Source of the DNA: Chaetoderma sp. LZ-2023a
Taxonomy: Eukaryota > Mollusca > Caudofoveata > Chaetodermatida > Chaetodermatidae
Direction of reading: 5' to 3'
Assembly (NCBI GenBank): GCA_034401795.1
Contig: CM067365.1
Coordinates: 17,227,166-17,291,165, forward strand
Length of the DNA stretch: 64,000 nt
The notes beneath the pieces are model-generated. The model ran no database searches and was not told the origin of the DNA. It saw only the letters and a program-made list of their open reading frames with translations. The position numbers and the translations under genes were made by a program. Shown here in pieces: positions 1-64,000 of the stretch (positions within the stretch are counted from its first letter, which is position 1; each line of letters starts with the position of its first letter).

Positions 1-1
1 T

Positions 2-3000
2 GGCGGTTTTATCTTAGAGGAAGCCAAGGATATGTCATTAAAATCCAAACAATGTAAGTGGGCATGTTGGTGTGATGTAAGATGTCCAATCTATGGAGAT
101 TGTTGTTATGATTTTTATCAGACTTGTCTGAAGCTTAATGATAATGAGACGACTGATTTGTTTGAGAGCTTTCTCCAAGTATATGAAGATCGAGCAGTGA
201 ACGGGATCCTTTTTGATTCACCAGAATGCTGTGAGCGACTACCAGACCATATTAGTCCATTTCAGTCTGTTCTCTCCGTGCGGGCTTGTTTGTCATCTAT
301 GAATGTGTATATTAGCGAACACTCATTAAAAAGAAAACGTTATTACGTCATATCCCGATGTCCTTCATCATGGGTAGATGTTAACGTTCGTTCAGCATGT
401 GAAATTAATTCCACGAGATATGCACACAATATCCATGTTAGTGACCCTGCTAGCACGGGCATGGTCTTTAAGAACCTGTTTTGTGCGTTGTGTCATACAC
501 GGACCATAAATCAATCAGATTTCTGGAATGGAAGGGTTTCATGTCCGAAGGGCTATCTGGATAATGTCACTGAAACAGATACAGATAATGGCAACGGAAC
601 TAGCTTTAACTTATCGAGTTCTATGTGTAAACTCTTCTTGAGGGCACGTGATGACGATTTTCTCCGTGCTGATTACAAAACTAATCTTACTTATGTCAGA
701 ATTGGCACAGCACAACAAATTAGCGACGGTTTAAAAAACAACTCACTTATAGCTCTTGGGTCGGCTAAACAGGCGTGCTATTTTTACACACTACCCGTCC
801 ATCCACTTCTACGCCTCAGCTTAATTTATGCAAATCCTCATTGTGCCATACAGCATACTGTTCAAAGATATAAATGTGATGACTGGTCTTCGGGAGTATA
901 TCGTTCTGACATCCGTGTAGACATCGATACAATATCATTGCCACTCTTGTTCAGTTTCAAAGATTCAAATATAAAGAATATGTACGTGGCTTATGACAAA
1001 TTCATTGTGGATATTTTGGACAGTTCTAATGAACACGTGACGTGTGCCACTGGCGAGGTGTATAGCCTATCATCTAAGTCATGCGAGAAGTTGCCATGTC
1101 CCCGTGGCAAACAACGCATGCCTAATGGGGAATGCGAGAATTATGAAGATGTTACACAGGACCATGAGAAACGAGATTTGAATCAAACAAGGCCATTACT
1201 CATTAAATTTCACGCTGTGCTGCTTACTGGTGTGTATCATGGTAATAGTTGTACTATCTCATTAAGTCCGACTAACCGTATGTTACTATTGACCTCCAGT
1301 TTTTGCCAGGAACCAGATGCTAGTGTAAGGCACCGTGATAATGATAATCAAGGTGCTAATACCCTTGCTCAATCTCAACGCATGGATATCTTTGGGAGAT
1401 CAGGAGTTCAGTCATCGTCTATCGTCACTCAATTTAACATTGAATCTGACATTTGTCCAAGGACACTCAGTTTGTTTAATGAAACTATAAATTCAAATAG
1501 CAAAAGTGCTGTAAATATGTCTCAAATGATCAATATCGTTGATAAATGGAACGTAGTAGACGTGAAAAGGGCAGTAGAACCGACCATGGGCACAGATCCA
1601 TATAGTATATATGCTGAGACGTTTACAAGAATATCTGGATATCTGTTGCACATGAACAACTCTGATGATCAGATAAATAATGTCTGTGTGTTTCCTCTCC
1701 AAGTTCAGCTTTCCCTGGCGATTCCAACTGATGACAGCAATACAATTCCTGAGTTTATTTCCAAATTGGTTAATTACAATATCGGCGGCAACACAGTGAG
1801 AGGAATACGCTTGATGGAAAGGGAAAGCATTCTTGTTATAGGAAATATATCCGTTGAAGTTGGGATGAAATGCGATGTTAATGATTCAGAATTGCAAATT
1901 GAAAGTGATAGTAGAAGTGGTAATGACATGACCGTTTCATATATCAGTACGCTGTTCAACACTCGTGGTTTTGCATTCACTATGGCAGGTTTTCCCATAA
2001 GTGCTTTGGATATAATGAGCTGTTGTTATGTTCATCTAACTTCTTGGGAGAAAAGGTTTGGAAAATGTCACAACGGGGTATTTATTACAGCAGATTACAA
2101 GATTGAGGGAACCTATGCCTATTTCAGCCATATCAAGGATTCATATAGAACTAATATATTCCTTCTACGCAATAGAACTCTGACATTTTGCTCTTCTAGA
2201 GTTGAGAAAAGATTCAGTACATTGAATAGCTATGTGACAGTTATAGGATTCTCTCTGTCTGAAATGTTTCTTGTCTTTACATTTCTAACTTACTGCATGT
2301 TCCCTAGTCTGAGAAATGTTCCCGGTCTCTTGGTTATGGCCCTTACCCTGACTCTCGCCATGGCGATGCTATTGTTTCTTGTAGGTGTTAGTCAAACAGA
2401 CATTCCCTGGCTTTGTATTACTATTGCCAGCATTCTTCATTTTCTATGGTTTTCCGTGTTTCTGTGGATGAATGCTCTGTCATTTGACCTATGTCGAACC
2501 TTTTCCTCCATAGCAAAATCATCAAATCAATCGAGATCTAAGCTGATATACAAGTACGCTGCTTTTGCAATTGGTCTGTCATTAGTGACTGTTACATGTG
2601 CTTTAATAACTGGTTTCATCAGCAGATCGGATAAAGACTATGACAGAATCCATTTAGTCTATGGAAATGCACTCTTCTGCTGGATTCGCAACACACAGTT
2701 GAATCTCTACTGGTTTGGGATTCCAATTGCTATATCACAGGTCGTTAATCTGTGTTTCTTTGTAAAATCAGTCCATAGCATTTATAAGGCAAAGAAGCAG
2801 ACGGTAATGGTGAATATTGACCGTGGTAATATATTAGATGTCCTGCTATACTTCAAACTCTCTCTCATTATGGGTGTCATGTGGCTTCTTTTCTTTTTGT
2901 CGTCTCTTGATCCATCTAATGTTTTATTCAGCGTAAGCACGATTATCAACTCTCTAAATGGAGTCTTTCTTTTCTTTGTGTTTATTTGCAAGAAAAGGGT

Positions 3001-3100
3001 CTTCAGATTGTTCAGCCGAAAGTTTGCAGCATACAAGGTTACCAAGTCACAGCCATCGTCAAGCACTGGCATTTTATCAAAGACTATTTCATTGACATAA
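2..3100 (+). CDS. Methuselah/adhesion-like seven-transmembrane receptor with somatomedin-B-like N-terminus (5' partial)
   Basis: This is a long open frame with no stop back to the window edge; the first internal Met is at 32. No signal peptide follows that Met, so the true start and signal sequence probably lie upstream or in another exon. Residues about 7-35 have the CWCDVRC...YGDCCYDF spacing of a somatomedin-B-like module. Residues about 145-153 read FKNLFCALC, like the 'N-x-x-C-A-x-C' ectodomain motif of invertebrate Methuselah-like receptors. Many N-x-S/T sequons fit a glycosylated ectodomain. From about residue 734 there are seven hydrophobic segments, including FLWMNALSFDLCRTF in TM3, CWI in the second extracellular loop and LNGVFLFFVF in TM7, all features of secretin/adhesion-type (class B-like) receptors. 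I see no clear GPS cleavage motif before TM1. It should be a plasma-membrane G-protein-coupled receptor; the ligand is unknown. The frame has no internal stop, so it looks functional. Confidence 0.78.
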   Translation, partial: GGFILEEAKDMSLKSKQCKWACWCDVRCPIYGDCCYDFYQTCLKLNDNETTDLFESFLQVYEDRAVNGILFDSPECCERLPDHISPFQSVLSVRACLSSMNVYISEHSLKRKRYYVISRCPSSWVDVNVRSACEINSTRYAHNIHVSDPASTGMVFKNLFCALCHTRTINQSDFWNGRVSCPKGYLDNVTETDTDNGNGTSFNLSSSMCKLFLRARDDDFLRADYKTNLTYVRIGTAQQISDGLKNNSLIALGSAKQACYFYTLPVHPLLRLSLIYANPHCAIQHTVQRYKCDDWSSGVYRSDIRVDIDTISLPLLFSFKDSNIKNMYVAYDKFIVDILDSSNEHVTCATGEVYSLSSKSCEKLPCPRGKQRMPNGECENYEDVTQDHEKRDLNQTRPLLIKFHAVLLTGVYHGNSCTISLSPTNRMLLLTSSFCQEPDASVRHRDNDNQGANTLAQSQRMDIFGRSGVQSSSIVTQFNIESDICPRTLSLFNETINSNSKSAVNMSQMINIVDKWNVVDVKRAVEPTMGTDPYSIYAETFTRISGYLLHMNNSDDQINNVCVFPLQVQLSLAIPTDDSNTIPEFISKLVNYNIGGNTVRGIRLMERESILVIGNISVEVGMKCDVNDSELQIESDSRSGNDMTVSYISTLFNTRGFAFTMAGFPISALDIMSCCYVHLTSWEKRFGKCHNGVFITADYKIEGTYAYFSHIKDSYRTNIFLLRNRTLTFCSSRVEKRFSTLNSYVTVIGFSLSEMFLVFTFLTYCMFPSLRNVPGLLVMALTLTLAMAMLLFLVGVSQTDIPWLCITIASILHFLWFSVFLWMNALSFDLCRTFSSIAKSSNQSRSKLIYKYAAFAIGLSLVTVTCALITGFISRSDKDYDRIHLVYGNALFCWIRNTQLNLYWFGIPIAISQVVNLCFFVKSVHSIYKAKKQTVMVNIDRGNILDVLLYFKLSLIMGVMWLLFFLSSLDPSNVLFSVSTIINSLNGVFLFFVFICKKRVFRLFSRKFAAYKVTKSQPSSSTGILSKTISLT

Positions 3101-3446
3101 TGTCTGCTTCCTGAATTCACATAAACCTTAAATCAAATTAAGAGTTGCTAGAAAAGGGCGGGTATTGCTAAAAATGGGCGGAGTTTACAGCTTAAGATGT
3201 GGGGCCTGAACAATCCTATTAAAGGGATGCTAATCTCATCTGATCATATTGTACCAATAGATTATGGTTTATATATTCCATATCATTCATATCCTGCCAC
3301 ATTTCCTTATCTGTATCACAATTATCTTCTTTGTTATATCGCGTAAATGCTGACCAGTGATCGCCACCATTTTGTCTCGTCAAGCAATAGTGTGCAATGT
3401 CATGCAAGTACCAATGCATTACATTCTTTACTATGTAATGCGCATC
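3101..3446. other. 3' flank of the receptor gene, no feature seen
   Basis: This is the sequence between the receptor stop and the first hairpin element. I see no consensus AATAAA close to the stop, and short open frames here have no recognisable content. Confidence 0.4.
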
Positions 3447-3530
3447 CTGTTGAATATTTTGAAACTAATTTGACTGTTTGACTATGGCAACAACAACTTT
3501 CCATCAAATTAGTTTCAAAATATTCAACAG
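3447..3530. repeat. Hairpin element family H1, copy 1
   Basis: Near-perfect inverted repeat. The left arm starts CTGTTGAATATTTTGAAACT and the right arm is its exact complement ending AATATTCAACAG, with about 27 paired bases per arm and a short spacer. The right flank CTTACCTGTA is shared with other H1 copies at 17.15, 37.4 and 38.1 kb, so the hairpin is the core of a longer MITE-like repeat. Confidence 0.85.
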
Positions 3531-4128
3531 CTTACCTGTATGATTGCCTTTATATGAAATTGTCAAACTATAGCTGGCACCTCTATGACCGATCGTATAT
3601 ACCGTGTCGGGCACGCTAGTTTTTTCTGATTGGTTGAAAAGTAAATCATGACAACTATCATAGGGTGTAGAGATGTACCAACTAAAGGCTGAATATTCTT
3701 ATTTAGCGGCATGATAAAAAGCTTAAAATTACCTGCATGGTTTATGAGTGGCATATTAGATCACCTTGATAACTATCGAGATATGAGCTTAGTTATCCTT
3801 TAATAATATGATAGTAACATTGACATATGGATACGGAATAAGAAACCGTTTAGCAATTGAATGACATTCTATCATTATCACGAGCAGCAATTGAGGGTTG
3901 GGACATAAAGCATCAGATGATTTGCTATTCATGTCCAGCAATTAATTGCAACAGGTAAAGAATGCAACCTACATCTTAAGATCAACATTATGAAACAAGA
4001 TGACATCTACTAAAGCAAGTGTGGTAGTCTGCGTGACATGTGTGAATGGCAAGTCTGATAATGCTGACACCATCGAACTGTGAATAGCATTAACAAATCA
4101 TTTGTCTTGATTTAACCCACGTCACGTA
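3531..4128. other. Non-coding flank, remnants of H1 arm
   Basis: The first part continues the H1 right arm. The rest is AT-rich with no convincing gene, tandem repeat or long inverted repeat. Confidence 0.35.
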
Positions 4129-5219
4129 GGGGAGAAAGATGACACCTCCACGCCGGTCCCCTCCGTAAGTACCAACTTTGTTGGGAAACTAAGTCATCAA
4201 TAATTGTGGGCTTACATCCGCATACAGAGGCAACTCTGACTATGTCTAACCTTCTTCTAACAAGAAACTGTGTTCGACATCCTCGGACGACGCAATCTTC
4301 CCAAGAGACCAAACCTCCCCCCACCCACCCCAACCCCGACAGGGTCAATACTGGGTATGCCGCTAGAGATGGAATATGCCGACGATGTGGACTTTATAGA
4401 CGAGGAAAAGAAACCCCTTGACGAACTTCTCCCAATAGCGGCAAGCAAAATACAAATTGAGAATCTCTTTATGAATGAATCCAAAACAGAGTTCACCCAC
4501 ATATAACTATCTATAAAGCATGCAACTAAAGAAAATGATGATCCACTCCGTGGCGGCGAGCCATGGAGGAAAAGTAAAATCCTGGGCTCACTGCTTTGCA
4601 GTACTGCTTAAATTTCTGCATGCTGCATCATGGGGAACAAGGCTTTCCAGTCCTTCTGGAAGATATGGATTCGTATATCAAAGATGCCCTTGGTAAAAAA
4701 AATACGTTTATACAATGCAACCTGCGTATCCTTGATGATGTATAACTGTAACAGCTGGGCAGATCCAAAGACAGCTCTAGACAAACTCGACGCCTACCAC
4801 ACCAAACACCTACGCACCATCACTGGACACTGATGGCCAGACAGCATTATTTCCAATGACGCACTATACAAGATGTGTAATACGTCGCCGCTGTCTGTAA
4901 AATTCGCCCAGCAAAGATGGTCCATGTTTGGCCATGTGCTAAGGATGCCAGAAGACACACCAGCACAGAGAGCCTTGGAATTCACCATCCTCGGAGCCAG
5001 CAAATACAGAGCCAGGAGAGGGCGTCATTGCATAAATCTACTAAGGGTGCTACGAGGTGACCTCAAGAAAGCAGGATTAGTTACACTCAAGTCAAGAATG
5101 GACCTGATGAAGCTAAAGATTTTGGCTAAGGCAAGACACAGTGGACAAAAATGAAGAAGGACTGATTGCAGCTGTAGGATGTTTCTACTACTACAGCCGC
5201 AGAATACAGTAATCATACA
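4129..5219 (+). pseudogene. Internally deleted non-LTR retrotransposon (LINE copy A)
   Basis: The first 180 or so bases match the 5' end of the fuller LINE at 18,561. The sequence then jumps, at about 4,310-4,355 through a C-rich stretch, into the reverse-transcriptase palm motif YADDVDFID and runs through the C-terminal region (FGHVLRMPEDTPAQRALEF near 4,930) to the same 3' end. The whole endonuclease domain and most of the reverse transcriptase are missing, and what remains is frameshifted (fragments in different frames at 4,270-4,506, 4,630-4,833 and 4,873-5,154). It keeps both element termini and the 3' hairpin, so it looks like a non-autonomous derivative. It cannot encode a working protein. 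Confidence 0.85.
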
Positions 5220-5269
5220 TATGTAGGGTCAGAATATAAGATAAGTAGGTTAATAATTAGGAGATTGAA

Positions 5270-5500
5270 ATCATAATATCTCTGGAACGGATGGGCCGAT
5301 TTTAATTCTGTAAACGGGAGACTGGGAAAAGCGGATTTTCCTGTGTAGGTATTGCATCACTTATTTGCGAATCCCGGAACCGAATCAAGAAAATCGATCT
5401 TTCTGCGGTTATGAAACCGTTTTCATGACAACTTAGGATTGCACAGCAAAATCCAATGTTGGTTTAGGAATACCATGGCCAATTCGAGTTGTAATATCTG
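5270..5500. other. Non-coding spacer
   Basis: Unique-looking AT-rich DNA with a line of text ('ATATCTCTGGAACGGATGGG') of the kind found in diverged invertebrate repeats. No gene is supported. Confidence 0.3.
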
Positions 5501-5519
5501 ACCACCATAGGGACATGAC

Positions 5520-8000
5520 TTAGTGATATAAAATGCGCACTTAGGAAGCCTTCGAAGGTATCGTTCAAATAGATTTTGATGTCAAAATGTGATAGGCACC
5601 AGCCAATCATCAAATTGCATACAATTCGTATGGCCATCCATACGGTACGAAAACATGACTTTTCTGCTGACCGATGGATTGGATTGATCCAATATCCAAA
5701 ATTGCAATCAAATTAAGTTATTATATGTCGTAAAAGTTGACCACGCCTCAAGTTGATTTCACACCAAGTTTTACCAGCCATCTTACATTTTCATTTTGCT
5801 TTTTATGTCTTAGAGTAGGGAAAACTTTATCACTGACAGAAAAAAAGGAAACGGATTCTAAGATCATCTTTTATCCGTGCAATCTCCCACAATCTCCCAT
5901 AATCAACCCAAGAAAACGTATATTCTAATGTGCTCACTGGATTGGTGTGTTTGGTAGATAATGGGCCGACTAGTTTCTGCCAATAAAACTGAAAGCTGGC
6001 AACTTTGATCACAATAAGGCGCGGCATTGAGTTATGTCACAAACATCACCATCATCCACGCAGGACAACATTCTGGCCCATTTTGGTGATGATTCAGAAA
6101 TCCTTGGAGTAGTAGCAGACCAACTCTTCTCCCTAAGGAGGTCACATCGATTCTATGTTGTGACACCCATTGACTGCAAGGAGTGTTTATACTAAATACC
6201 CATTGAACTTCTCTGATCAAGGGGATTTTATTTCTGCCAAAACATAAAGCTGGTAAATTCTATCCCATAGGAATGAACCTCACATTTGACATTTCTGCTC
6301 AAAATCAACAGACCTGCTCGAGACCACAAGGGTAGCATCTTAGCCAAGTATGGCGATCCAACTAAAACAGCTAGCGTAGCCGCAGTTTAAAGACACACCC
6401 TGTCCAGGAAATTATTAAGTATATTATACTTAATATGACCGGCCATGATTTGTATTTTATAGCCTAAATTTAAGTTGAATTTGTTGCAAAATTGTATATG
6501 GCTCTAGATGTTTAACCTGCCATTCTAGTTAAAATGCCAATGCTCCAGGTAAGCGATACAAACCCATTTAGACTCTTGTTGGATACATATTAATACTGTG
6601 AAAGTTCTGTTGAGTTTTTAATATGCTGATGTACTGTGAGATCAAACAGAGTGTATTTGTGAACATTGAATCCTTATATGGGGGTCCACGTGCGCGTAGT
6701 TTCACACAGTGTCGTCGATTGCCATGGACGTAACTGTACTCTTATCGAATATTTTCATTGAAATATATGTTATCTTGAGCAAATGACTGGATGATGCAAA
6801 CCATAGACCTGAAGACACTGCACTAGGAGCTTGTTACAATATAACATAATTAATAACAGGGTTCTGGGTGATTGCATTTTTAGATCAAACACAAGCGGGA
6901 TTTGTGCATTATTTTGTGGATGTCAAAGATGAAACCAATTGCAAGATGCATAGCATAGTATATTTAAACTCCTATACTTCATATATGATAACTATGTAGT
7001 ATATAAGTCACATGTTCCGTTTGGTCGCATGCTTAGCAAAATCAAATCTTAGTCCACAGAACAACTGCAGCGGTGGTAGAGCAAGTACAGCGGCGGCTAA
7101 GCAACTGCAGCCATGGTAAAACAACTGCAGAGGAGGTGGTAGAACAACTGCAGCCATGGTAAAGAACCCCAGGCATGGTAGAACAACTGCAGCGATGGTA
7201 GAACAACTACAGCGGTGGTAAAACAACTGCAGCAGTGGTAGAACAACTGCAGCGATGGTAAAACAAACTGCTGCGATGGTAGAACAACTGTAGCGATGGT
7301 CAACTGCAGCGATGGTAAAATAATAAACTGCTGCGATGGTAGAACAACTGCATCGATGGTCAACTGCAGCGATGGTAAAATAATAAACTGCTGCGATGGT
7401 AGAACAACTGCATCGATGGTAGAACAACTGCAGTGGTGGTAAAACAACTGCAGCAGTGGTAGAACAACTGCAGCGGTGGTAAAACACCTACCGTGGTAGA
7501 ATAATTGCATATGTAATAGACCAACTGTAGCGATGGTAGAACAACTGTAGCGGTGGTAGAACAACTGCAGCAATGGTAAAACAACTGCAGCGATGGTAAA
7601 ACAACTGCAGCGATGGTAAAACAAATGCAGCGATGGTAAAACAACTGCAGCGATGGTAGAACAAAAGCAGCGATAGTAGAACAAAAGCAGCGATAGTAGA
7701 CAACTGCAGCGATGGTAGAACAACTTCAGCCATGATAGAACAACTGCAGCAATGGTAAAACAACTACAGTGATGGTAGAACAACTACCGTAGTCGTAGAA
7801 CAACTACAGCAATGGTAGAGCAACTGCAGCGGTGGTAGAATAACTGCAGCTATGATAGAACAACTGCAGCGATAGTAGAACAACTGTGAAGGTGGTGTAA
7901 AACACAGCTAATCTGGGATTGGAGGGAATACATTATAGGTAAAATCGAAACGAATTCACCAGGAGCTTGTATCTGATAATCATGATTCATTCCGTCTGAT
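5520..8000. repeat. Long composite repeat, copy 1 (contains 20-bp tandem array)
   Basis: Segments of this region match, in the same order, segments spread over 38.3-46.0 kb. The block 5,520-5,930 resembles 38,318-38,720 (for example GGATTGGATTGATCCAAT in both). The block starting 6,180 (TATACTAAATA...CCATTGAAC) resembles 44,105 onwards. The block 6,530-6,990 resembles 45,240-45,800 (GTAAGCGATACA; ATTATTTTGTGGAT). The 3' flank 7,900-7,960 resembles 45,950-46,010 (GCTGGGATTGGA/CTGGGATTGGAG). No transposase frame is visible, so its class is unknown. Confidence 0.65.
7059..7905. repeat. 20-bp tandem array (GAACAACTGCAGCGATGGTA)n
   Basis: About 41 head-to-tail copies of a 20-bp unit with base substitutions and a few indels; CTGCAG (PstI-like) recurs in most units. 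Open frames on the minus strand here are low-complexity translations of the array and not genes. Only about five units of the same repeat occur at 45,855-45,955, in the sister composite repeat. Confidence 0.92.
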
Positions 8001-8470
8001 CAGTCTATATATACTTGATGACTGACACAGAACTTTGAAAACTGGCCTATCGTTATGGTGATGGCAATATGAACACGCTATTGTAGTTGCCATTATAATA
8101 GTTTATCGGTACCTTTTCTCATGTGTTCTGTTATGGCCTTATCTGGCGTGTACTCACACTCGGACTGCATGCTTGTTTGAGAGACACACACTATATTATA
8201 TCTTGTACACTTGTTTATAAATCGCAGATGATACAAACTGATATTATTGTGAAATAAAAGTTAAGTTAAGTAAAAGGGAAATAATATCAGGGTTCGTGTA
8301 AGAGATAACACTACACAATATTAATAATGCTTTTGTAGCATTAAACTCTATCGAGTATTATTCACTGTTAGATGCTCAGCTATTATGGCGTTAGAAATCA
8401 TTTCGGCTATTTCCAGACTGGGAAACTATGGCGTTGTTATACGAATTGTATGCCTATACTATTTAATAAA
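8001..8470. other. Non-coding spacer
   Basis: AT-rich DNA with no recognisable gene. The last part (ACGAATTGTATG near 8,440 and ATTTAATAAACA near 8,462) is the left arm of the adjacent H1 element. Confidence 0.35.
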
Positions 8471-8472
8471 CA

Positions 8473-8645
8473 CGCTGTTGCATATTTTGAAACCAATTTG
8501 ACTGGGCGCTGTTGCTGCCATAGGCCATTATTCAAACCCGTCTGGTTTACTGGAAATTTATAGTCAGGGAATTCAGGGATCGATCGATCCCAACACGAGC
8601 GAGGTGTGGCTGGAGCTTAGCCAGAGATGGGTGGGGCATTTATAA
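8473..8645. repeat. Hairpin element family H1, copy 2 (right hairpin arm lost)
   Basis: The left hairpin arm (CATATTTTGAAACCAATTTG) and the GGGCGCTGTTGCTGCCATAG loop arm are present, but the complementary right arm is deleted. It is followed by the typical H1 outer arm (GGGATCGATCGATCCCAACA, then a GGAGCTTAGCC...GGGTGGGGC tract). Confidence 0.75.
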
Positions 8646-8773
8646 AGTATCCAAAAAACAGAAACCGTACATAGCAAGAACATCGCGTGGAAGTTCCAGA
8701 ACGCCGACAGTTAGAATCATGCTTTCGTGATCATGTCGATAGTCACTTACATGCCTGGCAGTATGATCAGCGA

Positions 8774-8793
8774 ACGAAAGCAAGAAGAAGAAG

Positions 8794-8825
<32 letters not shown>
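8774..8825. repeat. (AAG)n microsatellite
   Basis: About 16 AAG triplets, translated as a poly-Arg run in one frame. It sits directly upstream of the TM7-like coding remnant, which argues that the reading frame across it is fortuitous. Confidence 0.9.
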
Positions 8826-8859
8826 GAAGGAGATACTTTCATGCTTTCAATAATACCCA

Positions 8860-9037
8860 ATATATGACACATAATTTTTACCATGACAGTTTGGTCTATC
8901 AGTATTTATCTGTTCATCTTTCAATACTGGCAGTTACTGTGTTCTTTGTATATCTTAACAACATCCTTAATCTGTTTGTGTATATTTTGTCTTCTGCAGA
9001 AATTCGAAACAGCATAAAGAAAATATTTTGTGCTTGA
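8860..9037 (+). pseudogene. Possible last-exon remnant of a rhodopsin-like GPCR (TM7 + helix 8)
   Basis: The last 45 or so codons of an open frame read as a hydrophobic helix followed by LNNILNLFVYIL, then SSAEIRNSIKKIFCA and a stop. This matches the layout of a class A receptor TM7, with NPxxY appearing as NLFVY, followed by a basic amphipathic helix 8 with a Cys near its end (often palmitoylated). Upstream the frame runs into an AAG microsatellite, so only a terminal exon or fragment is present; no TM1-6 sequence was found nearby. The stop lies 7 bases before the target-site duplication of the 6-kb element that starts at 9,049. A pyrimidine-rich TCTTCTGCAG at about 8,990 could alternatively be a splice acceptor. 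This rests on motif shape only. Confidence 0.45.
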
Positions 9038-9189
9038 TGTGTTCAAACAACAGCATCCAAAATAAAAAGGGACAATCCAAATTCCTGTTTTTTGGCTTAA
9101 AATTCAGTAAAACAGCCATTAGGGTATCAATTTCTGAAATTTCGTCCCTCTAAAGACTTGAATTCCACTAATTTCAGTGTTGAAGAAAG

Positions 9190-9880
9190 GAAATTTCGAC
9201 ATTGATATGAGGAAAGTTCCTCATGGCTGAGAATTAGGAAAATCAAGTCTCATTGAGGAAATTTCCTCATGGCTGAGAATTTGCAAAATTAAGTCTATTT
9301 GAGGAAATATCTTCATGGCTGAGAATTTGCAAAATCAAGTTTGAGGATATTTCCTCATGGCTGGGAATTTGGAAAATCATGTCTATTTGACGAAATTTCC
9401 TCATAACTGAGAATTTGTAAAATCGATATTTGAAGAAATTTCTTCATAACTGAGAATTTGTAAAATCGATATTTGAGGAAATTTCCTCATGGCTGAGAAT
9501 TTGAAAAATAGATATTTGAGGACATTTCCTCATGGCTGAGAATTTGCCAAATCAAGTCTATTTGAGGAAATTTCCTCATGGCTGACAATTTGTAAAATCA
9601 AGTATATTTGAGGAAATTTCCTCATGGCTGGTAATTTGCAAACTCAAGTCTATTTGAGGAAATTTGCTCATGGCCGAGAATTTGTAAAATTATGTCTATA
9701 GTTGAGGAAATTTCCTCATGGCTGAGAATTTTCCAAATGTAGACAAGTTGAGGAAATTTTGGCTGAGAATTTACAGAATGCTGTCGATTTGGGGAAATTT
9801 CCTCATGGCTGGGAATTTGCAAAATGGAGTCAATTTTCAAAAATATCCTTCTTTTGGTCTGGAAAAGGACATTTCTCAAG
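9190..9880. repeat. Left-arm array of ~46-bp units of element C
   Basis: About 15 units of GAGGAAATTTCCTCATGGCT + GAGAATTTGCAAAATCAAGT + CTATTT. Each unit contains the 14-bp palindrome GAGGAAATTTCCTC. Some units are shortened or diverged. The frames at 9,622-9,906 are translations of this array, not genes. Confidence 0.9.
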
Positions 9881-10391
9881 ACCACTGCAGAAGCCATTTT
9901 GGCTGATATGAGTTTTAATGGGGTCAGGCTAAAGGAGTATAGATAATCACTAATACGTGTTTAATGCACTACTAATGCTTGACATATTTGAACAGAAATC
10001 ATGGTAAAGTTCTTGTGACAAGAGAAAATGTCTTTGTGATATGTATATTGTCTTTCAAAAAATTACAAATAACACATACTATTTGTTATATTGTTTTATG
10101 GTTGTGATATTTCAAAGTTTCAGGTTTTCTCTAATTCCACTGGATGGTATACCAGAACAAGAATAGACAGAATTGAAGTGAAAATTTGTTTTCAAAATAG
10201 TCAAGAAGTCAGCTAAATTTTATAAAGCTATGGCAGCCAGGATTCCCTTTTATGATTATTAACAACAGTGAGCGTATGGTGGGTGGGGAGGCACAGTTGA
10301 ATAGTGATCACACCTTATAGTAAATGGCCAGGAGGTTGCACTTCAACATCAACATAGACACTTCAACCTCACAGTGACCAGTTTGAAAATT

Positions 10392-10619
10392 ATATCAATG
10401 ACGAGGGTACTGGACAAATTTGTCCTTGTTTTATATCACTGTTAATCAAAGTTTAATTACATTTGTAGATTAAAGTTAAAATAAGAAAGCAACAGCCGTT
10501 AACAATGATAACGGCTGTTGTTTTCTTATTTTAAATTTAATCTATAAATGTAATTAAACTTTGATTAACAGTGATATAAAACAAGGACAAATTTGTCCAA
10601 TACCCTCATCATTGATATA
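10392..10619. mobile_element. 228-bp near-perfect palindromic MITE
   Basis: The left arm starts ATATCAATGACGAGGGTACT and the right arm ends with its complement, CATTGATAT. The arms pair along nearly their whole length of about 110 bp (AACAGCCGTTA...TAACGGCTGTT at the centre), with only scattered mismatches. It lies inside element C and interrupts the ~155-bp repeat series, so it inserted later. Confidence 0.9.
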
Positions 10620-10624
10620 TTAAT

Positions 10625-12552
10625 CGCTTGGGCAATTTCAGCCAAATTTGGCTGGAAGGATCCTATTTTAGTAGCCTCTAGAAATTGTAATCAGAATTTT
10701 GATAGGTTAGTGTTTTGACAGTCATCTCTGATTTTCTGAAAGTTTTCCTGGAACCATTTAAAAATGGTACTCCTTCAATCAATAGCCTGATTTCAACAAA
10801 ACATTGGTGGATTGATCCTATGATGGTAAGCGTCAAGATATTAAACGAGAATCTTGATTGGTAAATTTTTTGGTGGCCATTTTGGACTTTCAGAAAATCA
10901 TCCATCATGTCTATTTAAATGAAAATGGTTTAAATGCCTGTGGTCCAGGTGAGCACCTCAGGCCTCTCGTTCTCACATATCTTGTACTTTAAAGGAAAAC
11001 TCACCTCATCTTATAATAGGTATTCATGTGATACAACATGCCACACATAAACTATGCATGACATGTTCAGTTTTTTGCTCACCTGGCCAGAATGGCCAAG
11101 TGGGCTTATGCTGTGGTGACTGCCCATCATCCGTCCTGTTCGTCCATCCATCGGTCTGTATATCCATCAACTTTTGTTTTAAAATGTATCTCCACCTAAA
11201 CCGCTTGCCAGATTTTAATCAAATTTGGCTAGAAGGATCCTACCAAGGGAAGCTCTAGACCTTCTATTCAGATTTTTAATTTTTAAATTTTTGGGCCAAA
11301 AATCTTAGATTTGATAAAGATTTACCATAAAGTGTCAAAATGCATCTCCTTAGCTTCTTGGTAGATTTCCGCCAAATTTGGTTTGATGGATCCTATGGAG
11401 GTAGGCTCTAAAACTTCTATTCAGATTTTGATTGAAAAATTTTTTGGCTGAAAATCTTAGATTTTGTAAAACAAATGTTCCCAAACGTGTCAAAATGCCC
11501 CTCGTCCTTAGCTTCTTGACGGATTTCAACAAAATCTTCCTGGAAGGGTCATATAGTGGTAGGTGCTAGAAAATCTATTCAGATTTTTGGGATTGGTAAA
11601 TTTTTGTGTTGAAAATGGTAGATTTTATTTTTAAAATTACTGTATTGTCAAAACCTACATGTATCTCCTCTTTAGCTTCTTGACAGATTTCACCCAAATT
11701 TGGCTAGAAGGATCCTATGGAGGTAGGAGCTAGAACATCAATTCAGATTTTTGATTGGTCAATTTTTTTGGTGAAAGTCGCAGGTTTTATTTTAAAAATT
11801 TACCGGAAAGTGTCAAAACATATCTCCTCATTAACATTTTGACAGATTTCAACCTAATTTGGCTGAAAGGGCACTATGGGTGTGGACTTCCAAACCTGTA
11901 TACATAATTTTTATTTGTCAATTTTTTGGGTTAAGCTCTTAGATTTTATGAAAAATTTACTGCAAATGTTCAAAACACTACTCCTCATTGACCGCTTGGC
12001 GGATTTCAATCTAGTTTGGTTGGACTGACCCTATGGGTGTAGGTATCAGAACTTGTATACAGAATTTTAATTGGTCAATTTTTTGGTGAAAATCTTGAAT
12101 TCTATTACAAATTTACCGGAAATTGTTTAAAACGCTACTCCTCATTAATTGCTTGGGAGATTTCAACCATACCGGGATGGAAGGACCCTATGGTGGCAGG
12201 CTTCAGAAGTTATACACAAGATTTTCATTGCGTATTTTTTGGGCACCCATCTTTCCTTTTCCAAATGTTTTGTGAAATCAGTAGGACCCTAGGTTGGTAG
12301 GCTTCAGGACGTATATACAGAAGTTTGAATGGTCAATCTGGCGGCCATTTTGGATTTTCCAGAATTACTTTACAATGCTAATCAATGGCCAGATTTCAAC
12401 GAAACCTGGGTGGAATGATCCTATGATGATCGACTTAAAGACTTCTAATGAGTGTTTTGATTGGGCATTTTTCTTGTTGGCCATCTTGGATTTTCCAAAA
12501 ATTTCCAGACGCCTTTAAATCGCTACCACTACTACTACTACTACTACTACTG

Positions 12553-12616
<64 letters not shown>

Positions 12617-12690
12617 AGCTTGTTATCAAACATACTTGGGTGGAGTGACCCTATGATGATAGGCTTCAAGAAATCAAATGAAAATTGTGA
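10625..12690. repeat. Diverged ~155-bp tandem repeat series
   Basis: Roughly a dozen units recur. Each holds a 'GATTTCAACCAAATTTGGCT' variant, then 'AGGATCCTATGG..GTAGGCT', then 'ATTCAGATTTT.GATTGGTCAA' and 'AAAATCTTAGATTTTA'. Units are heavily diverged with indels, so this is an old tandem amplification. Similar units appear at 44,160-45,010. No coding capacity is seen. Confidence 0.75.
12527..12616. repeat. (CTA)n microsatellite
   Basis: Near-perfect ACT/CTA triplet run with one CTG interruption. It produces the poly-Ser, poly-Leu and poly-Tyr frames over this stretch. Confidence 0.97.
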
Positions 12691-12699
12691 AAATAGTGA

Positions 12700-14340
12700 C
12701 CTGGATAATTTAGCCACTAGATGCATTACGAGTTTGGATGACATGGTTGTTCTGAAACCTCTAGCACTACCAGATGCTCGGTCAAAATTATGCTGTTTAT
12801 TTGAACCATTTGAAACCGAGAGTCCAAATACCAGAATGGCGGAAATTCTGACCCTGCATGTACCTATTGTGTATAGGGTGACATTACATAAAAACGTTAA
12901 CATGTATGTGTTGGGACATTTTTCTGACCTTTCTGGTTATTGTGTTAACACATTGAGTCCAGAATATTGGCCTTTAGAATCTCAGTGTTATGCAATGTGC
13001 AATATATCAAATTTTGATATTTTTGCTGTAAACTCAGGGTGGGCATGTCGTGGGCAATGTCCACCGCTGAAATGAACCGAGGGTTCAAAGGGTTAATGAA
13101 ATGAAGCTGTGAAGCCTATGCATATACATATAAGCAACATATACATAATTCGCAACCTAAACACAATACCACTAGTTTGGGAAACAATACATCCGCTGTT
13201 TGTGTTACATGAGAAGCAGAACATAAGACATAATACTCACGACTTTCATTGGAGTTGTCATCATTAGTGGCCGTCTTTAAATATTCTGCCTTTATGCTGA
13301 AGGTTTATATGTTTGAAATCATTATCCACCAAAAGCTTATCAGATGTCAATAAAATAGCATAAGTGATTAATGCAATACAAAGATACAATTTGAATTATT
13401 AAATTTATGTGTTTTGAAAATGTTTCTTGTGTTTCCAAATCTGTGTGCATTTTGCATGTTATTCGGTTAAGGCTTTTTAGCTATGGGTATCGGCTTAATA
13501 AACCAACATTTCCCTTAGCCAGTCAGCTAGTTAGTTAGTCAGTCTCAAAAGCATATTTCGGACTGTATCTCAAAAACTACAGATCCAATTCAGCCCAAAT
13601 TTTAACACAACGAAGGAACTTGGCTTGTCAGTGCATTTTTAGTCTCGCCGTGATCCGGATAAAATAACCTGGTGGATTGGGTAAAATTCTGGAATATTGA
13701 TATCTCGGAAACTACTGGGTCAATTCTGCCCAAATCTTAACATAGTAAAGGGTGTGGCCATATACTAGGATGATAGGATCCCACCACTTTGTGGGTGATA
13801 TGAAATCCTGAAAATCGGGGAAAATTCGAAAAATCTGGAACCCTCCGCTACGAAATTCTATCGACCTTGTTTTATTTATACATTGTAAATAATTGAGATT
13901 GTTTGAATTTTTTATTAATTGTATATGTCAATACACCACAGAGATATATCAGCATCATTAAGTGTTTGGTTTTTCTTGAACATTTATATAGTGATAAAGA
14001 AATAATTGCGTAAATTGCCGCACATTTCTTACCAATGAACTCTTGTTGTCCAAGGTGGAAGATTTGTAAAACATCACAAAGATACGTGCGCATGCAGTTG
14101 GGCATGCATGCACGCACGCATATATATATATATATATGTGGTTAATTTAATACAAAATTTCAGATCTATAGGATGATTGAAAGCCTAAATATATTGATAG
14201 TACTCAGGGATAGACCTATCCCTTCGCCAATTCGCATTTGAGAATAATTTTCATGGTTGGCTAATAAAATGTCAAAATAGGCTAATTCACTGGCTAATGA
14301 TTTCAAATGAGTAGGTCGGTCCCTGTTACTTCTTTTTCAA
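12700..14340. other. Interior of element C, no gene recognised
   Basis: An open frame continues to 13,075 past the CTA tract, but its composition is unremarkable and no motif is recognised. At 13,540-13,800 a sentence-like unit (AAAACTACAGATCCAATTCA; then GAAACTACTGGGTCAATTCT) occurs twice about 150 bp apart. A short (AT)n run lies at 14,120-14,138. Confidence 0.4.
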
Positions 14341-14369
14341 AATGGCGATCCATTTTGATATTTTAAGTT

Positions 14370-14930
14370 ATTTAAATTCTCAGCCATGAGGAAATTGCCT
14401 CAAAGAGATATCATTTTCAAATTGTCAGCAATGAAGAAATTTCCTCAATTTTTCAAATTCTGAGCCACGAGGAAATTTCCTCAAATTGACTCCATTTTGC
14501 AAATTCTCAGCCATGAGGAAATTTCCTCAAATCGACAGCATTCTGTAAATTCTCAGGCACAATTTCCTCAACTTGACTACATTTGGAAAATTCTCAGCCA
14601 TGAGGAAATTTCCTCAAATAGACTTGATTTTCCAAATTCTCAGCCACGATGAAATCTTTTCAGCTATAGACATAATTTTCCAAATTCTCAGCCACGATGA
14701 AATTTCCTCAACTATAGACATAATTTTACAACTTCTCGGCCATGAGGAAATTCCTCAAATAGACTTGATTTTGCAAATTCTGCGCCATGAGGAAATTTCC
14801 TCAAATAGATTCAATTTTGCAAATTCTCAGGCATAAGGAAATTTCCTCAAATAGAATAGACTTGATTTTCCTAATTCTCAGCCATGAGGAACTCTCCTCA
14901 AATCAATATCGAAATGAGGAGATTTCCTTG
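14370..14930. repeat. Right-arm array of ~46-bp units of element C
   Basis: About 11-12 units of the inverted form TCTCAGCCATGAGGAAATTT + CCTCAAATAGACTTGATTTT + GCAAAT. It is complementary to the array at 9,190-9,880. The open frame at 14,573-14,836 is a translation of this array. Confidence 0.9.
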
Positions 14931-15179
14931 CATCTACACTGAAATTAGTGGAATTCAAGTCTTTAGAGGGACGAGATTTCAGAAATTGATACCCTAATGG
15001 CTATTTTTACTGAATTTTGAGCCAAAAAACGGGAATTTGGATTTTCCCTTTTTATTTTGGATGCTGTTAAACATATTTACAATTCATTGATGCTTTTTCA
15101 CCAGACATTAGCCATTCGTTTATTTTATCAATGACTATGTTAATGCGAATAATCCGATTTCTGTTCTTCTATCCTCGCA

Positions 15180-15432
15180 GCCTCTCTCTCCCTCATCCTC
15201 CATCCCTCCATCTTTTCTTTCTTTCTTTCGTTCGTTCATTTTTTCGTTCTTTCTTCCATCCATCTACGCATTCGTTCGTTCACTCGTTCGTTCGTTCGTT
15301 CGTTCGTTCGTTCGTTCGTTCGTTCATTCATTCGTTCATTTGTTCGTTCGTTCATTCAGCCATTCTTTCTTTCATTCTTTTATTCTTTCATTCTCTCATT
15401 TATTCATTGCTTCTTTCTTCCTATCATCCGTC

Positions 15433-15478
<46 letters not shown>

Positions 15479-15658
15479 CCCCCCCCCCGCCCCGCCCTCT
15501 CTCGCTCTTGCTCTCCCTCCCACGCTCGCTCCCTCACTCTGCTCCTCTCTCCCTCCTTCCTCGCCATCCGTCCTTCCTTCCTTCCTCCCCTCTTCCACCC
15601 TCCCGAGCTCTCTCTCCCCCCCTCTTTCTCTTTCTCTCCCTCCCTCCATCCCTCCCCG

Positions 15659-15693
<35 letters not shown>

Positions 15694-15696
15694 ACT

Positions 15697-15736
<40 letters not shown>

Positions 15737-15800
15737 CCCCTTTTTCACTCTCACGCCCCCTCCCCCTCAATCCATTCCCCACAACCCCCCTCCAGTTCTC
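15180..15800. repeat. Pyrimidine-rich low-complexity tract
   Basis: A patchwork of (TTCG)n at about 15,270-15,325, (TTCATTC)-like repeats, (CT)n at 15,436-15,470, 15,658-15,690 and 15,705-15,735, and C-runs. The strand asymmetry is extreme (almost no G on the plus strand). The 248-aa Ser/Pro/Leu frame across it is a compositional artefact. Confidence 0.95.
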
Positions 15801-16074
15801 TCTTCACACAAGAAAGCAAGTGCAATGAACTGGCACCCTGCTATGCTGTTGTTGCAGAGATAATGGTAGCTGCTTAGGGTCACTGAAAGCAGGCAAAAAC
15901 ACTAAGTGTACATTCTGCGATTACCGTATAAATGGATCCGATATGTTGCTCAAGTATCTGATGACATAAGAAAAATACATGTTGACTGACGTCTCAACGA
16001 AGGACAGGCGCATCACGAAAGCGGAAAGTATATGATAGCAAGCATCTGAATTGAATGTCTTTTACTAAACATTC

Positions 16075-16151
16075 CGTTAACTATTTTGAAACTAACTTGT
16101 CGGCTGTAACAGCAACATCACCTAGTCAAATTACTTTTAAAATATTAATAG
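16075..16151. repeat. Hairpin element family H1, copy 3 (diverged)
   Basis: Arms ACTATTTTGAAACTAACTTG and CAAATTACTTTTAAAATATT pair imperfectly around AGCAACA. The outer arm at 16,180-16,265 carries the family's GGGAAAAGCTAGAGATGGGC text. Confidence 0.7.
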
Positions 16152-16485
16152 TTTCCGTGTATAATTTACTTGAATTTGAGAGTCTCGATTTAAAAGGCTA
16201 AAATCGATTCAGATGCGCACCGAACGTGCGCGGGGAAAAGCTAGAGATGGGCGTGGCATGACGGGGAATGATCCCTCCACTGCATGTATATGATTTACCA
16301 TTCCTTCATTCTACAGCAAAAATGATAGCTGTGCGCCATACTCCTATAAATAAAGCGATCCGTAGTTATGTCCCGCCCATTTCTAGCTAAGCTCCGCCCA
16401 TGTTTTACGCGTGTTGAGATCAATTTATAAATATTGAACCATTAATTGCCAGAAGACCATTTTCAAGGTAACTGTACAGGTAAGA

Positions 16486-16558
16486 TGTTGAATATTTTGA
16501 AACTAATTTGTCTATGTGCTGTTGCTGCTACAGTCAAATTAGCATACCATATTCAACT
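16486..16558. repeat. Hairpin element family H1, copy 4
   Basis: TGTTGAATATTTTGAAACTA pairs with TAGCATACCATATTCAAC; the right arm is diverged. The outer left arm contains AGCTAAGCTCCGCCCATG near 16,390 and CAAGGTAACTGTACAGGTAA just before the hairpin. Confidence 0.75.
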
Positions 16559-16559
16559 G

Positions 16560-17058
16560 AATGTATAATAAATAGTAAATCCATAAAAACATACAATTCG
16601 TACATTTGACAGACATTTCAATGCTCATGACGGAGATAGATATACGTCATTCATTACACATTTTGATTGTGATGTCAGTCTACATATGACGTAATTGATT
16701 ATGACGTCATATACTTGAGTGCCAGATCGGATCTGTCCAATGTTGTTCATGTTAACCGGTTTGACAAAATTCTCCCCACTTTCACCTCCAGCAACCACAT
16801 CTACGAAACAGACCCTGAGTGTCCTCATACAGAAAATGTTTATTCTATCATCAATTTCCCGTAAGGTCTCCGATAGAATAATCACTTTTCCAGAGTATCC
16901 ATCGATGATTTATCGCCATATGACGTCATAATCAGCTAAGCGGCGTGTAGGATGAAGTCATAATCATTACGTCATAAATGATTCTATACGACCCGTTTTA
17001 ACCTATTAATAGTCCGACACGTTGTACAAATTATCTACTCTACTATTTAATAAACATG
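16560..17058. other. H1 outer arms with CRE-like palindromes
   Basis: This is non-coding spacer made of H1 outer arm sequence: ACATACAATTCGTACA near 16,588, then TGACGTCA at 16,702-16,709 and again at 16,921-16,928. The frames on both strands here are not gene-like. Confidence 0.5.
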
Positions 17059-17151
17059 ATGTTGGATATTTTGAAACTAATTTGACTGGGCGCTGTTGCT
17101 GCCATAGGCAGCAACAGGACCCAGTCAAATTAGTTTTAAAATATTCAACAG
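17059..17151. repeat. Hairpin element family H1, copy 5 (well preserved)
   Basis: The left arm TTTTGAAACTAATTTGACTG and the loop arm GGCGCTGTTGCTGCCATAGG are matched by GCAGCAACAGGACCCAGTCA and AATTAGTTTTAAAATATTCA. It is flanked by GCTTACCTGTATAG and by the GGAATTCAGAGATCGATCTA outer arm. Confidence 0.88.
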
Positions 17152-17621
17152 CTTACCTGTATAGTTTTCTGGAAATTGATCGTCAGGGAATTCAGAGATC
17201 GATCTATCCCAACACGATCAAGGTGTGGGCGGAGCCTAGCTAGAGATGAGCGAGGCATAGCTAAAATGGTCAATTGGTGGCTAACCTGGCTATTACGCTG
17301 GAAAACGATAGTGCGCTAGTACGTTAGCCTATATCAGCTAACCTGCGGTTTATATTGGCAACTGCGCCATACTATGTGCCTTTTTTAACCTGGTAAATTT
17401 GGATTTTCGCCGATAGGAAATGTATGTTTTTTCCCCCCAAAATCGTGTCTGTCTCCCAATAACATTACTTATACTGCATTACAATAGAGTGGCCACTTTC
17501 TAGCTGTATCCCTGCCTATTTCTAGCAAAGCTCAGCCCACACTTTGCTCGTGTTGGTATCGATTTATAATTTTTGTCCCATGAATACCCAAAATCTAAAT
17601 TTCAAGGTAGTCATACAAGTA

Positions 17622-17716
17622 TGTTGCTGAGTATTTTGAAACTAATTTGACTGGGGACCATTGCTGTCATAGACAGCAACAGCTCCCAGTGAAATTAGTT
17701 TCAAAATAATTAACAG
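17622..17716. repeat. Hairpin element family H1, copy 6
   Basis: TATTTTGAAACTAATTTGAC is complemented by GTGAAATTAGTTTCAAAATA, with a central GCTGTCATAGACAGC. The outer arm (AGCAAAGCTCAGCCCACACT near 17,522) lies upstream. Confidence 0.85.
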
Positions 17717-17879
17717 AATGTTTATTAAATTGTAGATCCATCAAAGACATACAATTCGTACACAAACTTTGCGATTTTCATATCAGATTTATAATACATC
17801 ATTATAATTGTACCGGAAGCTACCTAGTGACGTAACTGATTATGATATCAAATACCTGAGCAACAGATGGGATCTCTCA

Positions 17880-18488
17880 ATTGCCCTGGACTTTCGAACT
17901 TAGGTTACTAGATGTCAGGTGACCATGAAGATAATGGCCCAATGGCGGCCTACCCTCACATCGGTACTGGATGGCGAGTATAACGTTACACTCGTGACAT
18001 CCACAGGTGAATAGCTCCCTATTGTCTGCGTCTTCGTCTATCGGTAGTCCATTACACAGTGTCGGCCAAATGGGATGGCGTGGGGGTGGGGTGGCGGGGT
18101 GGGTGGGGTATGCATATTCTTTGCTGTGACAAACTATCAGGATGCACACTAGGAGATGTGTGCAAGGTGATGATCGCGTCCGGCTTCCGTTTTTTTGTCA
18201 GAGTCATGATAACTTCTGTATGTAACACTCCTATTACAGTACGCGGTAGATAAAGATTGGCGTTTGAAGAATATTGGTAGAAACCTAAGATTTAGGTGAA
18301 GCTACTGAACTGCCATGTCTTCGGAAACTGGCAATGAATGTGGATCTTACTGTGCTAAAGTACTTATTGGCATGCGACTAGTTTTCGTCCTGTCAGGCCA
18401 TTGCCGAACCTGGAATCTTAAATTCATAGCTCTGTAGGCACATGTCACGTCAGTTTTCCATGAACATGGCAGGCTTGGGTACAAGCGC
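17880..18488. other. Non-coding spacer with a G-rich run
   Basis: No gene is recognised. A run of G-tracts at about 18,072-18,110 (GTGGGGTGGCGGGGTGGGTG) has quadruplex-forming potential on the plus strand. Confidence 0.4.
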
Positions 18489-18548
18489 AAATGCATTTTC
18501 ATTTGCATTTGAATGCATTTGCACTTACATTTGCATTTAAATGCAATC
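18488..18548. repeat. (GCATTT)n-like microsatellite, 5' portion
   Basis: Repeated GCATTT hexamers. The same repeat resumes at 21,630-21,720, on the far side of the LINE, showing that the LINE landed inside a pre-existing hexanucleotide repeat. Confidence 0.88.
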
Positions 18549-18737
18549 ATGAAATTTCTGGGGTAGAAAGATGACACCTACACGCCGGTCTCCTCCGTAA
18601 GTACCAACTTTGTTGGGAAACTAAGTCATCAAGGATTGCGGGCTGACATCCGCATACAGAGGCAACTCTGATTATACCTACTCTTCTTCAAACAAGAAAC
18701 TGTGCTAGACATACTCGGACGACGCAATCCTCACAGG

Positions 18738-19564
18738 AGCTTACCATAGCTACGTGGAATGTACGTGGTCTGAGTGCAACATCAAAGAGGTAAACCTTAG
18801 GTGCAGACTGTGAACACTATACTATCGATATTGCATGCATTCAAGAGACTAAAGTAGCTAAACACTCAGAGCAGCAACTACAGACAGGCCATAAGCTAGT
18901 GCTAATGGAACAAAAACAGGCCACATACCGGGTCTTAGGCTTCGTAAATGGACCAAGGGTCTTGGATCATGTCATTAGTTTTGGATACGTCAGTTATCGC
19001 ATCGCATTCATCGACCTGGCTATACCTACGCGAAAACACACAGCCGTTAAGTGTCTAATTCTCAACGCATACGGCCCAACTACCGAAAAAGCCAAAGAGA
19101 ATTCAGCAATATTAGATTTCTTCTATGCAGAACTGAGCTCCGCCATTCCAAACCCAGCTAGATGGCAACTGTTCGTGTGTGGAGATGTCAACTCCAAGCT
19201 TGGTAAACTCGGAACTGCGGACAAAAGTTCAGGACTTGGCTTATGCATGGGATCCTATGGAGAGGGCATGCGCAACAGCAATGGGGATGCACTGGTGGCA
19301 TTCCTTATTTCCAATGGCCTATTTGTCACAAATACGGCTTTCAAACACCAATTCCATCACCGAACAACATGGACTGGACACATTACTGATCGCAAAGCCC
19401 CAAAAGGTTCTAAGGCTACAACAGCTGTCTTCAACCAAATAGACTTCATACTATGCAAAACAGAAGCAAAACCCTTGCTCCGGAACGCTCGTTCGTATGG
19501 AGGCACATACCTCAATTCTGACCATAAGCTAGTCATTACACGCCTTCAGATGAACGATCTCTAA
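18738..19564 (+). pseudogene. LINE copy B endonuclease domain
   Basis: In one frame the AP-endonuclease-like active-site series can be read: TWNVRGLS (near 18,757), IQETK (near 18,840), LNAYGPT (near 19,062), GDVNSKLG (near 19,184), TTWTG, NQIDFIL (near 19,434) and SDHKLVITRL (near 19,519). All catalytic positions of the family (N, E, Y, D-x-N, D, H) are visible. A TAA stop at about 18,792, shortly after TWNVRGL, interrupts the start, so the open part begins downstream of it. The role would have been to nick target DNA for target-primed reverse transcription. Confidence 0.88.
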
Positions 19565-19628
19565 CTAATATATAAACACGATATCAGGCAAGAGGGTAGA
19601 GTCACCTACAAGCTACCCAAACTCATCA

Positions 19629-21540
19629 GTGACACTGACACTCAAATGTCATACAAAAAACCCTGGGGAGCAGATAGCTAACATCAATGTCAGTTCCGAT
19701 CCAAACGAATACCTAACCAAAATACTGACATCTATGGAATCATCCGCTACCAGCACCATAGGTAGTGGCCAAAGTGAAGAACGCACCAAACTACGCCGGG
19801 AGCGCAATATTATTCTGCGCCACATTAGTGAATGCTTAAAAGATCTTGCTATTCAACAAGTAGACTCCCTAGCAGATGAAATAACTGCCACAGATGACTG
19901 TCCCAAAATGTTTCGGGAAGCCCGAGCACTGAGAGTTACTGACTACACACCAAAACTCACTGTACACTACTCTAAAGGACACTTTATCGGGACTGACCAG
20001 GGAAAAGCCGAGGCGATCCGAGAATGGTTCAAGGAACAGTTCACTGACAACGATGATAAGCCCTTGCACCCATTCTCAGGAGACCCCAGGCAATTACTAA
20101 CACCAAGTAAAACAGCAGAAGTTGAAAAGGCACCTAAAGCCCTAAAAATGGACGTGCATCTGAACATGATGGCATGAGCAAAGAACTATTCAAATATGCA
20201 AGTGACATTATCTCAAAACCGATCACGCACATGATCAATTCAGCTTTTATGCACCACCTTCCCATCGACGCTATAGGCCAAGGCACCCTTATCGCACTAC
20301 CCAAGCCCAAGAAGCCACCTGGGCCCCACCCAATCTGCGGCCCATTGTGTTCCTCAACAGAATACAGAAAATCCTATCCAATGTTACTCAATGCCACATC
20401 CGAGACAAGATCGATTACTTCACCGGATCATGTCAAAGTGGCTTCAAACGTGGACGCAGCTGGGCAGACATTGTATGGGCTCAACACATGCTTGTGTCGG
20501 TAGCCATGTCCAAACACTGGGACAAAATGGGCATTGACATGTCCCGAGCCTTCGACACAATTAAATGCTCAAAGATCCTAGATGTACCACGCCAGGCCAG
20601 TTGCAATGAAGATGAGCTAAGACTAGTGAGACTACTGCTTGCAGACACCAAGCTGAGAGTACGAGCCAGGTCAGTGAAGTCTGTAGAGTTTGAGACATCA
20701 ATCGGCTCCCCACAGGGCGATGGTCTATCTCCGGTGCTTTTCACCTGCTACCTTGCTGCCGCATTGAAATCTTTGACTGGGCATGCCGCTAGAGATGGAA
20801 TATGCCGACGATGTGGACTTCATAGACGAGGAAAAGAAACCCCTTGACGAACTTCTCCCAATAGCTGCAAGCAAACAAAAAATTGAGAATCTCTTTATGA
20901 ATGAATCCAAAACAGAGTTCAGCCAAATATGCCTATCGACAAAGCATGAAACTATAGAAAATGACGACCCACTTCGTTGCGGCAAACCATGGAGGAAAAG
21001 TAAAATCCTGGGCTCACTGCTCTGCAGTACTGCTGACATTTCTGCACGCTGCGTCATGGGGAACACAGCTTTCCAGTCCTTCTGGAAGCTATGGATTCTT
21101 AGATCAAAGATACCCTTGATAAAGAGGCTACGTTTATATAATGCAACCTGCGTATCCTTGATGATGCATAACTGTAACAGCTGGGCACCTGCCACCGCAA
21201 CCACCTACGCACCATCACTGGACATCGATGGCCAGACAGCATAATTTCCAACGATGCACTAAACAAGATGTGTAATGCGTCGCCGCTGTCTGTAAAAGTC
21301 GCCCAGCAAAGATGGTTCATGTTTGGCCATGTGCTAAGGATGCCAGAAGAGACACCAGCACATAGAGCCTTGGAATTCGTCCTACTCGGAGCCAGCAAAT
21401 ATAAAGCCATTGCATAAATCTGCTAAGCGTTCTACGAGGTGACCTCAAGAAAGCAGGATTAGGTACACTCAAGTCAAGAATGGCCCTGAAAAAGGTAAGT
21501 ATTTCGGCTGAGGACAAGACACAGTGGGCAACAGCTAAGA
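19629..21540 (+). pseudogene. LINE copy B reverse transcriptase, multiply frameshifted
   Basis: The coding sequence shifts frame at least four times: 19,629-20,177; 20,174-20,340; 20,347-20,790; 20,783-21,200; and a further shift into the C-terminal part. Motifs seen are SGFKRGRSWADIVWA (finger region), GIDMSRAFDTI (motif A, with the catalytic Asp), GSPQGDGLSPVLF (motif B) and YADDVDFID (motif C, the metal-binding Asp pair). They are followed by KILGSLL and QQRWFMFGHVLRMPEE in the C-terminal region. All catalytic residues survive, so inactivation is by frameshift and is probably fairly recent. Confidence 0.88.
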
Positions 21541-21624
21541 AGGACTGATTGCAGCTGTAGGATGTTTCAACTACTACAGCCGCAGAATACAGTAATCATA
21601 CATATGAAATTTCTGACGCATCTG

Positions 21625-21725
21625 CATTAGCACTTGCATTTGAATCTCATGTATTTGCATTTGCATTTGCATTTGCATAAAAAGGGTTGCATTTGCATTT
21701 GAGTTTTAAAATGCATTTGAGCTTT
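21625..21725. repeat. (GCATTT)n-like microsatellite, 3' portion
   Basis: Continuation, after the LINE insertion, of the hexamer repeat at 18,488-18,548. Confidence 0.85.
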
Positions 21726-21782
21726 TTTCAAAGACACTACGTTTTTCATTTTTCATTTCGTTCAAAATAGGATGGAGCCTAG

Positions 21783-21843
21783 CTGCTGCTGCTATAGACA
21801 GCAGCCACAGCAATCAGTCAAATTAATTTCAAAATATTCAACA
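21783..21843. repeat. Hairpin element family H1, copy 7 (left arm truncated)
   Basis: GCTGCTGCTATAGACAGCAGC is followed by CAGTCAAATTAATTTCAAAA and ATATTCAACA; only the loop arm and right arm remain. A related left half lies at 21,985-22,015 (TATATTTTGAAATTAGTTTG). Confidence 0.7.
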
Positions 21844-22019
21844 AAATTCTTTGTTAAATCATAAAAAATATCATTTCTGTTGCTAGAAATTAGAAATTTA
21901 ATTCTCTGTGATTTATTAACACATTTCACTCTGACTTTCTTAGCATGTAGCTCTCAGCCAGAAATATATATATTTGCAAAATCATGTATATTTTGAAATT
22001 AGTTTGACTTAAGTCAGTT

Positions 22020-22661
22020 GAGATCATAACAAGCCAACAAATTTTAGTTAATTTGTTTCTGAGATAATCTACAGCAACGTATCTCTAGTGCATAATAAAT
22101 ATGATCACATTGTAAATAGTAAGGAATGGCTGCCTCCATTCTCCCGTCAAATGTGTTGACCCTTTGGTCCACTGGAATGATTGGCTCAATGATCCTCTTC
22201 TCTCGGTCGACAAATGGGCATTTGGAAAGACCACGACCAAGGATGGTCTTGCACGTTTGGGCATAAAAGGGTTAATAAAACAATTGGACTAAACGTTGTT
22301 GCTGCGTTAGTTAATACCGGTATGGTGATTCTCAGGAAAATTTATAATATTTATACAATCATCTGTTTTAAAGAACCGCACTCTTTTGGCCAAAAAATAC
22401 AGGTGGTCACTAAAGCACCTTTGAGTGTACAATTTGTTCAACAAGCTTTTTTTTTTTTATCAAGATCATTTCAAAGTAATTAGCGTGAGCTTAGGTTGCT
22501 CAATCTTTGAATAGTGTATTGTCTTGTTAACTCCATTCATTCAGAAATCTCTTAATCGTTTATTTCTCAAAATTGGCCTTTTGAATGTCCATTTACATTA
22601 CAAGAGGGGACAATTTTTGAAAATTTATGACTGATATGACTGGCTTGGTAATCGAGTCAGT
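22020..22661. other. Non-coding spacer with hairpin family H2 fragment
   Basis: No gene is supported. At about 22,582-22,660 there is a left-half copy of the H2 hairpin element seen intact at 62,389 (GTCCATTTAC...ATTTTTGAAAATTTATGACT...ACTGGCTTGG). It is cut at the insertion point of element A. Confidence 0.45.
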
Positions 22662-22663
22662 TA

Positions 22664-24177
22664 GGGTTGGGTGATATTGCTCAAGGCATGACGATATCGG
22701 TATCTCATTAAAATACCGCGGTATCACGATATATCGTCATTTGGGTGGGGTGTGGAGTTAGGGTGTAAACATAGAATAACATGTATTTCAAATTGGTGGT
22801 GTCTACAAGTTATTTTCATTAAATTTGTTGCATTGAAACCGTAAATTGAGATCGCCATGATCGCCATTTCCGCATATTTAATACACAAAATTCCACACTT
22901 TGACACCCTTCAATATACAGTTTAAAGCAACGAATGCAATGCAACTAACCGTATTCATCACAAATAAGAAAAATAAAGGATTTTCTTCTGTTCTTATGTT
23001 GTATTTTGTGTTATCTTTACCTCATGACACCTGTCAAAAGATTGAGCATTAACTTGATTGCGCATAAAGGAATTCCAACGAGCGAAATCCGATTGGCCGC
23101 CGTATCATACTTGAGCCAATGATTCACACTGCAGAATTCCGACAGCTGTTATCACGCCCGCCGCTAGCGTGGACGATGCAAATTAATAAAATAACGCTGC
23201 ATGATTTTGAACGAGAACCAGCGTGAAGACTGGAAACAATTATATCAGATTTTATTTGGTCTGTAATATTAAATACTAATTTGCCCCATTGTAGACCTAT
23301 TAAAATTCGCTCACTACTTAGCGGTCCTATGCATTGATCTCAAGGCGTAGCCGGGATGTGTGAAAGTAACCCAGTTAACACTGCAGCCAAAACTGCCACA
23401 ACAGATTGAAGACTGGAAATAATTAGGCCTAAGTTATTTATTTTAAGGCTGTTTCTCACTTAGAATAAATCTGTAATGTTATATGTGGAATGAATTTTGA
23501 TCTGATTCGTTTAAAAATGCTAAATATATTGTATAAAGTTACATAAAAACGTATAACGGTAAAGCAAGAGATTAACTTCCCCTCACCCACCGTTCCAAGC
23601 TCTGGTATTGATAAGGGATTAAGTGTGTGTGGTTTCCTATCGACCTAAAAAGTTCTAAAGTTTAAATCTTTCACGGTCAGAAGAATGTTTAACCATGCAG
23701 ATCAATGACTAATGGATAAATAGCTTGACCTGTAGTAATGACGCCATCAGATTGGAATGTGGGTGGTGCAAATGGGATTCCCACTGACTAACACTCAGAA
23801 TGAGGCAAGAAAAAACATGGCGTCGTCTATTTATGTAATTATAAAAAGTGAACAACAAAGGATTATTTTGTACTTTAAATCATTTTATTAGCGCAAACAA
23901 ACCATGATTTAAATTAACACAGATTATTTTGGAGTTTATTAAGTTTTTATTACCTTAGACAAAGACTGGATTATTACTTAAAGACTATTATTGGACCGAA
24001 TAGAGGTAAGAGTATGACATTTCTAACTTAGTTATTTATATTATGCTCACAGTTAAAAGTGCAATATCTTCCTGTCGGTATTGACGATACTTACGATTTT
24101 TCGAAATTATGACGATTTCGATATCGGTATTCGGTTTATCGCGATATTGACGCTAATATCGAAAAGTCGCTCAACCC
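22664..24177. mobile_element. Non-autonomous TA-flanked element A (1.5 kb)
   Basis: The left end GGGTTGGGTGATATTG and the right end ...GTCGCTCAACCC are inverted (GGGTTGrGyGA). TA occurs at both boundaries (22,662-22,663 and 24,178-24,179). Both subterminal regions are rich in CGATATCGGTAT/ATATCG motifs in opposite orientation. The interior lacks any transposase-like frame, so it needs a trans-acting enzyme. Its right TA is also the left TA of element B. Confidence 0.75.
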
Positions 24178-24179
24178 TA

Positions 24180-24790
24180 GTGGAGTGGCTTAGGGGAATG
24201 ATCGTGACCTGCTGGAACAAAGTACCAAATTTGGCACAGACGTACTAGAGGACAATACAAACATTTTTAGAGTGGGCTGCCAAAGTCTAAACATCAAGGT
24301 CACACAGAGCTTAAGGTCAAAGGTCAAATTATGCGTTTTTCCATATTTTCTCAGTGGAATGACCGTGACACACGATAACAAAGCACCAAATTTGGCACAG
24401 ATGTATTAGAGGACAATAAAAAATGTTTTAGAGTGGGCTACCAAAGTCTAAATGTCAAGGTCATGCAGAGGTCAAGGTCAAAGGTGAAATTATATGGGAT
24501 TTTTTTATATTTCTTCACAGGGAATGTGTGTAACATGCTAAAAAGCACAGGATTTGACACAGATGTACCATAGTACAATGCATAACCTTTCAGATGGGTC
24601 TGCTATGTTTTAATGGTTAGGGGCACGTCTAGGGGCAAGGTCAAAGATCACATTGTGTGTTGTTTTCATATTTTACATAGAATTACGTTGACATGCTCTA
24701 TCAAAGCCAGTTTTTTGTACTGATGTACCTTAGTCAATGCTGTTCCTGTGTTCATTGTTCAAAAGGATAATTTGAGGTCTTGACCCCTCC
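24180..24790 (+). repeat. Left terminal inverted repeat of element B
   Basis: About four diverged ~165-bp sub-units. Each reads GGAATGAcCGTGAC..., AAGCACCAAATTTGGCACAG, ATGTA..., TTTTAGAGTGGGCT, GTCAAGGTCA... and AGGTCAAAGGTCAAATTATG. The first is the best match to the right end. Confidence 0.8.
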
Positions 24791-25033
24791 CATTATAAAT
24801 AGATGCGGGAAATGTTAATTTAAATGGTACATTTGTGTTCTGAGGTTGGGAAATGTGAACAACACGGTTTAGCATAATGCAAATCTCTCTAGAGGGGTTG
24901 CCAAACTAAGGTCAATGTCAAAGTGTAAAATTGCGCTGGGGTCTTATTTCCAAAATAGAAACATAAACGTGCTGTCTAAACCAACAGTTTTATGTTCAAT
25001 TGTGCAATTCCAATCATGGCAATTACACTGAGA

Positions 25034-26485
25034 CTACATGTGTGGTTTCAAAGTCAGTCGATCAAAGTCAAATTGTCTCACAACTGCCATGACAAAACAC
25101 AATGCTGTGCATGCGAGCCCGGCATTCATGTACTTGCAATTCTTTGAAGAACTAGACGTCGCCTTGCACCCACACTTGATTAATTCTCTGCAGCTAACAG
25201 CGGCAGCTGGTAGAGTTGTCCACAATGGGCACCACCTGTGTCTCCTTTGTGTCTCCTTTGGTCCACCCAAAGCCTTCAGGAGTAGGTGCGGATTCAAACT
25301 TCCTCTCCAAATACTGGCTTGGTATAGACATCGATGTTGGAGCAGTGCATTTTGAGTGGGAGGAAGCTTCTCCATCATCTTCCCTCTCCTTGTGAATAGC
25401 TCCTGTCGAAGCTCATTCACATCAACACGTGGAGCAGTGTTGTCATACATGGTACAAGTAAATCTTTCCATTATTCTGAATACTGGAGATGTAATGTCTA
25501 GTGGAACAAATGCAGACAATGGTGTGATGATGAATGCTTCTGTGGCAGTGGGATATGCTTTCCATGTCTTCCAAACAGATTTCTTGACTTTACCGCTAAA
25601 CTGTGATGTTGAACCAGAGAAGGCATGGAAAAATGGTAGAGCACGAGCTTTGTTTTCACCAAGTTCCTGGCAGATTGAATTAACATCATTATATCGATAC
25701 TGTTTTCCGGTACCAAAGCCAACCCATAGCTGCATATCTGGATGACACTGTATAAGATCATGGAAAACTCCCACTAGAATCACAATCACATCAGTATACA
25801 TGGTTCTAATGAGGATAGAAGTTGCACCCTCTTTAAGAGCATCATTCAAATGGAGGCATATTCTACTATCCGCCTCTTCGTGATCACTCTCTCCCATTGT
25901 GATATTGGAGTGATTTGACTGCACTGTCGGGCCAGAGCTAATGAATACCAGCTTGTTATGTGGATATTCATGATTCACTACATCTTCTGACAGCAGAGCA
26001 ACTAGATCTTCCTTGTTTCTAGGATCCTGAAGGAAACCAGCAAAGCAAGGTGGTACCTTACCATTGCGGGACACCTTTCTCCGAACCCCTTTACCTCGTT
26101 TTTCTCTAGTTGTTGTTTTCAGGCTGTCACAGTTATAAGTGTCCCAAACTATGTCAATTCTGGAACAGTTTATAAGTTGTCTCTCTGTCCATGGGATGAA
26201 CACTTTGTCACTATATTCACCGAAAGTAGATGCACTTTCCTGTGGCAAGGCATGTACTATGGCAGCACCATCAAATACTTTGGCATCAAAGTGAGATGGT
26301 GTTTCTGCTTGGACAGCTGGATCAATCCAATGCAGTAGCTCTGCTTTGTTGCTTGGTAGACGGAGTCTTCCATGTAGAGACAATGCTGGTGGCCATGGAT
26401 GATTTTGATGTGTGAAGAATTCAACTAGCTTTGTGCTGCGGACTTGTGCAACGACGAATAGCTGACTGAATAGATTGCAGTCATT
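25034..26485 (-). pseudogene. Element B protein, C-terminal nuclease-like region
   Basis: The frame is open from about 26,485 (it begins DCNLFSQLFVVAQVRSTK and runs on through EFFTHQNHPWPPALSLHGRL) to 25,034. The central block is SDHEEADSRICLHLNDAL, then SILIRTMYTDVIVILVG, then ALPFFHAFSGSTSQFSGKVK and KSVWKTW; the C-terminal block is MEKLPPTQNALLQHRCLYQA. I recognise this as the conserved 'HEEADTR / DTDV / HA-TGCDTTS-F-GKGK / PPT-DAL--H' series of a multi-copy family annotated as uncharacterised in cnidarians and molluscs. The acidic and Gly-Cys-Asp motifs resemble FEN/XPG-type PIN nucleases, which is my inference. In this copy DTDV is YTDV and GCDTTS is degraded to GSTSQ, so catalysis is probably lost. 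The tail (KNCKYMNAGLACTALCFVM) retains part of a Cys cluster. Confidence 0.7.
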
Positions 26486-26508
26486 TTATATTTCTTGGAA
26501 TTGGTGTT

Positions 26509-26766
26509 TTACCTTTGGGTTCCCGCTAGTGTCGTGAGGACGCTTAAAGAGCGGAAGATGATTCTTTTTATGGCCCTATGGATTGATTCTTTCCTTTCAA
26601 CAAGCACATCCTTGAGATAGTTTGAATATTGCTCATTACCCAATGTCTCCATCGTGTGCAATGCCTGTGCAACTGTGCCATCCATACAATCGTTTATGTC
26701 CAGGGTCATGAGTTCATTTGACTTATTCATAAATGGGTTACCCATTGCCAATATGGTGTTGCACAT
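26509..26766 (-). pseudogene. Element B protein, middle segment (GNPF region)
   Basis: The fragment reads MGNPFMNKSNELMTLDINDCMDG... and LGNEQYSNYLKDVLVERKES. It sits between the DQAHEQNN block and the C-terminal region, in the order expected for one continuous protein. It is separated from both by frame changes. No function is assigned to this region. Confidence 0.65.
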
Positions 26767-26794
26767 ATTGTTAATCTGATTCTGGAATGTTTCT

Positions 26795-27023
26795 TGTGTT
26801 GAATGCCCCTGTTCATGGCTGGTTGATCAGTCACGTGATACAGTTCATCAAACTCTGTGAGGATCCTGGCCTGTTCAGGTCCTGCTATCATCCATCATTT
26901 TAGAGCAGCAGGATTTTCAGTCAGGCCAATGGCACCACCGGATCCTTTCACTCTTTCATTATTTTGTTCATGTGCTTGGTCGAGAGGCATGCTCGAGAAC
27001 TTTCGCTTACCCTTCGTGAACAC
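26795..27023 (-). pseudogene. Element B protein, DQAHEQNN segment with in-frame stop
   Basis: Reading the minus strand from 27,023 gives FTKGKRKFSSMPLDQAHEQN, then NERVKGSGGAIGLTENPAAL and K, then a TGA stop, then WMIAGPEQARILTEFDELYH. DQAHEQNN-x-x-VKG-x-GGA-x-GL is a signature of the family, as I recall it. The stop and the frame break at its start show the copy is non-functional. It is not contained in any long open frame. Confidence 0.68.
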
Positions 27024-27266
27024 TCAATTAGCCTCAAACTCATTTCGTATTTCTTGTGGGAGAGCCTTCATATCTCTGATGTGAACTGGTACCCATCTGG
27101 CATAATTTGTATGGTCAAGCACAAAAAAACATGGTGCTAGTGCTTCAAGCACTTGTATATATGGAGCAAAGTTTCTTTCTCTGTGCGATCGAACAAAAAC
27201 TATCACCAACAGTTCAAGATGCAAGACTTTATCCCAGAACTCAAAGGTTGGGCTGTTACGTATCAT
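27024..27266 (-). pseudogene. Element B protein, SPTFEFW...NYARWVPVHIRDM segment
   Basis: The segment contains SPTFEFWDKVLHLELLVIVF, VRSHRERNFAPYIQVLEALA and LDHTNYARWVPVHIRDM. It is highly conserved against the divergent second copy, where the corresponding text at 58,400-58,550 reads FPTFKVMRMFMRILLVLLQF and AAREGNW. It is frameshifted against its neighbours on both sides. Confidence 0.68.
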
Positions 27267-27555
27267 TTAAATTTTCCAGTCATCATAAGGCACATCTCCT
27301 GGATTGCACATTGTGTTGAAAGCATCATGTTGTAACTTTGCAAGAACCATGACAGTTACTTGATGCGCATGCCGTGTCCTAGTGACGTGCGCCACCTGGA
27401 GGAAGGAGTCTGCAGTTCCCGCAGTGACAACACCAGCGTCACTCAGTGCCACACACCACCCTGATCCCTCCAACAGGTCTGCTACTCCCCTCCACAATGC
27501 CATCTCTGTGTGTAGACCACCTATTACGACTATATATCTAGATTCACCAATTCCA
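27267..27555 (-). pseudogene. Element B protein, GGLHTEMALW...RTRHAHQVT segment
   Basis: It reads YIVVIGGLHTEMALWRGV, LLEGSGWCVALSDAGVVTAG, TADSFLQVAHVTRTRHAHQV. It directly continues the previous segment after a frameshift at about 27,545. The open frame extends further 5' to 27,713, but that part overlaps the real upstream segment in another frame and is not meaningful. Confidence 0.68.
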
Positions 27556-28131
27556 CTGTGCATACTTTGCCAGAGCGTAAATTGGTTGATCACAAACCAG
27601 TACTGGTATTTGCCCAGGGTTTCGTTTTTGGATGACACGTTTAACCATTTCCATCCCATCTTTAACCATGGCCATCGTAGCTGCTTTCTCATAGAACAGA
27701 GGCAACAGAACACTTACCCCAGGTGGATCTGGGTTATCTGGCTGATGATCAGCATGATGAGCAGCCCATGCAATGAAGTCATCTTTCTCAAGTTTGTCTT
27801 TATCTAGCAGGGGTATTCTCTGTCCTAACCAGTGGTTCTCTTGTTCAACTGCTGTATTTATCATGTCAGGGGTGTCATCTACAACATGTGCCTCTGGAAC
27901 AGGTAACAGATTGGTGTTGCATGCTACAGCTGGAACTATGCGGTAGCTGTCCGGGAGGGAAGGGTTTTTGGTGCACACCGGAGGTGGAACTGTGATGGGT
28001 GGTCTAGATATTCCAGGATTAAACTGTGTAGGGAGCTGGAACAAGTTAATACTAGTTCCATGAAAAGACCCTTCAGCTGTTTGTGATGTGGGATTGTGGT
28101 CTAAATTATCAAGGGCTCCTGTTATATACAC
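27544..28131 (-). pseudogene. Element B protein, NPGQIPVLVCDQP segment
   Basis: The segment is a 195-residue open stretch. Its first half is Pro/Asn-rich and low in motifs. The second half contains DDFIAWAAHHADHQ, VSVLLPLFYEKAATMAMVK, NPGQIPVLVCDQPIYALAK and ends YAQW, a conserved stretch of the family. It lies between the N-terminal zinc module and the GGLHTEM segment. Confidence 0.66.
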
Positions 28132-28506
28132 ACCCTCACGGATTTATGCAGGACATACTAAGTCTTCCTCATTAAACCATTGACAAACTGAGTTTGTGAG
28201 CCAGTCTTCCAGTTCTAATACACGCTCATAACTCACACTGACACCAAGTTCGTGAAGTTGATTCACAATTTTTTTACTTCGGGTTTGCGTGTGTACATTC
28301 AGACCTATATATAATGGCAATGGGGGCTCTTTATCCTTGAGATGACGTGGCCTTTCTGCTCCCTTAGCCTTTTGCTTAGAGTTGAACCTGATTAGTTGGC
28401 TTATAGTCAGGCATGCATGCGAGTTGCCAGCATTCTGCTCTGTGGTATTTTACCCATACAGCAGCATCGAAATCATGACTTTGAGGGAATTCGGCACTGA
28501 ACTGTC

Positions 28507-28725
28507 TTAACAATCTGTAGTAAAACTACCTGAGAATTTGGGAAATTCTGTCTCAAACATTTCCTTCCGTATGATTTTAGCTACATGTGCCATTGACAGG
28601 GCATCTTTATAGAAATTACGTATTTCAAGTGTTTCTTTCAGCAGCACTTGGAGACCTTCGTCAAAGACTAGAAGTATGTTCTTGCCATCTGTTTGTTCCT
28701 GGCAGTCATTGGGATAGTGCAACAT
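28507..28725 (-). pseudogene. Element B protein, linker fragment
   Basis: The fragment MLHYPNDCQEQTDGKNILLV...MAHVAKIIRKEMFE lies in order between the zinc module and the central segments. It contains an 'AKIIRKE' stretch of the kind seen in family members. No function is assigned. The 280 bp on either side contain no clean frame. Confidence 0.5.
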
Positions 28726-28931
28726 AAGCCTGTTCTTTAACTAGGTTTTGTTTATTGATTTTTGAAGCGCTAATGATGTAAGCCGATTTTCATACATTTT
28801 ATGCAAGTCTGCTAATCTGAATATAAAACACTGTCTTCCAAACTGGTTTCAATGAATGATACAAGTTCAGTAAATACCCGCGACTCGGTCATTTTCTGCT
28901 CAGTAAACGTAAATGGGACGGATTGGACTCT

Positions 28932-29495
28932 TTATATACCTCTGTAGTGATTTCTAAACATATTCATACACTGCTTGTGATATTTTGCATCAATGGCAAC
29001 CAAATCACCACCTGCAAGTGTGGCTAACAGATCTGTGTCTTGCATTTCCGTTGCCTGTTCTCTAAGCAAGGTGTCCAGTTCTAATGTACTACACATATGA
29101 AGTACCCCTTCTGTTTGCTTACAGAAGACACACCTATCCGAGTGTTTAGACTCATCAGAGAGCGTGGTGCGTTTTGATTTTCTTTGTGCGATATCATCCC
29201 CATATTGTTCAATACTTCTCCTTTTGTCATGTTTTTCTTGAGCTCGCTGCAGTTTTGAACTAGCAAATTTAAGCTGACAATTAAGGTGCCACTTTGCCTT
29301 GTTGGCATGGAGGTCATTTGCATTAATGCTTTCAGGAAAACATACATCAACAGGCATTAAATATAACGTTCTGAAACCTTCTACATTTTTCATAAAGTCC
29401 TTATATGATTGTAGACCTTTACCGTCTTGTCTGGATGTGGGAAATTTTAATATGTCATCGTCCGTTCTACATATTATGCAATTTGTCCAGTCCAT
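28932..29495 (-). pseudogene. Element B protein, N-terminal double zinc-binding module
   Basis: The frame is 187 codons long. It shows two similar Cys/His sets: CIIC (residues 6-9) with KWHLNC (about 72-77), and CVFC (about 117-120) with AKYHKQC (about 172-178). The C-x2-C ... H-x2/3-C spacing suggests two zinc-binding folds, plausibly for recognising the transposon ends or chromatin. It begins MDWTN near the right TIR, as expected for the 5' end of the gene. The same two-part layout recurs in the second gene copy at 60.5-61.25 kb. The family is unnamed to me. Confidence 0.68.
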
Positions 29496-29499
29496 TCTG

Positions 29500-29990
29500 T
29501 CTGGAAGGTCTAATAAATAAGGTTCAAACAGTCTATTGTATTGTTAGCGCAGAATTTAGTCACCAGCAACTAACAGGCGGAAATTCCCATCAATTTATAT
29601 AACTGTATAAGACATGATAGCAGACGACAATGAGAGAATTGTAATCTAAGCGATAATACGTTTTCATTTTAAATTGAATAACAGTTTATAAAATTACCCC
29701 CGGGCCGTGCATTATTATAAAAATCAAATGAATACCGATACTATTGTATACTTTTCCATCTCGCAATTGATGTTTCAATTAAATTACGTCAATTTTGTGT
29801 TTTAATCTGATTCCATGGCAATCTTAAAAGTGTCTGTAGATCGTTCTTATGTGGAATGACTGCATTAATGTTTTGCTATTTATTTTAGTTGCTTGTTTAA
29901 AAGTTTTCACTCTATTAGAATTTCAAAGCCGTTATGAATTTAATTGTGTTATGCTCTGCGCTACACTGTGGTTTATTTTCTTGTTCTTTT
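29500..29990. other. 5' non-coding region of the element B gene
   Basis: AT-rich spacer between the zinc module start and the right TIR; a promoter would be expected here but I cannot point to one. Confidence 0.35.
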
Positions 29991-29994
29991 CAAA

Positions 29995-30613
29995 CTATAG
30001 ATAGCTATGCATATCAATAAACACATTTTAAAATTTTATATTGTCCCAATGTACATCTGTACCAAGTTTTAATGGTATGTTACAGCATATTGCGACCATT
30101 CCATGAAAAAATCTGTAACCTCCACACAGTTTGACCTTTTACCTTGACTGTATTGTAACCTTGACTTTCAATATTTGGCAACTACCTCTAATTTTTTTTA
30201 TATTATACTAAAATACTATACTATGCCAAAATGATGCTTTATTATGTCATCTCACAGCCATTCCCTGGTAAAAGATTAAAAAATTCCACATAATTTTATA
30301 TTTGACCTTGACCCCCAGCATGGCTTTGACCTCTAAAAATTGGCATCCCTCTATAAGAGTGTTTCTTATTATCCTAAAGTACTTCTGTGCCATGATTGGT
30401 GCTTTGTTACATTATATCACAGTCATTCCCTGGGAAAATATGAAAACTCCATAATTTGACATTTGACCTTGACCTCAGCGTGACCTTGACCTTTAAAATT
30501 TGGCAGCCCCCTCTAAAAAGTTTCGTATTAACCTAAACTACATCGGTGCCAAATTTGGTGCTTTATTCCAGCAGGTCACGATATCACTTAAATTTGGACT
30601 TAAGCCACTCCAC
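29995..30613 (-). repeat. Right terminal inverted repeat of element B
   Basis: Read on the minus strand it repeats the left end: the GTGGAGTGGCTTA start, CGTGACCTGCTGGAATAAAG, CACCAAATTTGGCAC, and ~165-bp sub-units with TCAAGGTCA. Divergence from the left end is moderate, so the arms are old or evolve independently. Confidence 0.8.
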
Positions 30614-30615
30614 TA

Positions 30616-31100
30616 TTATATGTCACAAGGGAGACAAGCGTCGACAGGCTCCATATGTAAGCAGAGTTAACTCCCGTTAGCAGTGAAAAGCTATCTTGAG
30701 CAATCGCCGGAGAATGAGCGTACATGTCGGCCAAACATTGAATGCTCTATTATTTGTTCCCACGTTCACAAACCATTTTCATCCAGGTAGACAGCTTAAA
30801 TAAAGCTAAGGGTGATATTACATCATAGGTTTCAGGGTCATTGGTTTGCACATCTTAACCCTTTAATTATCAAGCAAGTAAAAATATTAACTCGCCTGTC
30901 ATCTTGGAGGCTAAGATACTATTTGTTAAAATTTACCACATGAACAACCCCGGCTGGATAAAAGAGCCAGTCATTCCAGTGGTAAATTTCCAATAAGTAG
31001 TCGTCTATTAGAACAAATTATTCACAGGGGTTCAACAAGCACCACCACCCAATATGATCCACTTTGCATCTGGATAAGAATCAGTTTCTATTTAATAAAT
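30616..31100. other. Non-coding spacer with H2-like hairpin
   Basis: No gene. At about 30,935-31,010, TTTACCACATGAACAACC...GGATAAAAGAGCCAGTCATT followed by CCAGTGGTAAATTT forms a diverged hairpin related to the H2 family (see 62,389). Confidence 0.45.
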
Positions 31101-31103
31101 ATT

Positions 31104-31196
31104 CTGTTGAATATTTTCAAACTTACTTGATTAGGAGTTGTTACTGTCAAAAGAAGCAACATGATCCAGTAGAATTGGTCTCAAAATATTCCACAG
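31104..31196. repeat. Hairpin element family H1, copy 8
   Basis: CTGTTGAATATTTTCAAACT is paired with GGTCTCAAAATATTCCACAG; the loop arms GTTGTTACTGTC / AAGAAGCAAC are diverged. A (AT)n run follows at 31,276-31,300. Confidence 0.78.
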
Positions 31197-31299
31197 CTTT
31201 TCTGCATAGCTATCATGAAACTGAGCCACTGGGATTCCAAGGGTTACTTGGTTAACTGTGTCATTGTCTTGAAATATATATATATATATATATATATAA

Positions 31300-33580
31300 T
31301 GGAATTTCAGCGTTCAAAGGTTTTACAAGACTTAGCGTGCCATGGCATGTGATGTGCACGAGCTGATAAAATATAAAACCCGCTTAAAGCTTCAAAACTA
31401 TTTTATAATTTTATTTGCTTAGTGCAAGACAGCAATTACTAAAAGTGCATATAGAATGTTTCAAGTATATTGTATGTCGGTAGGTATAATCAGGTAAAAT
31501 GTTCATTCGCAGAGATCTAAAGCACTCCACTCTAAGCATGCTAAGTATGACAAAGCGAGCATCTGCTCAATTCCTGGCTGGTAAATTTGTAAATGAAATG
31601 TAGCAGGACAAGTATCCAGTCGAAGCCTCGTAACATTCATGTCCCTTGATAGATCTGAATATCGGATTCTGAAAAATAAACACACGGATTCGAGGTATTA
31701 GTCATGAAATATTTACACCAAAAGTGTGGCTGGGAGCAAAATTCTCATGTACTGCAAGACATTTTTATTATGCTCCGCCAATATGATTGCAGACAGTGAG
31801 ACAATGTTTACATTAGGCCCACGCCTAGGATGAGGGTAGGGGGGGGGCTGGGGTTGGGGTGTGTATGGGGGTGGAGTGGGGGTGGGGTGAGGAGGGGGGG
31901 TGTGTGGAGGGGAGAGGCTGCGTGGTGAAAATAGGATGGAAAATTAGGTGGAATTCTGAAACCAAATTTGCTTTGTGGGTTACTCATATGATTTTAGAAT
32001 GCGAGGATATGTTTGCATTAGGTTCTGCATTAAGTCGGGGTGCAGAACATGTGGGATCGCGATGGTGTACCATCGACTGCACATTCTAGACTATGGATGG
32101 TAATGATGTACTGTATACTACATTATTTGATCAAACGTTCATGCCTGTGCAACTATAATTGCCTCTTCATAAAATTTGAATACGTTTGGCCCACTCAACA
32201 GTCCAGTTTTCAACCCGGAAAGCAGTAATGTAAATTTCCAGGCAGTTAGGTGGTGTATACGAAGGATCTCAACCACACAACTTGGAATAATTAACACTTT
32301 AATGTCCAAGAAAAGCTAAGAATTTCCTGAGACAATGTCCATTTGCAGACCAAGAGGCGATTTTTTTACCACTGGAATGACGGCCACGGTTATCAAGCCG
32401 GCCACCCAATTTTAAAAAAACAAAGATTTTTTTTTACTTTCAAAAGAACATTCCTCAAGATCACTGAAAATGTCAGTTTGATCATTAAAGGGTTAATATA
32501 TTTCATGCATTGTTTGGTGCTTATCAGGTTAATCCAAACATGTACTGAGAATGAGATAGCATTATATTCCTCTCATTTATAGAATGCAATGACTTCTCAG
32601 TACATGCTTGGAATAGCCTAGTGCATTGTTGTAAATGACATTTCTGGACATGCAGCTTTTATTTTTAATAGGTATACCCATATTTTGTTCTTAAGATAAT
32701 GGCCTTTGTAACCATATTACTTTGACCACATGAATAATATATTAATATATAGAAATAGGACATTTGGATTGATGTGACAATAAATTTAAGAAAAATTGCA
32801 TTTCTTTGCATGGGCCGTTACAGAGAAAATTGGCATAGTCTAACGTCACAAATGCTACATTAAGTAGGTGATGGTTTATATTCTAAGATAAATGGGATGA
32901 AATGCATAACTTCTCAACCTCAAATGTTACTATAGGGAGATTCGTGCTATTTCAGTCTATCACGGAAACACATTACGCGTCTCTATCAGGCGCTGTAGAT
33001 TTTTTCATGTAGATGGAATTTCTTAACTTTAACTATTTTCCGACTAATTCGCATCTCCTCTGTTGTGATAAATAAGCAGCTGATCATTTAGGTGTGAATA
33101 GTATGGATTATGACCTTCTGAAGACGCTCAGTTGGATTCTAGCGAAAACGTAACTGTCCCACAGGAAGATTCCCATACAACTGTCACGTTTCCAACAGCT
33201 GCTGACATGCGCAGTATTCAATCTATGGATATCTATGACATTGATCTATATACTAATACTATATTAATTGGATATCTATGATCTATGACCTGTACCCCCG
33301 CCAAAACACTTGTGAACTAATATTATTACCCCGCAGTAATGTCGCATGCCCATATACCGTTATTTGATTGGCTAGAATCAGTGATGTATGATCTGGTATT
33401 TCCCTCACGCGATGGCAATGCTACACTGTATCCCCAGCGCGAACATCGTGTTTTCGTCTTAATGCTCAGATTAATTATGACGTAACAATAGCCACTGACG
33501 AATGTCATGACATAAAAAGTGTTGAAGAATTCTGAAAATGACGTCATAAGGTGTTGAAAATTGGCAATATTTCATACAAG
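31300..33580. other. Long non-coding stretch
   Basis: No gene is supported on either strand. It contains a G-rich run at 31,836-31,912, a fragment resembling the H2 hairpin element at about 32,335-32,400 (ATGTCCATTTGCAGACCAAG), and a CRE-like TGACGTCA at 33,539-33,546. The remainder is AT-rich and unremarkable. Confidence 0.4.
31836..31912 (+). repeat. G-rich tract with quadruplex potential
   Basis: More than four G3+ runs in 77 bases (for example GGGGTTGGGG, GGGGGTGGAGTGGGGGTGGG). Confidence 0.7.
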
Positions 33581-33584
33581 ATAA

Positions 33585-33588
<4 letters not shown>

Positions 33589-33617
<29 letters not shown>
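33589..33617. repeat. (CT)n microsatellite
   Basis: Uninterrupted CT dinucleotides followed by CCCCTTTCTCTTTC. Confidence 0.95.
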
Positions 33618-33619
<2 letters not shown>

Positions 33620-34237
33620 CTTTCTCTTTCTTAATCTCTCGCTGACGTCTGAGGGGTAATAAATTCGTTACACCAGTGTTTTGTCGGGGATACAGGCTGT
33701 TACCACACGTGCAAACAAAAATATATATATATTTCCAGAGCGTAACGAGGGAAATATAAAATGTATTAATACAACGTTTGCGAATCTTCGGGATCTGTTC
33801 AGGAAACCCCTCAAAGATGGCAGCCATTTTCCAACGATTACGGGAAAGCCTACAACCAGATGTATAACATTGTATCAAAGAATAGAAATGAGATTTAAAG
33901 AACATGCAAAAATGAAAAATCTATAAAAAGAACTCCCTGCGTCCATTGGCTCCCCTGCTTGCGGCATGAAAATAATAGTATTCCAAAATCAAAGATAACA
34001 TCTGGGCATTGTTTTGAAATTTGTAAGAAATGAATGGATATGGGATTTAATGAGAGTACAAATACAGACATTTTATAAAGGAAATTAACGAATTAACATC
34101 ATTGGTTTACCCGTTAGCCGCATCTCTTACATGTAAATGAAAGCGAAAGGAGAAGTGAGACTCAGCCACGCCCCACGCAACCCACCTGCGCATTTGAGTA
34201 CGAATTGTATGCCATTATTGATGATTACAAATTAATA

Positions 34238-34408
34238 AATGTTGAATATTTTGAAACTAATTTGTCTGCCGAAGATTCTACGTGTCTATTCGACTTGTGT
34301 TATCCCAAAGTGTGCAAATTGTATGCTGTTGATAAACAAATAACCTAATAACGTTTGAATATTTGAAACTAATTTGACTGGTGACCTGCTCGATAATAAT
34401 AATAATAA

Positions 34409-34475
<67 letters not shown>
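34238..34475. repeat. Two H1 left half-arms and an (AAT)n microsatellite
   Basis: GTTGAATATTTTGAAACTAA at about 34,241 and TTGAATATTTGAAACTAATT at about 34,355 are H1 left arms without right arms. Directly after the second comes an (ATA)n tract (34,393-34,472), which may have replaced the missing arm. Confidence 0.75.
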
Positions 34476-35120
34476 TGTATCTCGATAACTGCGTACAGTT
34501 CAGAGCAAATAAACCATTCATCTAACCAGATCATATTTGGCCAGATTAAAACAGACGTCTGTTCAAATCAAAGATGCCGGATATTATCCCGGGATTATGC
34601 AAGGGGAAACCCGCAACTGGATTCTTGGGGACTCTTGGTATGTTACCTAGAGTGTCTCTTGAATATACCATGAAAGTATCAGCTTGTAATTCAAAATGTC
34701 AAAGTTTTCATTAAGATTCAGCTAATCGCTCTGTACTATTTCGGATCACGCGTCATATGAACCAACCACCCAGCTTGTAATGTATATTTATCGCTTAGGT
34801 ACCTAACATTTGTACTTAGCTAGAAATCATATTTCCGGAAAAATATGTGAGACTAATGCATGGCTTTTTCTTATTCTACCCGGGAAAGCAGAGCTGGTCA
34901 TGGATCCAGTTGCTGCATAAATTACCACGATATTCCCACTGTGGAGTCCATTGTGTATTGCTTTGCTAGTAGAATTACAAAATAAATCAAACTACATCAC
35001 GCTCCCTGGAAGTGAACGCTGGCTACTTAACACCCTGATGACATATAAACGAGGAAGTGAAGTTTAACAATGTGAAGCCTAATTCCCAGAATGTCGATTT
35101 CCAGGTAAGCATACATGTAA
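34476..35120. other. Non-coding spacer
   Basis: No gene, tandem repeat or strong inverted repeat was recognised. Confidence 0.35.
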
Positions 35121-35121
35121 T

Positions 35122-35222
35122 CTGCTGAATATTTTCAAAACTAATACGACCGGAACCTGTTGCTGCAGTTTTAAGATATCTAATAGACGCGGTCTTGCAT
35201 TGTAAATTAGTTTTGAAACAAA
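35122..35222. repeat. Hairpin element family H1, copy 9 (diverged)
   Basis: CTGAATATTTTCAAAACTAA pairs with AAATTAGTTTTGAAACA; the centre has GTTGCTGCAG. Confidence 0.68.
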
Positions 35223-35259
35223 CTGCTATGTAATCCATCTGTACCATCTCAATGGCTAA

Positions 35260-35390
35260 ATTCGGTCTCCAGCCAACTTCCCACAGTTCAGTGCACTTGC
35301 TGCTGTTTAGCGTTAATCGAAACACTCTACTAGGTAGTGTTAAACAGCAGTAAGTGCAATGCATTGTGGGAAGTTGACTGGGGATCGAAT
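35260..35390. mobile_element. 131-bp hairpin MITE of a third type (H3)
   Basis: The left arm ATTCGGTCTCCAGCCAACTT...CACTTGCTGCTGTTTAGCG is complemented by GTTAAACAGCAGTAAGTGCA...AAGTTGACTGGGGATCGAAT. The arms are about 55-60 bp with a few mismatches. Confidence 0.85.
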
Positions 35391-35514
35391 AGTGATCAAT
35401 AGTACTTAATCGTGTAAACATAGGAGTCCTTAGGTGAATGAGGTTGACACTTTTCTATATGTATGTTTGTTTTTATTTTTGTTTCATTGCACGATTTCAT
35501 AATTGAGGGATTCA

Positions 35515-36050
35515 CTTCTAGCTAAGTCTCGACCATGTCTAGCTAAGCACCGCCCATGGCTAGCTAAACACAGCCCATGTCTAGCTAAGCACCGCCCATG
35601 CTTAGTTAGGCACCGGCCATGTCTAGCTAAGCACCGCCCGTGTCTAGTTAAGCACCGCCCATGTCTAGCTAAGCACCGCCCATGTCTAGCTAAGCACCGC
35701 CCATGTCTAGCTAAGCCCCGCCCATGTTTAGCTAATCCCAGCCAATGTCTAGCTAAGGTCCGCCCAAGTCTAGCTAAGCACCGCCCATGTCTAGCTAAGC
35801 ACCGCCCATGTCTAGCTAAGCCCCGCCCGTGTCTATCTAAGCCCCGCCCCCAATAATTATGTGTGCTAAGCCAATGCCTAGCTAGGCACCGCCAATGCCT
35901 AGCTAAGCACCGCCCATGTCTAGCTAAGCACCGCCCATATCTAGCTAAGCACCGCCCATGTCTAGCTAAGCCCCGCCCGTGTCTATCTAAGCCCCGCCCC
36001 CGATAAGTATGTGTGCTAAGCCAATGCCTAGCTAAGCACCGCCCACTTTG
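35515..36050. repeat. 21-bp tandem array (ATGTCTAGCTAAGCACCGCCC)n
   Basis: About 25 copies of a 21-bp unit, giving 7-residue periodic frames on both strands (for example LAKHRPC). The unit is the AGCTAAGCCCCGCCCAT motif present once or twice in H1 outer arms (16,385, 17,515, 37,295). A ~150-bp block, including CCCGTGTCTATCTAAGCCCC and AATTATGTGTGCTAAGCC, is duplicated within the array (35,822 and 35,972). Confidence 0.9.
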
Positions 36051-36133
36051 TATGCGTGTTGGACTTAATTCATAAACCTTCAATGAATCCTGAATTACAA
36101 GAATTTCAATTTCAAGGTAACTGTTTAGGTAAG

Positions 36134-36203
36134 CTGTTGAATATATTGAAAATAATTTGACTAGCAACAGCGCCCAGTGAAATTAGTTTCAAAACATTCA
36201 ACA
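36134..36203. repeat. Hairpin element family H1, copy 10
   Basis: CTGTTGAATATATTGAAAAT with GTGAAATTAGTTTCAAAACA and TTCAAC; the central loop arm is shortened to GCAACAGCGCC. It is preceded by CAAGGTAACTGTTTAGGTAA and followed by an outer arm with TGACGTCA at 36,251-36,258. The adjacent 21-bp array sits in its other outer arm. Confidence 0.8.
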
Positions 36204-36269
36204 AAATATTATTAAATAAACCCTCAGCCCACATGTGATGTAATTGATTATGACGTCATATACTTGAGT

Positions 36270-36850
36270 GACAGACCGGATCCGTCCATTATAGTGTTGA
36301 TTCGGATTTTCTTAAAATGTTAGCGCAAGAACACGGGTGCTCCGATAAACTTGGAAGTAATTTGATCTTGATCTGAACAAAAAATTCTAAGGCAAGCAGA
36401 AATCCCAGAGAAAAGATAAAACTTATTGGTCGAGTTTGCAATCTGTGATGCTAGTTATGTTTCCCAGCACTAATAATTGATTAGACTATCTGATGATTTA
36501 CTTTACAAAAGACAATCAATATATAGTAGGACTTGGCCCAATCCCTGGCATCGGAATACTTATGAGCTGCCGCGATCACGGTTCATCTTTATCCAGCAAT
36601 AAAATAACTCATCGGGGGGTCTAGACTGTATTCAACTGATAACTGGACTCCTGAAGCAGACAATTAGATGAGAAAATCCAGATTATCCAGTAAGACATGA
36701 CTATAACATAAACCATATACGGCTATTTAACATGGGTCAGAATAACATCTGGCTACATTGTGAAACGGCTTCAAGATAGTGGTTGCTTAACCGTCCGACT
36801 GCTGAGATTTTGCAGTCAACATATTCCAGGGGGCCATATATCTGGACCTG
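36270..36850. other. Non-coding spacer
   Basis: No gene or repeat recognised beyond the H1 outer arm at its start. Confidence 0.35.
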
Positions 36851-36855
36851 GTAAA

Positions 36856-36932
36856 TATTTTGAAAACAATTTGACTGAAAGTTGTTGGTGGCTAAGCCAC
36901 CAACAACTTTCAGTCAAATTGTTTTCAAAATA
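36856..36932. repeat. Perfect 77-nt palindrome (H1-related)
   Basis: A 38-base arm, a 1-base centre and a 38-base arm: it starts TATTTTGAAAACAATTTGAC, its centre is GGTGGCTAAGCCACC, and the right half is the exact complement of the left. The arm is an H1 variant with AAAGTTGTTGGTGG in place of GGGCGCTGTTGCTG. Confidence 0.93.
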
Positions 36933-36989
36933 GTCAGCAAATCATCAGTTTTTGCTTATTTAAATTATTATCTTACATCTTAAAGGACC

Positions 36990-37400
36990 ACAATACGTTC
37001 TCCTAATAAGCAAATGCCCGCATTAGATGGATCAAATCTTCCACTCAAGTATATGACGTCATACCCCATTACGTCACGAGTAGGCTGACGTCGCATTACC
37101 TATCTGATTCGACATGGTGCATTTAAAAGTCCATCAAGTGTACGAATTGTATGTCTTTGATGGAGTTAATACAAATTCTGTTGAATATTTATTTCGACTG
37201 TTCAACAGCCTGAAAATGGGATTCTGGGAAACCAGGATTGAAAATATATAAATTGATCCCAACATGCGGAACAATGGACCTTTCCATTTTTAGCTATGCC
37301 CCGCCCATTACTAGCTAAGCCCCACCCACACCTCGCCGTGTTTGGATTGATCGATCCCCGAATGCCCTAGCTATCAATTTCCTGAAAACCATACAGGGAA
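36990..37400. other. H1 outer arms with CRE-like site
   Basis: Contains TGACGTCA at 37,054-37,061, TACGAATTGTATG at 37,141, an H1 left half (CTGTTGAATATT at 37,180), and AGCTATGCCCCGCCCATTAC followed by AGCTAAGCCCCACCCA near 37,290. No genes. Confidence 0.5.
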
Positions 37401-37401
37401 G

Positions 37402-37494
37402 CTGTTGAATATTTTGTAACTAATTTGACTGGGTGCTGTTGCTGCCTATGGCAGCAACAGCGCCTAGTCAAATTAGTTTCAAAATATTCAACAG
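37402..37494. repeat. Hairpin element family H1, copy 11 (near-perfect)
   Basis: CTGTTGAATATTTTGTAACT...GCTGTTGCTGCCTATGGCAGCAACAGC...AGTTTCAAAATATTCAACAG: a 93-nt palindrome with about three mismatches. CRE-like TGACGTCA lies in its right outer arm (37,589-37,596 and 37,636-37,643). Confidence 0.9.
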
Positions 37495-37499
37495 AATAT

Positions 37500-38058
37500 T
37501 TATTAAATAGTAAAAGCAAACAATTTGTACAACAAAGCATAGACCGTCTTCAAATATGCGTTCGTGACGTACTTATCGACATCATTCATGACGTCATCCA
37601 TTATGATGTCATTCTACACACCGCGTAGATGATTATGACGTCATATGATGGGTACATACTCTGGAAAGGTGAATTGAGAGGAGCTTAGCTAGAAATTGGC
37701 GGGGCATATCTAGAAATGGATTTCTCTCTAGACAGGTAAATTTGCACAATGCGCGATATTTTTTGCAACAACGAGTTTCAGTCAAATTGTATTGTATATG
37801 TTGACTGTTCATATTCTTTTATTTCACCGAAAGTTGTTACTGCCGTATGGGGGAATGAAATACATATTTTGCGGCCTATAACAATCAGCTTCTATGAATA
37901 GTGTGTTCTAGTGATGATGCCTTAAATACGACCATGAAGGAAGCTGGGGTTATCTTGTAATATTGTAATTTGAATCTGTTTCGATTATCTACGTCATGAA
38001 CTTGGAGAAGTCCGTCAAACGTACGAATCTTTGATGGATTTACTATTTAGTAACCATT
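37500..38058. other. H1 outer arms and diverged relatives
   Basis: Two CRE-like palindromes lie at the start. A weak hairpin relative is at 37,765-37,850 (TTTCAGTCAAATTGTATTGT ... CGAAAGTTGTTACTGC). No genes. Confidence 0.45.
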
Positions 38059-38285
38059 CTGTTGAATATAGGTAGCAACGCTATCCAGTCAAATTAGTTT
38101 CAAAATATTCAACAGCTTACGAGTTACCATGAAAATGAGATTCTGGGAAATGGAGGTTCGATCGATCCCAACACCGCCGAAGCATTGGCGGCGCTTACCC
38201 ATAGATGGATGGCGCGTAGCTATAGATGGGTGGCGCTTAGCTATAGATGGGTGGCGCTTAGCTATAGATGGGCGGGGCATAGCTA
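38059..38285. repeat. Hairpin element family H1, copy 12, with 21-bp unit amplified in its arm
   Basis: The left arm is reduced to CTGTTGAATA; the right arm CAAATTAGTTTCAAAATATT is intact to 38,115. The right outer arm carries about four copies of GCTTAGCTATAGATGGGTGGC (38,195-38,285). This is the same 21-bp period as the array at 35.5 kb but in the other orientation. Confidence 0.82.
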
Positions 38286-38317
38286 GAATTGGATATCTAT
38301 AATTGTGTTACTATTGA

Positions 38318-38720
38318 AACAAAATGCTCATTTAGGAACACCTCGAAAGTAATAACGTTCTCTTTCAAACAGATTTCGACGGCAAAGTATGATAGACACC
38401 TGCCAGTCATCAAGTCGCGTACATTTCTTTTGGACACACATGGGGCACGAAAACATGGCTTTTCCGAAGACCAATGGATTGGATTGATCCAATGCCAAAA
38501 ACTGAGATCAAATCAAGTTATTATAGTTTTGCCAGCCGTTAAAGATTTTCTTTTGCTTTAAACTTCTTTGAGTAAAGGAACATTTCTGGCAAAGAAAGAG
38601 GAAACGGATAATCTGGACCATAAATTGGTTCCCTGGAGTCTAAGATCGTCTGTCTCCAATGCATACTCCAATAAACAAGCCCAGCAAAGGAATCTTCTAA
38701 TGTGCCCACTGGAGGGTATG
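38318..38720. repeat. Composite repeat, copy 2, first block
   Basis: Same order of motifs as 5,520-5,930: AATGCTCATTTAGGAACA, GCACGAAAACATGGCTTTTC, GGATTGGATTGATCCAAT, GAGGAAACGGATAATCTGGA, TAATGTGCCCACTGGA. It is diverged but clearly homologous. Confidence 0.72.
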
Positions 38721-40820
38721 TGGACTCATTTATGCCATCACCGATAAGAGGTATCAGAACATACTGACTATCTCGCCTTTATATGTTGCTACATGACCCG
38801 GCCCGCCCTGGACTGCGACTAAAAAACATAACGTCCAAGTCAGGTACATATATAGACCCAGAATCAGAGGATAGCGAATATCTTACATGTATTAGCTGTA
38901 TATAGTAATTTTCACAGGATATGATGTACCACCGGTACCGTTTCCTTTTAAGATTTGGCAGTCTACTTGTCGAATCAAACTACCCATTGTACTACCCAAC
39001 AGGCAAACGTAGGTTCTAAGAAGCATAGCTTTAAGACTGAACCAAACCATAACATAACAGCTTTACTGGCTGGTAGTAAGCTGCAGTACAATGACTACTA
39101 GTGCATTAACTCTGACCGAAAGGCAAATGGTACAGATATATGCAAAGTTCAAAGCCTAAAAAGTAGAAATATTTCAAAATCAAGTACATTAATTCGATGC
39201 AGACTACATTTAAGCAGTGTAATGTAGAGGTAGGTGAATCTTGGCTATAATGCCTGGAGTTGGAATAAAGGCCACCTCAAGATCATTACCTAGAACTATG
39301 AAGATCGCATTCAAAACAAGGTTGGGGTTAAAATGCTGAACCAATCCTCGGGATGGTCTAATTATTCAATACGGGTGATAACCTGCCCGATTTTGACCAA
39401 AAACTATTGTTAGCAACAAATAACATGTTTGGCATTGATCTTGCCGACAGTTGACAGTTAATAATAATGATTCGAAGTATATGACGGTCAGTGGTTTGAG
39501 CAATAATCTCATTGGTTCAAATGATGGTGTTCCAGTCAACGGTATGTTCAAAATGATACCTCAAGGTCGCAGAAACATGAGTTATCGAGTGATGACGGAT
39601 AGGAATATAAATAATCAGACTGTAGCTAGCATCGTATCAGGGATGACTACGTAGTGATTTCCTGTGGCATGGTACAACTCAGCAATGTCTTTAAAGGTTG
39701 GTAAAAGATTAATGGCAATTACCTAAGCACAGTTCCTCACCAACACATGCGTCTAGCAGTTCTTCAGCGACATTGGTGGAAGCTCTGCTGTGGTAGCAAC
39801 TTGATCCTAACCTGTCTTGAATGATTTTAGTCAACACATCTCTGACGAATAGAATGCAACGTAACCAAACATTGATGTGGGGTGGGGGCGGGAAGTTGGA
39901 GTCGTTAAACTCTACTCGACAGAATTAAGTCGGAAATTTATCCAAGGCAGGACGGTTCATAAGTCTTTAGATTTTGGAATAAGGTTAAAATTTATATCTT
40001 TTCACACATGCCAAAACAAGCAGGAAATAACAAATAAGATAACAGCATCTTAGCTGTGAATTGAATAATTCCGAGGATTATTTGATCGGATCCTATTATT
40101 TACGATAAGAATATGAGACATAGCGATTTAAGTGTAATTAGGGCAAACACCAACATATGTAGTGTATTGATTTTTCTGGAGAGAAAACATCATTATGGTC
40201 AAAACATAAGCGTATTAAAGTTTCTGTAATGTTTCACATGTTGACAAACAAACGTTCTACCATGGTAAGGTTTTGAACTGTCGCTGAAATTCTACCACAT
40301 CACGCCGCCGAAGTTCAAGGTTCGATAAACCTGGACGAGTGGCCACTCCACCGTGGACCCCCGCTGCGACATGAAACCATAGGGTGAAATTGCTAAGGAA
40401 TTTTCTATGAAAATAACTGTGAAATTATCAACTTTAAGTTACCGAGATGACCATTCTGATAATGATGATAAGCTAAACGTTCTGAACGCTTTGTATCAAT
40501 GGCGTCTCTGAACGAGTGCGGTGTGGTGATCATAGTAACAATCACACCACTTTCCCACACACCAGACACAATCCCTCAGTTTAGACTTCCAGACCAGACT
40601 TAGATTCTTCTGGCTGGGCGAATAGCAGATACGCCATGATGCCATTATATGGACAGTTACATTGAAGGACGCTATGACATGATCATTCCATGAATAATTA
40701 ACTTATATACACATGCTGAATCCAGTGATTCAAGTCTGTATGTTCCTAACTATATACGCTCAGTCATAAAGGTTCCAGTTGAAACTCATTTCTATTTATT
40801 AAAATATATGAATAAAACAC
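38720..40820. other. Non-coding stretch, no gene recognised
   Basis: Sequence with no counterpart in the first composite copy. Short frames at 39,366-39,654 on both strands show no recognisable motif. It is probably an insertion into the composite repeat, but I could not identify its ends. Confidence 0.35.
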
Positions 40821-40823
40821 CAG

Positions 40824-41176
40824 TCACTCACTCACTCACTCACTCACTCACTCACTCACTCACTCGCTCACTCGCTCACTCGCTCACTCGCTCACTCGCT
40901 CACTCGCTCACTCGCTCACTCGCTCACTCGCTCACTCGCTCACTCACTCCCTCACTCCCTCACTCCCTCACACACTCACTCACTCACTCACCCACTCACT
41001 CACTCACTCACTCACTCACTCACTCACTCACTCACTCACTCACTCACTCACTCACTCACTCACTCACTCACTCACTCACTCACTCACTCACTCACTCACT
41101 CACTCACTCACTCACTCACTCACTCACTCACTCACTCACTCACTCACTCACTCACTCACTCACTCACTCACTCACC
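40824..41176. repeat. (CACT)n tetranucleotide microsatellite
   Basis: About 88 tetranucleotides. An internal block (40,864-40,943) alternates CACT with CGCT, an 8-bp sub-period. The Thr-His-Ser-Leu frame is its translation. Confidence 0.97.
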
Positions 41177-41364
41177 CTTGGGTCACAAGATAATCACAGT
41201 TCGAACACTGAAAAAGCTTAGAAGAAATTAGAAAATCGATTTCTTTTTGATGTGTACGAGTCCTAAGCATCATATAGGACACATCCTTGAAGCTGTATCC
41301 AAATCGGACCATCTGTTGTTGATGCAAACGCGATTTAAACACACTTTATCCATATGGCTCATAG

Positions 41365-44110
41365 ATTTAATGGATGACATTTGCTGTAATGGGTGACATT
41401 GAATGTAATGGGTGACATTGACGCCAGTGGGTGACATTGAATGTAATGGGTGACATTGACGCCAGTGGATGACATTTGCTGTAATGGGTGACATTGAATG
41501 TAATGGGTGACATGGACGCCAGTGGGTGACATTTGCTGTAATGTGTGACATTGAATGTAATGGGTGGCATTAGCTGTAATGGGTGACATTTGCTGTAATG
41601 GGTGACATTGAATCGAATGAGTGATATTGACTTTAATGGATGTCATTGACGCTAGTGGGTGACATTTGCTGTAATATGTGACATTGACTCTAATAGGTGA
41701 CATTGACTGTAATGGGTGACATTGACTGTAATGGGTGCCATTGATTGTAATTGGTGACATTGAGTCTAATGGGAAAAATTGACTCTAATGGGGGACATTG
41801 ACTCTAATGGGTGACATTTGCTGTAATGAGTGACATTTGCTGTAATGGGTGACATTGACTGTAATGGGTGACATTGACTGTAATGGGTGACATTGACTCT
41901 AATGGGTGACATTTACTGTAATGGGTGACATTGACTCTAGTGTGTGACATTTGCTCTAATGGGTGAGATTGACTCTAATGGGTGGCATTGACTCTATTGG
42001 GTGACATTGACTCTAATGGGTGACATTGACTCTAATGCGTAGCATTTGCTGTATTGGGTGACATTTGCTGTGGTGGGTGACATTGACTCTAATGTGTGAC
42101 ATGGACTCTAATGGGTGACATTGACTGTAATGGGTAACATTGACTGTAATGGGTGACATTGATTGTAATTGGTGACATTGACTCTAATGGGTAAAATTGA
42201 CTCTAATGGGTGGCATTGACTCTAATGGGTGACATTGACTCTAATGGGTGACATTTGCTGTAATGAGTGACATTTGCTGTAATGGGTGACATTGACTGTA
42301 ATGGGTGACATTGAATCGAATGGGTGATATTGAATGTATTGGGTGTCATTGACTCTAGTGGGTGACATTTACGGTAATGGATGACATTGACTCCAATGAG
42401 TAGCATTTGCTGTGATGGGTGACATTTGCTGTAATGGGTGATATTGACTGTAATTGGTGACGTTGACTCTAATGGATGACATTGACTCTAATGGGTGACA
42501 TTGAATGTAATGGGTGGCATTGACTGTAAGCGGTGACATTTGCTGTGATGGGTGACATTGACTCTAATGGGTGACATTGAATGTAATGGGTGGCATTGAC
42601 TGTAAGCGGTGACATTTGCTGTGATGGGTGACATTTGCTGTAATGGGTGACATTGACTCTAATGTGTGACATTGAATGTAATGTGTGACATTGACTGCAA
42701 TGTGTGACATTGACTCTAATGGGTGACATTAGCTCTAATGAGCGACATTGATTCTAATGGGTGACATTTGCTGTAATGGGTGCCATTGAATCGAATGGGG
42801 GATATTGACTGTAATGGGTGAAATTGAATGCAATGGTTGACATTGACTCTAATGGGTGACATTGACTCTAATGGGTGACATTGACTATAATGGGTGACAT
42901 TGACTCTAATGGGTGACAGTGAATGTAATGGGTGACATTGACTCTAATGAGTAGCATTTGCTGTGATGGGTGACATTTGCTGTAATGGGTGATATTGACT
43001 GTAATTGGTGACGTTGACTCTAATGGATGACATTGACTCTAATGGGCGACATTGAATGTAATGGGTGGCATTGACTGCAAGCGGTGACATTTGCTGTGAT
43101 GGGTGACATTTGCTGTAATGGGTGATATTGACTGTAATGGGTAACATTGACTGTAATTGGTGACATTGACTCTAATGGGTGACATTGACTCTAATGGGTG
43201 ACATTGAATGTAATGGGTGGCATTGACTGTAAGCGGTGACATTTGCTGTAATGGGTGACATTTGCGGTAATGGATGACATTGAATCGAATGGGTGATATT
43301 GACTGTATTGGGTGTCATTGACGATAGTGTGTGACATTTGCTGTAATGGGTGACATTGAATGTAATGGGTGACATTGACTCTAATGGGAGACATTTGCTG
43401 TAATGGGTGACGTTGAATCGAATGGGTGATATTAACTGTATTGGGTGTCATTGACGCTAGTGGGTGACATTTGCTGTAATGGGTGACATTGAATGTAATG
43501 AGTGACATTGAATCGAATGGGTGATATTGAATGTATTGGGTGTCATTGACTCCAGTGGGTGACATTTGCGGTAATGGGTGACATTGAATGTAATGGGTGA
43601 CATTGACTCGAATTTGTGACACTGACTCTAATGGGTGACATTTGCTCTATTGAGTGACATTTACTGGAATGGGTGACATTGAATCTAATGGGTGACATTG
43701 ACTCTAATAGGTGACATTGGCTCTAATGAGTGGCATTTGCTGTAATGGGTGACACTTGCTGTAATGGGTGACATTGACTGTAATGGGTGACATTGACTCT
43801 AATGGGTGACATTGACTATAATGGGTGACATTAACTCTAATGAGTGGCATTTGCTGTAATGGGTGACATTAACTGTAATGGGTGACATTGACTCTAATGG
43901 GTGACATTGACTATAATGGGTGACATTAACTGTAATGGGTGACATTGACTATAATGGGTGACATTGACTCTAATGAGTGGCATTTGCTGTAATGGCTGGC
44001 ACTGACTAAAATATGTGACATTGACTCTAATGGGTGACATTGACACTAATGGGTGACATTTACTGTAATGTGTGACATTGACTCTAATGAGTGACATTGA
44101 CTGTAATGAG
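41365..44110. repeat. 19-bp satellite (GGGTGACATTGACTCTAAT)n
   Basis: About 144 head-to-tail copies. Main variants are GACTCTAAT, GACTGTAAT, GAATGTAAT and TTGCTGTAAT, giving mosaic higher-order patterns. The His/Pro/Met frames on the minus strand are translations of the array. The right edge abuts GAGTGTATATACTAAATA, the point where composite repeat copy 1 has a single similar unit (GTGACACCCATTGACTGCAA, about 6,160). Confidence 0.93.
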
Positions 44111-45492
44111 TGTATATACTAAATAACCATCGAACTTCTTTTATCAAGTGGATTTAATTTCTACCAAAATCTAAAGGTAGATTGTTCAAATGAAGCTGAT
44201 TGGTCAACCTGTGTTGTGGCCATCTTGAATTTTGCACTATTTTAGAGACACGTTAAAAATCCTTTCTGAAACCGTTTGACTACCTGAAATGAAACTTAAG
44301 AAAGTTCATCTCGTGCAAGGCCTAAACCAAGTTTGCCCAAGAGAAACTGATTTGTCAATTCGTCTGACGGCCATCTGGGACAACCTAAGGTTTTTTTGGG
44401 TTATTTGTGCAAAAGATTACATTTGCTCGAGAACGGCTTAACGGACTGGGCCGAAACTTAAGGAAATCTGATTAGGGACTAAGCGTGATTAAAGTTTTTA
44501 AAAAGATGTTGATGCATAAATAACATCGCTACCCTGGACCAATGAAATTGGTCATATTGGATTCCTATGGCTAAGATTGCTTTATATAAGTTTATAGGTA
44601 TGGCGGTGTCAAATTTTGCACCTGACAAAATATAATTGAAATTGTCGGCTGAACTATTTGGCAGATATTTTGAATTGTTTCCCGTCACCAAAACTCATAT
44701 AAGAAAACAATGGGAATCTTAAATGACTTCTCAATAACCACCAGATGGATTTCACTGAAACTTTGCAGAAAGCATCATTGGGACATAAAGATGCAAAATT
44801 GTGAAAATGAAACCGAGTGATCAATTGGTCGGGAGCCATCTCGAATTATCTCCCACCAAAACTACTATAGGAACAGATTAGGAAGCTAGCTTTAAACGAC
44901 TTCTTGTCATGAACAACTGGGCCATTCTCAAATAAATTTGTCAGGAAGCAATGCCTTGGCGGATAGAGATCCAAGATTATTTAAATGAAGCTGATTGATT
45001 GATTTGGGTGACGGCTCTCTTGGATTTTGTGCTATTAAAAAAAGCCCAACGTATTCAGAAATGTTATCTTTTCAGCAGCCATCATGAATTCCCAGGACCG
45101 CTCAGGAAATTGTTTAAAATATTGCTCCTAAGATGCCCGGATATAAGATGTAATTCTAAAGCTTACATTTCTGTGCCAGAACTGTTTAATTTCTTGCATA
45201 CTATCTATAGGGCTCCCCACGTATAACCTGTCTCTATTTGAAATGCCAATGTCCCAGGTAAGCGATACAGACCCACCCATTGAGAATCTTGTTAGATAAA
45301 TATTGATATTGTGAAAAATCTGATCTAAAAAATCTTACAGAGTTTCTACGCGTGTGTGAGTTTCTCGTGTATCATTAGATCTCTCCACTTTAGTAATCCA
45401 TCCTATGACGTCATAATCAACTACGCGACGTGTAGAATGATACCATAATGAATGACGTACAAATTATATGTCTTTACTATTTAATAAATATT

Positions 45493-45523
45493 CTGTTGAA
45501 TATATTGAAACTAATTTGACTGC
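45493..45523. repeat. H1 left half-arm
   Basis: CTGTTGAATATATTGAAACT then AATTTGACTGCC; no complementary right arm follows. The outer arm (ACAAATTATATGTCTTTACT) precedes it. Confidence 0.7.
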
Positions 45524-45854
45524 CGCACTGAGTGTCATCGACCACCACGGATGTAGCTGTATTCTTATCGGTCGTTATCATTGAAAGATTGATTATAATG
45601 AGAGATAGATCGCATTATGAATAGCGTAGAACTGGATAGACAACACAAAGAGCCTGAGACAATGTACCATACCTGATAATGCTGTATTGTGAGATTACTT
45701 TTGAAAACAAACACATATGAGATTTTCCCATTATTTTGTGGATATCAAAGATGAACCCAATTGTAAGATGCATAGTATGGAATACTTAATCGCTATGCTT
45801 TATATATGATAACTATTTATACATGTCTTTGTTAAATCAAATCGTAGCTCCCAG

Positions 45855-45955
45855 AACAACTACAGCGGTGGTAGAACGACTACAGCGGTGATAGAACAAC
45901 CGCAGCCGTGGTAAAACAAGTGCATCGGTGATAGAGCAACTATAACGATGGTATT
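45855..45955. repeat. Short 20-bp array (five units)
   Basis: Units of GAACAACTACAGCGGTGGTA type, the same motif as the ~41-unit array at 7,059-7,905. Confidence 0.85.
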
Positions 45956-46019
45956 AAACACATTTAAGCTGGGATTGGAAGGAATACATCCGCGATAATA
46001 TCGAGACGAAATCGACGAG

Positions 46020-47125
46020 AAGAGTGGTTTCGATTTCCCTGATTCACATTCGTTAGTGACTGGCCTATACCACGCTGATTATCATTGTTAAACGGCTTTC
46101 GGGGAATAGAACTGTTTGCAGTTTCGAAAAGCTTGAATTCTCCAAGACAGGCAGGTACCAATTCATAAGTATTTTCACGCATACAGTTGAAACACATAAC
46201 TTTAAATTTCACAGACTCGTCGTCTAATGTATACCTTCTATGCAGTCCATATTTCCTGTACCAATTCTAGTCCTGGGGCATATGTAGTAATTTTGGGGCA
46301 TGTTGGATATTTTTGAAAATTTCTCTTGCCAAGTATTTTTAGAATCAGACAAGCATACTGATTAAGAAAAATGTTGGTGCCAATTTTTTAAAAGCATCTT
46401 TAAGCATGTTTTTTCATCCAAACTGGATGGAATCCATATTTTCGAATATTTTTGCACAGCGAATTGGACGAGGATGTGGATGTGGCATAGGTCCATGGAA
46501 TATATGTGAAATGAAACATTAAAAATCTGTTGTGAACTTGGATGATTAAAAATTATTACGCTTAGGATAATATTAACTCTTTACTGGCCACACACGACAA
46601 GGGGGATAACTCTTGGTCACAAAAATAACTTCCTACAGCCCCAAAGAAAAGGGTATGTTTAGAAACTCTTCTCGGATATGACTGACTCTTTACAGCGCCA
46701 CCCATATTGTGAAAGGCATTTAAAATACATTTTTCATTCCTATTTAATTGGTAATTTATAAATCACAGAGTTATCTCCCTTGGTCATATGACCAGTAAAG
46801 GGTTAACGAAATACAACATATTTAAACGTTCTACATATGGCATAGACTGATTACCTGTAGTCTAACAGAAAGGCGAACATGACAAAAATAAGCTTTGCAG
46901 CGATTCGTTTAAATTCAGATTCCTTATAGTTAAATTATCATATGTATATGCCATCGTATCGATTAGTAATTTGACTAGAAAATGCGTCTTTATTGGATGA
47001 ATGCTGGCCTGACACACTAAGCCACCTGAATGTTCAAATGCCAGTTACAAACAATGGCCATGGATCCTATTACACGCAATGCACACGGGATCTGTGTTCG
47101 AGACATGTGAAATTACTTAGACATC
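46020..47125. other. Non-coding spacer before the satellite
   Basis: No gene is recognised. The 46,993 Met-initiated frame has about 45 non-repeat codons before it enters the 45-bp array, with no signal peptide or domain visible. Confidence 0.4.
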
Positions 47126-47130
47126 TGAAT

Positions 47131-50100
47131 ACACATAATGCAGGAGCATATGCTCACTTATATGTGAGTCTCATTACACATAATACAGGAGCAAACGCTC
47201 ACTTATATGTGAGTCTCATTACACATAATGCAGGAGTATATGCTCACTTATATGTGAGTCTCATTACACATAATACAGGAGCAAACACTCACTTATATGT
47301 GAGTCTCATTACACATAATGCAGGAGTATATGCTCACTTATATGTGAGTCTCATTACACATAATACAGGAGCAAACACTCACTTATATGTGAGTCTCATT
47401 ACACATAATACAGGAGCAAACGCTCACTTATATGTGAGTCTCATTACACATAATGCAGGAGTATATGCTCACTTATATGTGAGTCTCATTACACATAATA
47501 CAGGAGCAAACACTCACTTATATGTGAGTCTCATTACACATAATGCAGGAGTATATGCTCACTTATATGTGAGTCTCATTACACATAATACAGGAGCAAA
47601 CACTCACTTATAAGTGAGTCTCATTACACATAATGCAGGAGTATATGCTCACTTATATGTGAGTCTCATTACACATAATACAGGAGCAAACACTCACTTA
47701 TATGTGAGTCTCATTACACATAATGCAGGAGCAAACACTCACTTATATGTGAGTCTCATTACACATAATGCAGGAGTATATGCTCACTTATATGTGAGTC
47801 TCATTACACATAATGCAGGAGTATATGCTCACTTATATGTGAGTCTCATTACACATAATGCAGGAGTATATGCTCACTTATATGTGAGTCTCATTACACA
47901 TAATTCAGGAGCAAACACTCACTTATATGTGAGTCTCATTACACATAATGCAGGAGTATATGCTCACTTATATGTGAGTCTCATTACACATAATGCAGGA
48001 GCAAACGCTCACTTATATGTGAGTCTCTTTACACATAATACAGGAGCAAACACTCACTTATAAGTGAGTCTCATTACACATAATGCAGGAGCAAACGCTC
48101 ACTTATATGTGAGTCTCTTTACACATAATACAGGAGCAAACACTCACTTATAAGTGAGTCTCATTACACATAATGCAGGAGTAAACGCTCACTTATAAGT
48201 GAGTCTCATTACACATAATGCAGGAGCAAACACTCACTTATATGTGAGTCTCATTACACATAATGCAGGAGTATATGCTCACTTATAAGTGAGTCTCATT
48301 ACACATAATGCAGGAGCAAACGCTCACTTATATGTGAGTCTCATTACACATAATACAGGAGCAAACACTCACTTATATGTGAGTCTCATTACACATAATA
48401 CATGAGCAAACGCTCACTTATAAGTGAGTCTCATTACACATAATGCAGGAGTATATGCTCACTTATAAGTGAGTCTCATTACACATAATGCAGGAGTAAA
48501 CGCTCACTTATATGTGAGTCTCATTACACATAATGCAGGAGTAAACGCTCACTTATAAGTGAGTCTCATTACACATAATGCAGGAGTAAACGCTCACTTA
48601 TATGTGAGTCTCATTACACATAATGCAGGAGTAAACGCTCACTTATATGTGAGTCTCATTACACATAATGCAGGAGTATATGCTCACTTATATGTGAGTC
48701 TCATTACACATAATGCAGGAGTATATGCTCACTTATAAGTGAGTCTCATTACACATAATGCAGGAGTAAACGCTCACTTATATGTGAGTCTCATTACACA
48801 TAATGCAGGAGTATATGCTCACTTATAAGTGAGTCTCATTACACATAATGCAGGAGTAAACGCTCACTTATATGTGAGTCTCATTACACATAATACAGGA
48901 GCAAACACTCACTTATATGTGAGTCTCATTACACATAATACAGGAGCAAACGCTCACTTATATGTGAGTCTCATTACACATAATGCAGGAGTAAACGCTC
49001 ACTTATATGTGAGTCTCATTACACATAATGCAGGAGTATATGCTCACTTATAAGTGAGTCTCATTACACATAATGCAGGAGTAAACGCTCACTTATATGT
49101 GAGTCTCATTACACATAATACAGGAGCAAACACTCACTTATAAGTGAGTCTCATTACACATAATGCAGGAGTATATGCTCACTTATAAGTGAGTCTCATT
49201 ACACATAATGCAGGAGTAAACGCTCACTTATAAGTGAGTCTCATTACACATAATGCAGGAGTAAACGCTCACTTATATGTGAGTCTCATTACACATAATA
49301 CAGGAGCAAACACTCACTTATATGTGAGTCTCATTACACATAATGCAGGAGTAAACGCTCACTTATATGTGAGTCTCATTACACATAATGCAGGAGTATA
49401 TGCTCACTTATATGGGAGTCTCATTACACATAATGCAGGAGCAAACGCTCACTTATATGTGAGTCTCATTACACATAATGCAGGAGCAAACACTCACTTA
49501 TATATGAGTCTCATTACACATAATGCAGGAGCAAACACTCACTTATATGTGAGTCTCATTACACATAATGCAGGAGTAAACGCTCACTTATATGTGAGTC
49601 TCATTACACATAATACAGGAGCAAACACTCACTTATATATGAGTCTCATTACACATAATGCAGGAGCAAACACTCACTTATATGTGAGTCTCATTACACA
49701 TAATGCAGGAGTATATGCTCACTTATATGTGAGTCTCATTACACATAATGCAGGAGTAAACGCTCACTTATATGTGAGTCTCATTACACATAATACAGGA
49801 GCAAACACTCACTTATATGTGAGTCTCATTACACATAATGCAGGAGCAAACACTCACTTATATGTGAGTCTCATTACACATAATGCAGGAGTATATGCTC
49901 ACTTATATGTGAGTCGCATTACACATAATTCAGGAGTATATGCTCACTTATATGTGAGTCGCATTACACATAATGCAGGCGCATATGCTCACTTATATGT
50001 GAGTCTCATTACACATAATGCAGGAGCAAACACTCACTTATATGTGAGTCTCATTACACATAATACAGGAGCAAACACTCACTTATATGTGAGTCTCATT

Positions 50101-53100
50101 ACACATAATACAGGAGCAAACACTCACTTATATGTGAGTCTCATTACACATAATGCAGGAGTATATGCTCACTTATATGTGAGTCTCATTACACATAATG
50201 CAGGAGCAAACGCTCACTTATATGTGAGTCTCATTACACATAATACAGGAGCAAACACTCACTTATATGTGAGTCTCATTACACATAATGCAGGAGTATA
50301 TGCTCACTTATATGTGAGTCTCATTACACATAATACAGGAGCAAACACTCACTTATATGTGAGTCTCATTACACATAATACAGGAGCAAACGCTCACTTA
50401 TATGTGAGTCTCATTACACATAATACAGGAGCAAACGCTCACTTATATGTGAGTCTCATTACACATAATACAGGAGTAAACGCTCACTTATATGTGAGTC
50501 TCATTACACATAATACAGGAGCAAACACTCACTTATATGTGAGTCTCATTACACATAATGCAGGAGTATATGCTCACTTATATGTGAGTCTCATTACACA
50601 TAATACAGGAGCAAACGCTCACTTATATGTGAGTCTCATTACACATAATACAGGAGTAAACACTCACTTATATGTGAGTCTCATTACACATAATACAGGA
50701 GCAAACACTCACTTATATGTGAGTCTCATTACACATAATGCAGGAGCAAACACTCACTTATATGTGAGTCTCATTACACATAATGCAGGAGTATATGCTC
50801 ACTTATATGTGAGTCGCATTACACATAATTCAGGAGTATATGCTCACTTATATGTGAGTCGCATTACACATAATGCAGGCGCATATGCTCACTTATATGT
50901 GAGTCTCATTACACATAATGCAGGAGCAAACACTCACTTATATGTGAGTCTCATTACACATAATACAGGAGCAAACACTCACTTATATGTGAGTCTCATT
51001 ACACATAATACAGGAGCAAACACTCACTTATATGTGAGTCTCATTACACATAATGCAGGAGTATATGCTCACTTATATGTGAGTCTCATTACACATAATG
51101 CAGGAGCAAACGCTCACTTATATGTGAGTCTCATTACACATAATACAGGAGCAAACACTCACTTATATGTGAGTCTCATTACACATAATGCAGGAGTATA
51201 TGCTCACTTATATGTGAGTCTCATTACACATAATACAGGAGCAAACACTCACTTATATGTGAGTCTCATTACACATAATACAGGAGCAAACGCTCACTTA
51301 TATGTGAGTCTCATTACACATAATACAGGAGCAAACGCTCACTTATATGTGAGTCTCATTACACATAATACAGGAGTAAACGCTCACTTATATGTGAGTC
51401 TCATTACACATAATACAGGAGCAAACACTCACTTATATGTGAGTCTCATTACACATAATGCAGGAGTATATGCTCACTTATATGTGAGTCTCATTACACA
51501 TTATACAGGAGCAAACGCTCACTTATATGTGAGTCTCATTACACATAATACAGGAGTAAACACTCACTTATATGTGAGTCTCATTACACATAATACAGGA
51601 GCAAACACTCACTTATATGTGAGTCTCATTACACATAATGCAGGAGTATATGCTCACTTATATGTGAGTCGCATTACACATAATTCAGGAGTATATGCTC
51701 ACTTATATGTGAGTCGCATTACACATAATGCAGGCGCATATGCTCACTTATATGTGAGTCTCATTACACATAATGCAGGAGTATATGCTCACTTATATGG
51801 GAGTCTTATTACACATAATGCAGGAGCAAACGCTCACTTATATGTGAGTCTCATTACACATAATTCAGGAGCAAACGCTCACTTATATGTGAGTCTCATT
51901 ACACATAATGCAGGAGTATATGCTCACTTATATGTGAGTCTCATTACACATAATGCAGGAGCAAACGCTCACTTATATGTGAGTCTCATTACACATAATG
52001 CAGGAGTATATGCTCACTTATATGTGAGTCTCATTACACATAATGCAGGAGCAAACGCTCACTTATATGTGAGTCTCTTTACACATAATGCAGGAGCAAA
52101 CGCTCACTTATATGTGAGTCTCATTACACATAATACAGGAGCAAACGCTCACTTATATGTGAGTCGCATTACACATAATGCAGGAGCAAACGATCACTTA
52201 TATGTGAGTCTCATTACACATAATGCAGGAGCAAACGCTCACTTATATGTGAGTCTCATTACACATAATACAGGAGCAAACGCTCACTTATATGTGAGTC
52301 TCATTACACATAATGCAGGAGTAAACGCTCACTTATATGTGAGTCTCATTACACATAATGCAGGAGTAAACGCTCACTTATATGTGAGTCTCATTACACA
52401 TAATTCAGGAGCAAACGCTCACTTATATGTGAGTCTCATTACACATAATACAGGAGCAAACGCTCACTTATATGTGAGTCGCATTACACATAATGCAGGA
52501 GCAAACGATCACTTATATGTGAGTCTCATTACACATAATGCAGGAGTATATGCTCACTTATATGTGAGTCTCATTACACATAATGCAGGAGCAAACGCTC
52601 ACTTATATGTGAGTCTCATTACACATAATGCAGGAGTAAACGCTCACTTATATGTGAGTCTCATTACACATAATTCAGGAGCAAACGCTCACTTATATGT
52701 GAGTCTCATTACACATAATGCAGGCGCATATGCTCACTTATATGTGAGTCTCATTACACATAATGCAGGAGTATATGCTCACTTATATGGGAGTCTTATT
52801 ACACATAATGCAGGAGCAAACGCTCACTTATATGTGAGTCTCATTACACATAATTCAGGAGCAAACGCTCACTTATATGTGAGTCTCATTACACATAATG
52901 CAGGAGTATATGCTCACTTATATGTGAGTCTCATTACACATAATGCAGGAGCAAACGCTCACTTATATGTGAGTCTCATTACACATAATGCAGGAGTATA
53001 TGCTCACTTATATGTGAGTCTCATTACACATAATGCAGGAGCAAACGCTCACTTATATGTGAGTCTCTTTACACATAATGCAGGAGCAAACGCTCACTTA

Positions 53101-55813
53101 TATGTGAGTCTCATTACACATAATACAGGAGCAAACGCTCACTTATATGTGAGTCGCATTACACATAATGCAGGAGCAAACGATCACTTATATGTGAGTC
53201 TCATTACACATAATGCAGGAGCAAACGCTCACTTATATGTGAGTCTCATTACACATAATACAGGAGCAAACGCTCACTTATATGTGAGTCTCATTACACA
53301 TAATGCAGGAGTAAACGCTCACTTATATGTGAGTCACATTACACATAGTGCAGGAGCAAACACTCACTTATATGTGAGTCTCATTACACATAATGCAGGA
53401 GCAAACGCTCACTTATATGTGAGTCTCATTACACATAATACAGGAGCAAACGCTCACTTATATGTGAGTCTCATTACACATAATGCAGGAGCAAACGCTC
53501 ACTTATATGTGAGTCTCATTACACATAATACAGGAGTAAACGCTCACTTATATGTGAGTCTCATTACACATAATGCAGGAGCAAACGCTCACTTATATGT
53601 GAGTCTCATTACACATAATGCAGGAGCAAACGCTCACTTATATGTGAGTCTCATTACACATAATGCAGGAGTAAACGCTCACTTATATGTGAGTCTCATT
53701 ACACATAATGCAGGAGTAAACGCTCACTTATATGTGAGTCTCATTACACATAATGCAGGAGCAAACGCTCACTTATATGTGAGTCTCATTACACATAATG
53801 CAGGAGCAAACGCTCACTTATATGTGAGTCTCATTACACATAATGCAGGAGCAAACGCTCACTTATATGTGAGTCTCATTACACATAATGCAGGAGCAAA
53901 CGCTCACTTATATGTGAGTCTCATTACACATAATGCAGGAGCAAACGCTCACTTATATGTGAGTCTCATTACACATAATGCAGGAGTATATGCTCACTTA
54001 TATGTGAGTCTCTTTACACATAATGCAGGAGCAAACGCTCACTTATATGTGAGTCTCATTACACATAATGCAGGAGTATATGCTCACTTATATGTGAGTC
54101 TCATTACACATAATGCAGGAGCAAACGCTCACTTATATGTGAGTCTCATTAAACATAATGCAGGAGTATATGTTCACTTATATGCGAGTCTCTTTACACA
54201 TAATACAGGAGTAAACGCTCACTTATATGTGAGTCTCATTAAACATAATGCAGGAGTAAACGCTCACTTATATGCGAGTCTCTTTACACATAATACAGGA
54301 GTAAACGCTCACTTATATGTGAGTCTCATTAAACATAATGCAGGAGTAAACGCTCACTTATATGTGAGTCTCATTACACATAGTGCAGGAGTAAACGCTC
54401 ACTTATATGTGAGTCTCATTACACATAGTGCAGGAGTAAACGCTCACTTATATGTGAGTCTCTTTACACATAATGCAGGAGCAAACGCCCACTTATATGT
54501 GAGTCTCATTACACATAACGCAGGAGTAAACGCTCACTTATATGTGAGTCTCATTACACATAGTGCAGGAGCAAACGCTCACTTATATGTGAGTCGCATT
54601 ACACATAATGCAGGAGCAAACGCTCACTTATATGTGAGTCTCATTACACATAATACATGAGCAAACGCTCAATTATATGTGAGTCTCATTACACATAATG
54701 GAGGACTATATGCTCACTTATATGTGAGTCTCATTACACATAATGCAGGAGTATATGCACACTTATATGTGAGTCTCATTACACATAATGCAGGAGTAAA
54801 CGCTCACTTATAAGTGAGTCTCATTACACATAATGCAGGAGTAAACGCTCACTTATATGTGAGTCTCATTACACATAATGCAGGAGTAAACGCTCACTTA
54901 TAAGTGAGTCTCATTACACATAGTGCAGGAGCATACGCTCACTTATATGTGAGTCTCTTTACACATAGTGCAGGAGTAAATTCTCACTTATATGTGAGTC
55001 TCTTTACACATAATTCAGGAGCAAACGCTCACTTATATGTGAGTCTCATTACACATAATGTAGGCGCAAACGCTCACTTATATGTGAGTCTCATTACACA
55101 TAATGCAGGAGTAAACGCTCACTTATATGTGAGTCTCATTACACATAATGCAGGAGTATATGCTCACTTATATGTGAGTCTCATTACACATAATGCAGGA
55201 GTATATGCTCACTTATATGTGAGTCTCATTAAACATAATGCAGGAGTATATGCACACTTATATGTGAGTCTCATTACACATAATGCAGGAGCAAACGCTC
55301 ACTTATATGTGAGTCTCATTAAACATAATGCAGGAGTAAACGCTCACTTATATGTGAGTCTCATTAAACATAATGCAGGAGTATATGCACACTTATATGT
55401 GAGTCTCATTACACATAATGCAGGAGTAAACGCTCACTTATAAGTGAGTCTCATTACACATAGTGCAGGAGCATACGCTCACTTATATGTGAGTCTCTTT
55501 ACACATAGTGCAGGAGTAAACGCTCACTTATATGTGAGTCTCATTACACATAATGCAGGAGCAAACGCTCACTTATATGTGAATATCATTACACATAATA
55601 CAGGAGCAAACGCTCACTTATATGTGAGTCTCATTACACACAATGAAGGAGCAAACGCTCACTTATATGTGAGTCTCATTACACATAATACAGGAGTATA
55701 TGCTCACTTATATGTGAGTCTCATTACACATAATGCAGGAGTATATGCTCACTTATATGTGAGTCTCATTACACATAATGCAGGAGTATATGCTCACTTA
55801 TATGTGAGTCTCG
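47131..55813. repeat. 45-bp satellite array, about 193 units
   Basis: The monomer is TATGTGAGTCTCATTACACA + TAATGCAGGAGTATATGCTC + ACTTA. Variable sites are few and shared: GTATAT / GCAAAC / GTAAAC, AATGCAGG / AATACAGG, GCTCAC / ACTCAC and TATATG / TATAAG. As 45 is divisible by three, one frame stays open for long stretches as a 15-residue repeat (VSLITHNAGVYAHLY type), up to 1,808 codons. Higher-order duplications are present: 49,801-50,700 recurs at 50,701-51,600 with one base change seen, and about 51,770-52,330 recurs 990 bp later. There is an internal palindrome at each CTCAC-TTATAT-GTGAG. Confidence 0.97.
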
Positions 55814-56370
55814 CACAAAACACTAATTTAATGTATCTGTCTGTACACATATCTTATAACACTTAAAAGGCGAAATACGGGTTCTCAATTTTTTGAGTCT
55901 TACGATTGTCTGAATTACTTGAACTGAATTATGCGAACATTGAAACTTTTTACACGCAGTCGTTCTAATAATGTTTCTGTCTAAAAATGTATTTTTGTGA
56001 TTGTCGAGTAAAGTATCAGGTTCTGCCAACGCCTTATAAACACAGTACAAGAATCTTTTCTAAGAATCATTCTGTGACAAAATAAAAGGCATTGATATAT
56101 GAACGCCCTATTTACACAGCGGCAGTATTAAACAGTTCTTCACTCATTTGAAGCGCAAACTATTTTGACATTTTATATCTCCTTGTACCTCTAGTAAATC
56201 TAGTTCAGAACTTAAATATGAAGCTTGTGCGTTACAACTGCATAGCATAATGATTAGAGTACTTCTATCTTGACCATACTAATCACAGATAATGCCTTTG
56301 GTATTGCATTCATTATGCCTATTCAATGTACCACACATTAACACTTTGTGCAACAGTTACTCAAACTCGT
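55814..56370. other. Spacer between satellite and second zinc/nuclease-like gene
   Basis: No gene recognised. ACACATATCTTA (55,845-55,856) has an exact inverted copy at 61,295-61,306 beyond the other end of the gene cluster; these could be worn element ends, but the match is short. Confidence 0.35.
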
Positions 56371-56372
56371 CC

Positions 56373-56666
56373 TCACTGGCACTCATCTGCCAGCTGAATA
56401 TCATCTAGATTGCCGTTTTCACAGAGCTCATCCATTGCCTCGCAGTTACACATTCTGTACAGACAACATGTCCACGTTTGCAGGAGCAAATAAACTGTTC
56501 TGCACATGCCTTTGATGGACTTACAGCTCACAAGTTCCAAAACTGCTTTTGGGGCTGGTGGAAGATCCGTGATCACTGGAATGTGGGTGTTGCTCTCGTT
56601 CACCCATCCGTATCCAGCTGGAGATGGTAGATTAGGTTTTGCAGTTACCTCATTGTTCCAGGTCAC
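56373..56666 (-). pseudogene. Second family copy, C-terminal Cys-rich tail
   Basis: The fragment reads LPSPAGYGWVNESN, then VITDLPPAPKAVLELVSC, and ends in a Cys cluster (CRMCNCEAMDELCEN region). A frame change inside hides more Cys residues: an adjacent frame reads ICSCKRGHVVCTECV. This matches the pattern of the family's C-terminal metal-binding tail. It lies last in the minus-strand order, as expected. Confidence 0.6.
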
Positions 56667-56782
56667 ATACTGATAATGCGCTCGGTTTATGTGATGGTTA
56701 AGAGCTCATCTAGTAGGCGGTACCGTTTTGGATTCAGCAAATGACTTCTTGAACATATTTCAGCGAACTGCTGAAATCCCCT

Positions 56783-57064
56783 TTATCCTTGTTCCTGGCA
56801 AATATAACTGACATACAAATTGTTCCAGCAATTCTTTGGTCTGTGTCGATACTGATTGATGTTTGCCAAGATCGAGAAATGCATCGTAATATCATCAAGA
56901 TCATTCTTGAGAACCTTCCAGCAAGCTAGTTTGCCTTTTCCAGAAAACCGACTTGTCGTGTCATAGTCTGTGAAGGCACGGAAGCCAGACAATGCAGCCG
57001 CGATGTGTTCACCTATGGCATCATAAATCGGCTTGAGAAGAATTGTACATTTTTTGTTGGCCAT
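56783..57064 (-). pseudogene. Second family copy, GKGK segment of nuclease-like region
   Basis: The fragment contains LSGFRAFTDYDTTSRFSGKG and KLACWKVLKND, the counterpart of HAFSGSTSQFSGKVKKSVW in element B. Here the Asp and TTS residues are kept, so this divergent copy preserves the motif better than element B does. In FEN-like nucleases this position is a helix-hairpin motif next to a catalytic Asp; the link is inference. Confidence 0.65.
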
Positions 57065-57097
57065 GCCTGTGATGAAAGCTGCCAGTTCTCCTAACTG

Positions 57098-57325
57098 TTA
57101 AAATCTTCTCAGTGCCAAGACCACGTCAGTGTCAGGTGACATTATGGTTACTTGCGTAGTAGTTTTAGCCGCATGGATAGCATGCAGAATGTGTATTGTG
57201 TCTCCTTCCTCGTGTGTACTGCTAAGTTCATCAACACGGCTATGGTTAGAATGCGCTCCATGCTGGGTTGCTACAACTATTTCCGTATGACTTGGTCCGT
57301 AGTGTCCAAAGATGTTGTTTGCCAA
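57098..57325 (-). pseudogene. Second family copy, HEEGDT...DTDV segment
   Basis: It reads STHEEGDTIHILHAIHAA, then QVTIMSPDTDVVLALRRF. The two acidic motifs align with SDHEEADSR and YTDVIVI of element B and retain both Asp residues of DTDV. It stops at 57,098 through a frame break just before the next segment. Confidence 0.68.
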
Positions 57326-57504
57326 GTAATCTGAGACTGTCCATTGTTTTGTTACTCGCTATAAAATTCCTGAATGATGTTCTGATTGGAGTGCCATCAG
57401 TACATATATGTGAGTTTCTCTGGCTAGTATGCTTTAATGTCATCGGTAGATCACAGTGATAACAATAACATGCACAGATGTATATGATGAATCGTATTTC
57501 GCTA

Positions 57505-57852
57505 CTAGTCATTGAACCTTTTAGCCAAATCTGAACATACCTTTATGTTTCCAGATGAACCAAATTGTTGTATAATTGCCATTCCACAACTGGCTATAGA
57601 CTTTGATCCATCTGTGATAATGGTGGCTGTTGATGTTTCTCTTGAGTGATTACCGTTTATACAGCTCTCCAAAACTTCCATCAACTTGTGTTTATCTGTG
57701 CAAATCAATTGACTACAATCAGTTGCAAATAAGGAACAGGTAACACATGAGAACTCATAGGTGCCAACTGCATCTTGGATGTCAATATCTGGGCGTGATC
57801 TTGTGACCAGTGCCATCCTAGCAAACAGAGAGCGATCCTCTTTCAGTTCCAC
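57505..57852 (-). pseudogene. Second family copy, segment upstream of the nuclease-like region
   Basis: The 115-codon fragment begins MELKEDRSLFARMALVTRSR and contains ATIITDGSKSIASCGMAIIQ. It lies between the FPTF segment and the HEEGD segment. The content 'RSLFARMALVTRSRPDIDIQDAVGTYEF' resembles family text in position but not strongly in motif. No function is assigned. Confidence 0.5.
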
Positions 57853-58173
57853 TGATTTTGTGCCGACCTTGACAGTTGTTTGTTTTCCATTTGTTGTCCA
57901 TTTTTAAAGCTTAACCATAGTCATCTTATCACAGAAGTGAGCGTTTCCAATGATGCGATCACGAGCAAAATTAACATATGCTTCCTCTCCAGATTGCTCT
58001 TGTTTAAAGATATCCTCTCTAACATGGTCTGCGCCAACAGATTTTGTGATAATATTTATTAGCTGAAGGGATTTGTCTCATTCAGTAAGGTTTTGAGCTT
58101 AACCACATTATCTCAGACATTTCATGGTGGACAGTGCGCGTCTCAATATGCATCCCTGCAATTTCTTCTGCTT

Positions 58174-58935
58174 CTAGTGAAGGCGTTCTAGTTCGGGAGC
58201 AATTAGAAAAGAAATCTGCATTTTTGTTGGCCTCTGTGTTATACCTTTATGTCCTCCTAACACCATTAATTTTTGATTTACCTTGCTTTTCTTTACACAT
58301 AAGTTTCCGTGGATGAACATTTCCCAGATATTTGGGTCTTCTGTTTGAAGGCTGAGCATTTTTGAAAGATATTCAGGGATATACGGTGCATATTTGAGTT
58401 TATTTTGGCAAAAGACGAAACCACATAACTGTTCAAGGGATGTCAGGTGAAGAAGCCAATTTCCCTCACGGGCTGCCTTTACAAACTGAAGTAGAACGAG
58501 CAAAATTCTCATAAACATTCTCATCACTTTAAATGTTGGGAAATTCTCCTCACGCTTAGCACTGAAATTGTCTAATGCTTCACTCGTCATATGTGTTAGA
58601 TCAGCGATACACTTGGAGGCATCCTTTGCTTTATGAACATCAACTAAGCTGCATGCTTCCCCGAGATTTAGTGACGCTAGTCTAATTGAATTCGGTAACG
58701 CTCCTTCTGATGCTTCAAATTCACTAAGAAACAGATCAAACAATGCTTGGAGGATGATGATGTGGGCAGTGAGTGCACGTTCCATATGCCTGCCATCTAG
58801 TAATTGCCGAACTGTTGCTAATCCATAGATACCAGATTCAGTACATGCGTCGTCGATGCCACTTCCCTCAATTGAACTGCCAATTGCTCTCAAATCACAT
58901 GTTACAGTATGGAATTCATTCAATCTGAAACTCAA
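58174..58935 (-). pseudogene. Second family copy, central segment (largest open piece)
   Basis: It is 253 codons long. ESGIYGLATVRQLLDGRHME and RALTAHIIILQALFDLF align in order with EGSGWCVALSDAG and RTRHAHQVT of element B. FPTFKVMRMFMRILLVLLQF, AAREGNWLLHLTSLEQLCGF and KYAPYIPEYLSKM align with SPTFEFW, SHRERNF and NYARWVPVHIRDM. GNLCVKKSKV follows where element B has its frame break. The identity is low but the order is conserved, so this is a separate subfamily rather than a recent duplicate. Confidence 0.65.
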
Positions 58936-59379
58936 CTTTCTCGTATTCTAGTTTCATCGACTGTAACTTTACAGCTCTCATATAGAGGTCCATGTCCAAT
59001 GTGATGATGATTTTCTTGTTGGGTCAAACAATCTCTGCACTTATTTGTTAAACATGTTGAAAAACAGTGACTAGTGTAGACCATGCATTTGCTGGAGCTG
59101 GTATGAGCGGTAGCATCTGGACTTCTGTTAGCAGCATATTATCAGAATTAATCAAAGAATGTTAAGCTGCCCATGTCGGAACTAACTGATGATTTATTTG
59201 CAGACAGCTCTATCTGAAGGATGAAAATGTGCTTGCTGTGTGGTATTTAATTTTTGCTCTTCTGTAAATGAATCTGTACTTCTAGGTGATGTGGCATCAG
59301 ATGTGCTCGTAAGTTCAGTTGGATTGATTTCTTAAATTTGCATGTTTTCTATTGAACTTTCCTTGCTTTGACCGTCCTT

Positions 59380-59637
59380 TTATGCTGACCTGTGCTGATA
59401 TCTGGCAGCTAGCCATGTAGTGGTTTCATGAAGATAGTTATGAAAATCAATCTGGTCATGTTGTATCTTGAAGCTTGGATACCTTGGATTCTGTGCTGGT
59501 TTGGGGTTTCCATGGATACCAGAGTCATGCACCTCAATGCAATTGTAATTCAAGAGAGATCGATCTGAAATCGTATCTGGTAGATGCATAGGTGTGAAAA
59601 ACATCACTTGATCTCGCTTCTCCTGAAACGCCACCAT
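59380..59637 (-). pseudogene. Second family copy, fragment between zinc module and central segment
   Basis: Fragment with QVMFFTPMHLPDTISDRSL and LNYNCIEVHDSGIHGNPKPA. It is in the right order and strand but carries no motif I recognise. The remaining sequence between 58,940 and 60,220 is broken by stops in all frames. Confidence 0.4.
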
Positions 59638-60220
59638 GACAGTTCCAGGTAAAGTGCTTTTTAGCCTTCGGGAGTGTCTTCTGCAAAGTATATATTGTCC
59701 ACTGCAAAGGAGACTGATGTTCCTCTCACTAGAGCAGGAGGTATGACGATACCATCAGAGTGACCCATATGCTGAATTGCACCTTGAGCCAACTGTGTTT
59801 CTACTCGTAGTATTCGACTGTAGTCCATACTCATCCCAAAAGCATGATGATAGTTAACTAGATGTTTGCTGCGACTGTATATGTGAACCTTTATATCCCC
59901 ATGGGTAGAACATGTTGGTTAGGCTATCATTTTAGAATGTTTGAATCCAGTTTTCACATGTTTTGGTTTATACAATATTAGTCTTTGACGTTTTGACTTC
60001 CTACATTATTGTTTGGGCTATGTTAGATACTGAAGTATTGGCACCTTTGGAACGTGCGTCAGAAAGTAATGTTGTAGCTGGGCCTTCAATAATTCATCTA
60101 AGTAAAGCTTTCAAGGATATCGGGATTGAATCATCACTATCATCACGCATGCGTGATTCATTAAATGACCAGCGGTTCTGTCTTGCTTTGAGGATATCCT
60201 TCCGAATGATTCGTGCCCAT

Positions 60221-60496
60221 TCAAAGATGTTTTTCATGTCCTGTTCTAATGACAGATTGCCTTCTAATTACACTATCTTTTGTTCTTTTGGAGCATATTC
60301 GTTCGCATTCTCTGGAATAGCGAGGAGAGAATTCTACATTGTGGATATCAGCACATATTCTCCTCTTTACTTCTTTGCTTTGTATTGCCGGTACTCTACC
60401 AGAACATTCACCGTGCATCATTTGGAAGCCCCTATATGCTTTAGTTGCGTTATCCAATGGAATAATGTTGCCATCTGTAAGAAGTCCATCAAGCAT
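60221..60496 (-). pseudogene. Second family copy, linker fragment
   Basis: Fragment with NIIPLDNATKAYRGFQMMHG and KRRICADIHNVEFSPRYSRE, following the zinc module. No function is recognised. The longer plus-strand frame at 59,963-60,661 is antisense to these pieces and is not considered a gene. Confidence 0.4.
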
Positions 60497-60541
60497 GTTG
60501 ACGAATTCAATATCTATTGCTTTTTTTCTTTCTGTCTGGTC

Positions 60542-60784
60542 TCATTTATTACACATGTATTTATCGTCCTTGTTTGTATAGCGATGTACATATTTCACAT
60601 GGCAGTACCAATGATATTTTACATCAATGGCTCTAGCATCATTAGGGGATATAGGCTGTAGTCTAACCTTCCATTGTTCATTGTCACTAGTGCCAACAAT
60701 ATGCCGTATCTTTCTCCCAATATCTAAGGACCATACCCCGTGTAGCTCATCGTTATCATTGTTCACACCACAGAACAGAAACAA
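60542..60784 (-). pseudogene. Second family copy, second zinc-binding unit
   Basis: LFLFCGVNN (frame open upstream of the Met) is followed 55 or so residues later by DARAIDVKYHWYCHVKYVHR. This corresponds to CVFC ... AIDAKYHKQCMNMFRNHYR of element B. The A-I-D-x-K-Y-H-x-x-C core is the clearest residue-level link between the two genes. Confidence 0.68.
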
Positions 60785-60870
60785 ATTATTGTCATACGGA
60801 GTGCTAGAGGATCTTATAAATGACTTTTTTCTGTATGCTATCCCAACATAATGACAGATCCTCAGAGATC

Positions 60871-61254
60871 TTAGCTTGACACGGAAGCTGTAAGCACGGA
60901 AGAAGAGTCTTTATTTGCTATGCTTTTCTTATGCCAATTTTTCTCCCGTTGAATCTTGCCATGGTATACAGCTTTTTGAAAGCACTCGCGATGCCATGTT
61001 GCTCCAAGTCCTTTAAGTTCTGATTCTTGTATCTGTCCAATTCTACTTCGGATAGGTAGATAACATGGATCACCATACTGTGATTTTTCATGAACACATG
61101 ACAGAAACTTGTCATATAAAACACCAATTTCTTCCAGGTAGCTGGTACCTGATACAAAGTTCGTAGTTTGTCTTGGAACCGACACAAATACGTTTCGCAT
61201 TCGCCATTGCACAGCTATTTTAGTTTGCTCTGGGACCAGTTGAAAAAAGAACAA
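60871..61254 (-). pseudogene. Second family copy, first zinc-binding unit (5' end)
   Basis: Contains CYLPIRSRIGQIQESELKGL and GATWHRECFQKAVYHGKIQR. The W-H-x-x-C core corresponds to KWHLNC of element B. It is the most upstream piece of the minus-strand gene. The downstream frame is lost before the second unit. Confidence 0.6.
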
Positions 61255-61259
61255 ATTAT

Positions 61260-62385
61260 ATGATTAGAATAAAGAGCAAACAATATCTAAATCTTAAGAT
61301 ATGTGTAATATATAAATTGAACATCCGGGATAATCGAATCCATGATTCTCGCAGCAGAAATAATGCAGCGTTGTTCATATAGGTTACCATATGATAAAGC
61401 TAAATCATTACTGGGGCGATTATTACCATTTGAAAAATTATCACATTTTAGAAATAATCGCAATTTTAGTCACTTCTAAAACGTCGAAAAATAGCATTTA
61501 AACCAGAAAGAAAAATGGCACCAACATTTCTTTGTGACCAGGGGGTTGTTCTGATTCTAAAAACGCTTGTTACCAACAATTTAAAAAAAAGATCCAACAT
61601 CATTACATATAGTCCGGGGGCCCAGTGGCCTTTAATTAGAAAGTTTTGATGGCAAAAATTTAGTTATGAACCAGTGCTGGGATAAAAACTGCCATAGAAC
61701 TTCCCGCCAAAACCTGTTTTAATAAAAATTTGATGTACAAGCTCAATTCTTTCCAGAATTGAATGTGGTCACGTAATTTGCAAGCTTTTGTAACTTGAGA
61801 ATGAAAAAGCTGGTGCAGTGTTAATTAAGAACGGTGTTAATTACTGTTAATTAGCACTTTTAATTAGACTTTCGAGTGCAAGTTTGAATTAAGTTTACAA
61901 TGCCTAAGTTGCCAAGAAACAAAATCCATTTAAGAACACATTTTATGGTTCATGCAATGCTTAAGAATAGATCAAAGGTTGTCAGTCATATGGCAGAATA
62001 ATTAGCATTTTAATTAGACCTTTAAGTACAAGTTTTAAATTAAGTTTACAATGTAGCCTACGTTGACAAGAACCAAAATACATTGCTTAAGAACACATTT
62101 TATGGTTCATTCTATGCTTAAGAACGCGTCAAACGTCACCAGGTATGGTAAAAAAGACCTGATGTGAGCCATTAACATTTTTACATCTTCACGTAATAGC
62201 ATAAACAATATATAAGACCTATAGCCTGCATTCATTGCTGCGTACGCCATAGCATAATTTGTCATAAATAGAAGCCAAGACTATCAACAGCCTGCAAACT
62301 CGTTATTGTTTATACATATAGACTCACTGCCAGAATCTTATTTTTAACACACATATCAGCCTAAAACGGCTTATGCAATGGTCTG
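61260..62385. other. AT-rich non-coding stretch with a ~155-bp tandem duplication
   Basis: Two diverged units start at about 61,858 and 62,009. Each has TTAATTAGACTTT..., AATTAAGTTTACAATG and AAGAACACATTTTATGGTTC. No gene is supported. Confidence 0.55.
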
Positions 62386-62388
62386 GAG

Positions 62389-62523
62389 AAATGTGCATTT
62401 GCAGGCCAAGAGAAGACTATTTTTGAAAATTTATCACTGGAATGACTGGCTCGATAACAGAACCAGTCGTTCCAGTGGTAACATTTCAAAAATAGTCTTC
62501 TCTTGATCTGCAAATGGACATTT
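62389..62523. mobile_element. 135-bp hairpin MITE (family H2)
   Basis: The left arm AAATGTGCATTTGCAGGCCA... and the right arm ...TGATCTGCAAATGGACATTT are complementary. The inner arms AGAGAAGACTATTTTTGAAA and TTTCAAAAATAGTCTTCTCT are exact, and the centre is CACTGGAATGACTGGCTCGA/ACCAGTCGTTCCAGTG. Fragments occur at 22,582, 30,935 and 32,335. Confidence 0.9.
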
Positions 62524-62529
62524 ATTATA

Positions 62530-63690
62530 TGGGAGAATTGAGAATTTAAAAAACAAATTCGAGGGTTAAAGGGTTAAGGGGTGGTACCATCCCAAAATAC
62601 AGGCGCTTCGGAGGGGGTGGGGTCCTCTCCCAGAAAACTTGAAAATGAGATGCTCTGAGACGCCATCTCCTGCAATCTGAATGAAAAAAAATATCCCTAT
62701 TTTGCTTTATTAGTAAATAAAATATCTATATGAAATATCTTCATGCAGATTTTTATCGGATGTAAAAAGCAGTCTTGGACGGGACATTTCCCCTCGCCTC
62801 GTGTTCTCCCCTCACCCACCTGCACACGTCACCACTACCACCAGCACCACCAGCACCACCACCTGCTGACAATGCCGATACTGAATTCATACAATTTTTG
62901 TTTTTACTGTTATTCGCATCATTAATGTGTACCTTCTAATTCTGATACAAAACCCATTTAATTACGATCTGAACAAAATCACACATTTTTGGGATTATAA
63001 AAACAAGCCATCTCACGGACACATGTGAGTTAAATGATGATAACACAGCCTAATAGCAGCTACTAGGTCTATTAGCGGTCATTCTTAACGTACACTTCAT
63101 ATGAATAGTGCATCGGATGGTGCATGTGAATGTGTGTCCGCGTAAAAGTGCATTTCTAGAGGGGAGGGTGAAGTGGGTGCCACCCCACCATCAAATATGG
63201 GTATCATGTGTCCTTTCTCCTACCAGCATCGACATATATTTACGCCAGATTTCAACTGATTTTGGCTACAGAAATGCTGTCGACGTCCACTGAGAAAATA
63301 TAAACTTAAAGAAATTCCAGGATCGGTCACTCATGACATTTGTTCTCCAACACCTACATATATGTGGCTTCGGTTTCCCCCATTCGGCATTCTTAATTTG
63401 GATTTCACAAAAAAACCTATCGAAATGCAGTTTGACGGTGAAATATCTGTGACTCAAGTATCTGACATCATAAAGGAAATTGGTCACTTGTTAGCTGAGA
63501 TCACAATCAACTGACATATGTCTGCCACAAACGCATCATCATATTGCACCGTCCTCGCCATCTATCTCCGCCACACATAAAGCGGAGCTATGTGAGTGAG
63601 CATATGCTAGTACGATGCCACAAACGGAGAAATGGCTCAACAGTAACTACTGTCTGAATTGTATGTCTCTGAATTTACAATTTTATAAAC
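62530..63690. other. Non-coding spacer
   Basis: No gene is supported. A CACCAC/CAGCACC-rich run (62,829-62,866) is the only low-complexity feature. The end of the stretch (GAATTGTATGTCTCTGAATT) is H1 outer arm. Confidence 0.4.
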
Positions 63691-63693
63691 ATG

Positions 63694-63785
63694 CCATTGA
63701 ATAGTCTGAACATAATTTGTCTAGAAGCTGTTGTTATCATAGGCAACAACAGTTCTCAGTCAAATTAGTTTCAAAATGTTCAAAA
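63694..63785. repeat. Hairpin element family H1, copy 13
   Basis: CATTGAATAGTCTGAACATA (diverged left arm), loop arms GCTGTTGTTATCATAGGCAACAAC, and an intact right arm TCAAATTAGTTTCAAAATGT. It is followed by TAGCTAGAAATTGGTGAGGC at 63,843, the H1 outer arm. Confidence 0.8.
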
Positions 63786-64000
63786 GTGTTCAATTAAAGT
63801 ATTAGTTCATTCAAACGCACATATACAAATTCAGCAACACTTAGCTAGAAATTGGTGAGGCATAGCTAGAAATGGATCTATTGATTCCAATCTTTAGACG
63901 CAGTGTCAAATTGCAACCGCATGTGTATTTATAGCATATTTCATGAGGTTTTCTGACTAAACATCTTGTGCCTTAGATCTGACGCCATTTGAAATACTTT

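Follow-up and report, generated by a model that had tools for sequence, protein, structure and literature searches.

A decayed transposon encoding a predicted transposase fused to a nuclease, most likely of the Academ superfamily

A large minus-strand gene, broken into fragments and lying between inverted ends, raises the question of whether it is a host gene that came to sit there or the transposase of a mobile element and, in the latter case, of what kind. The window (the whole stretch of 64,000 nucleotides that was analysed) had originally been predicted to hold here a DNA transposon of a family that might not have been described. Our analyses lead us, with good confidence, to read 24178-30615 as the dead remnant of an autonomous cut-and-paste DNA transposon, about 6.4 kb long, that most likely belongs to the Academ superfamily and, within it, to the nuclease-bearing lineage (AcademX). 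Rather than being a new kind of element, it most likely accounts for a number of animal proteins that have stayed 'uncharacterised'.

The inverted termini that had been proposed agree at 15/15 positions (Table 1), and the long homology of the ends was also borne out, i.e., 24201-24537 matches 30582-30248 in inverted orientation at 78% over 339 columns, and inverted similarity continues inwards at a weaker level. Sub-terminal units of about 160 bp make up the ends, the first two on the left being 83% alike and those on the right being spaced 159-166 bp apart. Tandem Repeats Finder, run over 24000-30800, reported no array at its threshold, probably because the units are too few or have diverged too far. 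The window around the element is microsatellite-rich. As a control, stretches of 1.5 kb were paired at random from the rest of the window, and 156 of the 3123 pairs shared one or more perfect inverted 15-mers, so a 15-mer is insufficient alone and the case is made by long inverted ends around a gene. The exact 14-mer terminus had 92 matching stretches in viral contigs.

Between these ends, the fragments proved to be collinear parts of one large minus-strand protein, as predicted: P0121, an intact relative of 1496 aa, aligned with them in a single order across 29495-25094, and of the 1485 residues covered, 959 were identical. Relative to P0121, the gene had acquired nine in-frame stops and four frame changes. 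The start of the protein with two Cys/His modules is kept in the window copy, and in an alignment of 23 rows (A2) C9, H70, C73, C126, C129, H177 and C180 were invariant and C6 nearly so. The motifs SDHEEAD, TDV and S-F-x-GKVK are present too, but they are not the end of the protein that they had been taken for; P0121 continues for about 170 residues beyond the GKGK motif and finishes in a cysteine-rich CXC finger whose nine cysteine columns were kept in 51-54 of 54 rows (alignment A3). All of the D-D-E candidates are retained in the window copy, and its nuclease has 5/7 acids left, the first D of DTD having become Y and the D of GCD having been deleted. With nine stops and two of the seven nuclease acids lost, the window copy is dead and no longer able to transpose itself.

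When the window copy was scanned against Pfam in seven pieces, no family exceeded the cut-off; one piece, 26509-26826, matched below the cut-off a helical-bundle family that takes its name from an RNA helicase (E 0.058, 13.9 bits vs 27). Sequence searches of the PDB up to E 10 returned no transposase and no XPG-type nuclease; the known domains were detected by predicted folds only. The viral structure library contained no match at E 0.001. The middle part of the protein has a predicted fold like those of the P-element, Transib, Hermes and RAG1 transposases, a match of moderate strength, and its D-D-E candidates are invariant, which suggests an RNase H-like DDE transposase domain. The 'HEEAD-DTDV' part has a predicted fold like the EXO1/FEN1/XPG nucleases, with seven conserved acids. 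It is the DDE-like middle domain with its invariant acids that makes the gene inside the termini the putative transposase, and the central claim that this is a DNA transposon with its own transposase was thereby upheld, the same family also being found between termini at a second locus (L094, below).

Table 1. Features of the element and of a second relative, by position in the window
Feature	Position	Strand	Evidence or remark
Left flank CCC	24175..24177	.	unlike right flank
Left terminal inverted repeat TAGTGGAGTGGCTTA	24178..24192	+	15/15 vs 30601-30615 inverted
Left sub-terminal array, units ~160 bp (24189-24332, 24350-24493, weaker 24520-24707)	24189..24707	+	
Decayed transposase gene	25094..29495	-	aligned to P0121 residues 1-1489, 65% identity
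C-terminal CXC cysteine finger, partly destroyed	25094..25231	-	window residues
EXO1/FEN1/XPG-type nuclease domain (predicted), approximate extent	25268..26344	-	predicted model mf26f4d75daa0
RNase H-like DDE transposase domain (predicted) with helical insertion, approximate extent	26844..28431	-	predicted model m9d55c3d1fa72 and conservation; overlaps Pfam DUF6589
Candidate DDE acids, codon starts	28110/28101 (D469/D472), 27591 (D642), 26969 (E856)	-	conservation and window residues
GGLH motif	27521-27510	-	within transposase domain
Two N-terminal Cys/His modules (C-x2-C ... H-x2-C twice)	28968..29480	-	retained in window copy
Right sub-terminal array, inverted copies of left ~160-bp units	30030..30582	-	weaker match down to 30030
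Right terminal inverted repeat	30601..30615	-	exact reverse complement of TAGTGGAGTGGCTTA, 15/15
Right flank TTA	30616..30618	.	
Second, divergent, decayed relative of the transposase-nuclease protein, outside the element	56400..59894, possibly to 61263	-	tblastn

Relatives were numerous. A first search, at E 0.001, yielded 201 proteins, the best 120 of the 201 being listed, and a second search with a read-through query found 68, 31 of which match that query over its full length within a single predicted protein. Where relatives are intact, each is predicted as one protein of about 1400-1550 residues, and the closest relative of the C-terminal part of the window copy, among the matches listed, was P0001 (90% identical). 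The named hosts among the listed relatives are corals, a gorgonian, a sea anemone, a crab, a sea spider, a sea cucumber and a feather star, together with a sponge, an abalone, a thrips, a pipefish, an eel and a hagfish. A search with a distant relative, its scoring restricted to the 7994 candidates that had most words in common with the query, gave 64 proteins, including those of two sea urchins, a sea cucumber, a porcelain crab and a shrimp. To judge by these hosts, the distribution of the family appears broad and patchy, as in a mobile element. In Nymphon striatum, P0036, P0069, P0180 and P0183 match the transposase, yet they are named sodium channel subunit, hepatic leukemia factor, aldolase class 2 or LMBR1, and are probably gene models fused across insertions. 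None of the 29 and 27 pattern matches in viral contigs was confirmed as a relative, and genome contigs yielded relatives in 0/37 pattern matches and then in 2/30 (L093 and L094), both of which, from their titles and the hosts of the family, would be animal DNA inside bacterial bins. L093 (1-4401), filed as a deep-sea Planctomycetota bin and likely a eukaryotic contamination of it, has an open, divergent 1466-aa frame of the animal transposase family; it was examined for termini, and none was accepted.

L094 was the sole other locus found with ends. This contig of 3.4 kb is assigned to a Bathymodiolus brooksi symbiont and is likely mussel host DNA within the symbiont assembly. Its relative, matched in the C-terminal part only, is enclosed by TAGTAGGGTGCCC and the exact complement (13/13, compared with 15/15 in the window copy). 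The end of L094 starts TAGTAGGGTG, with TTA on both sides, an apparent 3-bp target duplication. The original prediction had reported TA on both sides of the window copy, and TA does flank GTGGAG...CTCCAC there, but as part of the 15/15 inverted repeat. Its reading as a target duplication was not supported, since the L094 ends TAGTAGGGTG lie between TTA duplications and agree with the window end TAGTGGAGTG at 8/10 positions (chance about 6e-4 in fixed register); on these two copies of distant lineages, TA is more likely the first two bases of the terminus, for which the consensus of both lineages is TAGTRGRGTG. If TA belongs to the terminus, the window copy, with its unlike flanks, has no clear duplication, and if TA lies outside it, the duplication is TA.

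With two copies of distant lineages only, and with TA also standing on both sides of GTAGGG...CCCTAC in L094, the TA-duplication reading is weakened only. It can be extended into a separate, undescribed superfamily with a strict 2-bp TA target duplication and termini starting GTGGAG, and the TA on both sides of GTGGAGTGG...CCACTCCAC in the window and of its counterpart in L094 would fit this. We nevertheless regard such a superfamily as unlikely, as the bases outside TA in L094 also match (TTA/TTA, a chance of about 1 in 64), TAGTRGRGTG is common to both lineages, and the architecture fits AcademX with its 3-4 bp duplications as printed in the accessible text of PMC10045372. Quite unlikely, too, is a P/Transib-like transposase whose own EXO1/FEN1-type nuclease opens or trims the ends, in a lineage with 2-bp TA duplications outside the described Academ. 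For other elements, it is host Artemis or FEN1 that opens or trims DNA ends.

In several animals, relatives carry annotations as ordinary host genes, which might instead point to a family of XPG-like host nuclease genes, one of which came by chance to lie inside an unrelated, non-autonomous transposon, between its termini. This we consider extremely unlikely: the nuclease was fused to the predicted DDE transposase in 23/23 rows of A2 and 22/22 rows of A5 (rows picked for length), the acids of both domains are kept across lineages that are about 20% identical, and L094 is a second locus with the same family and the same terminus pattern. The two relatives in the window come from deeply split lineages and membership was judged on architecture only, which leaves some room for a lineage related to Academ but distinct from both AcademX and AcademH, e.g., one of these two; it is very unlikely, given that the joint presence of nuclease and transposase is the mark of AcademX in the accessible text of PMC10045372. 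An element of the AcademX lineage is thus the reading that we prefer.

In the mechanism that we propose for such an element, the Cys/His modules and the CXC finger would bind the sub-terminal units and the termini, and the DDE core would cut at the TAGT... ends and join them to the target. The joining would leave a short target duplication of about 3 bp, and the fused nuclease may trim flaps, hairpins or gapped ends arising on the way. A large set of animal proteins, so far labelled 'uncharacterized', 'CXC domain-containing' or DUF6589, gains a likely function as transposases, and the candidate catalytic residues of both domains are now open to testing. The role of the fused nuclease in transposition becomes directly testable as well, and whether the nuclease is needed is a question of real interest.

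The second relative in the window was searched for ends of its own by comparing 13-mers with at least 11 matches between 55600-56420 and 61200-63990 (best 25 listed), and none was accepted as its termini; the best listed pair, 55844/61307 (13/13), was rejected as it does not begin TAGT. Elsewhere, 18794-21244 (+) has frames that resemble, by eye, a non-LTR retroposon endonuclease and reverse transcriptase, and a fragment upstream of them at 4257-4607 (-) resembles, by eye, the same kind of retroposon. About 9 kb at 46975-55866 (+) resembles, by eye in translation, a tandem repeat with a 45-bp unit, probably a satellite, though one with unusually few stops; inside it, one frame is open for 1808 residues (49234-54660). 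A near-perfect palindrome with 64-bp arms, 88% complementary and 7 bp apart, is located at 62389-62523.

Among known systems, the P element/THAP9, hAT (Hermes) and Transib/RAG1 share the predicted RNase H-like fold, with a helical insertion before the last catalytic helix, and GxxH stands here where the P element has [C/D]xxH. They differ in that the present family has an extra nuclease, a CXC finger and other termini, and in that no transposase was among its solved-chain sequence matches up to E 10. The TA on both sides of the window copy might point to Tc1/mariner, but that TA is probably part of the terminus, and the best structural matches were to the P element, Transib, Hermes and RAG1, although unlisted families could still match. 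With the EXO1/FEN1/XPG/GEN1 and XRN 5'-nucleases, the family shares a predicted fold and seven conserved acids in the order of those nucleases, presumably corresponding to FEN1 numbering; it is unlike them in its fusion to a transposase and in an identity of 8-14% in structural alignments. Pfam PF20231 (DUF6589), for which Pfam gives no function and whose sole mention in a literature search was in unrelated work, matched inside the transposase core in 11 of the 15 relatives scanned, above the cut-off in two (P0131 and P0135) and below it in nine, and was unreported in the other four, P0121 among them.

A Cys8 finger belongs to Academ, the nuclease of AcademX is of the XPG type, and AcademH shares the Academ transposase. 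AcademH differs from the present family in its helicase and its 9-10 bp duplications, as described in the accessible text of PMC10045372; no helicase domain was above the cut-off here, no helicase family appeared in Pfam scans of 15 relatives, and, among the 64 listed matches of the divergent relative, the precomputed Pfam column showed no homologue with a helicase, which would have linked the family to AcademH. For AcademX, the same text gives 3-4 bp target duplications and an encoded nuclease, and a mollusc survey (accessible text of PMC10294476) has 100 curated bivalve Academ families with a mean length of 5565 bp, Academ being third in number among DDE elements behind TcMar and hAT and almost limited to bivalves among molluscs, with which the abalone relative P0140 fits poorly. 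The suggestion of an undescribed family is not supported by these sources, and the printed AcademX nuclease and 3-4 bp duplications, together with the curated bivalve families, are why we file the element under Academ/AcademX. It is most likely an already known Academ family, placed by architecture and printed descriptions rather than by alignment to curated Academ sequences. The superfamily and its AcademX lineage reportedly go back to Kapitonov and Jurka in 2010 and Kojima in 2020. The likeness to AcademX is drawn from descriptions and the window copy has no 3-4 bp duplication, but what the two have in common is a DDE transposase and a nuclease in one element, a length near 5.6-6.4 kb, an occurrence in molluscs and, in L094, an apparent 3-bp duplication.
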